The notes under the pieces: model-generated | Databases searched by the model: none | Told to the model about the DNA's origin: nothing | What the model saw: only the letters and a program-made list of their open reading frames with translations | Shown here: positions 1-35,987 of the stretch, one piece after another | Position numbering within the stretch: the stretch's first letter is position 1 | Layout: each line of letters starts with the position of its first letter | Source of the DNA: a virus | Direction: 5' to 3' (one strand) | Virus record (IMG/VR): IMGVR_UViG_3300042197_002798 | Location: 1 to 35,987 of that record | DNA: 35,987 nt | Made by a program: the position numbers and the translations under genes

Positions 1-37
1 TTAAAAATACTCCAAGCCAAAAGTATGAGGTTATCAT
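1..37 (-). CDS. Start of a small hydrophobic protein (partial, runs off the window)
   Basis: Only the first 12 codons are inside the window: MITSYFWLGVFL. Its ATG (37-35) overlaps the TGA of the upstream gene in an ATGA arrangement, the coupling used by many small genes in this block. The hydrophobic start suggests a membrane segment, but the rest lies outside the window and no function can be given. Confidence 0.45.
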   Translation of the reverse strand, partial: MITSYFWLGVFL

Positions 38-207
38 AAGAATACAGTCCCTGGTTGTGACTGTGAGCGGTGCTCTTTTATATATTTGTGTGCTTGACGG
101 GTTGTAGATACCATTTCTAATTGATACCCACCATGAATGATGATCAGGTTCTTTTTACCATAAGGAACCGCAGCATATCCATCATCAGTGATAAAACCTT
201 CTTTCAT
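34..207 (-). CDS. Small conserved-type phage protein, unknown function (57 aa)
   Basis: An intact 57-residue ORF beginning MKEGFITDDGYAAVPYGKKN and ending GTVFL, which fills the space between the cupin-like gene and the window edge. It has a short central hydrophobic stretch (LIIIHGGY) followed by a basic helix-like segment (RQAHKYIKEHR). The start is the only ATG in a sensible place, 6 bases after the upstream stop, and its stop overlaps the next gene by ATGA. I do not recognise a family. Position and size fit the small host-takeover genes of T4-like cyanophages. Confidence 0.6.
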   Translation of the reverse strand: MKEGFITDDGYAAVPYGKKNLIIIHGGYQLEMVSTTRQAHKYIKEHRSQSQPGTVFL

Positions 208-213
208 AATATA

Positions 214-657
214 TTACCAGGAAAAACTTAAAGTAACTCTAGGCTCAAAAACAATTGGATTGTGATATACACCCTTGGGAATAAACAATGAATCACCGGA
301 ATTCATGATTACCTCAGAACCATCATCAAATGTATAAGACATATTACCAATAGATTGTACAATTATAACATCCATCGTATCACAATGTCTACCAAATGTT
401 AAAGATCCTTTGGCAAATGACAAGTAAATATGTAACTCTTCGATATTATATTTCTTTTTAACTTCAGTATATGCAGATTGTATGGTTGGTGGGTAGAAAT
501 TATTGTGTAAAACAAATAGTGGCAGATCTTTATTGTTTGACACTAATTTATGAGTATTGTTTAGATACTCATGATTGATTTTATCAATTACATCTTGCCA
601 AGTAACATTCTTACAAGCATTAAAATCATTCTTTCTATATTGATAACTCTGAGACAT
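214..657 (-). CDS. Cupin/JmjC-like Fe(II) dioxygenase-type protein (147 aa)
   Basis: A 147-residue protein with a double-stranded beta-helix (cupin) pattern. H91-x-D93 (GRHCDTMDV) followed by H132 (PKGVYHNP) gives the usual Fe(II) facial triad spacing, and R140 near the C-terminus could hold a 2-oxoglutarate carboxylate. The stretch around residues 119-130 (NSGDSLFIPKGV) is the classic cupin turn before the distal histidine. Cyanophages often carry small oxygenases of this kind; the substrate is unknown. It could be a JmjC-like protein hydroxylase or a non-catalytic cupin. It lies 4 bases after the upstream gene and 6 bases before the next one, so it is probably co-transcribed. Confidence 0.65.
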   Translation of the reverse strand: MSQSYQYRKNDFNACKNVTWQDVIDKINHEYLNNTHKLVSNNKDLPLFVLHNNFYPPTIQSAYTEVKKKYNIEELHIYLSFAKGSLTFGRHCDTMDVIIVQSIGNMSYTFDDGSEVIMNSGDSLFIPKGVYHNPIVFEPRVTLSFSW

Positions 658-661
658 TGAT

Positions 662-1201
662 TTACACTAAAAACTGTTTTTCATATTCTTTCAGTTCTTG
701 AGGAACGTCAAGGATGTTAGAATCAATGGGAACTGATTTGTTCCATCTTACCACATTTTCAGGTTTCTTGTAAAGTTTAATGCCCAGATGATTATACTTC
801 AGATGTGTGGGAACTTTGACCTCGTAGGTATCACCATCGTTTGATGTCAGGTAACTGAGCTCCAGGTTCTCCTCTGCGGTCACCACAATGGTCTGGCATG
901 ACAGTAAAAAGATCTCCTGAAACTTGTCCAGGCTAGACAGATACACGTCTGGGTTGTCCAAAATCATGCGCGAAATGAATTGTGGAGACAAACAGTGGTC
1001 ATGTACGACCTTTTTCTTTACACTTTTGTTTTTCAGTGCATTTTCGCTGATCAGACCAGTAGGATTGGGGGTGCCTGTGTCGAAGACGCCAATATAATAG
1101 ATTCTGGTAATGGGGCGAGCAAATTCGGGTTTGCCCCAGTTATGTAAATTGGCTTTGAGACTATTGTATGTGGTCTCGCAGTAGGATTTCCAGTCTTTCA
1201 T
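662..1201 (-). CDS. Hypothetical protein (179 aa)
   Basis: A 179-residue soluble protein of unknown function that abuts the upstream gene (1202). Features that can be seen are a basic patch at about residues 57-66 (KNKSVKKKVVHDH), a following HDHCLSPQF motif that could bind metal, and mixed alpha/beta predictions. The HDH cluster made me consider a nuclease, but no complete HNH or PD-(D/E)XK set is apparent. By eye its base composition is richer in G+C than its AT-rich neighbours, which may mean separate acquisition. Confidence 0.6.
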   Translation of the reverse strand: MKDWKSYCETTYNSLKANLHNWGKPEFARPITRIYYIGVFDTGTPNPTGLISENALKNKSVKKKVVHDHCLSPQFISRMILDNPDVYLSSLDKFQEIFLLSCQTIVVTAEENLELSYLTSNDGDTYEVKVPTHLKYNHLGIKLYKKPENVVRWNKSVPIDSNILDVPQELKEYEKQFLV

Positions 1202-1450
1202 TTAACTTCTACCTCTTAAGTTCCAAGGATCAACACCAGGAGGAATAGGATCATCCCACTTACTATCAGGTGTTTCATCACTCCAATAATAACGCAGTTT
1301 ATCACCATCCGCAGAAATATTCAAGTGATAGATTTTATCACTTTCAGTATACACACCAATCCAAAGTGTGCGTTCGTTCATACTTTCCAGATGAAACATT
1401 TGAATGTCTTGAAGCACAATTTCGTCTGGATTTTCTGTAAATCTGCTCAT
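1202..1450 (-). CDS. Small hypothetical protein (82 aa)
   Basis: An acidic 82-residue protein, MSRFTENPDEIV..., rich in alternating polar and aromatic residues as in a beta sheet (TLWIGVYTESDKIYHLNI). It ends in a Pro/Trp segment (KWDDPIPPGVDPWNLRGRS). Its ATG overlaps the stop of the upstream gene in an ATGA arrangement, and its stop directly precedes the next gene's ATG, so translation is probably coupled. I do not recognise a family. Confidence 0.6.
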   Translation of the reverse strand: MSRFTENPDEIVLQDIQMFHLESMNERTLWIGVYTESDKIYHLNISADGDKLRYYWSDETPDSKWDDPIPPGVDPWNLRGRS

Positions 1451-1755
1451 TTCAAACTCCTCAACACCTTACGAAGAAACTGAATAGAACCATAAAACTC
1501 TTGTCCATCTTGACCACCAATCACAATCCAGTCAATTTCTTCAAGGGCAAGTTGAATTTTTTGCTCTCTGGTAAGGTCTTCAAAATCTTTTTCAGCAAAC
1601 TCTTTCCTTTCAATCGCAGCAAGATGTTGGAAAGCATGTTTGTTTTCCTCCATAATGTTCTTTGCGATATCTAGAACTTTGTTCTCCTTTTCACGACGTT
1701 CTGCTTCCTCAAACATTTCGTCAGGATAGGGCTCCATAGTATAACCTTCAGTCAT
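1447..1755 (-). CDS. Small acidic helical hypothetical protein (102 aa)
   Basis: A 102-residue protein that is charged and mostly helical through residues 10-75 (repeated E/K/R with AAIERKEFAEKDFEDL). A shorter non-charged end follows (DWIVIGGQDGQEFYGSIQFL), and the protein closes with a basic helix. It could be a coiled-coil partner or a DNA-mimic-like regulator, but nothing in the sequence decides. It overlaps the upstream 51-residue ORF by 8 bases and the downstream gene by 4. Confidence 0.6.
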   Translation of the reverse strand: MTEGYTMEPYPDEMFEEAERREKENKVLDIAKNIMEENKHAFQHLAAIERKEFAEKDFEDLTREQKIQLALEEIDWIVIGGQDGQEFYGSIQFLRKVLRSLK

Positions 1756-1903
1756 TTGTAAAACTCTCCTGAAACTTTTTCCAACCTACATCTAAGGCTT
1801 TCTCTTTCCATCCCCAGACACCATGTTCCATACCATCAATACCAGAATTTTCAATCTCATCTTGAATAAGACGGCGGAGCATTTCAATTTGTTCGTCAGT
1901 CAT
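1748..1903 (-). CDS. Small hypothetical protein (51 aa)
   Basis: A 51-residue ORF starting MTDEQIEMLRRLIQDEIE and ending KKFQESFTND. It fills an otherwise empty gap exactly. Its ATG overlaps the stop of the upstream gene by ATGA and its own end overlaps the next gene by 8 bases. The N-terminal half is an amphipathic helix and the second half is Gly/Trp-rich (GVWGWKEKALDVGWKKF). Repeated overlap and coding-like composition support a real gene. Function unknown. Confidence 0.6.
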   Translation of the reverse strand: MTDEQIEMLRRLIQDEIENSGIDGMEHGVWGWKEKALDVGWKKFQESFTND

Positions 1904-2100
1904 AATACCTCCCAATCACATTCCCAGTTACAATCGTTGCTTGTATTCACCCAAAAGAAGTATTTCTGGTTCTCTGATGCGAGAAACAGCATACCATCAC
2001 CCTTATCTTGCTCTACAATACAGATGGCGTTGTTGTCCATCATATTCGCAAGACGGTTCTTTGCTTTACTGCTCTTCGGTTTTACGGTCACTCTTCGCAT
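1900..2100 (-). CDS. Conserved small T4-like cyanophage protein (66 aa)
   Basis: A 66-residue protein with a basic start (MRRVTVKPKSSKAKNRLAN) followed by an acidic, aromatic beta-rich part (CIVEQDKGDGMLFLASENQ, then KYFFWVNT). I recognise this pattern as a small protein common in T4-like cyanophage genomes, but no function is known to me. Its start overlaps the upstream gene by 13 bases and its stop forms ATGA with the next ORF, so it belongs to the 2492-to-1 operon. Confidence 0.7.
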   Translation of the reverse strand: MRRVTVKPKSSKAKNRLANMMDNNAICIVEQDKGDGMLFLASENQKYFFWVNTSNDCNWECDWEVL

Positions 2101-2492
2101 TGTTCTTCCTCATCAGTCAGGACGGTTCCCATAGGACCTTTTTTGATACGCTCCCACTCCTTTTCTGCTTCTAGCATATCATCAAACTTGCTTTTCAAGT
2201 CCTCACCCAAAGTCAGTTCAAACTCATCAGCAACCTTACGCATATTCTCTACACTTCGGTCTTCACTAAATGCGAGACCACAAGCACCTTTCATAATGTT
2301 GAGTTCATTGTGACCCATCGCACGAGCAACAGTTGCGAAGAATCTAAACAGTTGATGAACATTAAGGTCTTCAGCAGGAATCTGAAAAGTATAATGCTCT
2401 TCAGGGAGCACAGTATCATCAAAACCACTGCTGTAATGAGTGGAAGTCCATTCAGTATCAAACTGAACCTTAAGGGATGCCTTGTAAGTCAT
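2088..2492 (-). CDS. Conserved hypothetical protein, first gene of its operon (134 aa)
   Basis: A 134-residue protein beginning MTYKASLKVQFDTEW. A longer reading frame extends to 2573, but the ATG at 2492 is preferred: it has an AGGAAA ribosome binding site about 8 bases upstream, and the extension would run through the TATAAT promoter at 2514-2519. The protein has a beta-rich N-terminal half with an HYTFQIPAEDLNVHQLFRFF segment and an acidic helical C-terminal half ending EEEQCEE. Function unknown. It leads a run of eight overlapping or closely packed small genes. Confidence 0.65.
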   Translation of the reverse strand: MTYKASLKVQFDTEWTSTHYSSGFDDTVLPEEHYTFQIPAEDLNVHQLFRFFATVARAMGHNELNIMKGACGLAFSEDRSVENMRKVADEFELTLGEDLKSKFDDMLEAEKEWERIKKGPMGTVLTDEEEQCEE

Positions 2493-2508
2493 TGGTTTGT
2501 TTCCTATG

Positions 2509-2542
2509 TGGCCATTATACGACAGAATGGGACAGAATGGAA
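2509..2542 (-). promoter_or_regulatory. Early-type promoter, TATAATGGCCA class, with a tandem 10-bp repeat
   Basis: The minus strand carries TATAATGGCCACA (-10 box at 2519-2514) about 22 bases before the ATG at 2492. There is no good -35 box at 17 bases (TTCCAT). Instead the region directly upstream of the -10 holds two perfect head-to-tail copies of a 10-base unit, GACAGAATGG as read on the plus strand (2521-2540). It may need an activator or be bound by a regulator; that is inference. Confidence 0.55.
2521..2540. repeat. Perfect tandem 10-bp repeat upstream of a -10 box
   Basis: GACAGAATGG occurs twice without a gap, followed by a degenerate partial third copy (AACAGGG). The 10-base period would put two identical sites on one face of the helix, just upstream of the TATAAT box at 2514-2519. 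Confidence 0.7.
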
Positions 2543-2559
2543 CAGGGTGTGACAGTTGT

Positions 2560-2874
2560 TCAATCGTCCTCAATGTTTAATTTGTCCATGATTTCTTCCA
2601 TAGAATAGGTTTTAACTGTGCCAGCATCAATCTCATCTACCATTTGTCGCAGTTGTTCAAGAAACTCTTTAGGTAGAGTATCATCTTCACCAAGACATTG
2701 CCAAAACCACTGATAACATTCTTCATAAGGATCATCATACCACATCAAGGCATAATCCTTATAGTTACCTCGCATGAGATCAGACCAGATACGGAACGAT
2801 CCACGAATATTCTGCCACCCAGTCATCCAGCAGTGACCGATATAATACTCAAACCAGTTCAGTTTCGTTTTCAT
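2560..2874 (-). CDS. Hypothetical protein rich in Trp and Tyr (104 aa)
   Basis: A 104-residue protein with an unusually aromatic N-terminal two thirds (WFEYYIGHCWMTGWQNIRG, YDDPYEECYQWFWQ) and an acidic helical C-terminus. It overlaps the upstream gene by 26 bases and is the last gene of the helicase operon. I see no membrane segment or catalytic motif. Function unknown. Confidence 0.6.
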   Translation of the reverse strand: MKTKLNWFEYYIGHCWMTGWQNIRGSFRIWSDLMRGNYKDYALMWYDDPYEECYQWFWQCLGEDDTLPKEFLEQLRQMVDEIDAGTVKTYSMEEIMDKLNIEDD

Positions 2875-3163
2875 TTGTAATTAAATCTATCCATTGTTTT
2901 TTCGTGTGTATAGGATCTATGTCGTCAGCATTATTCCATCTCCAAGTGCGAGAAAGAATATCTACATCCAGTCCAAACTTATATGCCCAGAACAGTAGAG
3001 AGAACGTGCTACCACTTCCAGATTTGATCTGAATGTAGGGCCAAGAGGGACAATCATTCCAACTGACTGATACCTGAAGCAGTGACCAGTTCTTGATGGT
3101 TAGAACTTGAACATACCAATCGTGTCCGAAGTCCTCACGATGCTTAAAGTTAATGAGTTTCAT
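2849..3163 (-). CDS. Hypothetical protein (104 aa)
   Basis: A 104-residue protein, MKLINFKHREDFGHDWYV..., with a beta-rich core (LLQVSVSW, PYIQIKSGSGSTFSLLFW). The Gly/Ser turn followed by a hydrophobic segment might pack as a small beta sandwich. Its ATG overlaps the upstream stop (ATGA) and its end overlaps the next gene by 26 bases, so it is translationally coupled in the helicase operon. Function unknown. Confidence 0.6.
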   Translation of the reverse strand: MKLINFKHREDFGHDWYVQVLTIKNWSLLQVSVSWNDCPSWPYIQIKSGSGSTFSLLFWAYKFGLDVDILSRTWRWNNADDIDPIHTKKQWIDLITNENETELV

Positions 3164-3357
3164 TTGAGTAGATTGTGATAGTATAATACTTCAGGGTTAT
3201 CTAGGTCTTTACATCGAGGATAGAAGATTCCATCTCGATAACAACCATCCTCTGGTTTTGGTTGTTGATATACAACTTTTGGTGGATCATAACTGCGTTC
3301 ACAAATGTAAGCACCTCGAAGGCAGAAATATAAAATTGTGATTGCTTCTGCCATCAT
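3160..3357 (-). CDS. Small protein with an N-terminal hydrophobic segment (65 aa)
   Basis: A 65-residue protein whose first 20 residues (MMAEAITILYFCLRGAYICE) resemble a short membrane anchor or signal. A hydrophilic tail with two cysteines follows (DGCYRDGIFYPRCKDLDN). It starts at the ATG overlapping the helicase stop (ATGA), so it is coupled to the helicase. Function unknown. The two tail cysteines could form a disulfide if the tail is exported. Confidence 0.6.
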   Translation of the reverse strand: MMAEAITILYFCLRGAYICERSYDPPKVVYQQPKPEDGCYRDGIFYPRCKDLDNPEVLYYHNLLK

Positions 3358-4535
3358 CGCTTTGTCACCGAGATAGCAGGTTCACCTTTGTGAAAGATAG
3401 TATCAACAACTGCTTGCACTTTGCGGGAGGTGCTGATACCTACGCTATCATACACAGGCACACAGACCAGTCCAAAGGTCTTGGATTTGTCACCCAAACG
3501 AATCACACGGCCGATGGACTGACTGATACCAATATAGTCCATATTTCTCATGAACAGCACTGCCTCAAGACCAGACACATTGATACCCTCAGACAGGATA
3601 GAATGGTGCAGAACCACAAACTTCTTGGAGGAATCTTTACCCCAAGCATTGAGAGTCTCAAAGAATTGTTCGCGGTTGACTTTCTGACCGTCGATCACAG
3701 CACCAGTCTTGGATGTAATAATCATCCAAGAATAACCACGCTGCAGCAGTTGTTGACAGAAATCAGATTCTGACACCAAACCGATGATTTGTTTGGTAGT
3801 GCGAGCGCAGACAAGAATCTTCTTGACATCTTGCTCATCAATCGTTTCAATGAGATTGTCAGCATCACGGGAGAAAACAACCTGCTTACCCTTGACCATC
3901 GGCAGTTGCTTGACAACAACCTTAGGAGGTAGAATATAACCCTGCTCCACCAGTTCAGGTGCAGGAACATTGCAAATTACCTGACCATACACTTCAGGCA
4001 TGTTCATGCCTGGTTTAGAAATGGTAGCGGAATGTTTGGGCGTGGCTGTGAAGAAATAGCAACGCTTTGCATCAGCAGAGAAATACTCAGTTGCAGGGAA
4101 AAAGTTGCGCTTGACGCTGTTATGTGCCTCATCAAAGTAGATCGTATCAACAGGAATATCTGCCTGTTGCAGACGCTGCAGAGAGTTATAGGTGGTAAAG
4201 ATCAGCAGGTGGCGATTATCAGCAAGACAGATACCTACGTTGACAACAATCTCGGAAGGTTTGGTAGTGTTGAAGTGATGAGTCTCTCCAGAGTGAACGT
4301 GCATCACTTCAGCATTATCAATATGCTCAAGAAATTCGCTAGACAGCTGCTCTGCCAGCAAGATGCGCGGCGCACAAACTACAACAATCTTGGCAGTTTC
4401 TGATTGAAACAGACGCTTACAATCAAAAATCATCGTAGGAGTTTTACCAGCGCCCGTGGGCATGGTCAGTTGACCTTTGCTATGATTTTCCATAGCATCG
4501 AGACCACGGATCTGATGAGGGCGAAGCGTAATCAT
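3354..4535 (-). CDS. SF2 DEAH-box helicase (393 aa)
   Basis: A superfamily 2 helicase of the COG1061 type. From the chosen start the motifs are a Q-like RPHQIRG at residues 5-11, Walker A PTGAGKT at 26-32, DEAH at 135-138, TATP (motif III) at 163-166, and QSIGRVIRLG (motif VI) near residue 350. Both RecA-like domains are therefore complete. The ATG at 4535 is used because a longer frame to 4568 would include the TATAAT promoter box at 4557-4562. It is shorter than T4 UvsW and lacks obvious accessory domains. It probably acts in DNA repair, recombination or replication restart. Three small genes follow it by overlap. Confidence 0.85.
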   Translation of the reverse strand: MITLRPHQIRGLDAMENHSKGQLTMPTGAGKTPTMIFDCKRLFQSETAKIVVVCAPRILLAEQLSSEFLEHIDNAEVMHVHSGETHHFNTTKPSEIVVNVGICLADNRHLLIFTTYNSLQRLQQADIPVDTIYFDEAHNSVKRNFFPATEYFSADAKRCYFFTATPKHSATISKPGMNMPEVYGQVICNVPAPELVEQGYILPPKVVVKQLPMVKGKQVVFSRDADNLIETIDEQDVKKILVCARTTKQIIGLVSESDFCQQLLQRGYSWMIITSKTGAVIDGQKVNREQFFETLNAWGKDSSKKFVVLHHSILSEGINVSGLEAVLFMRNMDYIGISQSIGRVIRLGDKSKTFGLVCVPVYDSVGISTSRKVQAVVDTIFHKGEPAISVTKR

Positions 4536-4550
4536 AAATTGCGTTTCAAT

Positions 4551-4585
4551 ATGGCCATTATACATCAAAAAGGGGTCCGTGTGGA
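4551..4585 (-). promoter_or_regulatory. Early-type promoter, TATAATGGCCA class, for the helicase operon
   Basis: The -10 box TATAAT (4562-4557) continues as GGCCATATTG and lies 21 bases before the helicase ATG. At 17 bases upstream is TCCACA, a 4 of 6 match to TTGACA, which lies inside the stem-loop of the preceding terminator. Promoter and terminator therefore share sequence. Confidence 0.6.
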
Positions 4586-4589
4586 CCCC
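4567..4589 (-). terminator. Intrinsic terminator after the ParB-like gene
   Basis: The minus strand reads GGGGTCC-ACAC-GGACCCC followed by TTTTT: a 7-bp GC-rich stem, a 4-base loop and a U tract. It lies 22 bases after the stop of the ParB-like gene and ends 4 bases before the next -10 box. Confidence 0.85.
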
Positions 4590-4611
4590 ATGTGACGGTT
4601 TCAGAACTGGA

Positions 4612-5781
4612 TCAGGGTTGAGTCAGGGACAGACAATCTTGAGTGCCATCGAACTCAATCGAGTTGCCATACATATCAACCAAACCAACTTCAGTCGGGC
4701 GACCCTTATCTTGAGGGTTAGGCTTCACATACTGTGCAAGGAATCCAGCAATCTTGATGGGGAAGTTTTCCTCATCAACAGTGGACACATCAGCATCACA
4801 CAAATCAGCAGCGAACTGAATCATAAAAGATTTCATCTCATTGTACTCGTCAATGAAGTTTTCGCGGAACTTTTCCAGATTAGGAACGCGCTTCTGTGCA
4901 TAACCAAAGATATACACAGGAATACCCAGGCGCTGTGCATGGTACATAGCGCGACCCCACGTAGCTTTGTTGTCGCCAGCACCACAGCAGTAGGCAATGT
5001 AACCCTGAGAAATCAACTCAGAATCAGTGCGACTCTCAACACCTTGCTTAGCAAAGTTATTGTTCTTGATGAAACCATTCAGAGTATTTTCAGAATGTCC
5101 CACCGAGTTGTAGGTACGGAAGTTGGGGTAAACTTGGCAGTTGTTGAAACACTCAGTTTTGATCGATTTGCGAGTCTTAGCAGAACGATCAGAAGCAATC
5201 AGATCCACAAAGTCGCTGATGGAATCTTCAGTGCGCTCAATCACACCACGATCTACTGCATTACACACTTCTTTGATGTAATCAGTGGATTTTTGAGGCA
5301 GTTGAGGATTAGCGTGGTGATTAGACTGGTTGCGAGCAACGATTTCCCAATAAAGGGAATCGAATTTGTAGACATCAAAGATGTACAGATCTTGACCGAT
5401 GCGCGTCAAAGCTTCGAAGCGATTGTAACCAGACTGTGCTTTCAGTGCAGTCGGGTTCATATCTTCGCCATCAAAGCAACAAATAGGAGGAGGACAATCT
5501 GTTTTGTATCCATACACCTCATAGTTGTTGACAAGGTTATTCACATGATCTGCCTCGTTGTTCTTGTCACGAGGTTGTTCTTTTAGATCATAGCGCACAA
5601 ACTGACGAGGAATCAGATAGCGACCAAGAAAAGTAGAACCCTTATATTCACGAGCAGGGCACTTTTCCAGAGACTCTTGCAGCATCTCTTCAGTCAGACC
5701 AAGAGGATTTGCAACAGTCTGTGCAGTTTTATCCCAAATCAAAGAAATTTGGGCAGAAATGTTGTAAGTTTGAGCAGACAT
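4612..5781 (-). CDS. ParB-like nuclease/partition-domain protein (389 aa)
   Basis: A 389-residue soluble protein. At about residues 97-128 it has PPPICCFDG...SGYNRFEALTRI, which resembles the ParB/Srx N-terminal core, where a G-x-x-R motif follows a conserved acidic strand. The rest is mixed alpha/beta with cysteines scattered but no clear zinc site. The assignment is by pattern only; it could be an unrelated DNA-binding or nucleotide-binding protein. It is a single-gene operon with its own sigma70-type promoter upstream and a hairpin terminator downstream, immediately before the helicase. That layout suggests expression at its own level, early in infection. Confidence 0.55.
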   Translation of the reverse strand: MSAQTYNISAQISLIWDKTAQTVANPLGLTEEMLQESLEKCPAREYKGSTFLGRYLIPRQFVRYDLKEQPRDKNNEADHVNNLVNNYEVYGYKTDCPPPICCFDGEDMNPTALKAQSGYNRFEALTRIGQDLYIFDVYKFDSLYWEIVARNQSNHHANPQLPQKSTDYIKEVCNAVDRGVIERTEDSISDFVDLIASDRSAKTRKSIKTECFNNCQVYPNFRTYNSVGHSENTLNGFIKNNNFAKQGVESRTDSELISQGYIAYCCGAGDNKATWGRAMYHAQRLGIPVYIFGYAQKRVPNLEKFRENFIDEYNEMKSFMIQFAADLCDADVSTVDEENFPIKIAGFLAQYVKPNPQDKGRPTEVGLVDMYGNSIEFDGTQDCLSLTQP

Positions 5782-5843
5782 TGTTTAGTAAATCGAAACT
5801 AAGGACATGATTGGGTTGGAACTGAGTTCCTGTTCCTCAACCA

Positions 5844-5879
5844 TGTGGCCAATATAACCGATTTAGAAGAACCCGTCAA
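5844..5879 (-). promoter_or_regulatory. Sigma70-type promoter for the ParB-like gene
   Basis: TTGACG (5879-5874), exactly 17 bases, then TATATT (5856-5851), followed by GGCCACATG. The -35 box lies inside the 3' end of the upstream gene. The start point would be near 5844, giving a leader of about 60 bases. That leader holds a small hairpin, GGAAC-TCA-GTTCC. Confidence 0.75.
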
Positions 5880-6375
5880 GGCCACCGACCAGTTCGGGAA
5901 TTGTCACAGTGTCCGTCACCTTATCTCCAAGCACTCTCACAATGAGATCCAACGATCTCTGATGTGGACGCCCCTTCCATCCATACCACTTGCTTTTCTT
6001 ACCCATAGAGTATGGTGGAAGCTTTCCTACGGAAAGATACTGCTCCGCAGTAAGGTCGTAAATGTTATCTTCATTCTGTAACCACCAGTGAGTCTCACTA
6101 CGGTAATCCACACCACTCATTGGTTGCAACTTATCAGTATCCATCAGATAGAACAATGCCTGCGTAGAGTGATAGCAATGTCCATAATATGGATTGGTTT
6201 GATTCTCTGCACGATACCTTGTTGATAAAAGATCTGGTGACAGATTGCGTTTAATCAATCCCATTACCAGAGCCATATTCATCTCACAGAATCTGTAAGG
6301 TACAAAACTCAATGTACGAGTCTTGATGATTGTGTCTCCATTATATTTGTGTCTCTCTACAGTTCTTATAGCCAT
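5863..6375 (-). CDS. Possible papain/NlpC-like thiol enzyme (170 aa)
   Basis: A 170-residue protein with an ordered Cys-His-Asp set: YYGHCYHSTQALF at about residues 63-75, THWWLQNED at about 95-103, and IYDLTAEQY shortly after. This is the layout of papain-fold thiol hydrolases (NlpC/P60 or transglutaminase-like). The C-terminal part (KKSKWYGWKGRPHQRS) is basic. It is last in an operon behind a SprT-like zincin, and the ParB-gene promoter lies inside its 3' end. A role in protein or peptide processing is inference; I cannot name a family with certainty. Confidence 0.5.
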   Translation of the reverse strand: MAIRTVERHKYNGDTIIKTRTLSFVPYRFCEMNMALVMGLIKRNLSPDLLSTRYRAENQTNPYYGHCYHSTQALFYLMDTDKLQPMSGVDYRSETHWWLQNEDNIYDLTAEQYLSVGKLPPYSMGKKSKWYGWKGRPHQRSLDLIVRVLGDKVTDTVTIPELVGGLDGFF

Positions 6376-6399
6376 CTCATCAACCCGGACAAAGGTATT

Positions 6400-6837
6400 C
6401 TACAGGGATTTATGAGTTTCTGTCAAGTACTCCAGATATTCTTCATAGAGAACTTCTTCCATCTGCACTGCTTGTTGTTCCCATGGTTGATCTTCATAGT
6501 CAACATTAGAGAAATCAATGCCTCTCCAATGTCTCTTACCATAACGATCTCTGAGAGCACCTTGAACATGCTGATACACATGCCAGAGTTCATGTAGCAG
6601 CGTCTTGGTATAATGTTCGGGTGTCATGAAGTTGTGCATTTCAATCTCAAATGCACGAGGACGATAGTCACAATCAGTGGCCCACACCCAACCATACACA
6701 CCCTCACGATACAGACCGCGATGATGAATCGAAATGTCCAGTTTGTGTCTGGGAAGGTGTTTGGATACAAACCACTCTACAATACGCTCACAGCGGCGCT
6801 TAGAGTAATTGTAACCAGTAATTTCAAGAGATAGCAT
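6400..6837 (-). CDS. SprT-like zinc metalloprotease (145 aa)
   Basis: A 145-residue protein with the zincin motif HELWH at residues 82-86 (LLHELWHVYQH). A downstream acidic segment (EQQAVQMEEVLYEE) could supply the third zinc ligand, as in SprT/Spartan-type domains. Its length matches a stand-alone SprT domain without the C-terminal zinc ribbon. Cellular Spartan proteins cleave DNA-protein crosslinks; a similar job on phage DNA is plausible but unproved. Its start overlaps the 35-residue membrane ORF by 14 bases, and both follow the promoter at 6953. Confidence 0.75.
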   Translation of the reverse strand: MLSLEITGYNYSKRRCERIVEWFVSKHLPRHKLDISIHHRGLYREGVYGWVWATDCDYRPRAFEIEMHNFMTPEHYTKTLLHELWHVYQHVQGALRDRYGKRHWRGIDFSNVDYEDQPWEQQAVQMEEVLYEEYLEYLTETHKSL

Positions 6838-6931
6838 AGTTCAGCACCGATTCCGTGAGTTTAACACCCCAGTGCAAGAAATTCACAAATGCACCGATAA
6901 AGACTAGTTTTTCGGTTAATGACAGTCGCAT
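6824..6931 (-). CDS. 35-residue membrane mini-protein
   Basis: A short ORF, MRLSLTEKLVFIGAFVNF..., ending NYAIS. It has one predicted membrane helix (residues about 9-24) and a basic-then-polar flank. It has the best ribosome binding site of the early block, AGGAG 4 bases before the ATG, and is the first gene after the TATAATGGCCA promoter at 6953. It overlaps the SprT-like gene by 14 bases. Function unknown. Early phage membrane mini-proteins often act on the host envelope or host proteases, but nothing here decides. Confidence 0.6.
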   Translation of the reverse strand: MRLSLTEKLVFIGAFVNFLHWGVKLTESVLNYAIS

Positions 6932-6946
6932 GGACTCCTGTTGTCT

Positions 6947-6981
6947 GTGGCCATTATAAAACCCCTCAGAGCGTCTCTGAG
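6947..6981 (-). promoter_or_regulatory. Early-type promoter, TATAATGGCCA class, fused to a terminator
   Basis: TATAAT (6958-6953) continues as GGCCACAGAC and lies 22 bases before the 35-residue ORF. The first T of the -10 box is also the last T of the upstream terminator's U tract. The -35 position falls in the terminator stem (CTCAGA, a poor match). Confidence 0.6.
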
Positions 6982-6984
6982 GGG
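6958..6984 (-). terminator. Intrinsic terminator closing the fibre operon
   Basis: The minus strand reads CCCCTCAGAG-ACG-CTCTGAGGGG then TTTT: a perfect 10-bp stem with a 3-base loop. It lies 15 bases after the stop of the last fibre-block gene and runs directly into the next -10 box. Confidence 0.9.
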
Positions 6985-6999
6985 TCATGTGGACAGTTT

Positions 7000-7563
7000 T
7001 TACTTTGGCATACCCAGGTATGGGCGACCATCATAAATGTTATTTTTGTGCTCTCCGTCAGCATTTACATAATGTAAAAATGCTTGTAAGTACCAATCTT
7101 GCTCAAATGGTGGTCTCCAGTGATAAAGATCACAACCACGATATAAACAAAGATCTCCAGGTTCAAGAAGAATTTCTACAGCATCGCTGCGATCTTCCTG
7201 AGTTGAAAAATAAATGGGATTGATTGGAGTTTCATTGGGGATACCAAGAGCCAATGTTGCAGAAAGTTCACATGATGGACGATCTCTATGAATTGCCAAC
7301 TCATCATCTTTACCATATAGTCTAGTATAAGTGTATGTTGGGAGTAATTTATAACCAGTTATTTCACTCAACGAATCAATAGAATTTCCTAAGATAGTAT
7401 CCATTAAAGGATCTCCATAGAAAAAATAACTATTTGGCGCTTGTATGTCACCAATAACTGCCTGACCTGCACAAAGTCTTGTGTAAAAATACGATTGTAT
7501 AAACTGAACAAAATCTTTATCTAAAAAATTTCTAACAATTTCATATCCTTTTTCTTTGAACAT
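7000..7563 (-). CDS. 2OG-Fe(II) oxygenase-like protein (187 aa)
   Basis: A 187-residue protein with a prolyl-hydroxylase-like double-stranded beta-helix. It has H92-x-D94 (AIHRDRPSCE) and a distal H148 (GCDLYHWRPPF) after EPGDLCLYRG, the usual strand before the third iron ligand. The 2-oxoglutarate-binding basic residue is not obvious after H148, so cofactor use is less sure than for its neighbour. It is the last gene of the fibre operon, 3 bases after a second 2OG oxygenase. The target is unknown; virion or fibre protein hydroxylation is one possibility. Confidence 0.7.
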   Translation of the reverse strand: MFKEKGYEIVRNFLDKDFVQFIQSYFYTRLCAGQAVIGDIQAPNSYFFYGDPLMDTILGNSIDSLSEITGYKLLPTYTYTRLYGKDDELAIHRDRPSCELSATLALGIPNETPINPIYFSTQEDRSDAVEILLEPGDLCLYRGCDLYHWRPPFEQDWYLQAFLHYVNADGEHKNNIYDGRPYLGMPK

Positions 7564-7566
7564 AAT

Positions 7567-8223
7567 CTACCTCAAATTTGGTCCATGAATCCATGCAACT
7601 AACGAATATCGTTCCCCCTTTGTTACTGGTGTAACCTCATGTAAAGTATGCGATGGGAAAAATACCATCAGACCCTTTTGTTTCGAAATAACAGTTGGAT
7701 TTTTTGATAAATGTAATAATAACTCTCCACCCTCATAATCATTGGGATCTGATAACTGTAAAGACATACTCAACTTACGGTTATGTGGTAATGACCAAGG
7801 TGTTGGGTCAATATGCGCGTGATAAGTTCCTTCTTCCGAACTTAAGTAATGAGTAAACTGAAGTCTTTCAATTTTTTCTAAATCAAAATTCCAGAATTGC
7901 TGATTGTTTTGTTTTACAACATCAGTAATTCTTTGAAATATCCAATTTGTTTCTGAGTTTGCACCAATCCAAGATACAAAAGATCTTCTAACATTTAAAC
8001 AGTCTTTTCCTTTTCCTCCAGTTTCAGCTCTTTTTGGTGATAATCTTTTTCCTATAACAATAATTCTTTCTATTTCTTTATCATTGAATATAGACTCATT
8101 CCAACACCAAGTTTCATATTGGTGCGATTCTAATTCCCAATATTCTGAGCCCATATTTTTTATGGGATCGTTGCTAACAATTTTAGCGAAATCATGTTTA
8201 TACGAAAAATATTTAGAAGTCAT
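7567..8223 (-). CDS. 2OG-Fe(II) oxygenase, prolyl 4-hydroxylase superfamily (218 aa)
   Basis: A 218-residue protein with the full catalytic set: H137-x-D139 (TYHAHIDPTPW), distal H195 (SHTLHEVTPV) and R205 ten residues on (KGERYSLVAW) to bind 2-oxoglutarate. The YEGGELLLH strand at about 163-171 is typical of PKHD-type hydroxylases. It overlaps the upstream fibre-associated gene by 11 bases. It probably hydroxylates a protein residue; the substrate cannot be read from the sequence. Confidence 0.85.
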   Translation of the reverse strand: MTSKYFSYKHDFAKIVSNDPIKNMGSEYWELESHQYETWCWNESIFNDKEIERIIVIGKRLSPKRAETGGKGKDCLNVRRSFVSWIGANSETNWIFQRITDVVKQNNQQFWNFDLEKIERLQFTHYLSSEEGTYHAHIDPTPWSLPHNRKLSMSLQLSDPNDYEGGELLLHLSKNPTVISKQKGLMVFFPSHTLHEVTPVTKGERYSLVAWIHGPNLR

Positions 8224-8764
8224 AGTTTACTTTCGGAAAGTCTGCGATAGATTGACAAGATTCTATTTGCGAGTATACTTCTTTTTCCCACAAATTGCAA
8301 CTTTCATTATGATCTTCAATTAAATTTGAGATATTAATAATATCTTCTGCAGAAAATTCGTAGTATTGAAAACGAAGTTTTAGTGCAAATGTTTTTTCTA
8401 AATTCTTCTGGGATCTTTCTTTAAGAATAAGAAGTTCTAATCTAGTTTCAGAATCTGTTGGAATCAAAATATCATTGTAAATGAGTAAAGATTCTTTTTT
8501 CTGATTTACTTTTTCAGTTACAAGAACTTTGAGGGTTAATTTATTCATCTCAAGATTTTCTGGACTTGATTCATAATCAGAAATCTTGGGTGAACGAATG
8601 TTTATCCACCCAAGATTGTCCCAACCAGCCCACTTTAAATCTAGAAGTTCTTCATCTGATAATCCAGGAAGACCAGCGATATTTCTCCAGTTTTCTGGAA
8701 GTTCTTGTACTTTATCTAAGATAATTTTATTTTGTGGATCAACTAAAACATAAAAATTAGTCAT
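8213..8764 (-). CDS. Putative tail-fibre-associated protein (183 aa)
   Basis: A 183-residue protein, MTNFYVLVDPQNKIILDKVQ. Its N-terminus resembles the small proteins found beside cyanophage fibres, which begin with a beta strand and contain a G-LSDEEL-DL-WAGW segment (GLSDEELLDLKWAGWDNLGW, about residues 34-53). The C-terminal half is charged and helical, as in fibre assembly chaperones. The ATG at 8764 overlaps the upstream stop in a TGATG arrangement and is preferred to the GTG one codon earlier. A role as a fibre assembly chaperone is inference from position and shape. Confidence 0.6.
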   Translation of the reverse strand: MTNFYVLVDPQNKIILDKVQELPENWRNIAGLPGLSDEELLDLKWAGWDNLGWINIRSPKISDYESSPENLEMNKLTLKVLVTEKVNQKKESLLIYNDILIPTDSETRLELLILKERSQKNLEKTFALKLRFQYYEFSAEDIINISNLIEDHNESCNLWEKEVYSQIESCQSIADFPKVNYDF

Positions 8765-9252
8765 CACTCTTCAGTTTCTTCTAGTTCTTGAGTCTTTTTC
8801 TTTCTTCTTGTTGTCGCTTCTAACTTAGGTCTTTCCGCAGAATCAATACTTGTAGGAAGAATTCCATATTTTTGGTCGTTCAATTTCGATAGTTGTCTTC
8901 TATCCTTCTCACTAATTTGCCACGGCGCAGCGCCTTTCCAATGCACAGCATTTGGTTGTTCCAAATCCCAAGATCTCCAAGCAGTAAAATCTTGCTTAGG
9001 TCTTTTCAAAATTTCAAGACCACATGCAGCAGCAATAGACTCCATAATTTCAACAGCTTCTACTGGATTGCAGATGTACCACATACTTGTGGTTTCTCCG
9101 CGAAGAACAAATTCAATCACTCCTCCGGTTGTTTGTCCACAAGTGATTGATCTTGCTCTATTTAGATTTGCCTTTAAGGCATTAAGTTCATTTTGCTCAT
9201 GAATTGCCTCAATTTCTTGTCTAGTTTTTGATTTAATTTTTTTCGCAGGCAT
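8764..9252 (-). CDS. Conserved cyanophage hypothetical protein (162 aa)
   Basis: A 162-residue protein beginning MPAKKIKSKTRQEIEAIHEQ. It has a charged helical N-terminus, a CGQTTGGVIEFVLRG beta segment near residue 40, and a basic then acidic tail (RRKKKTQELEETEE). The CGQTTGG segment is familiar from T4-like cyanophage hypotheticals. The ATG at 9252 is used; an upstream TTG would add only four residues. A late-promoter-like AATAAATA lies about 30 bases upstream. Function unknown; the context suggests a virion or fibre accessory protein. Confidence 0.6.
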   Translation of the reverse strand: MPAKKIKSKTRQEIEAIHEQNELNALKANLNRARSITCGQTTGGVIEFVLRGETTSMWYICNPVEAVEIMESIAAACGLEILKRPKQDFTAWRSWDLEQPNAVHWKGAAPWQISEKDRRQLSKLNDQKYGILPTSIDSAERPKLEATTRRKKKTQELEETEE

Positions 9253-9280
9253 AATGATCCACAAATAAATTATTTTGATT

Positions 9281-9288
9281 TATTTATT
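9281..9288 (-). promoter_or_regulatory. T4-like late promoter motif (AATAAATA)
   Basis: AATAAATA on the minus strand lies about 29 bases upstream of the ATG at 9252. T4-like late promoters consist mainly of such a -10 element with no -35 box. It is one of several in the same position in front of late genes here. Confidence 0.45.
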
Positions 9289-9898
9289 GTTCTGGTTCAG
9301 GGTTCCAAGTTGGCCACCAGCAATTGTTTTCAGAATCGTACCTATAGTGTTTTCCATCTCCATGCAAATCATAGGTTTTTTCTGGATCGGGTCCCCAGGT
9401 AAAGGTAGATTCATCTAATAAGTATCCTTCCATTGGACAGGGAGGGATGAATGCATTATATTCTTCATGATAAACGTAACCAATAATATCATAACCACTA
9501 CTATCACTATCTCCACAAATAGCGTGATCTTCCTCGCATACGATATATGAATAATTGTCTTCCATCAAATAGTGAATTATTTTTGCAACAGTATAACTAT
9601 GACACACATCTCCAGGAAAAACTGAAAGGTGTGTAGTTTCTTGTTCATTATGCATATCATTTGCAACTTGAATTGAAGTATCACTTGCTGCAATTGTTTG
9701 TATTATTTCCCGAGTAGATGGAAAATATTCTGGAGTAGATCTATATTCGACATTTTCTTTGTCAGTGGATGCCTCATAATCTGCGTAATTTCCCAATATT
9801 AATGGCATTCCAGGTTTTGCGACAAATTTGTCAATGAATTGATTTGTTTCTTTATTTAAAACAAATACTTTTGAAACCGATCTTGTGTTAATGTTCAT
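9284..9898 (-). CDS. Putative fibre-tip or fibre-associated protein (204 aa)
   Basis: A 204-residue acidic protein that directly follows the collagen-like gene. Its ATG at 9898 overlaps that gene's stop (ATGA) and has GGAG upstream, so it is preferred to an ATG four codons earlier. The C-terminal 50 residues (FIPPCPMEGYLLDESTFTWG, then YRYDSENNCWWPTW) resemble a short aromatic repeat common at the end of cyanophage structural proteins. Six cysteines are spread over the chain. It may be part of the adhesin or its chaperone; function is not established. Confidence 0.55.
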   Translation of the reverse strand: MNINTRSVSKVFVLNKETNQFIDKFVAKPGMPLILGNYADYEASTDKENVEYRSTPEYFPSTREIIQTIAASDTSIQVANDMHNEQETTHLSVFPGDVCHSYTVAKIIHYLMEDNYSYIVCEEDHAICGDSDSSGYDIIGYVYHEEYNAFIPPCPMEGYLLDESTFTWGPDPEKTYDLHGDGKHYRYDSENNCWWPTWNPEPEQ

Positions 9899-10968
9899 TG
9901 TGCGCTCCATGAAATTGTTACAAATCCTGAGGGTGCCACAGAAATTGGATAGTTAGTTTGTGGTGAAACAACTACTGCTGGGGTAGTAGAGGGATTTGCA
10001 GCTGCGCCAGCCTGCCCTGGGTTTGAGCTTCCGGGATTGCCACTAGCACCAGTTCCGCCCGGATTTCCATTTGATCCAGGATTTCCAGGACTTCCGCCAC
10101 TTCCAGCCTGCCCAGCTCCGCCTCCCCCACCATCTCCTCCACAACCGTCTCCTCTTCCGCCACCGTGCCCGCCTGGAGCATGACCGTGACCAGGTGCGCC
10201 ACAACTCCCGCCAGGGTTGGTTCCAGCTGCGCCATTACCTCCGCCACCACAACGGGGTGGATCGCCACCCCAGCAACCGTCATCTTCAAAAGATCCGCGA
10301 GATCCACCGCCGCCACCGTTTCCTGCCGGTCCTCCGGAACCAGCAGATCCTGCATTTCCTGGGTTCCCTGCATTTCCTGTGCCTCCAGTAGCGCCGGCAT
10401 TTCCTGAGTTTCCTGTTCCAGCAGCTCCTCCAGCTCCACCCAAAAATGTAATTCCTATTGCACTAGAACTTTGTCCCGTAGAGCCTGCGTTTCCTGGAGA
10501 TCCTGGGTTTCCTGGAGCTCCTGCGTTCCCACCAGAACCATTGGCACCAGAATTTCCTGGATTTGCACTTCCAGATGATCCAGATGATCCAGGACCACCA
10601 GGGTGGCCACCACCGTCATCGGCACCACTGCCTCCACCACCGCCGCCAAATTGAGCAGATGTACCCCCACCGCCTGGGGAGCCATGCCCGCGCCCAGGTC
10701 CGGCACCGCCGCCGCCTCCCCCACCGCCGCTGCCGCCACCGCCGGGATTTCCAGATCCACCATTTCCTGCTCCGCCGCCAGCGCCGCCATTGCCTCCGGC
10801 GCCGCCATTTCCTGCAGTTCCTGGGTTACCAGCATTTCCTGCTGCACCTCTTCCTTGAACATCAACTCTTAGCAATCTTGCCGGACTTGTAAATGTTCCT
10901 GGTGTATTAAATGTGACGGAAGCTGCGGCCGTCATATTTCCTCTGTAAATCGATCTTCCTGCTGCCAT
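9895..10968 (-). CDS. Collagen-like glycine-rich fibre or adhesin protein (357 aa)
   Basis: The N-terminal 40 residues form beta strands (AASVTFNTPGTFTSPARLL) and the C-terminal 40 are non-repetitive (VVVSPQTNYPISVAPSGFV). Between them about 270 residues are Gly-rich, partly strict Gly-X-Y triplets with proline often at Y (GNPGSPGNAG, GAPGNPGSPG) and partly polyglycine. Such regions form collagen triple helices or polyglycine-II lattices, as in the distal adhesin of phage S16. The coding DNA is much more G+C-rich than its surroundings because of Gly/Pro codons. A prolyl-hydroxylase-like gene lies immediately upstream, 19 bases away. Receptor binding is the likely role. Confidence 0.75.
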   Translation of the reverse strand: MAAGRSIYRGNMTAAASVTFNTPGTFTSPARLLRVDVQGRGAAGNAGNPGTAGNGGAGGNGGAGGGAGNGGSGNPGGGGSGGGGGGGGAGPGRGHGSPGGGGTSAQFGGGGGGSGADDGGGHPGGPGSSGSSGSANPGNSGANGSGGNAGAPGNPGSPGNAGSTGQSSSAIGITFLGGAGGAAGTGNSGNAGATGGTGNAGNPGNAGSAGSGGPAGNGGGGGSRGSFEDDGCWGGDPPRCGGGGNGAAGTNPGGSCGAPGHGHAPGGHGGGRGDGCGGDGGGGGAGQAGSGGSPGNPGSNGNPGGTGASGNPGSSNPGQAGAAANPSTTPAVVVSPQTNYPISVAPSGFVTISWSAQ

Positions 10969-10987
10969 TGTTTTTTTGTAAGTAAGT

Positions 10988-11599
10988 TTACGTTAAATAA
11001 AACCAACCTGTTACTATATATTTAGATTTTTCTCCATGTACAACATTACCACGATGAGTGTGCGTATACGCTGCAGGCCATAACGCACAGGTATTTTCTT
11101 TTGGAGGAATTCTCAATTTTTGATATAAAAATTCTGTTTCTCCTGCCTCATCAATATCATTTAAATATAATGCCCAAACTAGACACCGAGATGCCATGTC
11201 CTCGTTTCCCTGTTCACAGTGCCAAATGTGATACCCCTCTCCAGGATTTGTTTTTTGAATTTTCAAGTGTGTTGATTGAAGGTGCAAATTTTGTAAAATA
11301 TCATAATTACTTGTATAAAAATCAAAACATCTTTGCAAACCTGCTTGTAAAATATTTCTGACGGATCCGTTATCAAAATGTGCGAAAGAATCTTCATGAT
11401 TGTTTACATTTAAGAAGTAAAAAGAATCACTTTTTACATGTTTTTTTGCATTTTCACTTTTTATTCTTGTTCCACAAAGTCCTTTTTCAAAAACTTTATC
11501 GAATTCAGAAATTACATGCTGACAAAAACCTTGTGGGAACACATTTTCGTAAAGACCAATGAAATCAATATAACGTTCAGACAATTCAGGTATGATCAT
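10988..11599 (-). CDS. 2OG-Fe(II) oxygenase, prolyl 4-hydroxylase-like, HxE variant (203 aa)
   Basis: A 203-residue oxygenase of a type common in cyanophages. The iron site is H127-x-E129 (YHIWHCEQGN), where glutamate replaces the usual aspartate. The distal histidine is in AAYTHTHRGN (H180 or H182) and a basic residue follows about ten positions on (K191 or K193 in EKSKYIVTGWF). GETEFLYQ at 153-160 is the strand typical of the family. Its gene sits between the 566-residue fibre gene and the collagen-like gene, with no terminator between, so it is probably co-expressed with both. Confidence 0.85.
   Translation of the reverse strand: MIIPELSERYIDFIGLYENVFPQGFCQHVISEFDKVFEKGLCGTRIKSENAKKHVKSDSFYFLNVNNHEDSFAHFDNGSVRNILQAGLQRCFDFYTSNYDILQNLHLQSTHLKIQKTNPGEGYHIWHCEQGNEDMASRCLVWALYLNDIDEAGETEFLYQKLRIPPKENTCALWPAAYTHTHRGNVVHGEKSKYIVTGWFYLT
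11019..11025 (-). promoter_or_regulatory. Late-promoter-like motif (CTAAATA)
   Basis: CTAAATATA on the minus strand lies about 50 bases before the collagen-like gene, inside the 3' end of the oxygenase gene. It is a weaker match to the T4-like late consensus than the NATAAATA sites, so support is low. Confidence 0.35.
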
Positions 11600-11612
11600 G
11601 AGTTATAAAAAA

Positions 11613-13313
11613 TTATGAGAAATTATAGAGTGAAAGGTTGCCCCACCATGTTGTACCACTATCATAGGTGAAGAATGTATAAACATCCGTCTTGTTTGCG
11701 GTGGTTGTTCTGGTAGGAACAGTAGCATTTGGCCACTTGACTGAAGCAGGCCAGGTGATTGTTCTACCACCTGTAGCGTCGTTAGTCAGTACCAGGGTGA
11801 ATGAATATGCTCCAGAAGGAACACTCGTCATGCTGAATGTAAATGTGCAGTTACCTGTCAGAGTTGCAGTAACAAAGTTTCCGTTTGACAGTGCTAATGT
11901 TGCAGCAGTGCCAGTGTTACCAAAGGAGTAAATTGTCTCACCAAACGCTGTCAGTGTTTTATTAGTTAAAGTATCTGTCGAGGAAGTTGTTACAACGTTT
12001 ACACCTTCAACAGCAATTCTTCCTGCAGATGCTCTCGTGATTGTGGTATCACTAGCATGACCCAAATCAATTAAACCAACACCTAAGGTAGCCGTGGTCG
12101 ATGAAGTAATACCTGTTACTGGTAATCCAGTACAGTTAGTTAATGTACCAGAAGAAGGAGTACCTAATACTGGAGTTGTTAATGTTGGGGATGTTAAAGT
12201 CTTATTGGTCAGTGTCTGAGTATCAGTTGTACCAACAATTGTTCCTGAAGGAACTGACTTACCAAGAACTGCAGATGCTGTTAAGACATTAGTGCCATTA
12301 ATTTTATATGTTTTACCAGTAAGAAGATTGACATTCTCGGATGATGTCCAAGAATCTGTAGCATCTACCCAGTTCAGTGTCTTGTCAGTGGTTCCCTTGA
12401 GTGTAATACCACCACCATCAGCAGATGCATCAGAAGGAGAAGCAGTTGAACCAAGTTCAATGTTCTTATCATCAACTGTAAGAGTTGTTGAGTTGATGGT
12501 AGTTGTTGTACCATTAACTGTTAAGTCACCAGTAACAGTTACATTAGAACTGAATCCTACGGCACCAGTAAAGGTTGAAACGCCTGCTACTGAAACATTT
12601 CCAGAGAATGATGCACTTGAAGATGCCGTAAGAGCAGCAACCGCAGTTGTTCCAGTGAGTGTGGGGGATGCTGAAAATACAACTGACGAGGAACCAGTTT
12701 CATCAGTCAGTGCTGAAGCAAGGTTTGATGATGAAGGAGTCGCTAAGAATGTAGCAACGTTAGCACCGAGGCCACTAATACCTGTTGATACTGGAAGACC
12801 AGTACAGTTAGTTAATGTACCAGAAGAAGGAGTACCGAGAACAGGTGTTGTTAGTGTAGGGGATGTTAGTGTCTTATTTGTCAGTGTATCTGTTGAAGAA
12901 GTTGTGACAACGTTGACACCTTCGACAGCAATTCTTCCTGCGGAAGCTCTTGAAATTGTTGTGTCTGTAGCGTGTCCTAACTCAAGGTTTCCGCCGACTG
13001 CTAATGTATTTGTGCTTGCATCAAATGTTAAGTCAGCATCTGTTCCAGATGATGTCATTGTGCCTGTAGTCAGGCTGGTTACAACTACTCTCTGAACTCC
13101 AGATGCTGCACTTAAAGAAGAACCAGTATTTGAAAGACCTGAACCATCACCATAAAATGATGTTGCTGTAATTGCAAGACCTGTAGCGTTAATACCGCCG
13201 GAGGTAATGGTTACTCCAGTACCAATGACAGCACTTGTTGCAGTTATAACGCCAGCACTTACAATATGTCTATTATCATCAATAATATTTGAACCTGAAA
13301 TTTTAATGGCCAT
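11613..13313 (-). CDS. Tail fibre protein with repeated modules (566 aa)
   Basis: A 566-residue fibre protein. It starts MAIKISGSNIIDD and has a YGDGSGLS motif near residue 55. It then contains two copies of a module running from GHA-DTTI-RASAGRIAVEG to NVVTTSSTDTLTNKTLT. The LTSPTLTTPVLGTPSSGT block with its NCTGLP end also occurs twice. The last 105 residues (from SFGNTGTAATL to LSLYNFS) are the domain shared with the two upstream fibre genes. Low-complexity Ser/Thr/Gly/Val composition without Cys-rich domains fits a trimeric beta-structured fibre. A CATAAATA motif lies 32 bases before the start; no Shine-Dalgarno is seen. Confidence 0.8.
   Translation of the reverse strand: MAIKISGSNIIDDNRHIVSAGVITATSAVIGTGVTITSGGINATGLAITATSFYGDGSGLSNTGSSLSAASGVQRVVVTSLTTGTMTSSGTDADLTFDASTNTLAVGGNLELGHATDTTISRASAGRIAVEGVNVVTTSSTDTLTNKTLTSPTLTTPVLGTPSSGTLTNCTGLPVSTGISGLGANVATFLATPSSSNLASALTDETGSSSVVFSASPTLTGTTAVAALTASSSASFSGNVSVAGVSTFTGAVGFSSNVTVTGDLTVNGTTTTINSTTLTVDDKNIELGSTASPSDASADGGGITLKGTTDKTLNWVDATDSWTSSENVNLLTGKTYKINGTNVLTASAVLGKSVPSGTIVGTTDTQTLTNKTLTSPTLTTPVLGTPSSGTLTNCTGLPVTGITSSTTATLGVGLIDLGHASDTTITRASAGRIAVEGVNVVTTSSTDTLTNKTLTAFGETIYSFGNTGTAATLALSNGNFVTATLTGNCTFTFSMTSVPSGAYSFTLVLTNDATGGRTITWPASVKWPNATVPTRTTTANKTDVYTFFTYDSGTTWWGNLSLYNFS
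12127..12164. repeat. 38-bp direct repeat, copy 1, inside the 566-aa fibre gene
   Basis: Identical over 38 bases to 12799-12836. It is the core of a longer diverged duplication that continues on both sides and encodes the LGTPSSGTLTNCTGLP segment. Confidence 0.85.
12799..12836. repeat. 38-bp direct repeat, copy 2, inside the 566-aa fibre gene
   Basis: Identical over 38 bases to 12127-12164, about 672 bases away. Recombination between the copies would keep the reading frame (672 is divisible by 3) and delete 224 codons. Confidence 0.85.
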
Positions 13314-13344
13314 TTTTTTGAAAAATTTTTAGGTTACCTTGTGT

Positions 13345-13352
13345 TATTTATG
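13345..13352 (-). promoter_or_regulatory. T4-like late promoter motif (CATAAATA)
   Basis: CATAAATA on the minus strand, 32 bases before the ATG of the 566-aa fibre gene, in the 50-base gap between two fibre genes. Confidence 0.5.
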
Positions 13353-13363
13353 GTGTGCAAATA

Positions 13364-15502
13364 TTAAGAGTAGTTATACAATGAAAGATTTCCATACCAA
13401 GTTGAACCACCATTGAATGTGTAGAACGTATAAACGTCAGTTCTATTTGCTGTGGTAGTTCTTGTTGGAACTACCCCGTTTGGCCATACTACTGAAACAG
13501 GCCAAGTAATTGTTCTACCAGCAGTGCCATCATTCGTTAAGTGCAATGTAAATGCAACGGTATCTCCAGATGGAACTGATCCTAAACTGAATACCCATGT
13601 AGCATTTCCAGTTAAAGTAGCGGTTACAAAAGTTCCGTTTGAAAGATCAAGAGTTGGGGCCGTACCAGTGTTACCAAAAGCATACCGCTTTTCAGCATAA
13701 CCTTGAAGAGTAGCATATTGTACTACTCTTCCAGAAGTGATAATATCAGTACCACCGATCTGATAACTACCAGATCCTTTTGTTGTGTAAGATGTTGCAG
13801 ACACAACGCCAACTGCATTAACACCACCACTTGTAATTGTTGTTGCGGAACCAACAATTACGGAAGATAAAGTGGAAATACCTGAACCATTTATATTTCC
13901 AACAACATTACCACTAAATGTTCCTGCGGTAACAATTCCTGCAACAAATCCACCAGCAGCATTACGAGCAACAATTGCAGAAGCTGTATTTGCAGATGCT
14001 GCGTTAGATGTTACAGTAAATGTTTGTCCAGTTGCTCCAGTATAACTTGCAGAACCAGATAATCCAGTTCCTGATGTTGCAAGAGTTAATGTTCCTAATG
14101 TTCCACCGAGTGAAATACCAGAAATTGTTGATTGAGCAAGATTTGCTGTCGTAATTCCAGCAGAACCACTCAAGTTACTATTTGTCAACCCAGTAATACC
14201 AGAACCAGATCCACTGAAACTTGTTCCAGTAATAATTCCAGCAGTAATTCCAGAACCATTGAAACGACTTGTCCCAATAGTTGCACCTGTTCCGTCAAAA
14301 GTAAAGTTGGAAGATCCTGCAAATGTTCCAGCACTATTGAATTGAACTTGAGTTGTTGATCCCCCAGGTTTTTGTCCTTCAATAAAGATCGTACCAATAC
14401 CTGCAGTAAAATTAGTGAATACTGTTGAAACACCAGAACCACGGAAGTTTAATAATGTAACACCAGAACCAACGAATCCCCCCTCTGTTGAAATACCAAG
14501 GTTTGGAGCTGCGTTAACTCCAGTTAAATTTGAACCATCTCCATAATAAACAACTGGTTGACCTCCGTTTGCAGCAGTAACAACTCCAGCGAATAATCCA
14601 CCGCCTTGATCGACGCTTAGAATTTTAAGATGTGATGCAAAAGTTGTAACTCCAGTTACATTAATACCACCAGAGTTAATAGTAACACCACTTCCAATAA
14701 CTGCTGATGATAATGTAGAATTTCCCGTTACATTTAATGATGTTGCAGTTGCTACACCAGTTACATTTAGATTTGTTGGAGTTACTTGAGTTGAATTTAT
14801 ATTTCTTATGGTTGCAATACCAGTAAGGTTAATTCCACCAGAAGTGATTGTAACCGCAGATCCAACAATCGCTGAGGTTGTAGTTACAACACCCGATGCA
14901 TTAATACCATCGGAGTTAATTGTAACATTAGATCCAACAACTGCGGAAGATAATGTTGAAACTCCAGAAACACTTAAACGAGTTCCAAATAAAGTGTTTT
15001 GGTATGTAGAAACTCCTACAAAGGTAGAAACTCCTGAGACATTAATATCATCAAATTCACCTTGACCATCAACATCTAATCTACCACTAACTTCAACTTG
15101 ATTTGAAAAAGTTGCAACTCCAGTTATTGTTAGATTTGTAATATCAACTTGACCACCCAATAATGCACTGTTGAGTGTTGTTTTCGCAGTTGCGTTAATT
15201 GTTTGAATCCCCGATAAACTTAAGAGTCCAGATCCATCGGTTTCAAATACTGTTGTAGTTCCAACTCTATAAACTGATGCTGTAGCAACGCCAAGTTGAG
15301 AAAATGAGGATATAAATTGCCCAACTGTAGCAATACCAGTAACTACAATATTGGTAACGCCAATTCCACCTTTGACATTAAAGTCATGAACTAAAACACT
15401 TGTTCCAACACCAACTTTATTATTGTCGGTGTTTACAATGAATAATCCGCCATTAACCTCAAGACCATTTTTAATTACAAAATTCTTAGTAATTCCAGCC
15501 AT
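13364..15502 (-). CDS. Tail fibre protein (712 aa)
   Basis: A 712-residue fibre protein made largely of short repeats of the form GVSTLSSAVVGSNVTINSDG and GVVTTTSAIVGSAVTITSGG (about residues 150-300). A VYYGDGSNLTG motif lies near residue 320, followed by Gly/Ser/Thr-rich segments. The last 105 residues (AFGNTGTAPTL to NLSLYNYS) are the domain shared with both neighbouring fibre genes. The ribosome binding site AGGGGAGAG is strong and a GATAAATA motif lies 36 bases upstream. A fibre attached to the baseplate or capsid is likely; it has no enzymatic motif. Confidence 0.8.
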   Translation of the reverse strand: MAGITKNFVIKNGLEVNGGLFIVNTDNNKVGVGTSVLVHDFNVKGGIGVTNIVVTGIATVGQFISSFSQLGVATASVYRVGTTTVFETDGSGLLSLSGIQTINATAKTTLNSALLGGQVDITNLTITGVATFSNQVEVSGRLDVDGQGEFDDINVSGVSTFVGVSTYQNTLFGTRLSVSGVSTLSSAVVGSNVTINSDGINASGVVTTTSAIVGSAVTITSGGINLTGIATIRNINSTQVTPTNLNVTGVATATSLNVTGNSTLSSAVIGSGVTINSGGINVTGVTTFASHLKILSVDQGGGLFAGVVTAANGGQPVVYYGDGSNLTGVNAAPNLGISTEGGFVGSGVTLLNFRGSGVSTVFTNFTAGIGTIFIEGQKPGGSTTQVQFNSAGTFAGSSNFTFDGTGATIGTSRFNGSGITAGIITGTSFSGSGSGITGLTNSNLSGSAGITTANLAQSTISGISLGGTLGTLTLATSGTGLSGSASYTGATGQTFTVTSNAASANTASAIVARNAAGGFVAGIVTAGTFSGNVVGNINGSGISTLSSVIVGSATTITSGGVNAVGVVSATSYTTKGSGSYQIGGTDIITSGRVVQYATLQGYAEKRYAFGNTGTAPTLDLSNGTFVTATLTGNATWVFSLGSVPSGDTVAFTLHLTNDGTAGRTITWPVSVVWPNGVVPTRTTTANRTDVYTFYTFNGGSTWYGNLSLYNYS

Positions 15503-15537
15503 TGAGGTTCACTCTCCCCTCTGTTGATGGTTTTTAT

Positions 15538-15545
15538 TATTTATC
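15538..15545 (-). promoter_or_regulatory. T4-like late promoter motif (GATAAATA)
   Basis: GATAAATA on the minus strand, about 36 bases before the 712-aa fibre gene and overlapping the stop codon of the 2000-aa gene. Confidence 0.5.
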
Positions 15546-18500
15546 AGGAATAATTATAGATTGAAAGAATTCCGTACCAGTTGCTTCCACCATCCTTAGT
15601 AAAGAATGTATAAACATCACTCTTATTAGCAGTGGTAGTTCTGGATGGAACTACACCATTTGGCCAATTAACATTTGCCGGCCAGGTGATTGTTCTGCTT
15701 GGCGTTGCATCGTTCGTCAAGAATAATGTAAATGATGTAGTTGTTGCTGGAGTATTTGTAAATGTAGCAAAGGTTGCATTTGCATTTAATGTTGCAGTTA
15801 CAAAGGTTCCATTTGCAAGATCAATTATAGGAGCAGATCCTGTATTACCAAAAGCATAAAGAGTATCGGCAATTGCACCAGTTGCAGTTAAACTTCCAGT
15901 AACTGTTAGATTTCCACCAACTGTTGAATTACCAGTAACATTTAATGTTCCACCAATCGTTGTGTTACCGGTAATGTTTGTTGTTCCAATAACATGAAGA
16001 TTTGACGTTGCATTTGCAGTTCCAACACCAAGACTATTTGATACATAGGCATTTCCAATAATATCTGCAGCACCTCTTGGAGTTGCTGTTCCCATACCTA
16101 CACGATTTGTATCTGCAATGACAAGGGTATTTCCTTGACCAGCATGGGCAATTGATAAGTAAGAACCACTGCTTGCTGAAGATCCCTGATAATTATATGT
16201 CAAAAGAACTGACTGGAAATTATCTGTTCCGAAGGTTCTACCAATCGCAATACCCGCAGAACTTGATACTGCCAGATTTGGTGCAAGGAATCTTGCAAGG
16301 CCACCATCTACACTTGTGGAAACACCAGTGGAAACATTAAGTCTTGCAGGAGTAAGAGTTGTTCCGATTCCAACGTTAAGATTTACATAAATTCCAGTAC
16401 CAAGACCTGTAGATACATTTGTCCACTGTGATGCAGCTGATAATCCAGTAAGTTGTGAACCATCACCATAGTAAGTTACAATTCCTGTGGATGCGGTAAT
16501 AATTCCAGAAGAAATTGATGTAATACCTACATTTAAACTTCCAATACTAAGAGATCCTATGGTAACAATACCACTGATTCTTGCATCACCAACAACGTCT
16601 AATGCAGACCTCGATCCTGTTGTTCCGATGCCAATACCAGAAGAGACATATGCATTCCCTGTAACTTGAAGTTTTTGACTATCAAATCCAGTTGATGTTG
16701 CAGCACCGATAATCAGTGTTGAGTTGTCTTGGAATAGGAAGTTTGCATTACCAGTGTTTGTGTTAGATGGGCTCTTATAAAGAACCTGATTTGCTCCACC
16801 AAATACAAGACCATTTGGAAGGGTTCCAATGAATCCAAAAGGTTCCCATTGATTATCTACGGTGTAAACCCATCCAAGATACTCATTGTGTACTGGTCTT
16901 GCTTTATAAACAACATCACCAGAATTGCCCGCTATAGCTGGAGTTGTTCCAATTCCAACAGTAAACTTACGAGCAACATCAGCATCTCCTTGAAGAAGTA
17001 ATGATCTTGCTTCAATACCATCTTCTGATGTTGATGTTAATTTTGCATCAACGACAATTGGACTTTCAAAGGTTTGTACTTGTTTCTCTGGAGTTAATAC
17101 TTTATCCCCCGTGACAGTGATTACTGGAGTACTGAAAGTTTCCTCTCTTCCTGTGGCTTTTGTAACTCTATTCGTTGTATAAAAATCACCTTTATCATCC
17201 ATTCCACTGTATTGAATAGCGCCACCAGACACTTTAAATGCACGACTCAATTCAATTTCTTTTTGTGTCAGAGTTCTATTTTGTCTGTCGGGGAAAGCAG
17301 TTGAATAGTTACCAGGACCAAAACCAAGATATTCAAATGTATGAGCTGAAGCACGAATAATTGAGTTTCTACGAAGTTCAATTGGATAGACGTGAATGTG
17401 TCTTACAGCAGTTCCACTGGGGTGGTCTTGTAATGGAGTACCAAATAAAGCTCTATAAGCGTATACAGTGCTTCCAGATACTGTTTGATTGATTCTAAAA
17501 ATCTCATCATTAATCGAAAAGTAATCGCCAATCTTAAGTCCAAGAATATCTGCATTATTAACAACAAGTGGAGTTGATTCCGAATCTGTTGATAAAATAG
17601 AAGAACCAAGAGTTGTTGTAATTCCAGCATATGAAACACTCAAACGTCCAGAAGAACCTTCAAATTCTTTCTCAATATCTCCACCATAAGATGTTAATCC
17701 TGGTTGATAAATTGTAATTAATCCACCAGGAGGAGTGGTTGCAGATGCGATTCCAATATTGACTGCAATAGATGTTGCAGAATTGATTTTTGTAACAATA
17801 AAGTCGCCATTGAATAAAGCTTTATCGGCACCTCCAATTCGAACTTTGCCATTCTTAATGAATGGATGAGATCCCGGAAATGTAATTGTTGCAATTCCAG
17901 TTGGTGCATGGTAACTAATCGTTGAAATTCCTAAAGTTTTCCCTGTGAGGAATAAGTTAGCACTCTCTGCGAAAGATCCAACCTGCGAAGAGAATCCAGA
18001 TATTGCTTTTGAGGATTCAACAGTAATTTGATTGTTTGTTGTAATACCAGTGATCTTATAAAGTGTATTATATCCAGAGTATGCATCAGAGCTTACACCA
18101 GAAATACTAATACACTCACCAATATGATCATAGGTATTAGCGACAGTAAGTGTTGCCGGAGTATGTGGAGCATATGTTCCAATTCCACTTAAAGTGATAA
18201 CATCTCCAACTTTATAAGCACTACCACCGTCCATGATCTGAACGTTTGTGATAGTTCCCGCAGCACTTACTGTTACTCGGGCATTTGCATTTGCACCTGT
18301 AGTCGAAACTCCAAGACGCACCGCATAAAATGTTCCATTGGTATAACCAGCACCAGCATTTGTGATACGAACAGATGTAATGCCACTCAGTCCATGGTCA
18401 ATTGTTGTAAAGATTGTGTGAGCCGTTCCAGTTAAAGAGCGAATATCGGAAATTGAAACTGAATCTTCTAAATCAATGAGAATTTTCTCTGTGGTTTGTT

Positions 18501-21500
18501 TGGTGATGCTATTTTGTTTATCATCAACAACAACCGTTCCAATCTCATCAGATACTGCGAAAGTTCTTGCTGCTTGAGGATCTGATATTGGATTATCTCT
18601 ATTTGTTTGAGGATATAATTGCTCAATCGGTTGAGATAATTTTAAATGTGTAAACGGAGCTACTGATGGAGAATTGCCATAATTTACTAACGTCAGATAG
18701 TAAATACCATCTTGAACATTTTGAATATATTCTTGAACTTCAACTGACTTATAAATTTGGAAGTCGGTCGCTAACTGTTTCTTCTTAAAGTGAGGAAGAC
18801 TTGATGTTCTATTTGTCGTAACACCAGTAAATGTTCCTGGATTTTGAGTTAATGTATAACTAAACTGTTTAGCACTGCTGATTCCAGTAACCGTAAAAGT
18901 TCCATTGAATGCTGTACTTGCAATACCTGTTGTGTTTGCAGTTGAGACAACATTCAGAACTTCTACTTGCGATCCAATTCTTAAAGTGTGTGGAAGTTCT
19001 GTTGTAATTTTTGCAACATTTCCTGCCCACTCTGCCTCAGAAATAAATCTAAAGTTTCTTAATTCGTCTGCATTTGAAAGAGTAACAGATGTTGGAGAGA
19101 AATATTTTTGAATTTCTGTGGTTCCAGCACCAAGAACATTGTTCGAGTCTTGGATAATATATCCCTCAATTGGAGCTGCTCCAGGTGTTACAGTATCTTT
19201 TGGTATTACATAACGCAGACGATAAATGGTATCATCGGGTTGTCTTACATCTGGTGTTCTCTTGAAGAATGTTCTCTCCGTTGAGTTATAAAGAACAGCA
19301 GAGTTTAATGCTGGGTAAATGCTGTTTTCTGATGCCGCAGTTGCAACATTAACATACCATTGGTTTCGAGTTGTATCAAATCCAATTGGATGCCCAATAT
19401 CTCCAGACTTTTTATCAGAAACTCTACTTACAATTTTTAATATACCACCTCTAGAGTTGATTGTAACCGGAGTATCATTAATTGCATCATTCAGTGATTT
19501 TGCAATCTTAATCTGCTGACTGCTAATTCCAACTGAAGTTGTATTTGTGATTGCATAATAAAGAGTATCACTTTCCACTCCATCTGGAAGTTGGGCTGTA
19601 CTACTGATTATTCGAACTGATTCGCCATTGATAAAATTATGTACATCAGTTAATGTTATTACATTTGAAGTAATACTGTTGATGCCTGCAAGTCTTCCTA
19701 CAACTGCACTCTTCTCTGCGGATACTTGTGTATTCGGCATAACAACTCGTGCCGAATATGTTGTCGTAACCCCAGATTGAGAAATATCTAAGAATAAGTA
19801 ATCATCTTCTTTTGCACCAATTCGATATCCTTCAGTGACTTCTGATGGAGCATCATCTTGATTTGTGTAACCATGCAAATATAATCTTCCAGTTTGTGCT
19901 GCAGCAACTGTTTGAGTATAGTCAATTGGATAGAAACTTACACTTTCAGGATTGATTTCTCTTTCCTTTGGCGTAATGATATTCGTAATATAACCAATAT
20001 CATCTTTTGCGAAAGCGTCTCTTCTATATCCAGAAGCTTGGAATGCTTTTGCACCAAAGTTTGAGTTTGAGTTATTAATTGAGTGATCGCCACCAGAATC
20101 AACAGAAAAATGCTGTGCATAACCAATAGCAAAAACAGAAACTAACTGGAGATATGCATTATTAACCGCTTTAATATGGAAGTTTTCATATGATGGTTTA
20201 AACTTGGATAAAGAATTTGACTGTAGATTTGAAACTGCAGTGAAATCTTGATATGTTCCAGAAGTTAAATCAAATTTAACGAAAGCCTTTTCATCTTTCT
20301 GAAGTCCAATACCAGTATATTGAGCTATAACCATGCTCTTAAATCCGTCTGCCTTTGATCCATCAGAAAGACAACCACACATTCCGAAAACAGAACGTAA
20401 GGAGATGTTAAAAAGATATGGAGATGCTGAAGTTACAGTATCAACAGAAATGCTTGCTGTTGCTCCAGAAACAGATGGAAGAAGATTTGTTGGTATATTT
20501 TGAACTTTATATGTGAATTGAGTATCACTTGCGACAGAGAATACAACGAATTGCCCATTATATCCCGTTGCAGATACTCCACTAATTTGAATGGGGGTAT
20601 CAACAGCTAACTGAGGGAAACTCGATGATGTTGTAACAGTAATTGTTGTGTTTCCAGTGGATCCATCACCAGATTTAATACTACTGATTCCTACAGAAGC
20701 ACCACGAGATCCAACAATACGATATTCATCAATAACTGGTTGAATATCTACTCCAGATGCAGGATAATCGGGACTGATGGGTCTTCCACTGCTATTTCCA
20801 TAAGCAATACCGATTTTCTCATAATAAATGTCAAGATCAGTTCTTGCAGTTTCAAAAGTTTGGAAATCGTCAGCAATTTTTACATTGTTGACTCCATCTG
20901 CATATTCAAAAACAGCAAGTTTGTGGTGAGAAAAATTAGGTACAAATATATTTGATGTATAATCTTTGTAACAAGTTCCGTTAGGATCCGCATCAAAAAT
21001 CGAAAATGTTGAAATATAGCAACCACCAGTAACTCTGAAAATACAAGATCTTTCAATACTATCATTTTCTGGATTTGGAACATAAAGTGGACGAATCTTT
21101 GTCTTACGAAGATCATATCCAACGAGGGATGTGCCACGAGGGATAATTACTCCACCATGAATACTATTCAGTTTATAGAGTGCATTGTTATTATTTGCAA
21201 TATCAAAATCTGTTGTATTTGAAAATTCACCAAAATCTGCCGAAGTTGCACCACTTCTGAGTCTATAATTTGATGTACCATCAGGAATCCATCCTGGGCG
21301 ATTATCAATTACATGTTCTCCAGGATAAAGAATAATGGTTGTTTTATTGAATCTATCGTTATCAAGTCCTCTTTGATATGAAAATCTCGCTGCTTCGATT
21401 AAAGCCCTTTGAACTGTCTTAAATGGGCGGGCTAATGAGTTACCTTGATTCTCAATTGCGTCTGTAGAATCAAGAGCATTTGGATCAACGTAAATAATTG

Positions 21501-21546
21501 TTCCACGAGTTGATTTCAGAAAATTATCTAATCTGGAGAGACCCAT
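15544..21546 (-). CDS. Giant fibre/structural protein with pectate-lyase-like N-terminus (2000 aa)
   Basis: A 2000-residue virion protein. The N-terminus (MGLSRLDNFLKSTRGTIIYV) and the following ARPFKTVQRALIEAARFSYQ match a structural protein seen in many T4-like cyanophages. Residues 30-500 look like a right-handed beta-helix (pectate-lyase fold) with a long insertion. At least four loosely similar beta modules follow, near residues 310, 860, 1150 and 1220, each with an I-x-G-V ... NG-F-V--I motif. Near 1680 is a YYGDGSQLTG motif, and the last 105 residues are the C-terminal domain shared with the next two genes. It is probably a baseplate-attached fibre; a gene name from T4 cannot be assigned safely. 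Confidence 0.8.
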   Translation of the reverse strand: MGLSRLDNFLKSTRGTIIYVDPNALDSTDAIENQGNSLARPFKTVQRALIEAARFSYQRGLDNDRFNKTTIILYPGEHVIDNRPGWIPDGTSNYRLRSGATSADFGEFSNTTDFDIANNNNALYKLNSIHGGVIIPRGTSLVGYDLRKTKIRPLYVPNPENDSIERSCIFRVTGGCYISTFSIFDADPNGTCYKDYTSNIFVPNFSHHKLAVFEYADGVNNVKIADDFQTFETARTDLDIYYEKIGIAYGNSSGRPISPDYPASGVDIQPVIDEYRIVGSRGASVGISSIKSGDGSTGNTTITVTTSSSFPQLAVDTPIQISGVSATGYNGQFVVFSVASDTQFTYKVQNIPTNLLPSVSGATASISVDTVTSASPYLFNISLRSVFGMCGCLSDGSKADGFKSMVIAQYTGIGLQKDEKAFVKFDLTSGTYQDFTAVSNLQSNSLSKFKPSYENFHIKAVNNAYLQLVSVFAIGYAQHFSVDSGGDHSINNSNSNFGAKAFQASGYRRDAFAKDDIGYITNIITPKEREINPESVSFYPIDYTQTVAAAQTGRLYLHGYTNQDDAPSEVTEGYRIGAKEDDYLFLDISQSGVTTTYSARVVMPNTQVSAEKSAVVGRLAGINSITSNVITLTDVHNFINGESVRIISSTAQLPDGVESDTLYYAITNTTSVGISSQQIKIAKSLNDAINDTPVTINSRGGILKIVSRVSDKKSGDIGHPIGFDTTRNQWYVNVATAASENSIYPALNSAVLYNSTERTFFKRTPDVRQPDDTIYRLRYVIPKDTVTPGAAPIEGYIIQDSNNVLGAGTTEIQKYFSPTSVTLSNADELRNFRFISEAEWAGNVAKITTELPHTLRIGSQVEVLNVVSTANTTGIASTAFNGTFTVTGISSAKQFSYTLTQNPGTFTGVTTNRTSSLPHFKKKQLATDFQIYKSVEVQEYIQNVQDGIYYLTLVNYGNSPSVAPFTHLKLSQPIEQLYPQTNRDNPISDPQAARTFAVSDEIGTVVVDDKQNSITKQTTEKILIDLEDSVSISDIRSLTGTAHTIFTTIDHGLSGITSVRITNAGAGYTNGTFYAVRLGVSTTGANANARVTVSAAGTITNVQIMDGGSAYKVGDVITLSGIGTYAPHTPATLTVANTYDHIGECISISGVSSDAYSGYNTLYKITGITTNNQITVESSKAISGFSSQVGSFAESANLFLTGKTLGISTISYHAPTGIATITFPGSHPFIKNGKVRIGGADKALFNGDFIVTKINSATSIAVNIGIASATTPPGGLITIYQPGLTSYGGDIEKEFEGSSGRLSVSYAGITTTLGSSILSTDSESTPLVVNNADILGLKIGDYFSINDEIFRINQTVSGSTVYAYRALFGTPLQDHPSGTAVRHIHVYPIELRRNSIIRASAHTFEYLGFGPGNYSTAFPDRQNRTLTQKEIELSRAFKVSGGAIQYSGMDDKGDFYTTNRVTKATGREETFSTPVITVTGDKVLTPEKQVQTFESPIVVDAKLTSTSEDGIEARSLLLQGDADVARKFTVGIGTTPAIAGNSGDVVYKARPVHNEYLGWVYTVDNQWEPFGFIGTLPNGLVFGGANQVLYKSPSNTNTGNANFLFQDNSTLIIGAATSTGFDSQKLQVTGNAYVSSGIGIGTTGSRSALDVVGDARISGIVTIGSLSIGSLNVGITSISSGIITASTGIVTYYGDGSQLTGLSAASQWTNVSTGLGTGIYVNLNVGIGTTLTPARLNVSTGVSTSVDGGLARFLAPNLAVSSSAGIAIGRTFGTDNFQSVLLTYNYQGSSASSGSYLSIAHAGQGNTLVIADTNRVGMGTATPRGAADIIGNAYVSNSLGVGTANATSNLHVIGTTNITGNTTIGGTLNVTGNSTVGGNLTVTGSLTATGAIADTLYAFGNTGSAPIIDLANGTFVTATLNANATFATFTNTPATTTSFTLFLTNDATPSRTITWPANVNWPNGVVPSRTTTANKSDVYTFFTKDGGSNWYGILSIYNYS

Positions 21547-21575
21547 CTTATTAGTTCTATAGTTCCGTTATAGAT

Positions 21576-21583
21576 TATTTATC
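21576..21583 (-). promoter_or_regulatory. T4-like late promoter motif (GATAAATA)
   Basis: GATAAATA on the minus strand, 30 bases before the ATG of the 2000-aa gene and just after the island terminator. The fibre block can therefore start its own late transcription. Confidence 0.55.
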
Positions 21584-21587
21584 ATAA

Positions 21588-21620
21588 GAAAAAGGGGAGA
21601 CCTATAAAGATCTCCCCTTT
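21588..21620 (-). terminator. Strong intrinsic terminator closing the accessory island
   Basis: The minus strand reads AAAGGGGAGATC-TTTATA-GGTCTCCCCTTTTT. The stem is at least 10 bp, extended by two inner pairs, with a 6-base loop and five Ts. It lies 20 bases after the Mom-like gene. Confidence 0.9.
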
Positions 21621-21639
21621 CGCACTTCCTTCACACGTA

Positions 21640-22251
21640 TTATATATTACCATACTTTTGTTCTTTCCACAAGGGCTTCAATCCGTTTTCAAAAACCATA
21701 AGATACCGATGTTTACGAGAGCGATCCCTCCACTCACCATCAGCACCTCGAATACTACCCCTAGAGTGTTTAGTTCCATCAGCATAGTAAAAATCTTTTT
21801 TGGGATCTGTCAGGCCGTAATATTGAAAATTGCAAGCTCTGTATATAACTCCAGTGTGGTGATCAGCGTCAGCGTAACTAAGAATAGCACGAACTGTGGC
21901 ATCTTTTCTAAACCTCCGAATGCAACGACTTAAGAACCAGGATGTAATGTTATATTCTTCTTTTTGTATGTTGGGGTGTATACAAAGCCTAGAAAGTTCG
22001 TATATACCCTGTTGTTGATTTCTTTCTAATCCAAATGCTCCTACGGCAATTTCTGGAACTGGGAGACCAGTAAAAACGCAAGTGCCAAGACACCCGCCAA
22101 TATTAAGAGGGCATTCGAATGTAGATCTAAAAAGTCCATAGTTGAAACCAGATTTAAAATCTTTGGATTCATCTTTAAGATAATGATGTGTGTAAAGAAG
22201 ATCTTTGATTTCTTCTTTACTCACCCTATCTATATAAAAATCTGATTTCAT
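21640..22251 (-). CDS. Mom-like DNA modification protein, GNAT fold (203 aa)
   Basis: A 203-residue protein resembling the phage Mu Mom family. It has YELSRLCIHPNIQKEEYNIT near residues 84-103, a basic helix (SRCIRRFRKD), ILSYADADHHTGVIYRACNF near 123-142, and a terminal SRKHRYLMVF. Mom enzymes convert adenine to an acetamido/carbamoyl-modified base that blocks restriction. The ELSRL, SYAD and YRACNF positions are the family signature as I know it. It is the last gene of the accessory island and ends 20 bases before a strong terminator. An ordinary GNAT acetyltransferase is the main alternative. Confidence 0.65.
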   Translation of the reverse strand: MKSDFYIDRVSKEEIKDLLYTHHYLKDESKDFKSGFNYGLFRSTFECPLNIGGCLGTCVFTGLPVPEIAVGAFGLERNQQQGIYELSRLCIHPNIQKEEYNITSWFLSRCIRRFRKDATVRAILSYADADHHTGVIYRACNFQYYGLTDPKKDFYYADGTKHSRGSIRGADGEWRDRSRKHRYLMVFENGLKPLWKEQKYGNI

Positions 22252-22261
22252 CTAAGCATTA

Positions 22262-22435
22262 TTACTCAGTTTGTTTGCATTCTAACATATATTCTACAGT
22301 GTTCGCTACATCGTTCATAGCATCACGAAGGAAAGGTTGTTGTCCAGACTCCTGACGACGAATAGGACGTGTGGAATCGCAAAGCGTCCAACGCCACTGC
22401 TTCATCGAATCACAATACCATAGTTGAATCTTCAT
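22262..22435 (-). CDS. Small conserved cyanophage protein (57 aa)
   Basis: A 57-residue protein, MKIQLWYCDSMKQWRWTLCD..., with a Trp-rich beta hairpin followed by an RQESGQQPFLRDAMNDV helix. A longer frame reaches 22546, but it would overlap almost the whole upstream gene. The ATG at 22435 has GGAG about 10 bases upstream. I recognise the pattern as a common small cyanophage protein; no function is known to me. It overlaps the upstream gene by 26 bases. Confidence 0.7.
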   Translation of the reverse strand: MKIQLWYCDSMKQWRWTLCDSTRPIRRQESGQQPFLRDAMNDVANTVEYMLECKQTE

Positions 22436-22583
22436 GCTTGAAATGCTCCAGTTCGATCCAATTAAGCAAGGTTTGGAATGAATTGATTGATGCTTGGGTG
22501 CAGTTATCCTTTTTAAGGTGCTCAACATAGTATTCAAGTGCTTCAATGACCATTTGGCGGTCTTGTTGTGAAATTAATGACAT
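22410..22583 (-). CDS. Small helical hypothetical protein (57 aa)
   Basis: A 57-residue ORF, MSLISQQDRQMVIEALEYYV..., mostly two amphipathic helices, ending HEDSTMVL. It fills the gap between tRNA-Thr and the next small gene, with its start 20 bases after the tRNA 3' end. No clear ribosome binding site is visible, so translation may depend on processing of the upstream tRNA transcript. Function unknown. Confidence 0.55.
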   Translation of the reverse strand: MSLISQQDRQMVIEALEYYVEHLKKDNCTQASINSFQTLLNWIELEHFKHEDSTMVL

Positions 22584-22602
22584 TTGGAGTTTAAAGAACT
22601 CA

Positions 22603-22674
22603 AGCCCCCGACAAGATTCGAACTTGCGACCAGCGGTTTACAAAACCGCTGCTCTACCACTGAGCTACAGGGGC
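22603..22674 (-). tRNA. tRNA-Thr (anticodon TGT)
   Basis: The gene gives a complete 72-base cloverleaf. The acceptor stem is GCCCCTG/CGGGGGC with one G-T wobble, the D arm is GTAGCTCAGTGGTAGAGC, and the anticodon loop TTTGTAA in a GCGGT/ACCGC stem gives TGT. A TTCGAAT T loop follows, and no encoded CCA is present. G1-C72 and C2-G71 fit threonine identity. Its 5' end is one base after the stop codon of the oxygenase gene, so it must be cut out of a longer transcript. Confidence 0.92.
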
Positions 22675-22675
22675 A

Positions 22676-23152
22676 TTATGAGTATTTAACTGCAATTGTA
22701 AAACGATGTTTATCAGTAAATGCAGTTGCTTTGTGTATGATATTAGCATCAAAAAATGCTAATCTATTTGGAATAGGCAAAACACTTGTTCCAATATTAC
22801 CAATAATAAATTGAGTTTCTCCACCAGAATTTATTTTATACTCTGCATTTACATAAAACAAGCACGTGATTACACTATCTTTATCCTTATGATAAAAGGC
22901 TTTTTCTTCAGGAGCAAAACAGTTTACATACATTCGGTGAATTGACAAATTTTCAACTTGTTTAACTTTTTCTCTAATTTTTTCATTGAATAATTTAAAA
23001 ATATAATTTTCTTTCCTAATTTTAGATGTCATTCCAGTTGGACGTTCACCGTAATTATCTGATGCTCCATAATGATATGGGACATTTAAACAATAATCAA
23101 TTACAGATTTATATTCTTGATAAGGTAAAAAATTATCAATAAAATCAATCAT
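22676..23152 (-). CDS. 2OG-Fe(II) oxygenase-like protein (158 aa)
   Basis: A 158-residue oxygenase. The iron site is H88-x-D90 (FYHKDKDSVI) with distal H140 (ANIIHKATAF), and R150 ten residues later binds 2-oxoglutarate (DKHRFTIAVKY). SGGETQFI at 109-116 is the usual strand. It is compact, near the minimum length for the prolyl hydroxylase superfamily, and not closely similar to the other oxygenases here. It lies between two tRNA genes in the accessory island and is preceded by a small hypothetical gene at 2 bases. Unlike the fibre-block oxygenases, it would be expressed from the island promoter. The substrate is unknown. Confidence 0.8.
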   Translation of the reverse strand: MIDFIDNFLPYQEYKSVIDYCLNVPYHYGASDNYGERPTGMTSKIRKENYIFKLFNEKIREKVKQVENLSIHRMYVNCFAPEEKAFYHKDKDSVITCLFYVNAEYKINSGGETQFIIGNIGTSVLPIPNRLAFFDANIIHKATAFTDKHRFTIAVKYS

Positions 23153-23154
23153 TA

Positions 23155-23424
23155 TTAATCTTGGGGTAGAATTTCTGGATTTTCCAGTTCAAGTTCGAAC
23201 AACATTGGATGACACTGTTCATCAATCAAGTAGAATGATGTTCTGTATAAATCTTCTGGTTCGTACTGTCTTTCTTTGTCAGCCACTTCGATTAGCTCCA
23301 GATCAAATATAGATTCATCTGGAAGTTCGTCAAAAGTAAATGGAATACCTTCTATGAAATACATTAGAACTATTTTGGTTCCTTCATCATACCAAACATG
23401 TCTGGCATCAATTCTGTATTTCAT
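23155..23424 (-). CDS. Small acidic hypothetical protein (89 aa)
   Basis: An 89-residue acidic protein with beta strands in the first half (KIVLMYFIEGIPFTFDEL) and an acidic tail (LFELELENPEILPQD). The ribosome binding site AGGA is 8-9 bases upstream, and a CTAAATA motif lies 23 bases before the ATG. It therefore may be transcribed late as well as from the island promoter. Function unknown. Confidence 0.65.
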   Translation of the reverse strand: MKYRIDARHVWYDEGTKIVLMYFIEGIPFTFDELPDESIFDLELIEVADKERQYEPEDLYRTSFYLIDEQCHPMLFELELENPEILPQD

Positions 23425-23446
23425 AGGATTATTTCCTACTTTTGTT

Positions 23447-23453
23447 TATTTAG
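23447..23453 (-). promoter_or_regulatory. Late-promoter-like motif (CTAAATA)
   Basis: CTAAATA on the minus strand between tRNA-Leu and the 89-residue ORF, 23 bases before its ATG. A candidate internal late promoter; the match is short. Confidence 0.35.
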
Positions 23454-23465
23454 GGCATAACCCCA

Positions 23466-23538
23466 TACCCGTGGACAGATTCGAACTGTCGCTTGAACGA
23501 TTTTAAGTCGTTTGCCTCTTCCGCTGGGCTACACGGGC
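23466..23538 (-). tRNA. tRNA with leucine anticodon (TAA) and a short variable loop
   Basis: The gene gives a complete 73-base cloverleaf. The acceptor stem is GCCCGTG/CACGGGT (first pair G-T), with a 3-bp D stem, and anticodon stem AACGA/TCGTT with loop CTTAAAA gives TAA. The T arm is GACAG-TTCGAAT-CTGTC, the discriminator base is A, and no CCA is encoded. The variable loop is only 5 bases (CAAGC), as in class I tRNAs, whereas bacterial tRNA-Leu normally has a long class II arm. It would read UUA codons, which are frequent in this AT-rich phage, if charged with leucine. Confidence 0.88.
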
Positions 23539-23545
23539 AAGAAAC

Positions 23546-23701
23546 TCATTCTACCACATAAGTGGGAGGATTGAGGCGGCAGTATTCATTGAATGTAATC
23601 TTCATTTCTTTGTTGGTGAGACCACAGTTTTTAGCTGCCATGGGGACGTTCCACTTTGCTTGGAATAGCATTTCCATAGATCGTCTTGTTTCAGGTCTCA
23701 T
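23546..23701 (-). CDS. Small conserved cyanophage protein (51 aa)
   Basis: A 51-residue protein, MRPETRRSMEMLFQAKWNVP, followed by an AKNCGLTNKEMKITF segment that resembles a helix-turn-helix, and a tail ending PPTYVVE. Its ATG overlaps the upstream stop (ATGA). I recognise it as a widespread small T4-like cyanophage ORF. The N-AAKNCGLTNKEMK segment suggests a small DNA-binding protein, which is inference. It ends 7 bases before tRNA-Leu. Confidence 0.7.
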   Translation of the reverse strand: MRPETRRSMEMLFQAKWNVPMAAKNCGLTNKEMKITFNEYCRLNPPTYVVE

Positions 23702-23880
23702 AGAGGACTTGCATACGAAAGAACATCTTCACCAACAGTATCACGAACATAATTGAGTACATTCATGAACTCATCAACAGTGTCACACTTAACTTCCTTT
23801 TCAGATCCTTCAGTGGAGTACAGATAAACTGTACGCTTTACAGGATCCACAACGCAGCGTGACAGGAACTCGTCTTTCAT
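23698..23880 (-). CDS. Small hypothetical protein, first gene of the island (60 aa)
   Basis: A 60-residue protein, MKDEFLSRCVVDPVKRTVYL, with a beta hairpin then a helix (TVDEFMNVLNYVRDTVGEDV). A longer frame reaches 23988, but it would include the consensus promoter at 23905-23933, so the ATG at 23880 is used. It lies about 25 bases after the -10 box. Function unknown; it leads the accessory island operon. Confidence 0.7.
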   Translation of the reverse strand: MKDEFLSRCVVDPVKRTVYLYSTEGSEKEVKCDTVDEFMNVLNYVRDTVGEDVLSYASPL

Positions 23881-23900
23881 TTGGGATCGGTTGATTACTT

Positions 23901-23933
23901 GGCTATTATAGAGCGGCGAAATGGACCTGTCAA
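23901..23933 (-). promoter_or_regulatory. Consensus sigma70 promoter of the accessory island
   Basis: TTGACA (23933-23928), exactly 17 bases, then TATAAT (23910-23905), followed by AGCCAAG. Both boxes are perfect matches to the bacterial consensus. The -35 box begins only 3 bases after the stop codon of the last baseplate-block gene. Confidence 0.88.
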
Positions 23934-23935
23934 GT

Positions 23936-24610
23936 CTATTTGTTGATAGAATACTGGGAATTGTCTCCAGGATACTGGTCTCCCTCATATTCTACGATCA
24001 GTTTCTCCCCATCAATTCTCTCACCATAAACAACATAGTGACAATGTATAGGACCACCTTCTCTATTCTTAACGATAATATTTTTGCCCCAGGAAATTTT
24101 TTCGACAAACAATTCCTGATAGCAACCAATTGGGGTCAGATTGATTGTAATTGATTCTGGATCAACAAGTGCAAACCAATAATCTGGAAGATGAATTATA
24201 TTTGTATCTTGCATCTTCCCACGATAATAAACAGCAGACTCTGGGCCTTCTAAACAAATGTGGCGAAGTCTCCATCCTTTTTTAGTTGGGTGCTCAATAT
24301 CAAATGCTTTTCTAGATGTAAGTGTAATACCACTTGCAGTCACTTCAGATGCTGTTACCGTTCCAGAAAAATTACCGGTTGTCGCCGTCACAGCACCTAG
24401 AGTACAAGTAGGACTACCTGTAATGGCAGTATTGACTTGAATTGTATTGATTTGTGCGCCACCATGAACAACTCTTGCACAGGCATCAGCGGGATAGTCT
24501 GTGTCTCCAGTTAGAGCCTTTCCAATGAAATCCAGTGCGGGATCTTGAGATCCAGAAGTAGATCCACTACAACTTTTGTTTCCAATTGCTCTCGATACAA
24601 ATTCTTCCAT
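23936..24610 (-). CDS. Virion structural protein, paralogue of its neighbour (224 aa)
   Basis: A 224-residue protein with a variable N-terminal half (Thr/Ser/Gly-rich, VTATTGNFSGTVTASEVTAS). Its C-terminal domain of about 120 residues begins AFDIEHPTKKGWRLRHICLE and includes VYYRGKMQ, IHLPDYW and ITINLTPIGCYQELFVEK, ending near ERIDGEKLIVEYEGD. The same domain ends the upstream 258-residue protein. It is familiar from phage virion proteins, probably surface or fibre-base components. It is the last gene of the baseplate block. Confidence 0.7.
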   Translation of the reverse strand: MEEFVSRAIGNKSCSGSTSGSQDPALDFIGKALTGDTDYPADACARVVHGGAQINTIQVNTAITGSPTCTLGAVTATTGNFSGTVTASEVTASGITLTSRKAFDIEHPTKKGWRLRHICLEGPESAVYYRGKMQDTNIIHLPDYWFALVDPESITINLTPIGCYQELFVEKISWGKNIIVKNREGGPIHCHYVVYGERIDGEKLIVEYEGDQYPGDNSQYSINK

Positions 24611-24612
24611 GA

Positions 24613-25389
24613 TTAGTTTTCCTTAACATCATAGTGATAACCGGAGATTGAATACTGGTTATTATCTCCTGGATAATCCGCAGGACTTTCTCCTTCATAC
24701 TCTGCAATCAGGGATTCGCCATCTTTTCTTTCTGCAAAGATGTGATAGAAACAGTCAATCGGCATACTATAGTTTGATTGTAAATGAATTGCTTCATTAT
24801 CAACTCTCTTCACGATTACACTTTGGTGCGAACCGACAGGTGTAAGTTGTACTGTAATTGTTTTAAAGTCTACAAAGTCCTTCCAATATTCTGGGAGTTT
24901 AATCACACTCTCGTTTGTGACACGACCACGAATATAAACATCATTATATGGTGCTTCCGGACAAGTATGTCTCAGTCTCCATCCCTCTTTCGATGGGTGT
25001 GGGATATCAAAGTTCTTCTTTGCAGAAAGAATGTGACTACCGCAGCGAGACATGACTTCTCCCTGAGCCACCAGATTTAATCCAACATTCACATTTCCAG
25101 AAGTATCAACTACTCCTAAAAATGCAGATGAACCATCAATTGCAAGAGTATATGGGTTGTTTACCCCAGTACATAATGCACCAGGAACAATTGGTGGAGT
25201 AAGAATATCAGAATTTGATACTGGACCAACCATCAACGTTGCAGTCAGAACTGGTGGCGGCGTTCCAATAATTGCAGGACCTTCAATATACGAAGAACCA
25301 CGAATTTCTGTTGGTCCTCTTCCTAAGACTTCGGGTTTACCTTCACCTACAAAAAGCCTCTTTCCTATAGCGACATCATCAAATTGCAT
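24613..25389 (-). CDS. Virion structural protein with duplicated C-terminal domain (258 aa)
   Basis: A 258-residue protein. The first 120 residues are Gly/Pro-rich beta strands (GKRLFVGEGKPEVLGRG, SSYIEGPAIIGTPPPVL). The C-terminal domain begins NFDIPHPSKEGWRLRHTCPE and contains VYIRGRVT, IKLPEYWKDFV and ITVQLTPVGSHQSVIVK, ending near ERKDGESLIAEYEG. The same domain forms the end of the next gene, so the two arose by duplication. Its position beside the gp5 needle genes suggests a baseplate or fibre-base protein. Confidence 0.7.
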   Translation of the reverse strand: MQFDDVAIGKRLFVGEGKPEVLGRGPTEIRGSSYIEGPAIIGTPPPVLTATLMVGPVSNSDILTPPIVPGALCTGVNNPYTLAIDGSSAFLGVVDTSGNVNVGLNLVAQGEVMSRCGSHILSAKKNFDIPHPSKEGWRLRHTCPEAPYNDVYIRGRVTNESVIKLPEYWKDFVDFKTITVQLTPVGSHQSVIVKRVDNEAIHLQSNYSMPIDCFYHIFAERKDGESLIAEYEGESPADYPGDNNQYSISGYHYDVKEN

Positions 25390-25391
25390 TA

Positions 25392-25994
25392 TTAACCTCC
25401 AAAGGTATTATTTTCAGTTTCGGCAGTTCCACCGTATTTAGACTTCTTAATCTTGGACGCTCCAGTGGCACAAGCAGAAAGTCCCCCATAAATGTCTAAG
25501 ACTGCATTACCTACAATTTTGCAGGTATTTGATGAGAAGAACTTTGCAACTGAAGATGCATTGATTTCTACGTTCTTTGAAATGATTTCAACTTTCTCGT
25601 TTGATTTGAGTGTAATGACGCCGTTTTTATTATCCGCACCACTCGCAAGAAATTCAATATTTTCTGCTTGAAACTTAATTCTACCACGAGTTGCACTAAA
25701 AATGATGTCCCCATTGATACACTCAACATAGAATGCGGGCATTCCATCTTCAGAACCACTTCTTACATCATCTCCACATTTGATTTGATATGTTCCTGGG
25801 CAACGATTAATTGTCCCTCCTTTTAGACCTTGTTCCACATTTCCTGTGGCATTCATGGTCATATAGTGTCTTGGATCAGATCCGCTTCTAGCTAAAAATG
25901 CTGAGATTTCATTGTTATTATGAATATGACCAAATTTGATCTCACCATCCTTGTTACCGTATCTTATCGTATGATAATTTTTTACTTCTGACAT
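25392..25994 (-). CDS. Baseplate needle beta-helix protein, gp5 C-terminal-like (200 aa)
   Basis: A 200-residue protein. Its central part has regular short beta strands separated by turns (GDIIFSATRGRIKFQAENIE, then GVITLKSNEKVEIISKNVEI). This is the pattern of the triple-stranded beta-helix that forms the T4 gp5 C-terminal needle and VgrG spikes. There is no lysozyme or OB domain. It starts at TAATG overlapping the stop of the gp5-like OB gene, so the two are translated together. It probably forms the membrane-piercing tip together with that protein. Confidence 0.7.
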   Translation of the reverse strand: MSEVKNYHTIRYGNKDGEIKFGHIHNNNEISAFLARSGSDPRHYMTMNATGNVEQGLKGGTINRCPGTYQIKCGDDVRSGSEDGMPAFYVECINGDIIFSATRGRIKFQAENIEFLASGADNKNGVITLKSNEKVEIISKNVEINASSVAKFFSSNTCKIVGNAVLDIYGGLSACATGASKIKKSKYGGTAETENNTFGG

Positions 25995-28315
25995 TAGACT
26001 TTACCGACACAATCGACAACATGAATAATCTTTTCTCCAACTGGGGAAATTGGAGAACCTGTTGTTAACACTTGTTCTCCTTCTGGTCCAGTTATAGAAA
26101 TAAGTTCGTTCTCAGGAACATCTCCAACTCTATTTACGCAGAATACAGGAACTATCTGAGCATTATAACCTGTTTGTGTTTCGATGTAAATGTTTGGTCT
26201 TTCGGTGAATCCCATTCCAGAAGATATGATCTTCACAGATTCTAAAGATCCAAATGGACCAAATTGTGGTTGTAAAATTGCACCATTGTTTGGAGAAATA
26301 ATAATTTTATCAGTATCACTATATCCAACTCCAGGATTAACAATCTCTACAGAACACATATACAGTATAACTGGGTATTGTGCAGTTGTAGAACTTGGTT
26401 GAATTGCTGTTGAGTTATTCCCAACTTGTTGTCTAGGTGGTGGACAATCTGGAGCAGTGATTGATTGCTCTTCAGTTGCAACATAAGAAGCTTGTCCTGC
26501 AAGTTGAACAGTATCACCGGCTTTAACTTGCATCACCTCACCTGGATCATATGGCATATCCCAGGTTCGATTTGCTCTTTGGATGATTGATTGACATCTC
26601 GTAGCCCAAACTCTACCATCACCACCAAGATCTCCATCTGGCGATGGTAAATAACCAGTTCCTGGTTGTTCAATTACAACGCGAGTCACACCATTTGTAG
26701 TTCCATTTGGATCTGACGCATAAGTTCCGTTTGGTTGTTGAGAAACTGGACCGATTGATACTCTTCCAACAGCACCAGTTCCTTTTCCACAAGCATCTTC
26801 AAATCGAATAAATGGTTGCTCAGTATACCCAAATCCAGTTGCAATAATATCAATACCAAGAATATCTCCTGTAGCACTGATAATTGCATTTGCTGCAGCT
26901 CCTTGACCGCCGCCGCCGTAGAACACAACGTTCGGTGGTCCACACTGAATCGGTCCAGTAAAGCAACTGTTTTGGAAAATATCAGAGAAGTCTAAATCAA
27001 AATTAAAATTATTTGGATTGGTTACTTGCTGTGCTGTTGATGCAAACTGCTGAACCTTATTGAAAAGATCATCAAAGTTTAGTTTTGTATTTGATCCTGC
27101 ACCATCCCAAATACTCCACTCTTTCAATTCTCCGCACGATGGTTTTTCTTCGCAAGTGAAGAAACCAAGGAGTTTTCCTACAAAATCTAAAACTCCAGCA
27201 GCAATATCAAAACCACCACCAACTAGAGCTTCGATAGGTCTTAAAATATTGGTCAAAGCAGAACCAATTAAACCAGTAAGTTTTCCAAGCAGTCCGCCGA
27301 TGAAATTATTAACAAAACACTCAGCAACGTTGAGAACCTGATCCACCATTGCCAACAGTGCTTTTCCAATCATTTTTAATAGATTAGAAATAATTTTATT
27401 AAACAAACAAGAGATCAAATCATTTGCTTTTTCTACTTGTTTTTTAAGATCTGGTCTTTCATTTGGATGAAGAAGATAATATGTATCCTTCATTGTATTA
27501 TTGACTTTTTCAGTTGTCCACTTTCTGATTCCGTCAATAATATCTTTGTAGAATTTAGTTATATCTTTTGCAGCATTATTCACTTTCATCTGAATGTAAT
27601 CAGATACGGACATCTGCTGTCCCTTATAATTAATTGGTTTTAAGACAGTATTCTTCCAATCTTTAATTTGTTTCTTAGCATTCTCAATATCTTTAATTAA
27701 ATTCTTAATTGCAAGTTGAACACCTTTTAGCTCAGCGGGATCGCACTTTGATTTAATTGCATTTTGTCTCTCGCCGTCATCTTTCTGCTGCTGATCGCAA
27801 ATATTATCCGCATGTTCACCATCAGCACATTCTCTAGGAGCAGATTCCCCAGATCCTTCTGGAGGAATCGCATTATAAGGAACTCCCTCTCCAACAAATC
27901 CACTATGAGGTACAAATGGTTTGACTGGTATTGATTGTGCTAATTGTGTTTGACGATTATTTCCTAAACAACCAATAATAACAGGATCTTCTCTATCAAT
28001 TCCATCACGATAAAATCCAATGACATATGTTCCTTTTTTTAAATTTGTGGTCTGATAACTTCCAGAATGCCCAGAACCTGCTGTAATTGGATAGACGCAC
28101 TCTGCCATATCCAGACGAGAATTTTCAACATCTCCAATATCTCGTCCAAAAATACGCACACGAAATCTTTTTCCCCAACCAAGACCATCTTGGGAGTTTT
28201 TCCACTTACTTTTTGGTGCATTATCTTTCCAAGTGGAATCGTCAACAATTTGCCCAAACCAAAAATACATTGGTTGAAGGGCTGCGTTTTCTTGATTAAA
28301 TAAGGTTCCTTGCAT
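25994..28315 (-). CDS. gp5-like baseplate hub protein with OB fold (773 aa)
   Basis: A 773-residue protein. Residues about 45-125 match a gp5/VgrG OB fold (RFRVRIFGRDIGDVENSRLD, YPITAGSGHSGSYQT, GTYVIGFYRDGIDREDPVII). Where T4 gp5 has lysozyme there is a Lys/Asn-rich helical region with hydrophobic segments (about 180-390). A beta-rich C-terminus with GxGY repeats follows (IATGFGYTEQPFI, EQPGTGYLPSPDGD, NPGVGYSDTDKI, SSGMGFTERPNI). No lysozyme catalytic site is visible. Its start overlaps the CP12-like stop (TGATG). It probably sits under the gp27 hub and carries the beta-helix needle encoded next. Confidence 0.75.
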   Translation of the reverse strand: MQGTLFNQENAALQPMYFWFGQIVDDSTWKDNAPKSKWKNSQDGLGWGKRFRVRIFGRDIGDVENSRLDMAECVYPITAGSGHSGSYQTTNLKKGTYVIGFYRDGIDREDPVIIGCLGNNRQTQLAQSIPVKPFVPHSGFVGEGVPYNAIPPEGSGESAPRECADGEHADNICDQQQKDDGERQNAIKSKCDPAELKGVQLAIKNLIKDIENAKKQIKDWKNTVLKPINYKGQQMSVSDYIQMKVNNAAKDITKFYKDIIDGIRKWTTEKVNNTMKDTYYLLHPNERPDLKKQVEKANDLISCLFNKIISNLLKMIGKALLAMVDQVLNVAECFVNNFIGGLLGKLTGLIGSALTNILRPIEALVGGGFDIAAGVLDFVGKLLGFFTCEEKPSCGELKEWSIWDGAGSNTKLNFDDLFNKVQQFASTAQQVTNPNNFNFDLDFSDIFQNSCFTGPIQCGPPNVVFYGGGGQGAAANAIISATGDILGIDIIATGFGYTEQPFIRFEDACGKGTGAVGRVSIGPVSQQPNGTYASDPNGTTNGVTRVVIEQPGTGYLPSPDGDLGGDGRVWATRCQSIIQRANRTWDMPYDPGEVMQVKAGDTVQLAGQASYVATEEQSITAPDCPPPRQQVGNNSTAIQPSSTTAQYPVILYMCSVEIVNPGVGYSDTDKIIISPNNGAILQPQFGPFGSLESVKIISSGMGFTERPNIYIETQTGYNAQIVPVFCVNRVGDVPENELISITGPEGEQVLTTGSPISPVGEKIIHVVDCVGKV

Positions 28316-28530
28316 CAGTCTTCATAGATTCTGCATTCGGCAGCATCTGGATGCGTGTCGCAGAATAACTCAAGTGCATTTGGATCATGGTCATCATCTG
28401 GATGATTGACCTGATACTGTTCTAATGCATCAAGTTCATCTTCAATGTGACGACGACGTTGAGCATTTGTATCGGGATTATCTAATTCGTCCCGATCATC
28501 ATTAATATGTTGTTGAAGTGTTCTGTTCAT
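28315..28530 (-). CDS. cp12: CP12-like Calvin-cycle regulator (71 aa)
   Basis: A 71-residue acidic protein whose C-terminus, ALELFCDTHPDAAECRIYED, matches the conserved end of CP12, with two cysteines (C57 and C66) spaced C-x8-C. A charged helix (RRRHIEDELDALEQYQ) takes the place of the central CP12 helix; the N-terminal cysteine pair is absent. CP12 binds GAPDH and phosphoribulokinase and switches off carbon fixation. Cyanophages use it to divert host carbon toward the pentose phosphate pathway. The gene lies between the gp27-like and gp5-like baseplate genes with tight spacing, so it would be expressed late with tail genes. Confidence 0.7.
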   Translation of the reverse strand: MNRTLQQHINDDRDELDNPDTNAQRRRHIEDELDALEQYQVNHPDDDHDPNALELFCDTHPDAAECRIYED

Positions 28531-28539
28531 TGTTTTAAA

Positions 28540-29850
28540 TCAGAAAGGTTTTCTTCCTATAGATTCTCTCACTAAATTAAGTCTAGTGAAAGTTTTATTA
28601 GTTGTGATTAAATGACACAAATCTACTATCATATATAGACCTCCTTTTCTATGACTCACTGACTTTGAAGTATTGGTTGTCATCTCTGGGAAATCACAAT
28701 ACACAATATCTCCAGCTCTAAGACCAAAATCACCCGTGATTGTCATTGACATTTTCTGAGTGAACAACTGATTATATCTCATTGATGATTGACGGATAAT
28801 CGAATCAATATCATAATCATTTTCTTTTGATTTCTTTAACTGCTCTTCTAAATTTTTTCCTGGCGGTAAGACTCCTTTCTTATCATATCGAACAACAACA
28901 CGAGTTGATTTATCTTGAAGTCCTAAGTCCTTTGCAATGACTGGATGTTCCGTGCCGCCCATCTTATCTTGATCTTCTTGATTTGTGTGCGATGTTTCGT
29001 TTCTTCTTGGTTTGTTATCATAAAAGTTTGTTGCTCTTAATTCTGTTCTGAATAAAGATCCTGTCACCAAAGATTTTTCTACATCAATTGAACTATCATA
29101 GGAATAATTCAATATCTTAGCATCATAACTGACAGGAAGATCAGGAGTTCGAGTATAGATTAATTTCCTCTTATACTTTTGTCCAAATAACTTATCAATA
29201 GACTTAAATTTATATCCATCGGCAGTCTCAAAGAATAGATAACCAGCACTCTTTCCAGTCGAGCCTGTAGGAATTGATCTCTTTGCCAACCAAGCGCACT
29301 TGTAGAATGGTTTTTCAGATCTACCGAGGAAACTAAAAAGATTTTCTGTTTCGTCAGTGTCAATAACCTTTGGAGTCTTTAGTGCGTTCTTAAGTATAGA
29401 ATCCACAGAATCTGATATTTTTCCATCGTATCTTTTTGTGACTCTAGTTTCAACGAGTTCATTATCCAAACACTCTTTAGACCACAGATCAATCATGTAT
29501 GTCAGTACATTTTCTTGTACCGCATCATGTATGGCTTTGATTCTAAATTGACTATCTCCAGAAAATTCTAACTTTTGCCCGTATCCATCTTCCATTAGAA
29601 GAGTAACTTCTTCTCCACCAGTTAACTTAAGATCTTCCATCTCCAAAGCAGAAGAACCTTCACCAGTAGTTCTTTCTCCAGAGTCAACTAATATAGAACT
29701 GACACGAACTGTATTATCTAAAATACTTTCATAGTATTGAAGTTGAACACATCCTAAAGAAACGTCCAAACTCTTTCCTTCGTTTGACGTAATTTCAAAC
29801 TTAGATATTTCAGATTCTTTTGCGGTAATATTGGGAGTTTGATATGTCAT
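28540..29850 (-). CDS. gp27-like baseplate hub protein (436 aa)
   Basis: A 436-residue protein in the position and of the size expected for the T4 gp27 hub (391 residues in T4). It has a beta-rich N-terminal tube-like domain (LDVSLGCVQLQYYESILDNT). A central segment, LFSFLGRSEKPFYKCAWLAK, is typical of the cyanophage version, and the C-terminal barrel ends TFTRLNLVRESIGRKPF. gp27 forms the trimeric ring that joins the tail tube to the gp5 needle. Its ATG overlaps the tape-measure-like stop (ATGA). Identification rests on pattern and context. Confidence 0.7.
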   Translation of the reverse strand: MTYQTPNITAKESEISKFEITSNEGKSLDVSLGCVQLQYYESILDNTVRVSSILVDSGERTTGEGSSALEMEDLKLTGGEEVTLLMEDGYGQKLEFSGDSQFRIKAIHDAVQENVLTYMIDLWSKECLDNELVETRVTKRYDGKISDSVDSILKNALKTPKVIDTDETENLFSFLGRSEKPFYKCAWLAKRSIPTGSTGKSAGYLFFETADGYKFKSIDKLFGQKYKRKLIYTRTPDLPVSYDAKILNYSYDSSIDVEKSLVTGSLFRTELRATNFYDNKPRRNETSHTNQEDQDKMGGTEHPVIAKDLGLQDKSTRVVVRYDKKGVLPPGKNLEEQLKKSKENDYDIDSIIRQSSMRYNQLFTQKMSMTITGDFGLRAGDIVYCDFPEMTTNTSKSVSHRKGGLYMIVDLCHLITTNKTFTRLNLVRESIGRKPF

Positions 29851-32312
29851 CCGATAAACGATGGTATTGTACTATTTACTCCAGGAAAATCAATGTTCGA
29901 TGTTCCTTGTAGCGGGGGTGTTCCCGATCCTGGGATTTCTTTTAGAATAATCTTTTCTTTTAAAATAAAAGTAGTTCCACCACTTTCAGCATATGATGGC
30001 ATCATAGCGAGTTGTTGCGCGGTATCCATAACTTTCGGACTTGATGAGGCAATTTGAGCAGCTGGTGCTGATGTAGATGCAACTGCTCTTTGAGTTCTCG
30101 TTTGAGTAGTAGTTGGTCTTCCAGTGTATTCGAAATGGACAGGATCTCCAGGAATTGCCATATATTTCCATCCATATCTTGGACCATTTCTTAAAAACCA
30201 ATCATATCCAGGAGTACCTGTTTGAATATCTAAAGCGATACCAAATCCATGTCTGGAGGTTCCCACCTTAGCAACAACGGGATATTTTTTAGAATCAATC
30301 AATGCTTGTTGGTGAGCGAGACTTCGATATGCACTAGTAATAAGAATTGTAATTCCTTCTCTTTTTGCTTGAGCATCAGCAGCTATGAAAGCAGCAGCTG
30401 CATCATTTCTCAACATTGCAGCGTTACCATACCAGTCATAATAATCTGGTCTGCCATATAGCGTTCCAACTCTTGTAAGTTCCTCTGGTTTTAATCTTCC
30501 ATTTGTACCATCTAAAGGAAGAGAAGAATATTCTACTGTTCCCTTAACATTTGGAGAAACTTGTGCTGGTTTTAATTTTCCTGCACGGAATGATGATATT
30601 TGAGCTCCTCCTGGTTCAAATCCAAATGCATGGCCATGTCTCCTTTGCTCAGTATCATTTGCGAGATGATTATTCGCATCTTCAAAAGCAATCGCTCTAA
30701 AACTATCTCTAGGACCAACGAAAGTCGCTGCAGATCTTTGTCTATTTTGATCCAATAACGCACCAGCAACTGTTTCTAAATTTGCTCTGGTTCTTCCTTT
30801 TCCATACTTTTCAACGAATCTAATCGCAGAATCTTTATCTTTAATTTTATTCCACTCATCAATTGTTCCATAATCTCTTACTGGTTGAAACTGTCCCCCA
30901 TTTCCCTGCATGATTACTGATCTAATATCACCTGGCCACGAAGGTGATGCAACGCGATTGTAAATTACCTGAGCGACATCAGCAGCGCCTTGTGGATGTC
31001 CATTTTCCAACAATGCTCCAACAGCAAGCAACCAAAAGTCTGGTTGATCACTACTAACTTTTACTATACCCCCACCACCAGGAGGTGGTTCAAAAGTATC
31101 GGTCCTTTTTGTTTTTAAAATTTCAGAAAATATCTTTGCTAATCTTCCCTCAATGCTTCTCTCAAAAAGTTTTCCTAAAGCAATTCCTATTTCCTCTGCA
31201 TTTGTTGCCTTTCTGGTGATTCCCCTAGTAATTGCACCACCTTCAGCCATAGCAGCAATTGTACTAACAATATTTGAAACAGATGTATTTGCTTGAGCGT
31301 CAATACTAGGACCCATCATATGTGCCAGAGAATCTCCAAAAGTTTTATAAATTCTTCTGTCTGGTTTCTGACCCATACTAATATCAACTGCCGCTGCCAT
31401 CAAAGGCCCAATGAATGGAACTTTACTTAATGTTGATGATGTTGACATTAATGTATTCAGTGGACCTGGTTCATTTCTTTTCGGTGAAGATGGGAATACC
31501 ATTTCAATTTTTTGTTTTCCTCCAATATCTTTTCCTGGTTGCGTTATTTGCCTATAAATTACAGGAACAGTTTTAGTTTCTACTTTTTGTATTGCTCTAC
31601 TAATTGGTCCACCAACTGGTCTACCCTCTCTTGTGATGCCACCAGGAGCCATTTTTTTGACATAACCACCAGATGCTTGTTGTGGAACTGGAGTTTTTTC
31701 TTTGGGCGGTTTGTATAGTCCCAACGTCATGATCGAATTGATCATGTCCTTAAAATCATTTGTAAATGTGTCAAATGTTTTTTGAGCGTCTTTACCACCA
31801 AGTTCATTTACTTTTTGAGAAAGATCATTTTTAAATTTATAACCACCTTCAATTAATCCACCAGCAATATCAACGGTTCCCCTAATGATGGCACCAAAAG
31901 TATCCATCGCTGCAGGAAGTTTTGATACAACTGTTCTTAAGGGTGAAAGTTTGTCCGAATAATTTGTTAGAATATATCCTAAGAATGTATATCCAAGAAA
32001 ATTTTGAACCGTATCAAAAATACCTGTTTTTGGTAAACTTGGAAGATTTAATTTAGATGCTTCTTTTGGTTGTTTTTGTTCTAATTTTCCCTCTTTTTTT
32101 TCTCTCTCTTCGTTTTCTTTTCTTGTCTTTTTTTGCTTTCTTGTTTTTTCTTTTACTTTTTTAGTAGTATTGACAACTTTGTCTACGTTAATTAATTTCT
32201 TTTTGATCTTTAAGTTTAAAAGATCATCAATCTTTTTATCATAGGCAGCAGCCATCCTTTCACCTACGGAAAGTTTTGCTGGTGGTAGTAATTTCTGAGG
32301 ATTGACTGCCAT
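29847..32312 (-). CDS. Tape-measure-like protein with two peptidoglycan hydrolase domains (821 aa)
   Basis: An 821-residue protein. Residues 35-90 are Lys/Glu-rich coiled coil. GIFDTVQNFLGYTFLG at 97-112 is shared with the upstream protein, and a Gly/Pro linker follows. At about 420-545 is a SleB-type cell-wall hydrolase domain (LLAVGALLENGHPQGAADVA, then VIYNRVASPSWP), with a likely catalytic Glu in LLENG. At about 615-730 is a VanY/M15 peptidase domain (TSAYRSLAHQQ, SRHGFGIALDI, PVHFEYTG) with complete His/Asp/His zinc ligands. Both glycan and peptide bonds could be cut during DNA injection. T4 instead places a lysozyme in gp5. Confidence 0.8.
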   Translation of the reverse strand: MAVNPQKLLPPAKLSVGERMAAAYDKKIDDLLNLKIKKKLINVDKVVNTTKKVKEKTRKQKKTRKENEEREKKEGKLEQKQPKEASKLNLPSLPKTGIFDTVQNFLGYTFLGYILTNYSDKLSPLRTVVSKLPAAMDTFGAIIRGTVDIAGGLIEGGYKFKNDLSQKVNELGGKDAQKTFDTFTNDFKDMINSIMTLGLYKPPKEKTPVPQQASGGYVKKMAPGGITREGRPVGGPISRAIQKVETKTVPVIYRQITQPGKDIGGKQKIEMVFPSSPKRNEPGPLNTLMSTSSTLSKVPFIGPLMAAAVDISMGQKPDRRIYKTFGDSLAHMMGPSIDAQANTSVSNIVSTIAAMAEGGAITRGITRKATNAEEIGIALGKLFERSIEGRLAKIFSEILKTKRTDTFEPPPGGGGIVKVSSDQPDFWLLAVGALLENGHPQGAADVAQVIYNRVASPSWPGDIRSVIMQGNGGQFQPVRDYGTIDEWNKIKDKDSAIRFVEKYGKGRTRANLETVAGALLDQNRQRSAATFVGPRDSFRAIAFEDANNHLANDTEQRRHGHAFGFEPGGAQISSFRAGKLKPAQVSPNVKGTVEYSSLPLDGTNGRLKPEELTRVGTLYGRPDYYDWYGNAAMLRNDAAAAFIAADAQAKREGITILITSAYRSLAHQQALIDSKKYPVVAKVGTSRHGFGIALDIQTGTPGYDWFLRNGPRYGWKYMAIPGDPVHFEYTGRPTTTQTRTQRAVASTSAPAAQIASSSPKVMDTAQQLAMMPSYAESGGTTFILKEKIILKEIPGSGTPPLQGTSNIDFPGVNSTIPSFIG

Positions 32313-32315
32313 GGT

Positions 32316-34184
32316 TTATTGTACTATCCCATAGATTTGTGCGTTTTCCATTCTACGATTTCCTGGTGCCGTTGCTGAGAATGATGGTACTTCAGATCCT
32401 CCTGATTTTTGTGGTATTGTCGATGGTGCGTTTTCAACTGTTGGGGGAAGAGTAATTACATTTGCTTTACTCTTTGATACTGGCATTAATCCAGGAGTTC
32501 TTGGTGAAGATGAACTTAACTTGGCATAACGTTCAGGGGCAACCATCATATCTTCAACAGTTCCATATCCATATTGCTGCGCTCTAACTGTGGTATTTCT
32601 CTGTTGCATCATATTGTAGACATACATTCCTAATTGCATAGCCGCAGAATACTGTGGTATTCTTTCAAATGCTTGACGAACTGCAGGCGTTGGTGCTGAT
32701 CCAGTTCCTCCTTTTTCAGCAGGAACATATCTTGGTCTTGGAATACCTAATGGATTTCTTTTTGTTTTTGTACGATCCCAATCAAGAAAGTCTCTTGAAA
32801 AAACTCCTCTATCAGGTCTTCCAAATATTGATGGTTTAGATCCCTTTGCAAAATTAGCATCACTTTGACCTCTTTGTTTTAGGTCATCCCGCATCAAATC
32901 AAACCAACTAGCACGACTTTCTCTTGGAACTCGAACATTCCTTCCTTTGTTCCACCAATTCATAAATCCACCGACTAATCCACCGTTTCTAGCAAATTGA
33001 ATATTGTTTGCAAATTTTGGTTTGTTTGCGTTTGGACCACCAAACATTCTATTTAAATTAAGTAAATTGCCAACACCAACTGCTCTTACAGCGGCACGAT
33101 TCATTACAACTTCACCTGGTTGCAATGCTGTCAGTTGAGTATCTGGTCCAGCACCAGAAATTTTAAGTCCAGTACTCTGATCAATTAACCCGCCAGATTC
33201 AAATAAACTTGGAAATAATTTTGGAGATCCATCTGGATTTCTTCCATATGGAGCTTCTTGATTTTCTTTTACTTGCGCTGCAGTTTTCGGTTTTGTTTTT
33301 ACATCTGGTACACGTCCAGGAGCAACTCCAGGTACAGTTCCTTCATATCCAGTTAATCTATATTCTTTTCCAGTTACCTGGCGCATCTTTGCAGCACCAG
33401 ACTCGCCCAAAGCAGTTACTCCCGCAGCAGCTGCAACTAATGGAAATCTAAATGCAAGTTTTGTAATTTCACCAAGAACAGTTCTTATAAAACCACCAAG
33501 AGGAGTCAAAAACAAACCAGCTGCACCCAATAAAGCAGGCCAAAAATCACCAATGAATTTACCTATTGCAGCAACTTTAGTTTTATTTTCTGGATTTGAT
33601 AACCAATTCAGTGCTTCATTAATTCCTCTACCAAGAAAAGTATAAAAAAGATAATTGTAAATCGTATCAAATATTCCTCTAACTGGTGCAAACAATTTTT
33701 TGGCAGCCGCCATCACTTTCTTTGCACTTGATTCTAACGATTCCTCTTTCTTTTTCCTTCTTGCATTTTCTTCACTTTTTCTATTTTCTTCCGCTTCTTT
33801 CTTGTCTTCCTTACTCTGATCACTCAGATTTTCTGAAATTGATTCAACAATCGCACCAATACTCGCCAAAGATTTTACGATTGGGGCAGATCCAATTCCT
33901 CTTGCACCAGGAAGAAGTTTCTGTCCGACTCTCCCAACAGATGTTATACTATTGACACTGATTGTTTTCGCTTTTGGTTTGAAGCGACCAACCTTTCCTC
34001 TTACTCTTTTCCTTTCGTTTGCAAGAATTGCTTGTTCTTCTGCTTGTAAAGTATTTTTTCCTTGAACTTGCGCTTCTTTTAATAAGACAAGATATGTCTC
34101 GTAGTCCAGATCAAAAACATCCTCAAGACCAACGAGTCTTAGAATTCTAGCATCAATAGTTTCTGTAACTAATTGGTCACGCAT
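32316..34184 (-). CDS. Tape-measure-like tail protein (622 aa)
   Basis: A 622-residue protein. It has an N-terminal helical part, a very charged coiled coil at about 120-155 (EDKKEAEENRKSEENARRKK), then GIFDTIYNYLFYTFLG at 170-185, and hydrophobic segments near 200-260 (PALLGAAGLFLTPLGGFI). Near 350 is the motif ALQPGEVVMNRAAVRAVG, seen in tail tape-measure proteins. The coiled coil plus GIFDT-x-x-N block is repeated in the next gene, so the two are paralogues. It directly follows the chaperone-like pair and overlaps the 54-residue ORF by 8 bases, as tape-measure genes usually do. Confidence 0.7.
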   Translation of the reverse strand: MRDQLVTETIDARILRLVGLEDVFDLDYETYLVLLKEAQVQGKNTLQAEEQAILANERKRVRGKVGRFKPKAKTISVNSITSVGRVGQKLLPGARGIGSAPIVKSLASIGAIVESISENLSDQSKEDKKEAEENRKSEENARRKKKEESLESSAKKVMAAAKKLFAPVRGIFDTIYNYLFYTFLGRGINEALNWLSNPENKTKVAAIGKFIGDFWPALLGAAGLFLTPLGGFIRTVLGEITKLAFRFPLVAAAAGVTALGESGAAKMRQVTGKEYRLTGYEGTVPGVAPGRVPDVKTKPKTAAQVKENQEAPYGRNPDGSPKLFPSLFESGGLIDQSTGLKISGAGPDTQLTALQPGEVVMNRAAVRAVGVGNLLNLNRMFGGPNANKPKFANNIQFARNGGLVGGFMNWWNKGRNVRVPRESRASWFDLMRDDLKQRGQSDANFAKGSKPSIFGRPDRGVFSRDFLDWDRTKTKRNPLGIPRPRYVPAEKGGTGSAPTPAVRQAFERIPQYSAAMQLGMYVYNMMQQRNTTVRAQQYGYGTVEDMMVAPERYAKLSSSSPRTPGLMPVSKSKANVITLPPTVENAPSTIPQKSGGSEVPSFSATAPGNRRMENAQIYGIVQ

Positions 34185-34341
34185 TTTGTTGCTGCTTGAG
34201 TCTCTCTTCTTCTAAGTGCTGATCCAACAAACCAACATAGATGTCTCGTTCCCAAGGCATCATGTTTTCTATCTCAGTTAATGAATATTTATGGTACTGG
34301 ATGAGAGAAAAATTAAGTTTATAGTATGAAGCTAGGTCCAT
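34177..34341 (-). CDS. Small tail assembly chaperone-like ORF, probably a frameshift extension of gp26 (54 aa)
   Basis: A 54-residue ORF, MDLASYYKLNFSLIQYHKYS, continuing LTEIENMMPWERDIYVGLLD and ending EEERLKQQQNA. It has the pattern of small baseplate/tail assembly proteins beside gp26 in cyanophages. It lies in the -1 frame relative to gp26. That frame is open from the slippery A-AAT-TTT at 34368-34362 through to this ATG, so a gp26 fusion of about 298 residues can be made. It may also start on its own, with a weak TAGG upstream. The position just before the tape measure matches the G-GT chaperones of other tailed phages. Confidence 0.65.
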   Translation of the reverse strand: MDLASYYKLNFSLIQYHKYSLTEIENMMPWERDIYVGLLDQHLEEERLKQQQNA

Positions 34342-34368
34342 GTGGACTAGGCCTATGCGAAAAAATTT
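34332..34368 (-). promoter_or_regulatory. Candidate -1 programmed ribosomal frameshift signal
   Basis: The slippery heptamer A-AAT-TTT is in the correct frame (X-XXY-YYZ) three codons before the gp26 stop. An imperfect hairpin, CTAGTCC-ACAT-GGACCTAG with one bulged C (34349-34332), begins 10-12 bases later. The -1 frame is open from the heptamer into the 54-residue ORF. Confidence 0.6.
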
Positions 34369-35072
34369 GCCAGACCCTCCAGAACCACTTCACTTTCAAT
34401 ACCACTCTTTGGATTCTTAATCTTAACAGTGTGCGACAGTTTAGGCATGGTCTCAAAGAATTTTTCAATCTGTTGGAACTGTTGAGTATTGAATTGATCG
34501 AGAAACTCCATCAGTTCTTTTTGAGTTACGTCGGCACAACTCCAAACTTCATCTCCCTGATAAACTTTATCAATACATGATGCAACAAGATCAAATGATT
34601 GGTCGATTAAGTTTGATCCAGAAAAATCAAAGTTATTCTTGATAAACTGATCCAATGATGGGTATTTCATTTCCATCATAATTGAATCATCAACTTGAAT
34701 TTTATTCGTGTGCTTTTTATCTTTTACGACTTGAATTTCATCAACAGAAATTGTCACCGGAACTGTGATGTCTTCATCATCTGGGCAAATTACATTGACT
34801 TCAATCTCTTCCCCCACAGACTTACCACGAATATTGAGGAAAAGATATTCAATATCAAATGTGGGAAGTGATTCAATCTTCACACCTTTTGATAAAATGC
34901 AATTTTTGATAACAGTTTTGATCGCTGACGAGATTTCCTTCATGTTCTCCGATTCCAGAGCGAGAACAAGAAGTTTTTCTTCTCTAACTAAAAATGGTCT
35001 GTACTGAATTGTTTGTCCAGTTGAAGGCAAATCCAACTCATACGTTGGCGTAGAAATCTTAGGTAAAGGCAT
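34353..35072 (-). CDS. gp26-like baseplate hub/tail assembly protein (239 aa)
   Basis: A 239-residue protein of the T4 gp26-type baseplate family. It starts MPLPKISTPTYELDLPSTGQ, followed by IQYRPFLVREEKLLVLALES, the family's typical N-terminus. KSVGEEIEVNVICP near residue 80-93 and an acidic beta segment follow, and it ends VVLEGLANFFA. Its last codons hold a slippery AAATTTT, and a -1 shift would add the next ORF. A late promoter motif, AATAAATA, lies 23 bases before the ATG. It probably chaperones or nucleates hub and tape-measure assembly. Confidence 0.78.
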   Translation of the reverse strand: MPLPKISTPTYELDLPSTGQTIQYRPFLVREEKLLVLALESENMKEISSAIKTVIKNCILSKGVKIESLPTFDIEYLFLNIRGKSVGEEIEVNVICPDDEDITVPVTISVDEIQVVKDKKHTNKIQVDDSIMMEMKYPSLDQFIKNNFDFSGSNLIDQSFDLVASCIDKVYQGDEVWSCADVTQKELMEFLDQFNTQQFQQIEKFFETMPKLSHTVKIKNPKSGIESEVVLEGLANFFA

Positions 35073-35094
35073 GATCTATTATAATATATGTGAA

Positions 35095-35102
35095 TATTTA
35101 TT
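35095..35102 (-). promoter_or_regulatory. T4-like late promoter motif (AATAAATA)
   Basis: AATAAATA on the minus strand, 23 bases before the gp26-like ATG and overlapping the stop of the upstream gene. Confidence 0.5.
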
Positions 35103-35889
35103 ATGCCAATTCTGGTGGGAATGGAAGACCAACTCCAGCTGGGAAGGTGTTTGGATCGAAGAAATCACCCCAAGGAAAATCTTGAGGAACAACACTTGGA
35201 TTATTGTTTGAAGGCGCAGCCAAAAGATATCTAGTGTAAGTGAATGAAACTGTACATTTTAATACTGATGGTTGATCGTAAGACACGGGAATGGAGTTAA
35301 TACTAATTGGAAATGCATTTACAAAAGTGTATTCTAAATGATCCAATTGTGGATCTCCCAAAAATTGACCTCCAGGATATCTAGTAGAAAAATCAGAATT
35401 TTTCTCAAATTTTAAAATTCTGATTGTAGATTTATAGTCGTCGGGAAATCTTACTCTTGTATTATACGTAGGCATTATAGATGATGTTGTATCAACATTT
35501 GGTTGTTTTTTATATTGACCACTTATTCTGTCATTATTAATGAAAGTTTTCCATGCATGAAAATATTTAAGAATATCATATTCGGCATCAACATAAAAAG
35601 AAAAATCAATTCTATCATCATATGTTCTTCTATATGCATGTCTCTCAGTTTGTCCAGTATAGTCATTATTGATTTCATGTGTCAAAAAAGAAGATCCTGG
35701 AAGATTTGCTTCATGACATAAAATTGAAATTTTATCTGTTAGTTCATTACTAAATGAAAATGGGAAGTCTGTGGTTTTAATCCAACTCAACATCTTGCTG
35801 GGAGGAGTTAATTCCACACCAAAAAGATGCGTTAACGCAGGTTTTAAAATAATATTTCGTATGCTGTCTATACTTCTGGCTTGTGGCAC
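35101..35889 (-). CDS. Tail-tube-like baseplate protein, gp54/gp48-type tube initiator (262 aa)
   Basis: A 262-residue protein. Its middle has a tail-tube-like fold pattern: ILCHEANLPGSSFLTHEIND-type segment, then TERHAYRRTYDDRIDFSFYV and YDILKYFHAWKTFI, as in T4 gp19, gp48 and gp54. The C-terminus carries a Pro/Phe-rich tail (DFPWGDFFDPNTFPAG). In T4 the gp48 and gp54 proteins cap the baseplate and start the tube; which of the two this is cannot be settled here. Translation appears to start at GTG (35889), with AGAAG six bases upstream. It precedes gp26 and the tape-measure genes. Confidence 0.65.
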   Translation of the reverse strand: MPQARSIDSIRNIILKPALTHLFGVELTPPSKMLSWIKTTDFPFSFSNELTDKISILCHEANLPGSSFLTHEINNDYTGQTERHAYRRTYDDRIDFSFYVDAEYDILKYFHAWKTFINNDRISGQYKKQPNVDTTSSIMPTYNTRVRFPDDYKSTIRILKFEKNSDFSTRYPGGQFLGDPQLDHLEYTFVNAFPISINSIPVSYDQPSVLKCTVSFTYTRYLLAAPSNNNPSVVPQDFPWGDFFDPNTFPAGVGLPFPPELA

Positions 35890-35945
35890 AAATCTTCTAA
35901 ATAGATTTACTTATATATTATGTATATGGGTAATGGCAGAAAGTA

Positions 35946-35987
35946 TTAAGAGTCGCTATCAACCATCTTATCCCAATAAGTATCAAG
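35946..35987 (-). CDS. C-terminal end of an upstream gene (partial)
   Basis: The last 13 codons of a gene entering the window read DTYWDKMVDSDS after an initial partial codon and end at TAA (35948-35946). The frame is open to the window edge and the acidic end is typical of a structural protein. The reading is too short to assign. The 56 bases between this stop and the next start are AT-rich and show no clear promoter. Confidence 0.5.
   Translation of the reverse strand, partial: LDTYWDKMVDSDS

Follow-up and report, generated by a model that had tools for sequence, protein, structure and literature searches.

Few auxiliary genes are as common in marine phages as those for 2OG-Fe(II) oxygenases. 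The locus described here raises the question of what such an enzyme acts on when its gene lies next to that of a glycine-rich tail protein, and of whether the two genes belong together at all. It is found on a 36-kb linear fragment of viral DNA recorded in IMG/VR (the window, meaning the whole stretch of DNA that was analysed), and a preliminary description had proposed that the phage hydroxylates a collagen-like adhesin of its own. As for the role of these oxygenases, DNA repair was proposed in a cyanophage review (PMC2984593), and a Baltic Sea study, in which viral prolyl 4-hydroxylases (P4Hs) and collagen fibres are mentioned, called the viral use of P4H 'cryptic' (PMC9301287). A link of a phage oxygenase to a Gly-rich adhesin was not found in the literature searched (openly licensed papers).

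Gene organization

The nearest isolates of the window are T4-like cyanophages (a baseplate/tail protein was tested), and a cyanobacterium is the probable, though not certain, host. The oxygenase gene and the Gly-rich gene are both located on the minus strand, after a series of tail-fibre genes. The following features were used in the analysis.

7000..7563, minus strand: third probable 2OG oxygenase (phrog_2954; H-x-D...H pattern)
7567..8223, minus strand: second 2OG-Fe(II) oxygenase of the cassette, HxD type (PF13640, E = 7.8e-17; phrog_61)
8213..8767, minus strand: 184-aa tail-fibre-related protein, possibly an assembly protein (phrog_10508)
8764..9264, minus strand: 166-aa cassette gene (ORFs by inspection)
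9284..9910, minus strand: 208-aa neighbour, overlapping the adhesin end by 16 bp (ORF; weak phrog_7759 match)
9895..10968, minus strand: Gly-rich putative tail adhesin, 357 aa (ORF, alignment of 11 relatives, AF2 model, composition)
9985..10851, minus strand: G-X-Y/polyglycine region with nearly all X-Pro-Gly sites, the candidate hydroxylation sites (sequence composition)
10988..11599, minus strand: prolyl-hydroxylase-like 2OG-Fe(II) oxygenase, 203 aa, H127-x-E129...H182...K193 (Pfam PF13640, phrog_61, P4H profile matches, fold, invariant site)
11613..13313, minus strand: tail-fibre-like protein, 566 aa, directly upstream of the oxygenase with a 13-bp gap (PHROG tail fibre matches)

The 203-aa oxygenase had been described as lying 19 bases upstream of the Gly-rich protein, and the ORFs (10988-11599 and 9895-10968, both minus) are indeed separated by 19 bp. 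Three more 2OG-oxygenase-like genes (7000-7563, 7567-8223, and 22676-23152, minus strand) bring the number in the window to four; the first two belong to the same cassette, downstream of the adhesin, and the last is located beyond the fibre genes. The families of the 7000..7563 and 7567..8223 oxygenases recur near Gly-rich adhesins of this kind. In PHROGs, phrog_2954 (7000-7563) is labelled 'ferrochelatase', whereas the sequence has the oxygenase pattern H-x-D...H, and the label is probably wrong. By inspection, ORFs resembling the 166-aa gene come after the adhesin in the related loci L015, L018, L072, and L433, and ORFs similar to the 184-aa protein were seen downstream in L015, L018, and L433. 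Three consecutive fibre proteins (11613-13313, 13364-15502, and 15544-21546, minus strand) have a C-terminal domain in common (pattern: TITWP...VP.RTTTAN..DVYTF...G..W.G.LS.YN.S), which suggests a common attachment or chaperone module.

Family, predicted fold, and metal site of the oxygenase

The 203-aa protein matched Pfam 2OG-FeII_Oxy_3 (PF13640; E = 2.6e-9, above the cut-off), and by profile it belongs to the same family as the cyanophage phrog_61 2OG-Fe(II) oxygenases (8e-42); the isolate members differ in being about 40% identical or less, and none of those examined is beside a Gly-rich adhesin. One phrog_61 phage enzyme, that of S-H9-1, resembles the human prolyl hydroxylase EGLN3 (PMC12774648). 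A profile built from 24 close relatives matched solved P4Hs of Bacillus, Phytophthora, and the Chlorella virus PBCV-1, P4Hs being the only matches at E below 0.001. The AF2 model, a confident one (pLDDT 83), was compared with the PDB by Foldseek, and the top 50 matches were all prolyl hydroxylases. With VIA-align, a second aligner run on Foldseek's own candidates, Z was 17.6 to the Pseudomonas putida P4H (rmsd 3.1, 173 aligned) and 16.8 to the algal P4H with peptide (rmsd 3.0, 170 aligned). The modelled structure thus falls in the prolyl-hydroxylase fold class, as the preliminary description had supposed of the enzyme; the fold class does not fix the substrate, because the same list of fold matches includes EF-Tu and HIF enzymes.

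The residues of the iron site are H127-x-E129...H182, and K193 is the likely 2OG ligand; all four are invariant in 24 related oxygenase sequences. The metal triad, the basic 2OG residue and, in the model, a double-stranded beta-helix are those of the Fe(II)/2OG superfamily. HxE in place of HxD had been pointed out as a reason to check the activity. Since it is invariant in the 24 sequences, HxE is the normal state of this family and no sign of decay. The reading of HxE as the mark of a dead enzyme was rejected, the motif being invariant in the clade and present also in S-PM2 and S-CAM3. A Mn-bound structure of PHD2 D315E (4uwd) is among the entries of the fold comparison.

The best fold and profile matches taken together are prolyl 4-hydroxylases (P. 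putida PPHD, B. anthracis P4H, PHD2, algal P4H, and PBCV-1 vCPH). With these the window oxygenase shares the predicted double-stranded beta-helix, HxD/E...H site, and basic 2OG ligand; it differs from them in being only 11-20% identical, in HxE for HxD, and in being phage-encoded and linked to a tail adhesin.

Repeat, composition, and putative fold of the Gly-rich protein

Beta segments are found at the N-terminus, in the middle (about residues 168-175), and at the C-terminus of the Gly-rich protein, with Gly-rich runs between them. Gly autocorrelation is 0.29 at lag 3, compared with 0.17-0.19 at lags 1, 2, 4, and 5. PG occurs 20 times (NPG 10, SPG 3, APG 3) and GP 3 times, in agreement with the earlier remark that proline is often at Y (GNP, GSP, GAP) before glycine. 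The longest strict G-X-Y run has 14 triplets; in 2000 composition shuffles the mean was 6.5 and the highest value 17. The 'long Gly-X-Y runs' of the preliminary description hold only for segments of up to 14 triplets, since the runs are interrupted by phase shifts and Gly makes up 25% of X/Y positions. Pro accounts for 1.7% of X positions, and among the X residues Asn is the most frequent (31%). In the alignment of 11 relatives, Gly at every third residue stays in register, and the Y-prolines inside the runs interchange freely with A, S, G, and T. Two repeat prolines, P137 and P317, are nearly invariant; both are in N-P-G at breaks of the triplet register, as would be expected of turns.

The X/Y composition was compared among three groups. 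The 95 related adhesins with an oxygenase nearby have Pro at X 2.6%, Pro at Y 17.4%, Gly 18.5%, and charged residues 2.7%; this set was gathered partly via GN[PA] patterns, which inflate Asn at X and perhaps somewhat Pro at Y, and the low Pro at X was not selected for in the oxygenase-anchored members. The corresponding values are 45.9%, 3.8%, 1.8%, and 10.4% in 119 GPQ-type phage collagens, and 0%, 13.6%, 27.3%, and 9.1% in the snow-flea antifreeze protein. The placement of Pro and Gly in the adhesins resembles that of the antifreeze polyproline II (PPII) bundle and not that of collagen. Because the snow-flea PPII-bundle protein follows the same rule, Pro before Gly does not point specifically to collagen or to hydroxylation.

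These values did not bear out the collagen triple helix that had been proposed for the fibre. A triple helix formed by the Gly-X-Y region and stabilised by Y-position hydroxyproline would accord with the period-3 Gly, the Pro at Y, and the adjoining P4H-like enzyme, and PBCV-1 is known to have both a viral P4H and a viral collagen (cited in PMC9301287). However, Pro is nearly absent at X, Gly takes 18-25% of X/Y positions, charged residues are few, the repeat is broken, and beta segments lie mid-chain; the long uninterrupted G-X-Y with imino acids at both X and Y that marks collagen-like proteins was not found in the window protein. Real phage collagens also differ in composition and seldom have an oxygenase nearby. 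We consider the triple helix very unlikely. Like the collagen-like fibres of phages (GPQ/GPX type), the window protein has period-3 Gly and a tail-fibre setting; those fibres differ in Pro at X (46%) and not at Y, longer runs, more charges, and scarcity of neighbouring 2OG genes (see below).

A polyglycine-II/PPII bundle, in which turns join short antiparallel helices that have Gly as every third residue, would be consistent with the composition and with N-P-G at the repeat breaks. The AF2 model of the Gly-rich protein is weak (pLDDT 48), having strands at both ends and in the middle, next to Gly runs of moderate confidence, and a fold search with it gave no useful match. The protein had no match in Pfam or PHROG, and no sequence match to gp38 was found. 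Collagen matches by phmmer were attributable to low complexity, and no homology was counted from them.

Linkage of the oxygenase and the Gly-rich gene

Linkage was examined in both directions. Among 67 oxygenase relatives in viral contigs, all 17 close ones (48% identity or more) had the Gly-rich gene 3-588 bp downstream, compared with one of the 30 distant relatives with enough flanking sequence (Fisher p = 7e-12, which overstates the certainty, as related phages were treated as independent). Conversely, the oxygenase was directly upstream in 9/9 relatives of the Gly-rich protein. Distinct adhesins were also collected by repeat patterns blind to the oxygenase; of the 46 that had 1.5 kb of sequence on either side, 41 had an oxygenase gene within 1.5 kb, in 34 cases one of this oxygenase's family. 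By the same search method an oxygenase was near only 2 of 44 GPQ (Pro-at-X) phage collagens (Fisher p = 1e-17, overstated likewise, and with the collagen control drawn from other phages and habitats). Oxygenase density was measured within the same loci and is free of that flaw of the control. It was 8.75 per 10 kb over the 1.5 kb upstream of the adhesin and only about 0.2 at distances above 3 kb, a drop of about 40-fold.

In the oxygenase tree the adhesin label requires at least five changes, counting well-supported branches; as most members were fetched via adhesin patterns, the proportion of labelled rows is not itself evidence. In a large clade the oxygenase is upstream of the adhesin, whereas several loci from another clade have it downstream. 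The label changes and the altered gene order argue that the association arose repeatedly or has long been kept. That the oxygenase and the Gly-rich protein belong together is strongly supported, and co-occurrence beyond chance, for which the preliminary description had proposed a test, was seen from either gene; frequent presence of one gene without the other, which would have spoken against the pairing, was not the outcome for this oxygenase clade.

It could be argued that the two genes are neighbours and nothing more, since marine phages often carry oxygenases and the cassette might move as one block. Four 2OG genes are present in the window, and 2OG genes are common in cyanophages, with matches in 400 phage records. 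The steep fall in density over a few kb of the same loci speaks against this, and the pairing persists in relatives with as little as about 47% identity, despite inserted genes and a changed order; neighbourhood without function is extremely unlikely. The strict link of one oxygenase clade to one kind of Gly-rich tail protein names a candidate substrate that can be tested directly by mass spectrometry.

Two of the loci carried additional features. In L005, a 1563-aa true collagen (1280-5971; GP 137, PG 16), of which the C-terminal domain is closely similar to that of the window fibres, is located about 30 bp before the oxygenase, followed by the Gly-rich adhesin. In L433 (3204-9617), a metagenome bin named Verrucomicrobiales carries the whole cassette, followed by ORFs resembling, by eye, a sulfotransferase and a tryptophan halogenase; the cassette of this bin is probably phage sequence.

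Isolates and other genomic contexts

The pair was not found in isolates when 50,697 phage records were searched by tblastn. The queries were the whole Gly-rich protein, its N-terminus and a variant N-terminus, as well as the 166-aa neighbour, and most of these negatives are weak owing to the repeat masking of BLAST. A Gly-rich gene was not found near related oxygenases in six isolates and two single-cell viruses (S-CAM8 by annotation only), seven of which have 36-43% relatives of the oxygenase family and one, S-SCSM1, a related oxygenase. In S-PM2 and S-CAM3, a 36-40% relative comes after a gp12-like fibre. Distant family members are located beside DNA methyltransferase and clamp-loader genes in S-CAM8; in S-RIM12 one neighbour is a tail completion gene and another a recombination gene. 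The link to cyanophages made in the preliminary description is thus only an indirect one: T4-like cyanophages are the nearest isolates, but the pair itself is absent from the isolates searched.

These contexts bear on another possible target, namely the neighbouring tail fibre, its shared C-terminal domain, or fibres generally, the adhesin being only a fellow member of the cassette. The fibre is 13 bp upstream of the oxygenase, and in S-PM2 and S-CAM3 the relative follows a fibre with no Gly-rich gene near. On the other hand, the close clade was accompanied by the Gly-rich protein in every assessed case, the upstream fibre varies (the collagen in L005, another fibre in L015), and the oxygenase is downstream of the adhesin in several second-clade loci. 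A fibre as the target is, on this evidence, distinctly unlikely.

Proposed function of the cassette

We propose that the cassette encodes a polyglycine-II/PPII-bundle adhesin modified by a dedicated prolyl-hydroxylase-like oxygenase, most simply at X-Pro-Gly, a reading to which we give an even chance. The 9895-10968 product would be a Gly-rich adhesin, of which the G-X-Y segments most likely form a polyglycine-II/PPII helix bundle, not a collagen triple helix, held by short beta segments, with a role comparable to that of the gp38 tip adhesins of T-even phages. The 10988-11599 product would be an Fe(II)/2-oxoglutarate oxygenase dedicated to this adhesin, the Gly-rich protein being its substrate on the simplest reading. 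X-Pro-Gly is the simplest site, because proline is what enzymes with this fold act on and X-Pro-Gly is abundant in the protein. Hydroxylation of these prolines, which is plausible, would occur before or during folding of the adhesin and could yield a stiffer bundle or an altered surface; the other oxygenases of the cassette would perhaps act on other residues. If this is true, a phage hydroxylates its own receptor-binding protein, and a hydroxylated polyglycine bundle exists outside animals.

No effect of oxygenase presence on the Pro-Gly density of the adhesins was seen (0.0463 with and 0.0469 without this oxygenase type, only 9 adhesins being without). Pro-Gly density is thus independent of the oxygenase and does not tie the oxygenase to proline. 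In addition, genes of two to four different 2OG families are commonly found around each adhesin, so that other residues may be targets. Both observations would suit an oxygenase that modifies the adhesin elsewhere than at proline, for example at Asn in X, with different residues taken by the different oxygenases of the cassette, and Asn is the commonest X residue in the window protein. Against it, the fold and profile matches are specifically to prolyl hydroxylases, although the fold leaves the substrate open, and the GN search patterns artificially raise the Asn figure of the pooled set. We regard modification away from proline as unlikely. A broader form of our proposal is a widespread phage system in which two to four different oxygenases hydroxylate a polyglycine-helix tail adhesin at several kinds of residue (Pro at Y and perhaps Asn at X) to give a chemically tuned host-binding tip. 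It is possible but doubtful; if correct, it would explain what a long-puzzling group of marine phage oxygenases does.

Comparison with Gly-rich proteins of known structure

The gp38 adhesin of the T-even phage S16 (PDB 6F45) has a polyglycine sandwich at the fibre tip (PMC6851490). The window protein is likewise Gly-rich and encoded in a tail-fibre gene cluster, and its beta parts would similarly bear polyglycine extensions; it is unlike S16 gp38 in its regular X-Pro-Gly repeat and its oxygenase partner. These two features are not known outside the window type.

The window G-X-Y repeat shares Pro before and not after Gly, as well as Gly at X/Y, with the PPII-bundle antifreeze proteins of snow flea and springtail (PDB 2PNE); those are animal proteins of other function, and shared ancestry is not claimed. 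In a springtail protein of this fold, +16 Da peaks were attributed by the authors to X-P-G hydroxylation (PMC10235112), which provides a precedent for such a modification of such a fold. The 780-aa 'spindlefibril/axialfibril' protein of PDB entries 8zxl and 9ius matched the snow-flea antifreeze sequence (E = 1e-20); low complexity could explain the match, and the protein is perhaps another Gly-rich helix-lattice protein.

Follow-up and report, generated by a model that had tools for sequence, protein, structure and literature searches.

A very probable -1 ribosomal frameshift joining gene 26 to 'gene 51' in a T4-like cyanophage

The window, which is the whole 35,987-nucleotide stretch of viral DNA analysed here, carries a gp26-like gene that is followed by an ORF of 54 residues, usually annotated as a separate gene 'gp51 baseplate hub assembly catalyst'. 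The locus raises the question of whether this small ORF is a gene of its own or the C-terminal part of a longer gp26 product that is reached by a change of reading frame. An earlier note on this DNA had proposed a -1 frameshift joining the two and a tail-chaperone role for the products, and both proposals are strongly supported by our comparison of relatives. We hold with high confidence that a -1 programmed ribosomal frameshift yields two tail assembly chaperone forms from one gene.

The locus and its slippery heptamer

The genes and signals of the locus, in the order in which they are met on the coding strand, are as follows.

35101 to 35889, minus strand: tail-tube-family gene upstream of gp26 (PF23849, E=1e-13; phrog_45, E=4e-39)
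34353 to 35072, minus strand: gp26-like gene, putative chaperone short form, 239 aa (PF12322 and phrog_150 matches; stop codon TAG at 34355-34353)
34375 to 34380, minus strand: Shine-Dalgarno-like GGAGGG, probable upstream stimulator, 9 nt before the heptamer (sequence and relatives)
34362 to 34368, minus strand: overlapping heptamer A_AAT_TTT, canonical, not conserved (6/216 relatives)
34359 to 34365, minus strand: slippery heptamer T_TTT_TTC, conserved putative frameshift site (in-phase conservation and tree)
34177 to 34359, minus strand: -1 frame extension of 60 codons, RIGLVHMDLASYY...QQQNA, plus TGA at 34179-34177 (translation and relatives)
34332 to 34350, minus strand: bulged hairpin CTA-GTCC-ACAT-GGAC-C-TAG, probable stimulator, 8 nt after TTTTTTC (clade covariation)
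34177 to 34341, minus strand: 54-aa ORF with the usual annotation 'gp51 baseplate hub assembly catalyst' (phrog_634), read here as encoding the C-terminal end of the long form
32316 to 34184, minus strand: next gene, 622 aa, tape-measure candidate by position only (weak phrog_37649 and phrog_1283 matches)

The gp26 product matched PF12322 (T4_baseplate) in a profile search with E=6e-75 and 252 bits, against a curated cut-off of 24.5, and phrog_150 with E=5e-80. The 54-aa ORF matched phrog_634 (E=9e-26) and also positions 241-281 of phrog_150. Some members of phrog_150 probably carry both the gp26 part and the extension, because the small ORF matches the last positions of that family. The gp26 frame was found to end with GCA-AAT-TTT-TTC-GCA-TAG, and the coordinates, frames and overlaps given in the earlier note all agreed with the sequence. 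Its claim that the -1 frame is free of stops was likewise borne out by translation, where this frame reads R-I-G-L-V-H-M... into the ATG of the small ORF to give a product of 298 residues.

Only two in-phase X_XXY_YYZ heptamers were found in the window gp26, A_AAT_TTT and T_TTT_TTC, both at codons 234-235 (zero-based), and a slip at either would give the identical 298-aa product. To place them among relatives, 380 loci with a gp26 end were taken from IMG/VR scans and annotated phage records, and these were reduced to a set of 216 relatives by clustering at 90% DNA identity, with a single locus kept from each cluster. T_TTT_TTC/T was observed in phase near the end of gp26 in 378 of the 380 loci; the two that do not conform are L175, where a stop occurs early, and L091, which comes from an Ackermannviridae phage and reads A_ATT_TTC. 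Among the clustered relatives, 207 have TTTTTTC and 9 have TTTTTTT. The conserved slippery heptamer in these alignments is T_TTT_TTC, at positions 34365-34359.

The heptamer named in the earlier note was A_AAT_TTT. Although it is present, canonical and in phase in the window, it is not what the relatives conserve: 6 of the 216 have it, a count that rules it out as the conserved frameshift site, and it is lost already in the nearest ones. As an example, L002, one of the closest relatives, naturally has GCC-AAT where the window has GCA-AAT. Loss of the heptamer in close relatives had been offered as a test that could refute the frameshift; such a test would misfire, because AAATTTT is lost in the closest relatives although it is not the conserved signal, while T_TTT_TTC is kept. 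A frameshift on A_AAT_TTT itself would be a variant compatible with the preferred explanation, and its canonical form, its phase and the same resulting protein speak for it in the window. It is nonetheless unlikely, given its rarity and the fact that all of the nearest relatives lacking it have kept T_TTT_TTC. This heptamer may add to slipping in the window phage.

The six T's of the conserved heptamer showed no changes in a 211-tip gp26 tree, against a mean of 64.8 changes at upstream third-codon positions. The codon preceding the heptamer ends with T in all 216 relatives, where 134 would be expected from codon use, and its residue varies between S, N, A, D, G, T and H. As an internal control, gp26 contains another Phe-Phe pair (F205-F206) that is invariant or nearly so, and TTT TTC was found in only 7 of 228 other Phe-Phe codon pairs of the same genes.

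The -1 frame extension and the status of 'gene 51'

In 209 of the 210 relatives in which the extension ends inside the locus, the -1 frame was observed to run for 56 codons or more without a stop. The alignment of relatives that the earlier note had called for shows conservation of the open -1 frame but not of AAATTTT. Coding conservation was found in frame 0 before the heptamer and in the -1 frame after it, with the switch located exactly at the site, upstream of where gp51 usually starts. Between the heptamer and the usual ATG, the mean number of changes was 13.5 at the second position of the -1 codons and 44.8 at the third.

The exception is S-SCSM1 (L083, MK867354.2, 1914-1940), the only relative of the 210 without an open -1 extension. 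Here the spacing from the gp26 stop to gp51 is 11 nt longer, so that the extension lies in the +1 frame and the -1 frame is closed. The 11-nt insertion did not turn up when other records were searched for it. Either the record is in error, or the extension is dispensable or made in another way in this phage.

The conservation of the codons ahead of the ATG as -1 frame protein bears directly on the possibility that there are two separate genes, in which case gp51 would be translated alone from the ATG at 34341, through coupling to or re-initiation after termination of gp26, and no ribosome would need to shift frame. This arrangement would agree with the position of the window ATG, 11 bases past the gp26 stop codon, and with the listing of gp51 as a gene by annotators. 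However, the ATG is not conserved among relatives, and in 38 relatives whose extension is intact, its first 10 codons include no ATG, GTG or TTG. No Shine-Dalgarno sequence was found before the gp51 ATG in the relatives having that ATG. We reject independent translation of gp51 as a general mechanism on the grounds of the start-less relatives and this lack of a Shine-Dalgarno sequence. Two separate genes would also leave the invariant T_TTT_TTC and the Shine-Dalgarno-like element described below unexplained, and we regard them as very improbable for the window phage.

The best reading of the 54-aa ORF is that it encodes the C-terminal segment of the chaperone's long form. 'Gene 51', though annotated separately, is probably no gene of its own, because frameshifted ribosomes would add the gp51 segment as a tail to gp26. 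In the records of S-PRM1, S-WAM2, S-CAM4, ACG-2014b and ACG-2014d, we noticed that the extension is present without any annotation.

Signals flanking the heptamer

The earlier note had named a downstream hairpin, which is only one of two probable stimulators, and had missed the GGAGGG upstream of the heptamer, which is much better conserved. Hexamers able to pair with the anti-Shine-Dalgarno sequence were found to end 8-10 nt upstream of the heptamer, where the mean pairing energy falls to -6.5 kcal/mol against a background of +0.98 kcal/mol, and an element at -4 kcal/mol or better is present in 95% of relatives. The element is built from Glu-Gly codons that are biased to GAG GGN or GAA GGG against normal codon use. 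For example, the glycine codon GGG occurs at this position in 57 of 199 cases compared with about 6.5% elsewhere, and GAA GGT occurs in only 4 of 199, even though each of its two codons is the commonest. The element cannot serve the possible gp51 starts because they lie about 23-32 nt away, which is too far. This distance, and its presence in 85% of the relatives that lack a gp51 start codon, rule it out as a gp51 start signal. GGAGGG is probably an upstream stimulator of the frameshift.

Downstream of the heptamer, the folding signal across relatives was observed to peak in a 45-nt stretch starting 5 nt after it (mean z -1.84). The stem seen in the window's clade, GGUCC-AUAU-GGACC, has 41 cells changed on both sides compared with 20.1 expected, a value reached in none of 500 shuffles, although related sequences can exceed shuffles of this kind without any structure. 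With the protein held fixed, the synonymous choice in one stem codon also favours pairing (265 pairs against 254.9, sd 2.4). The bulged hairpin of the earlier note exists and, judged across the 216 relatives, goes well beyond chance, with compensatory changes in this clade, but it is weak in the window sequence alone (z -1.12, with another pairing favoured by the minimum free energy) and is not universal. As judged from these relatives, it is a probable stimulator that is conserved in the window's clade.

Other groups differ in this region. The P-SSM2-like group has a longer stem of 11 bp, in which 89% of cells are paired compared with 24-45% when the stem is slid, and which shows little covariation. 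In this clade (L191-L263) the stem is formed by AGUAUGGCUCA and UGAGUCAUACU within the first 42 nt past the heptamer, in place of the short hairpin. A clear stem downstream of the heptamer was not found in the Syn10-like group. The longer P-SSM2-like stem and the absence in the Syn10-like group rule out the hairpin as a universal feature.

The positions of these signals also bear on transcriptional slippage, in which mRNAs one base longer or shorter would be made on the T run and then translated into the long form. The run of six T's is what suggests this mechanism, but RNA-polymerase slippage usually takes about nine bases or more, so six are short for it. Furthermore, the phase of NNT_TTT_TTC, the distance of the Shine-Dalgarno-like element, which is appropriate for a ribosome, and the hairpin all point to the ribosome, and we consider slippage by the polymerase to be exceedingly improbable.

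Under ribosomal frameshifting, most ribosomes would read gene 26 to the TAG and produce the 239-aa short form, and a minority would pause at T_TTT_TTC. The pause would probably be aided by contact of the anti-Shine-Dalgarno sequence with the GGAGGG of the mRNA, about 9 nt upstream, and, probably, by the hairpin about 8 nt downstream of the heptamer. The two Phe-tRNAs would next move back by one base and pair again (TTT TTC to TTT TTT), after which the shifted ribosome would continue through R-I-G-L-V-H in the 'gp51' frame to give the 298-aa long form. The conserved site, the frame switch, the flanking signals, the homology to T4 gp26 and gp51 and a predicted fold suggestive of a chaperone are what the sequence shows, and we infer the occurrence of slipping, the slip rate and the role in tail assembly.

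A comparable cassette is known from the E. coli dnaX gene, where a Shine-Dalgarno-like element is located about 10 nt before the heptamer and a hairpin follows downstream. The window site shares the upstream element and the downstream hairpin with dnaX, which differs in being a cellular gene with an A AAA AAG heptamer and a product that is truncated rather than extended.

Chaperone likeness, the wider family and T4

Tail assembly chaperones of phages are generally known to use -1 frameshifting. The gpG and gpG-T chaperones of lambda were reportedly described, together with the conservation of the tail frameshift, by Xu, Hendrix and Duda in 2004. As in lambda, the short chaperone of the window would end at a slippery site with its C-terminal extension in the -1 frame, and two products of one gene would be located among tail genes just before a long ORF. 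The lambda heptamer is, from general knowledge, G GGA AAG instead of T_TTT_TTC, and the window family differs further in that the site has a Shine-Dalgarno-like element on one side and a hairpin on the other and in that the proteins are gp26 and gp51 of T4-like phages. If the likeness to gpG and gpG-T extends to function, the short form, together with the less abundant long form, would coat the tape measure protein and deliver it as the tail is assembled.

The model predicted for gp26 is of good quality (pLDDT 88, pTM 0.83). The top VIA-align matches of its residues 1-96 among solved structures were 3fgx (Z 8.1), 2ob9 (7.8) and 3klu (7.3), followed by a match at 4.9, where a Z under 8 can reflect a common arrangement; 2ob9 is the HK97 tail assembly chaperone and 3klu is YqbN. 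A Foldseek search of the model against the PDB gave no significant match (2ob9 E=1.4), and a PDB sequence search with gp26 or the extension gave nothing meaningful. The model is suggestive of a tail-assembly-chaperone-like fold in the short form.

The gene context places gp26 between the tail-tube-family gene and the 622-aa ORF, which has only weak phrog_37649 and phrog_1283 matches. Of the gene order given in the earlier note, the 8-base overlap between the 54-aa ORF and this next ORF (start at 34184) holds, but the label 'tape measure' is positional and is not shown by the sequence. A profile comparison of the 622-aa ORF with T4 gp29 was not significant, and homology between them is not supported by it. 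We also observed that the N-terminal parts of the 622-aa ORF (32316-34184) and of a neighbouring 821-aa ORF (29847-32312) both match phrog_35997, so these two tail genes may share a domain. The 821-aa ORF also has cell-wall hydrolase and VanY domains.

The arrangement of heptamer and extension was also found in Pelagibacter, Sinorhizobium, Vibrio, Aeromonas 65.2 and Stenotrophomonas phages and in Citrobacter Ci1, Delftia PhiW-14 and Agrobacterium Atu_ph04. In two Ackermannviridae-like phages, Salmonella phage PLL1 (L091) and Vibrio phage D509 (L396), the homologous -1 extension is kept without T_TTT_TTC; the site is A_ATT_TTC in the former and A_CTT_TTC in the latter, and the slip may use a non-canonical site in these phages.

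A profile was built from 209 fused gp26 and extension proteins. T4 gp26 is homologous up to the slip site, its match running from position 10 to 236 and ending at the Phe-Phe pair. The full-length T4-type gp51 is homologous through the C-terminal extension, as the matches of gp51 of 44RR, Aes012 and Metamorpho run through it and T4 gp51 also has this C-terminal segment. The T4-type gp26 ends have lost the slippery heptamer. It appears from these matches that T4 and its kin carry the short form (gp26) and the long form (gp51) as two separate, divergent genes, whereas the window phage would have one gene and a frameshift. The two-gene arrangement was not found in the window, which has one gp26 match and a second ORF of 54 codons; the record is a 36-kb fragment, and a further copy may lie elsewhere in the genome.

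A literature search gave no direct report of a frameshift in cyanophage gp26, with Vladimirov et al. 2022 known to us through citing papers only, and no report of a Shine-Dalgarno-like element or covarying hairpin at the gp26 site. The PRFect paper refers to Vladimirov et al. 2022 on T4-like phages with short and long chaperone genes and no frameshifting (PMC10885494), and Vladimirov, Gautam and Davidson 2022 (Virology 566:9) is also cited for T4-like tail chaperones in PMC12846349. The latter paper describes a -1 frameshift with a GTTTTT motif in the tail chaperone of the Pakpunavirus Adele (PMC12846349). As in the window, TAC-N ends with a poly-T slippery site, all relatives have an open -1 frame and the downstream ORF is annotated as a separate hypothetical gene. 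Adele differs in belonging to the Vandenendeviridae, and no Shine-Dalgarno-like element or hairpin is mentioned in the portion of that text consulted (PMC12846349). Judged by sequence comparison, the gp26/gp51 frameshift is almost certainly real, ordinary in kind but well marked.

For the sampled cyanophage-like (Kyanoviridae) relatives we lean towards a broader reading, held with much less assurance than the frameshift itself. 'Gene 51' would be no gene in these phages, and the long form would be made solely through a three-part cassette of a Shine-Dalgarno-like stimulator, an invariant U_UUU_UUC/U and a clade-specific hairpin, with T4 and its close kin using a second, in-frame fused gene copy instead.

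In many T4-like genomes gp51 is listed as a separate 'hub assembly catalyst', and in some nothing is listed at this place. Should the long form arise by frameshifting, such annotations would be wrong, and the role of T4 gp26 and gp51, which is an old question, would become a question about tail chaperones. The frameshift in most of the T4-like lineages sampled and the second gene in T4 and its kin would then offer a natural comparison between two ways of setting a protein ratio.
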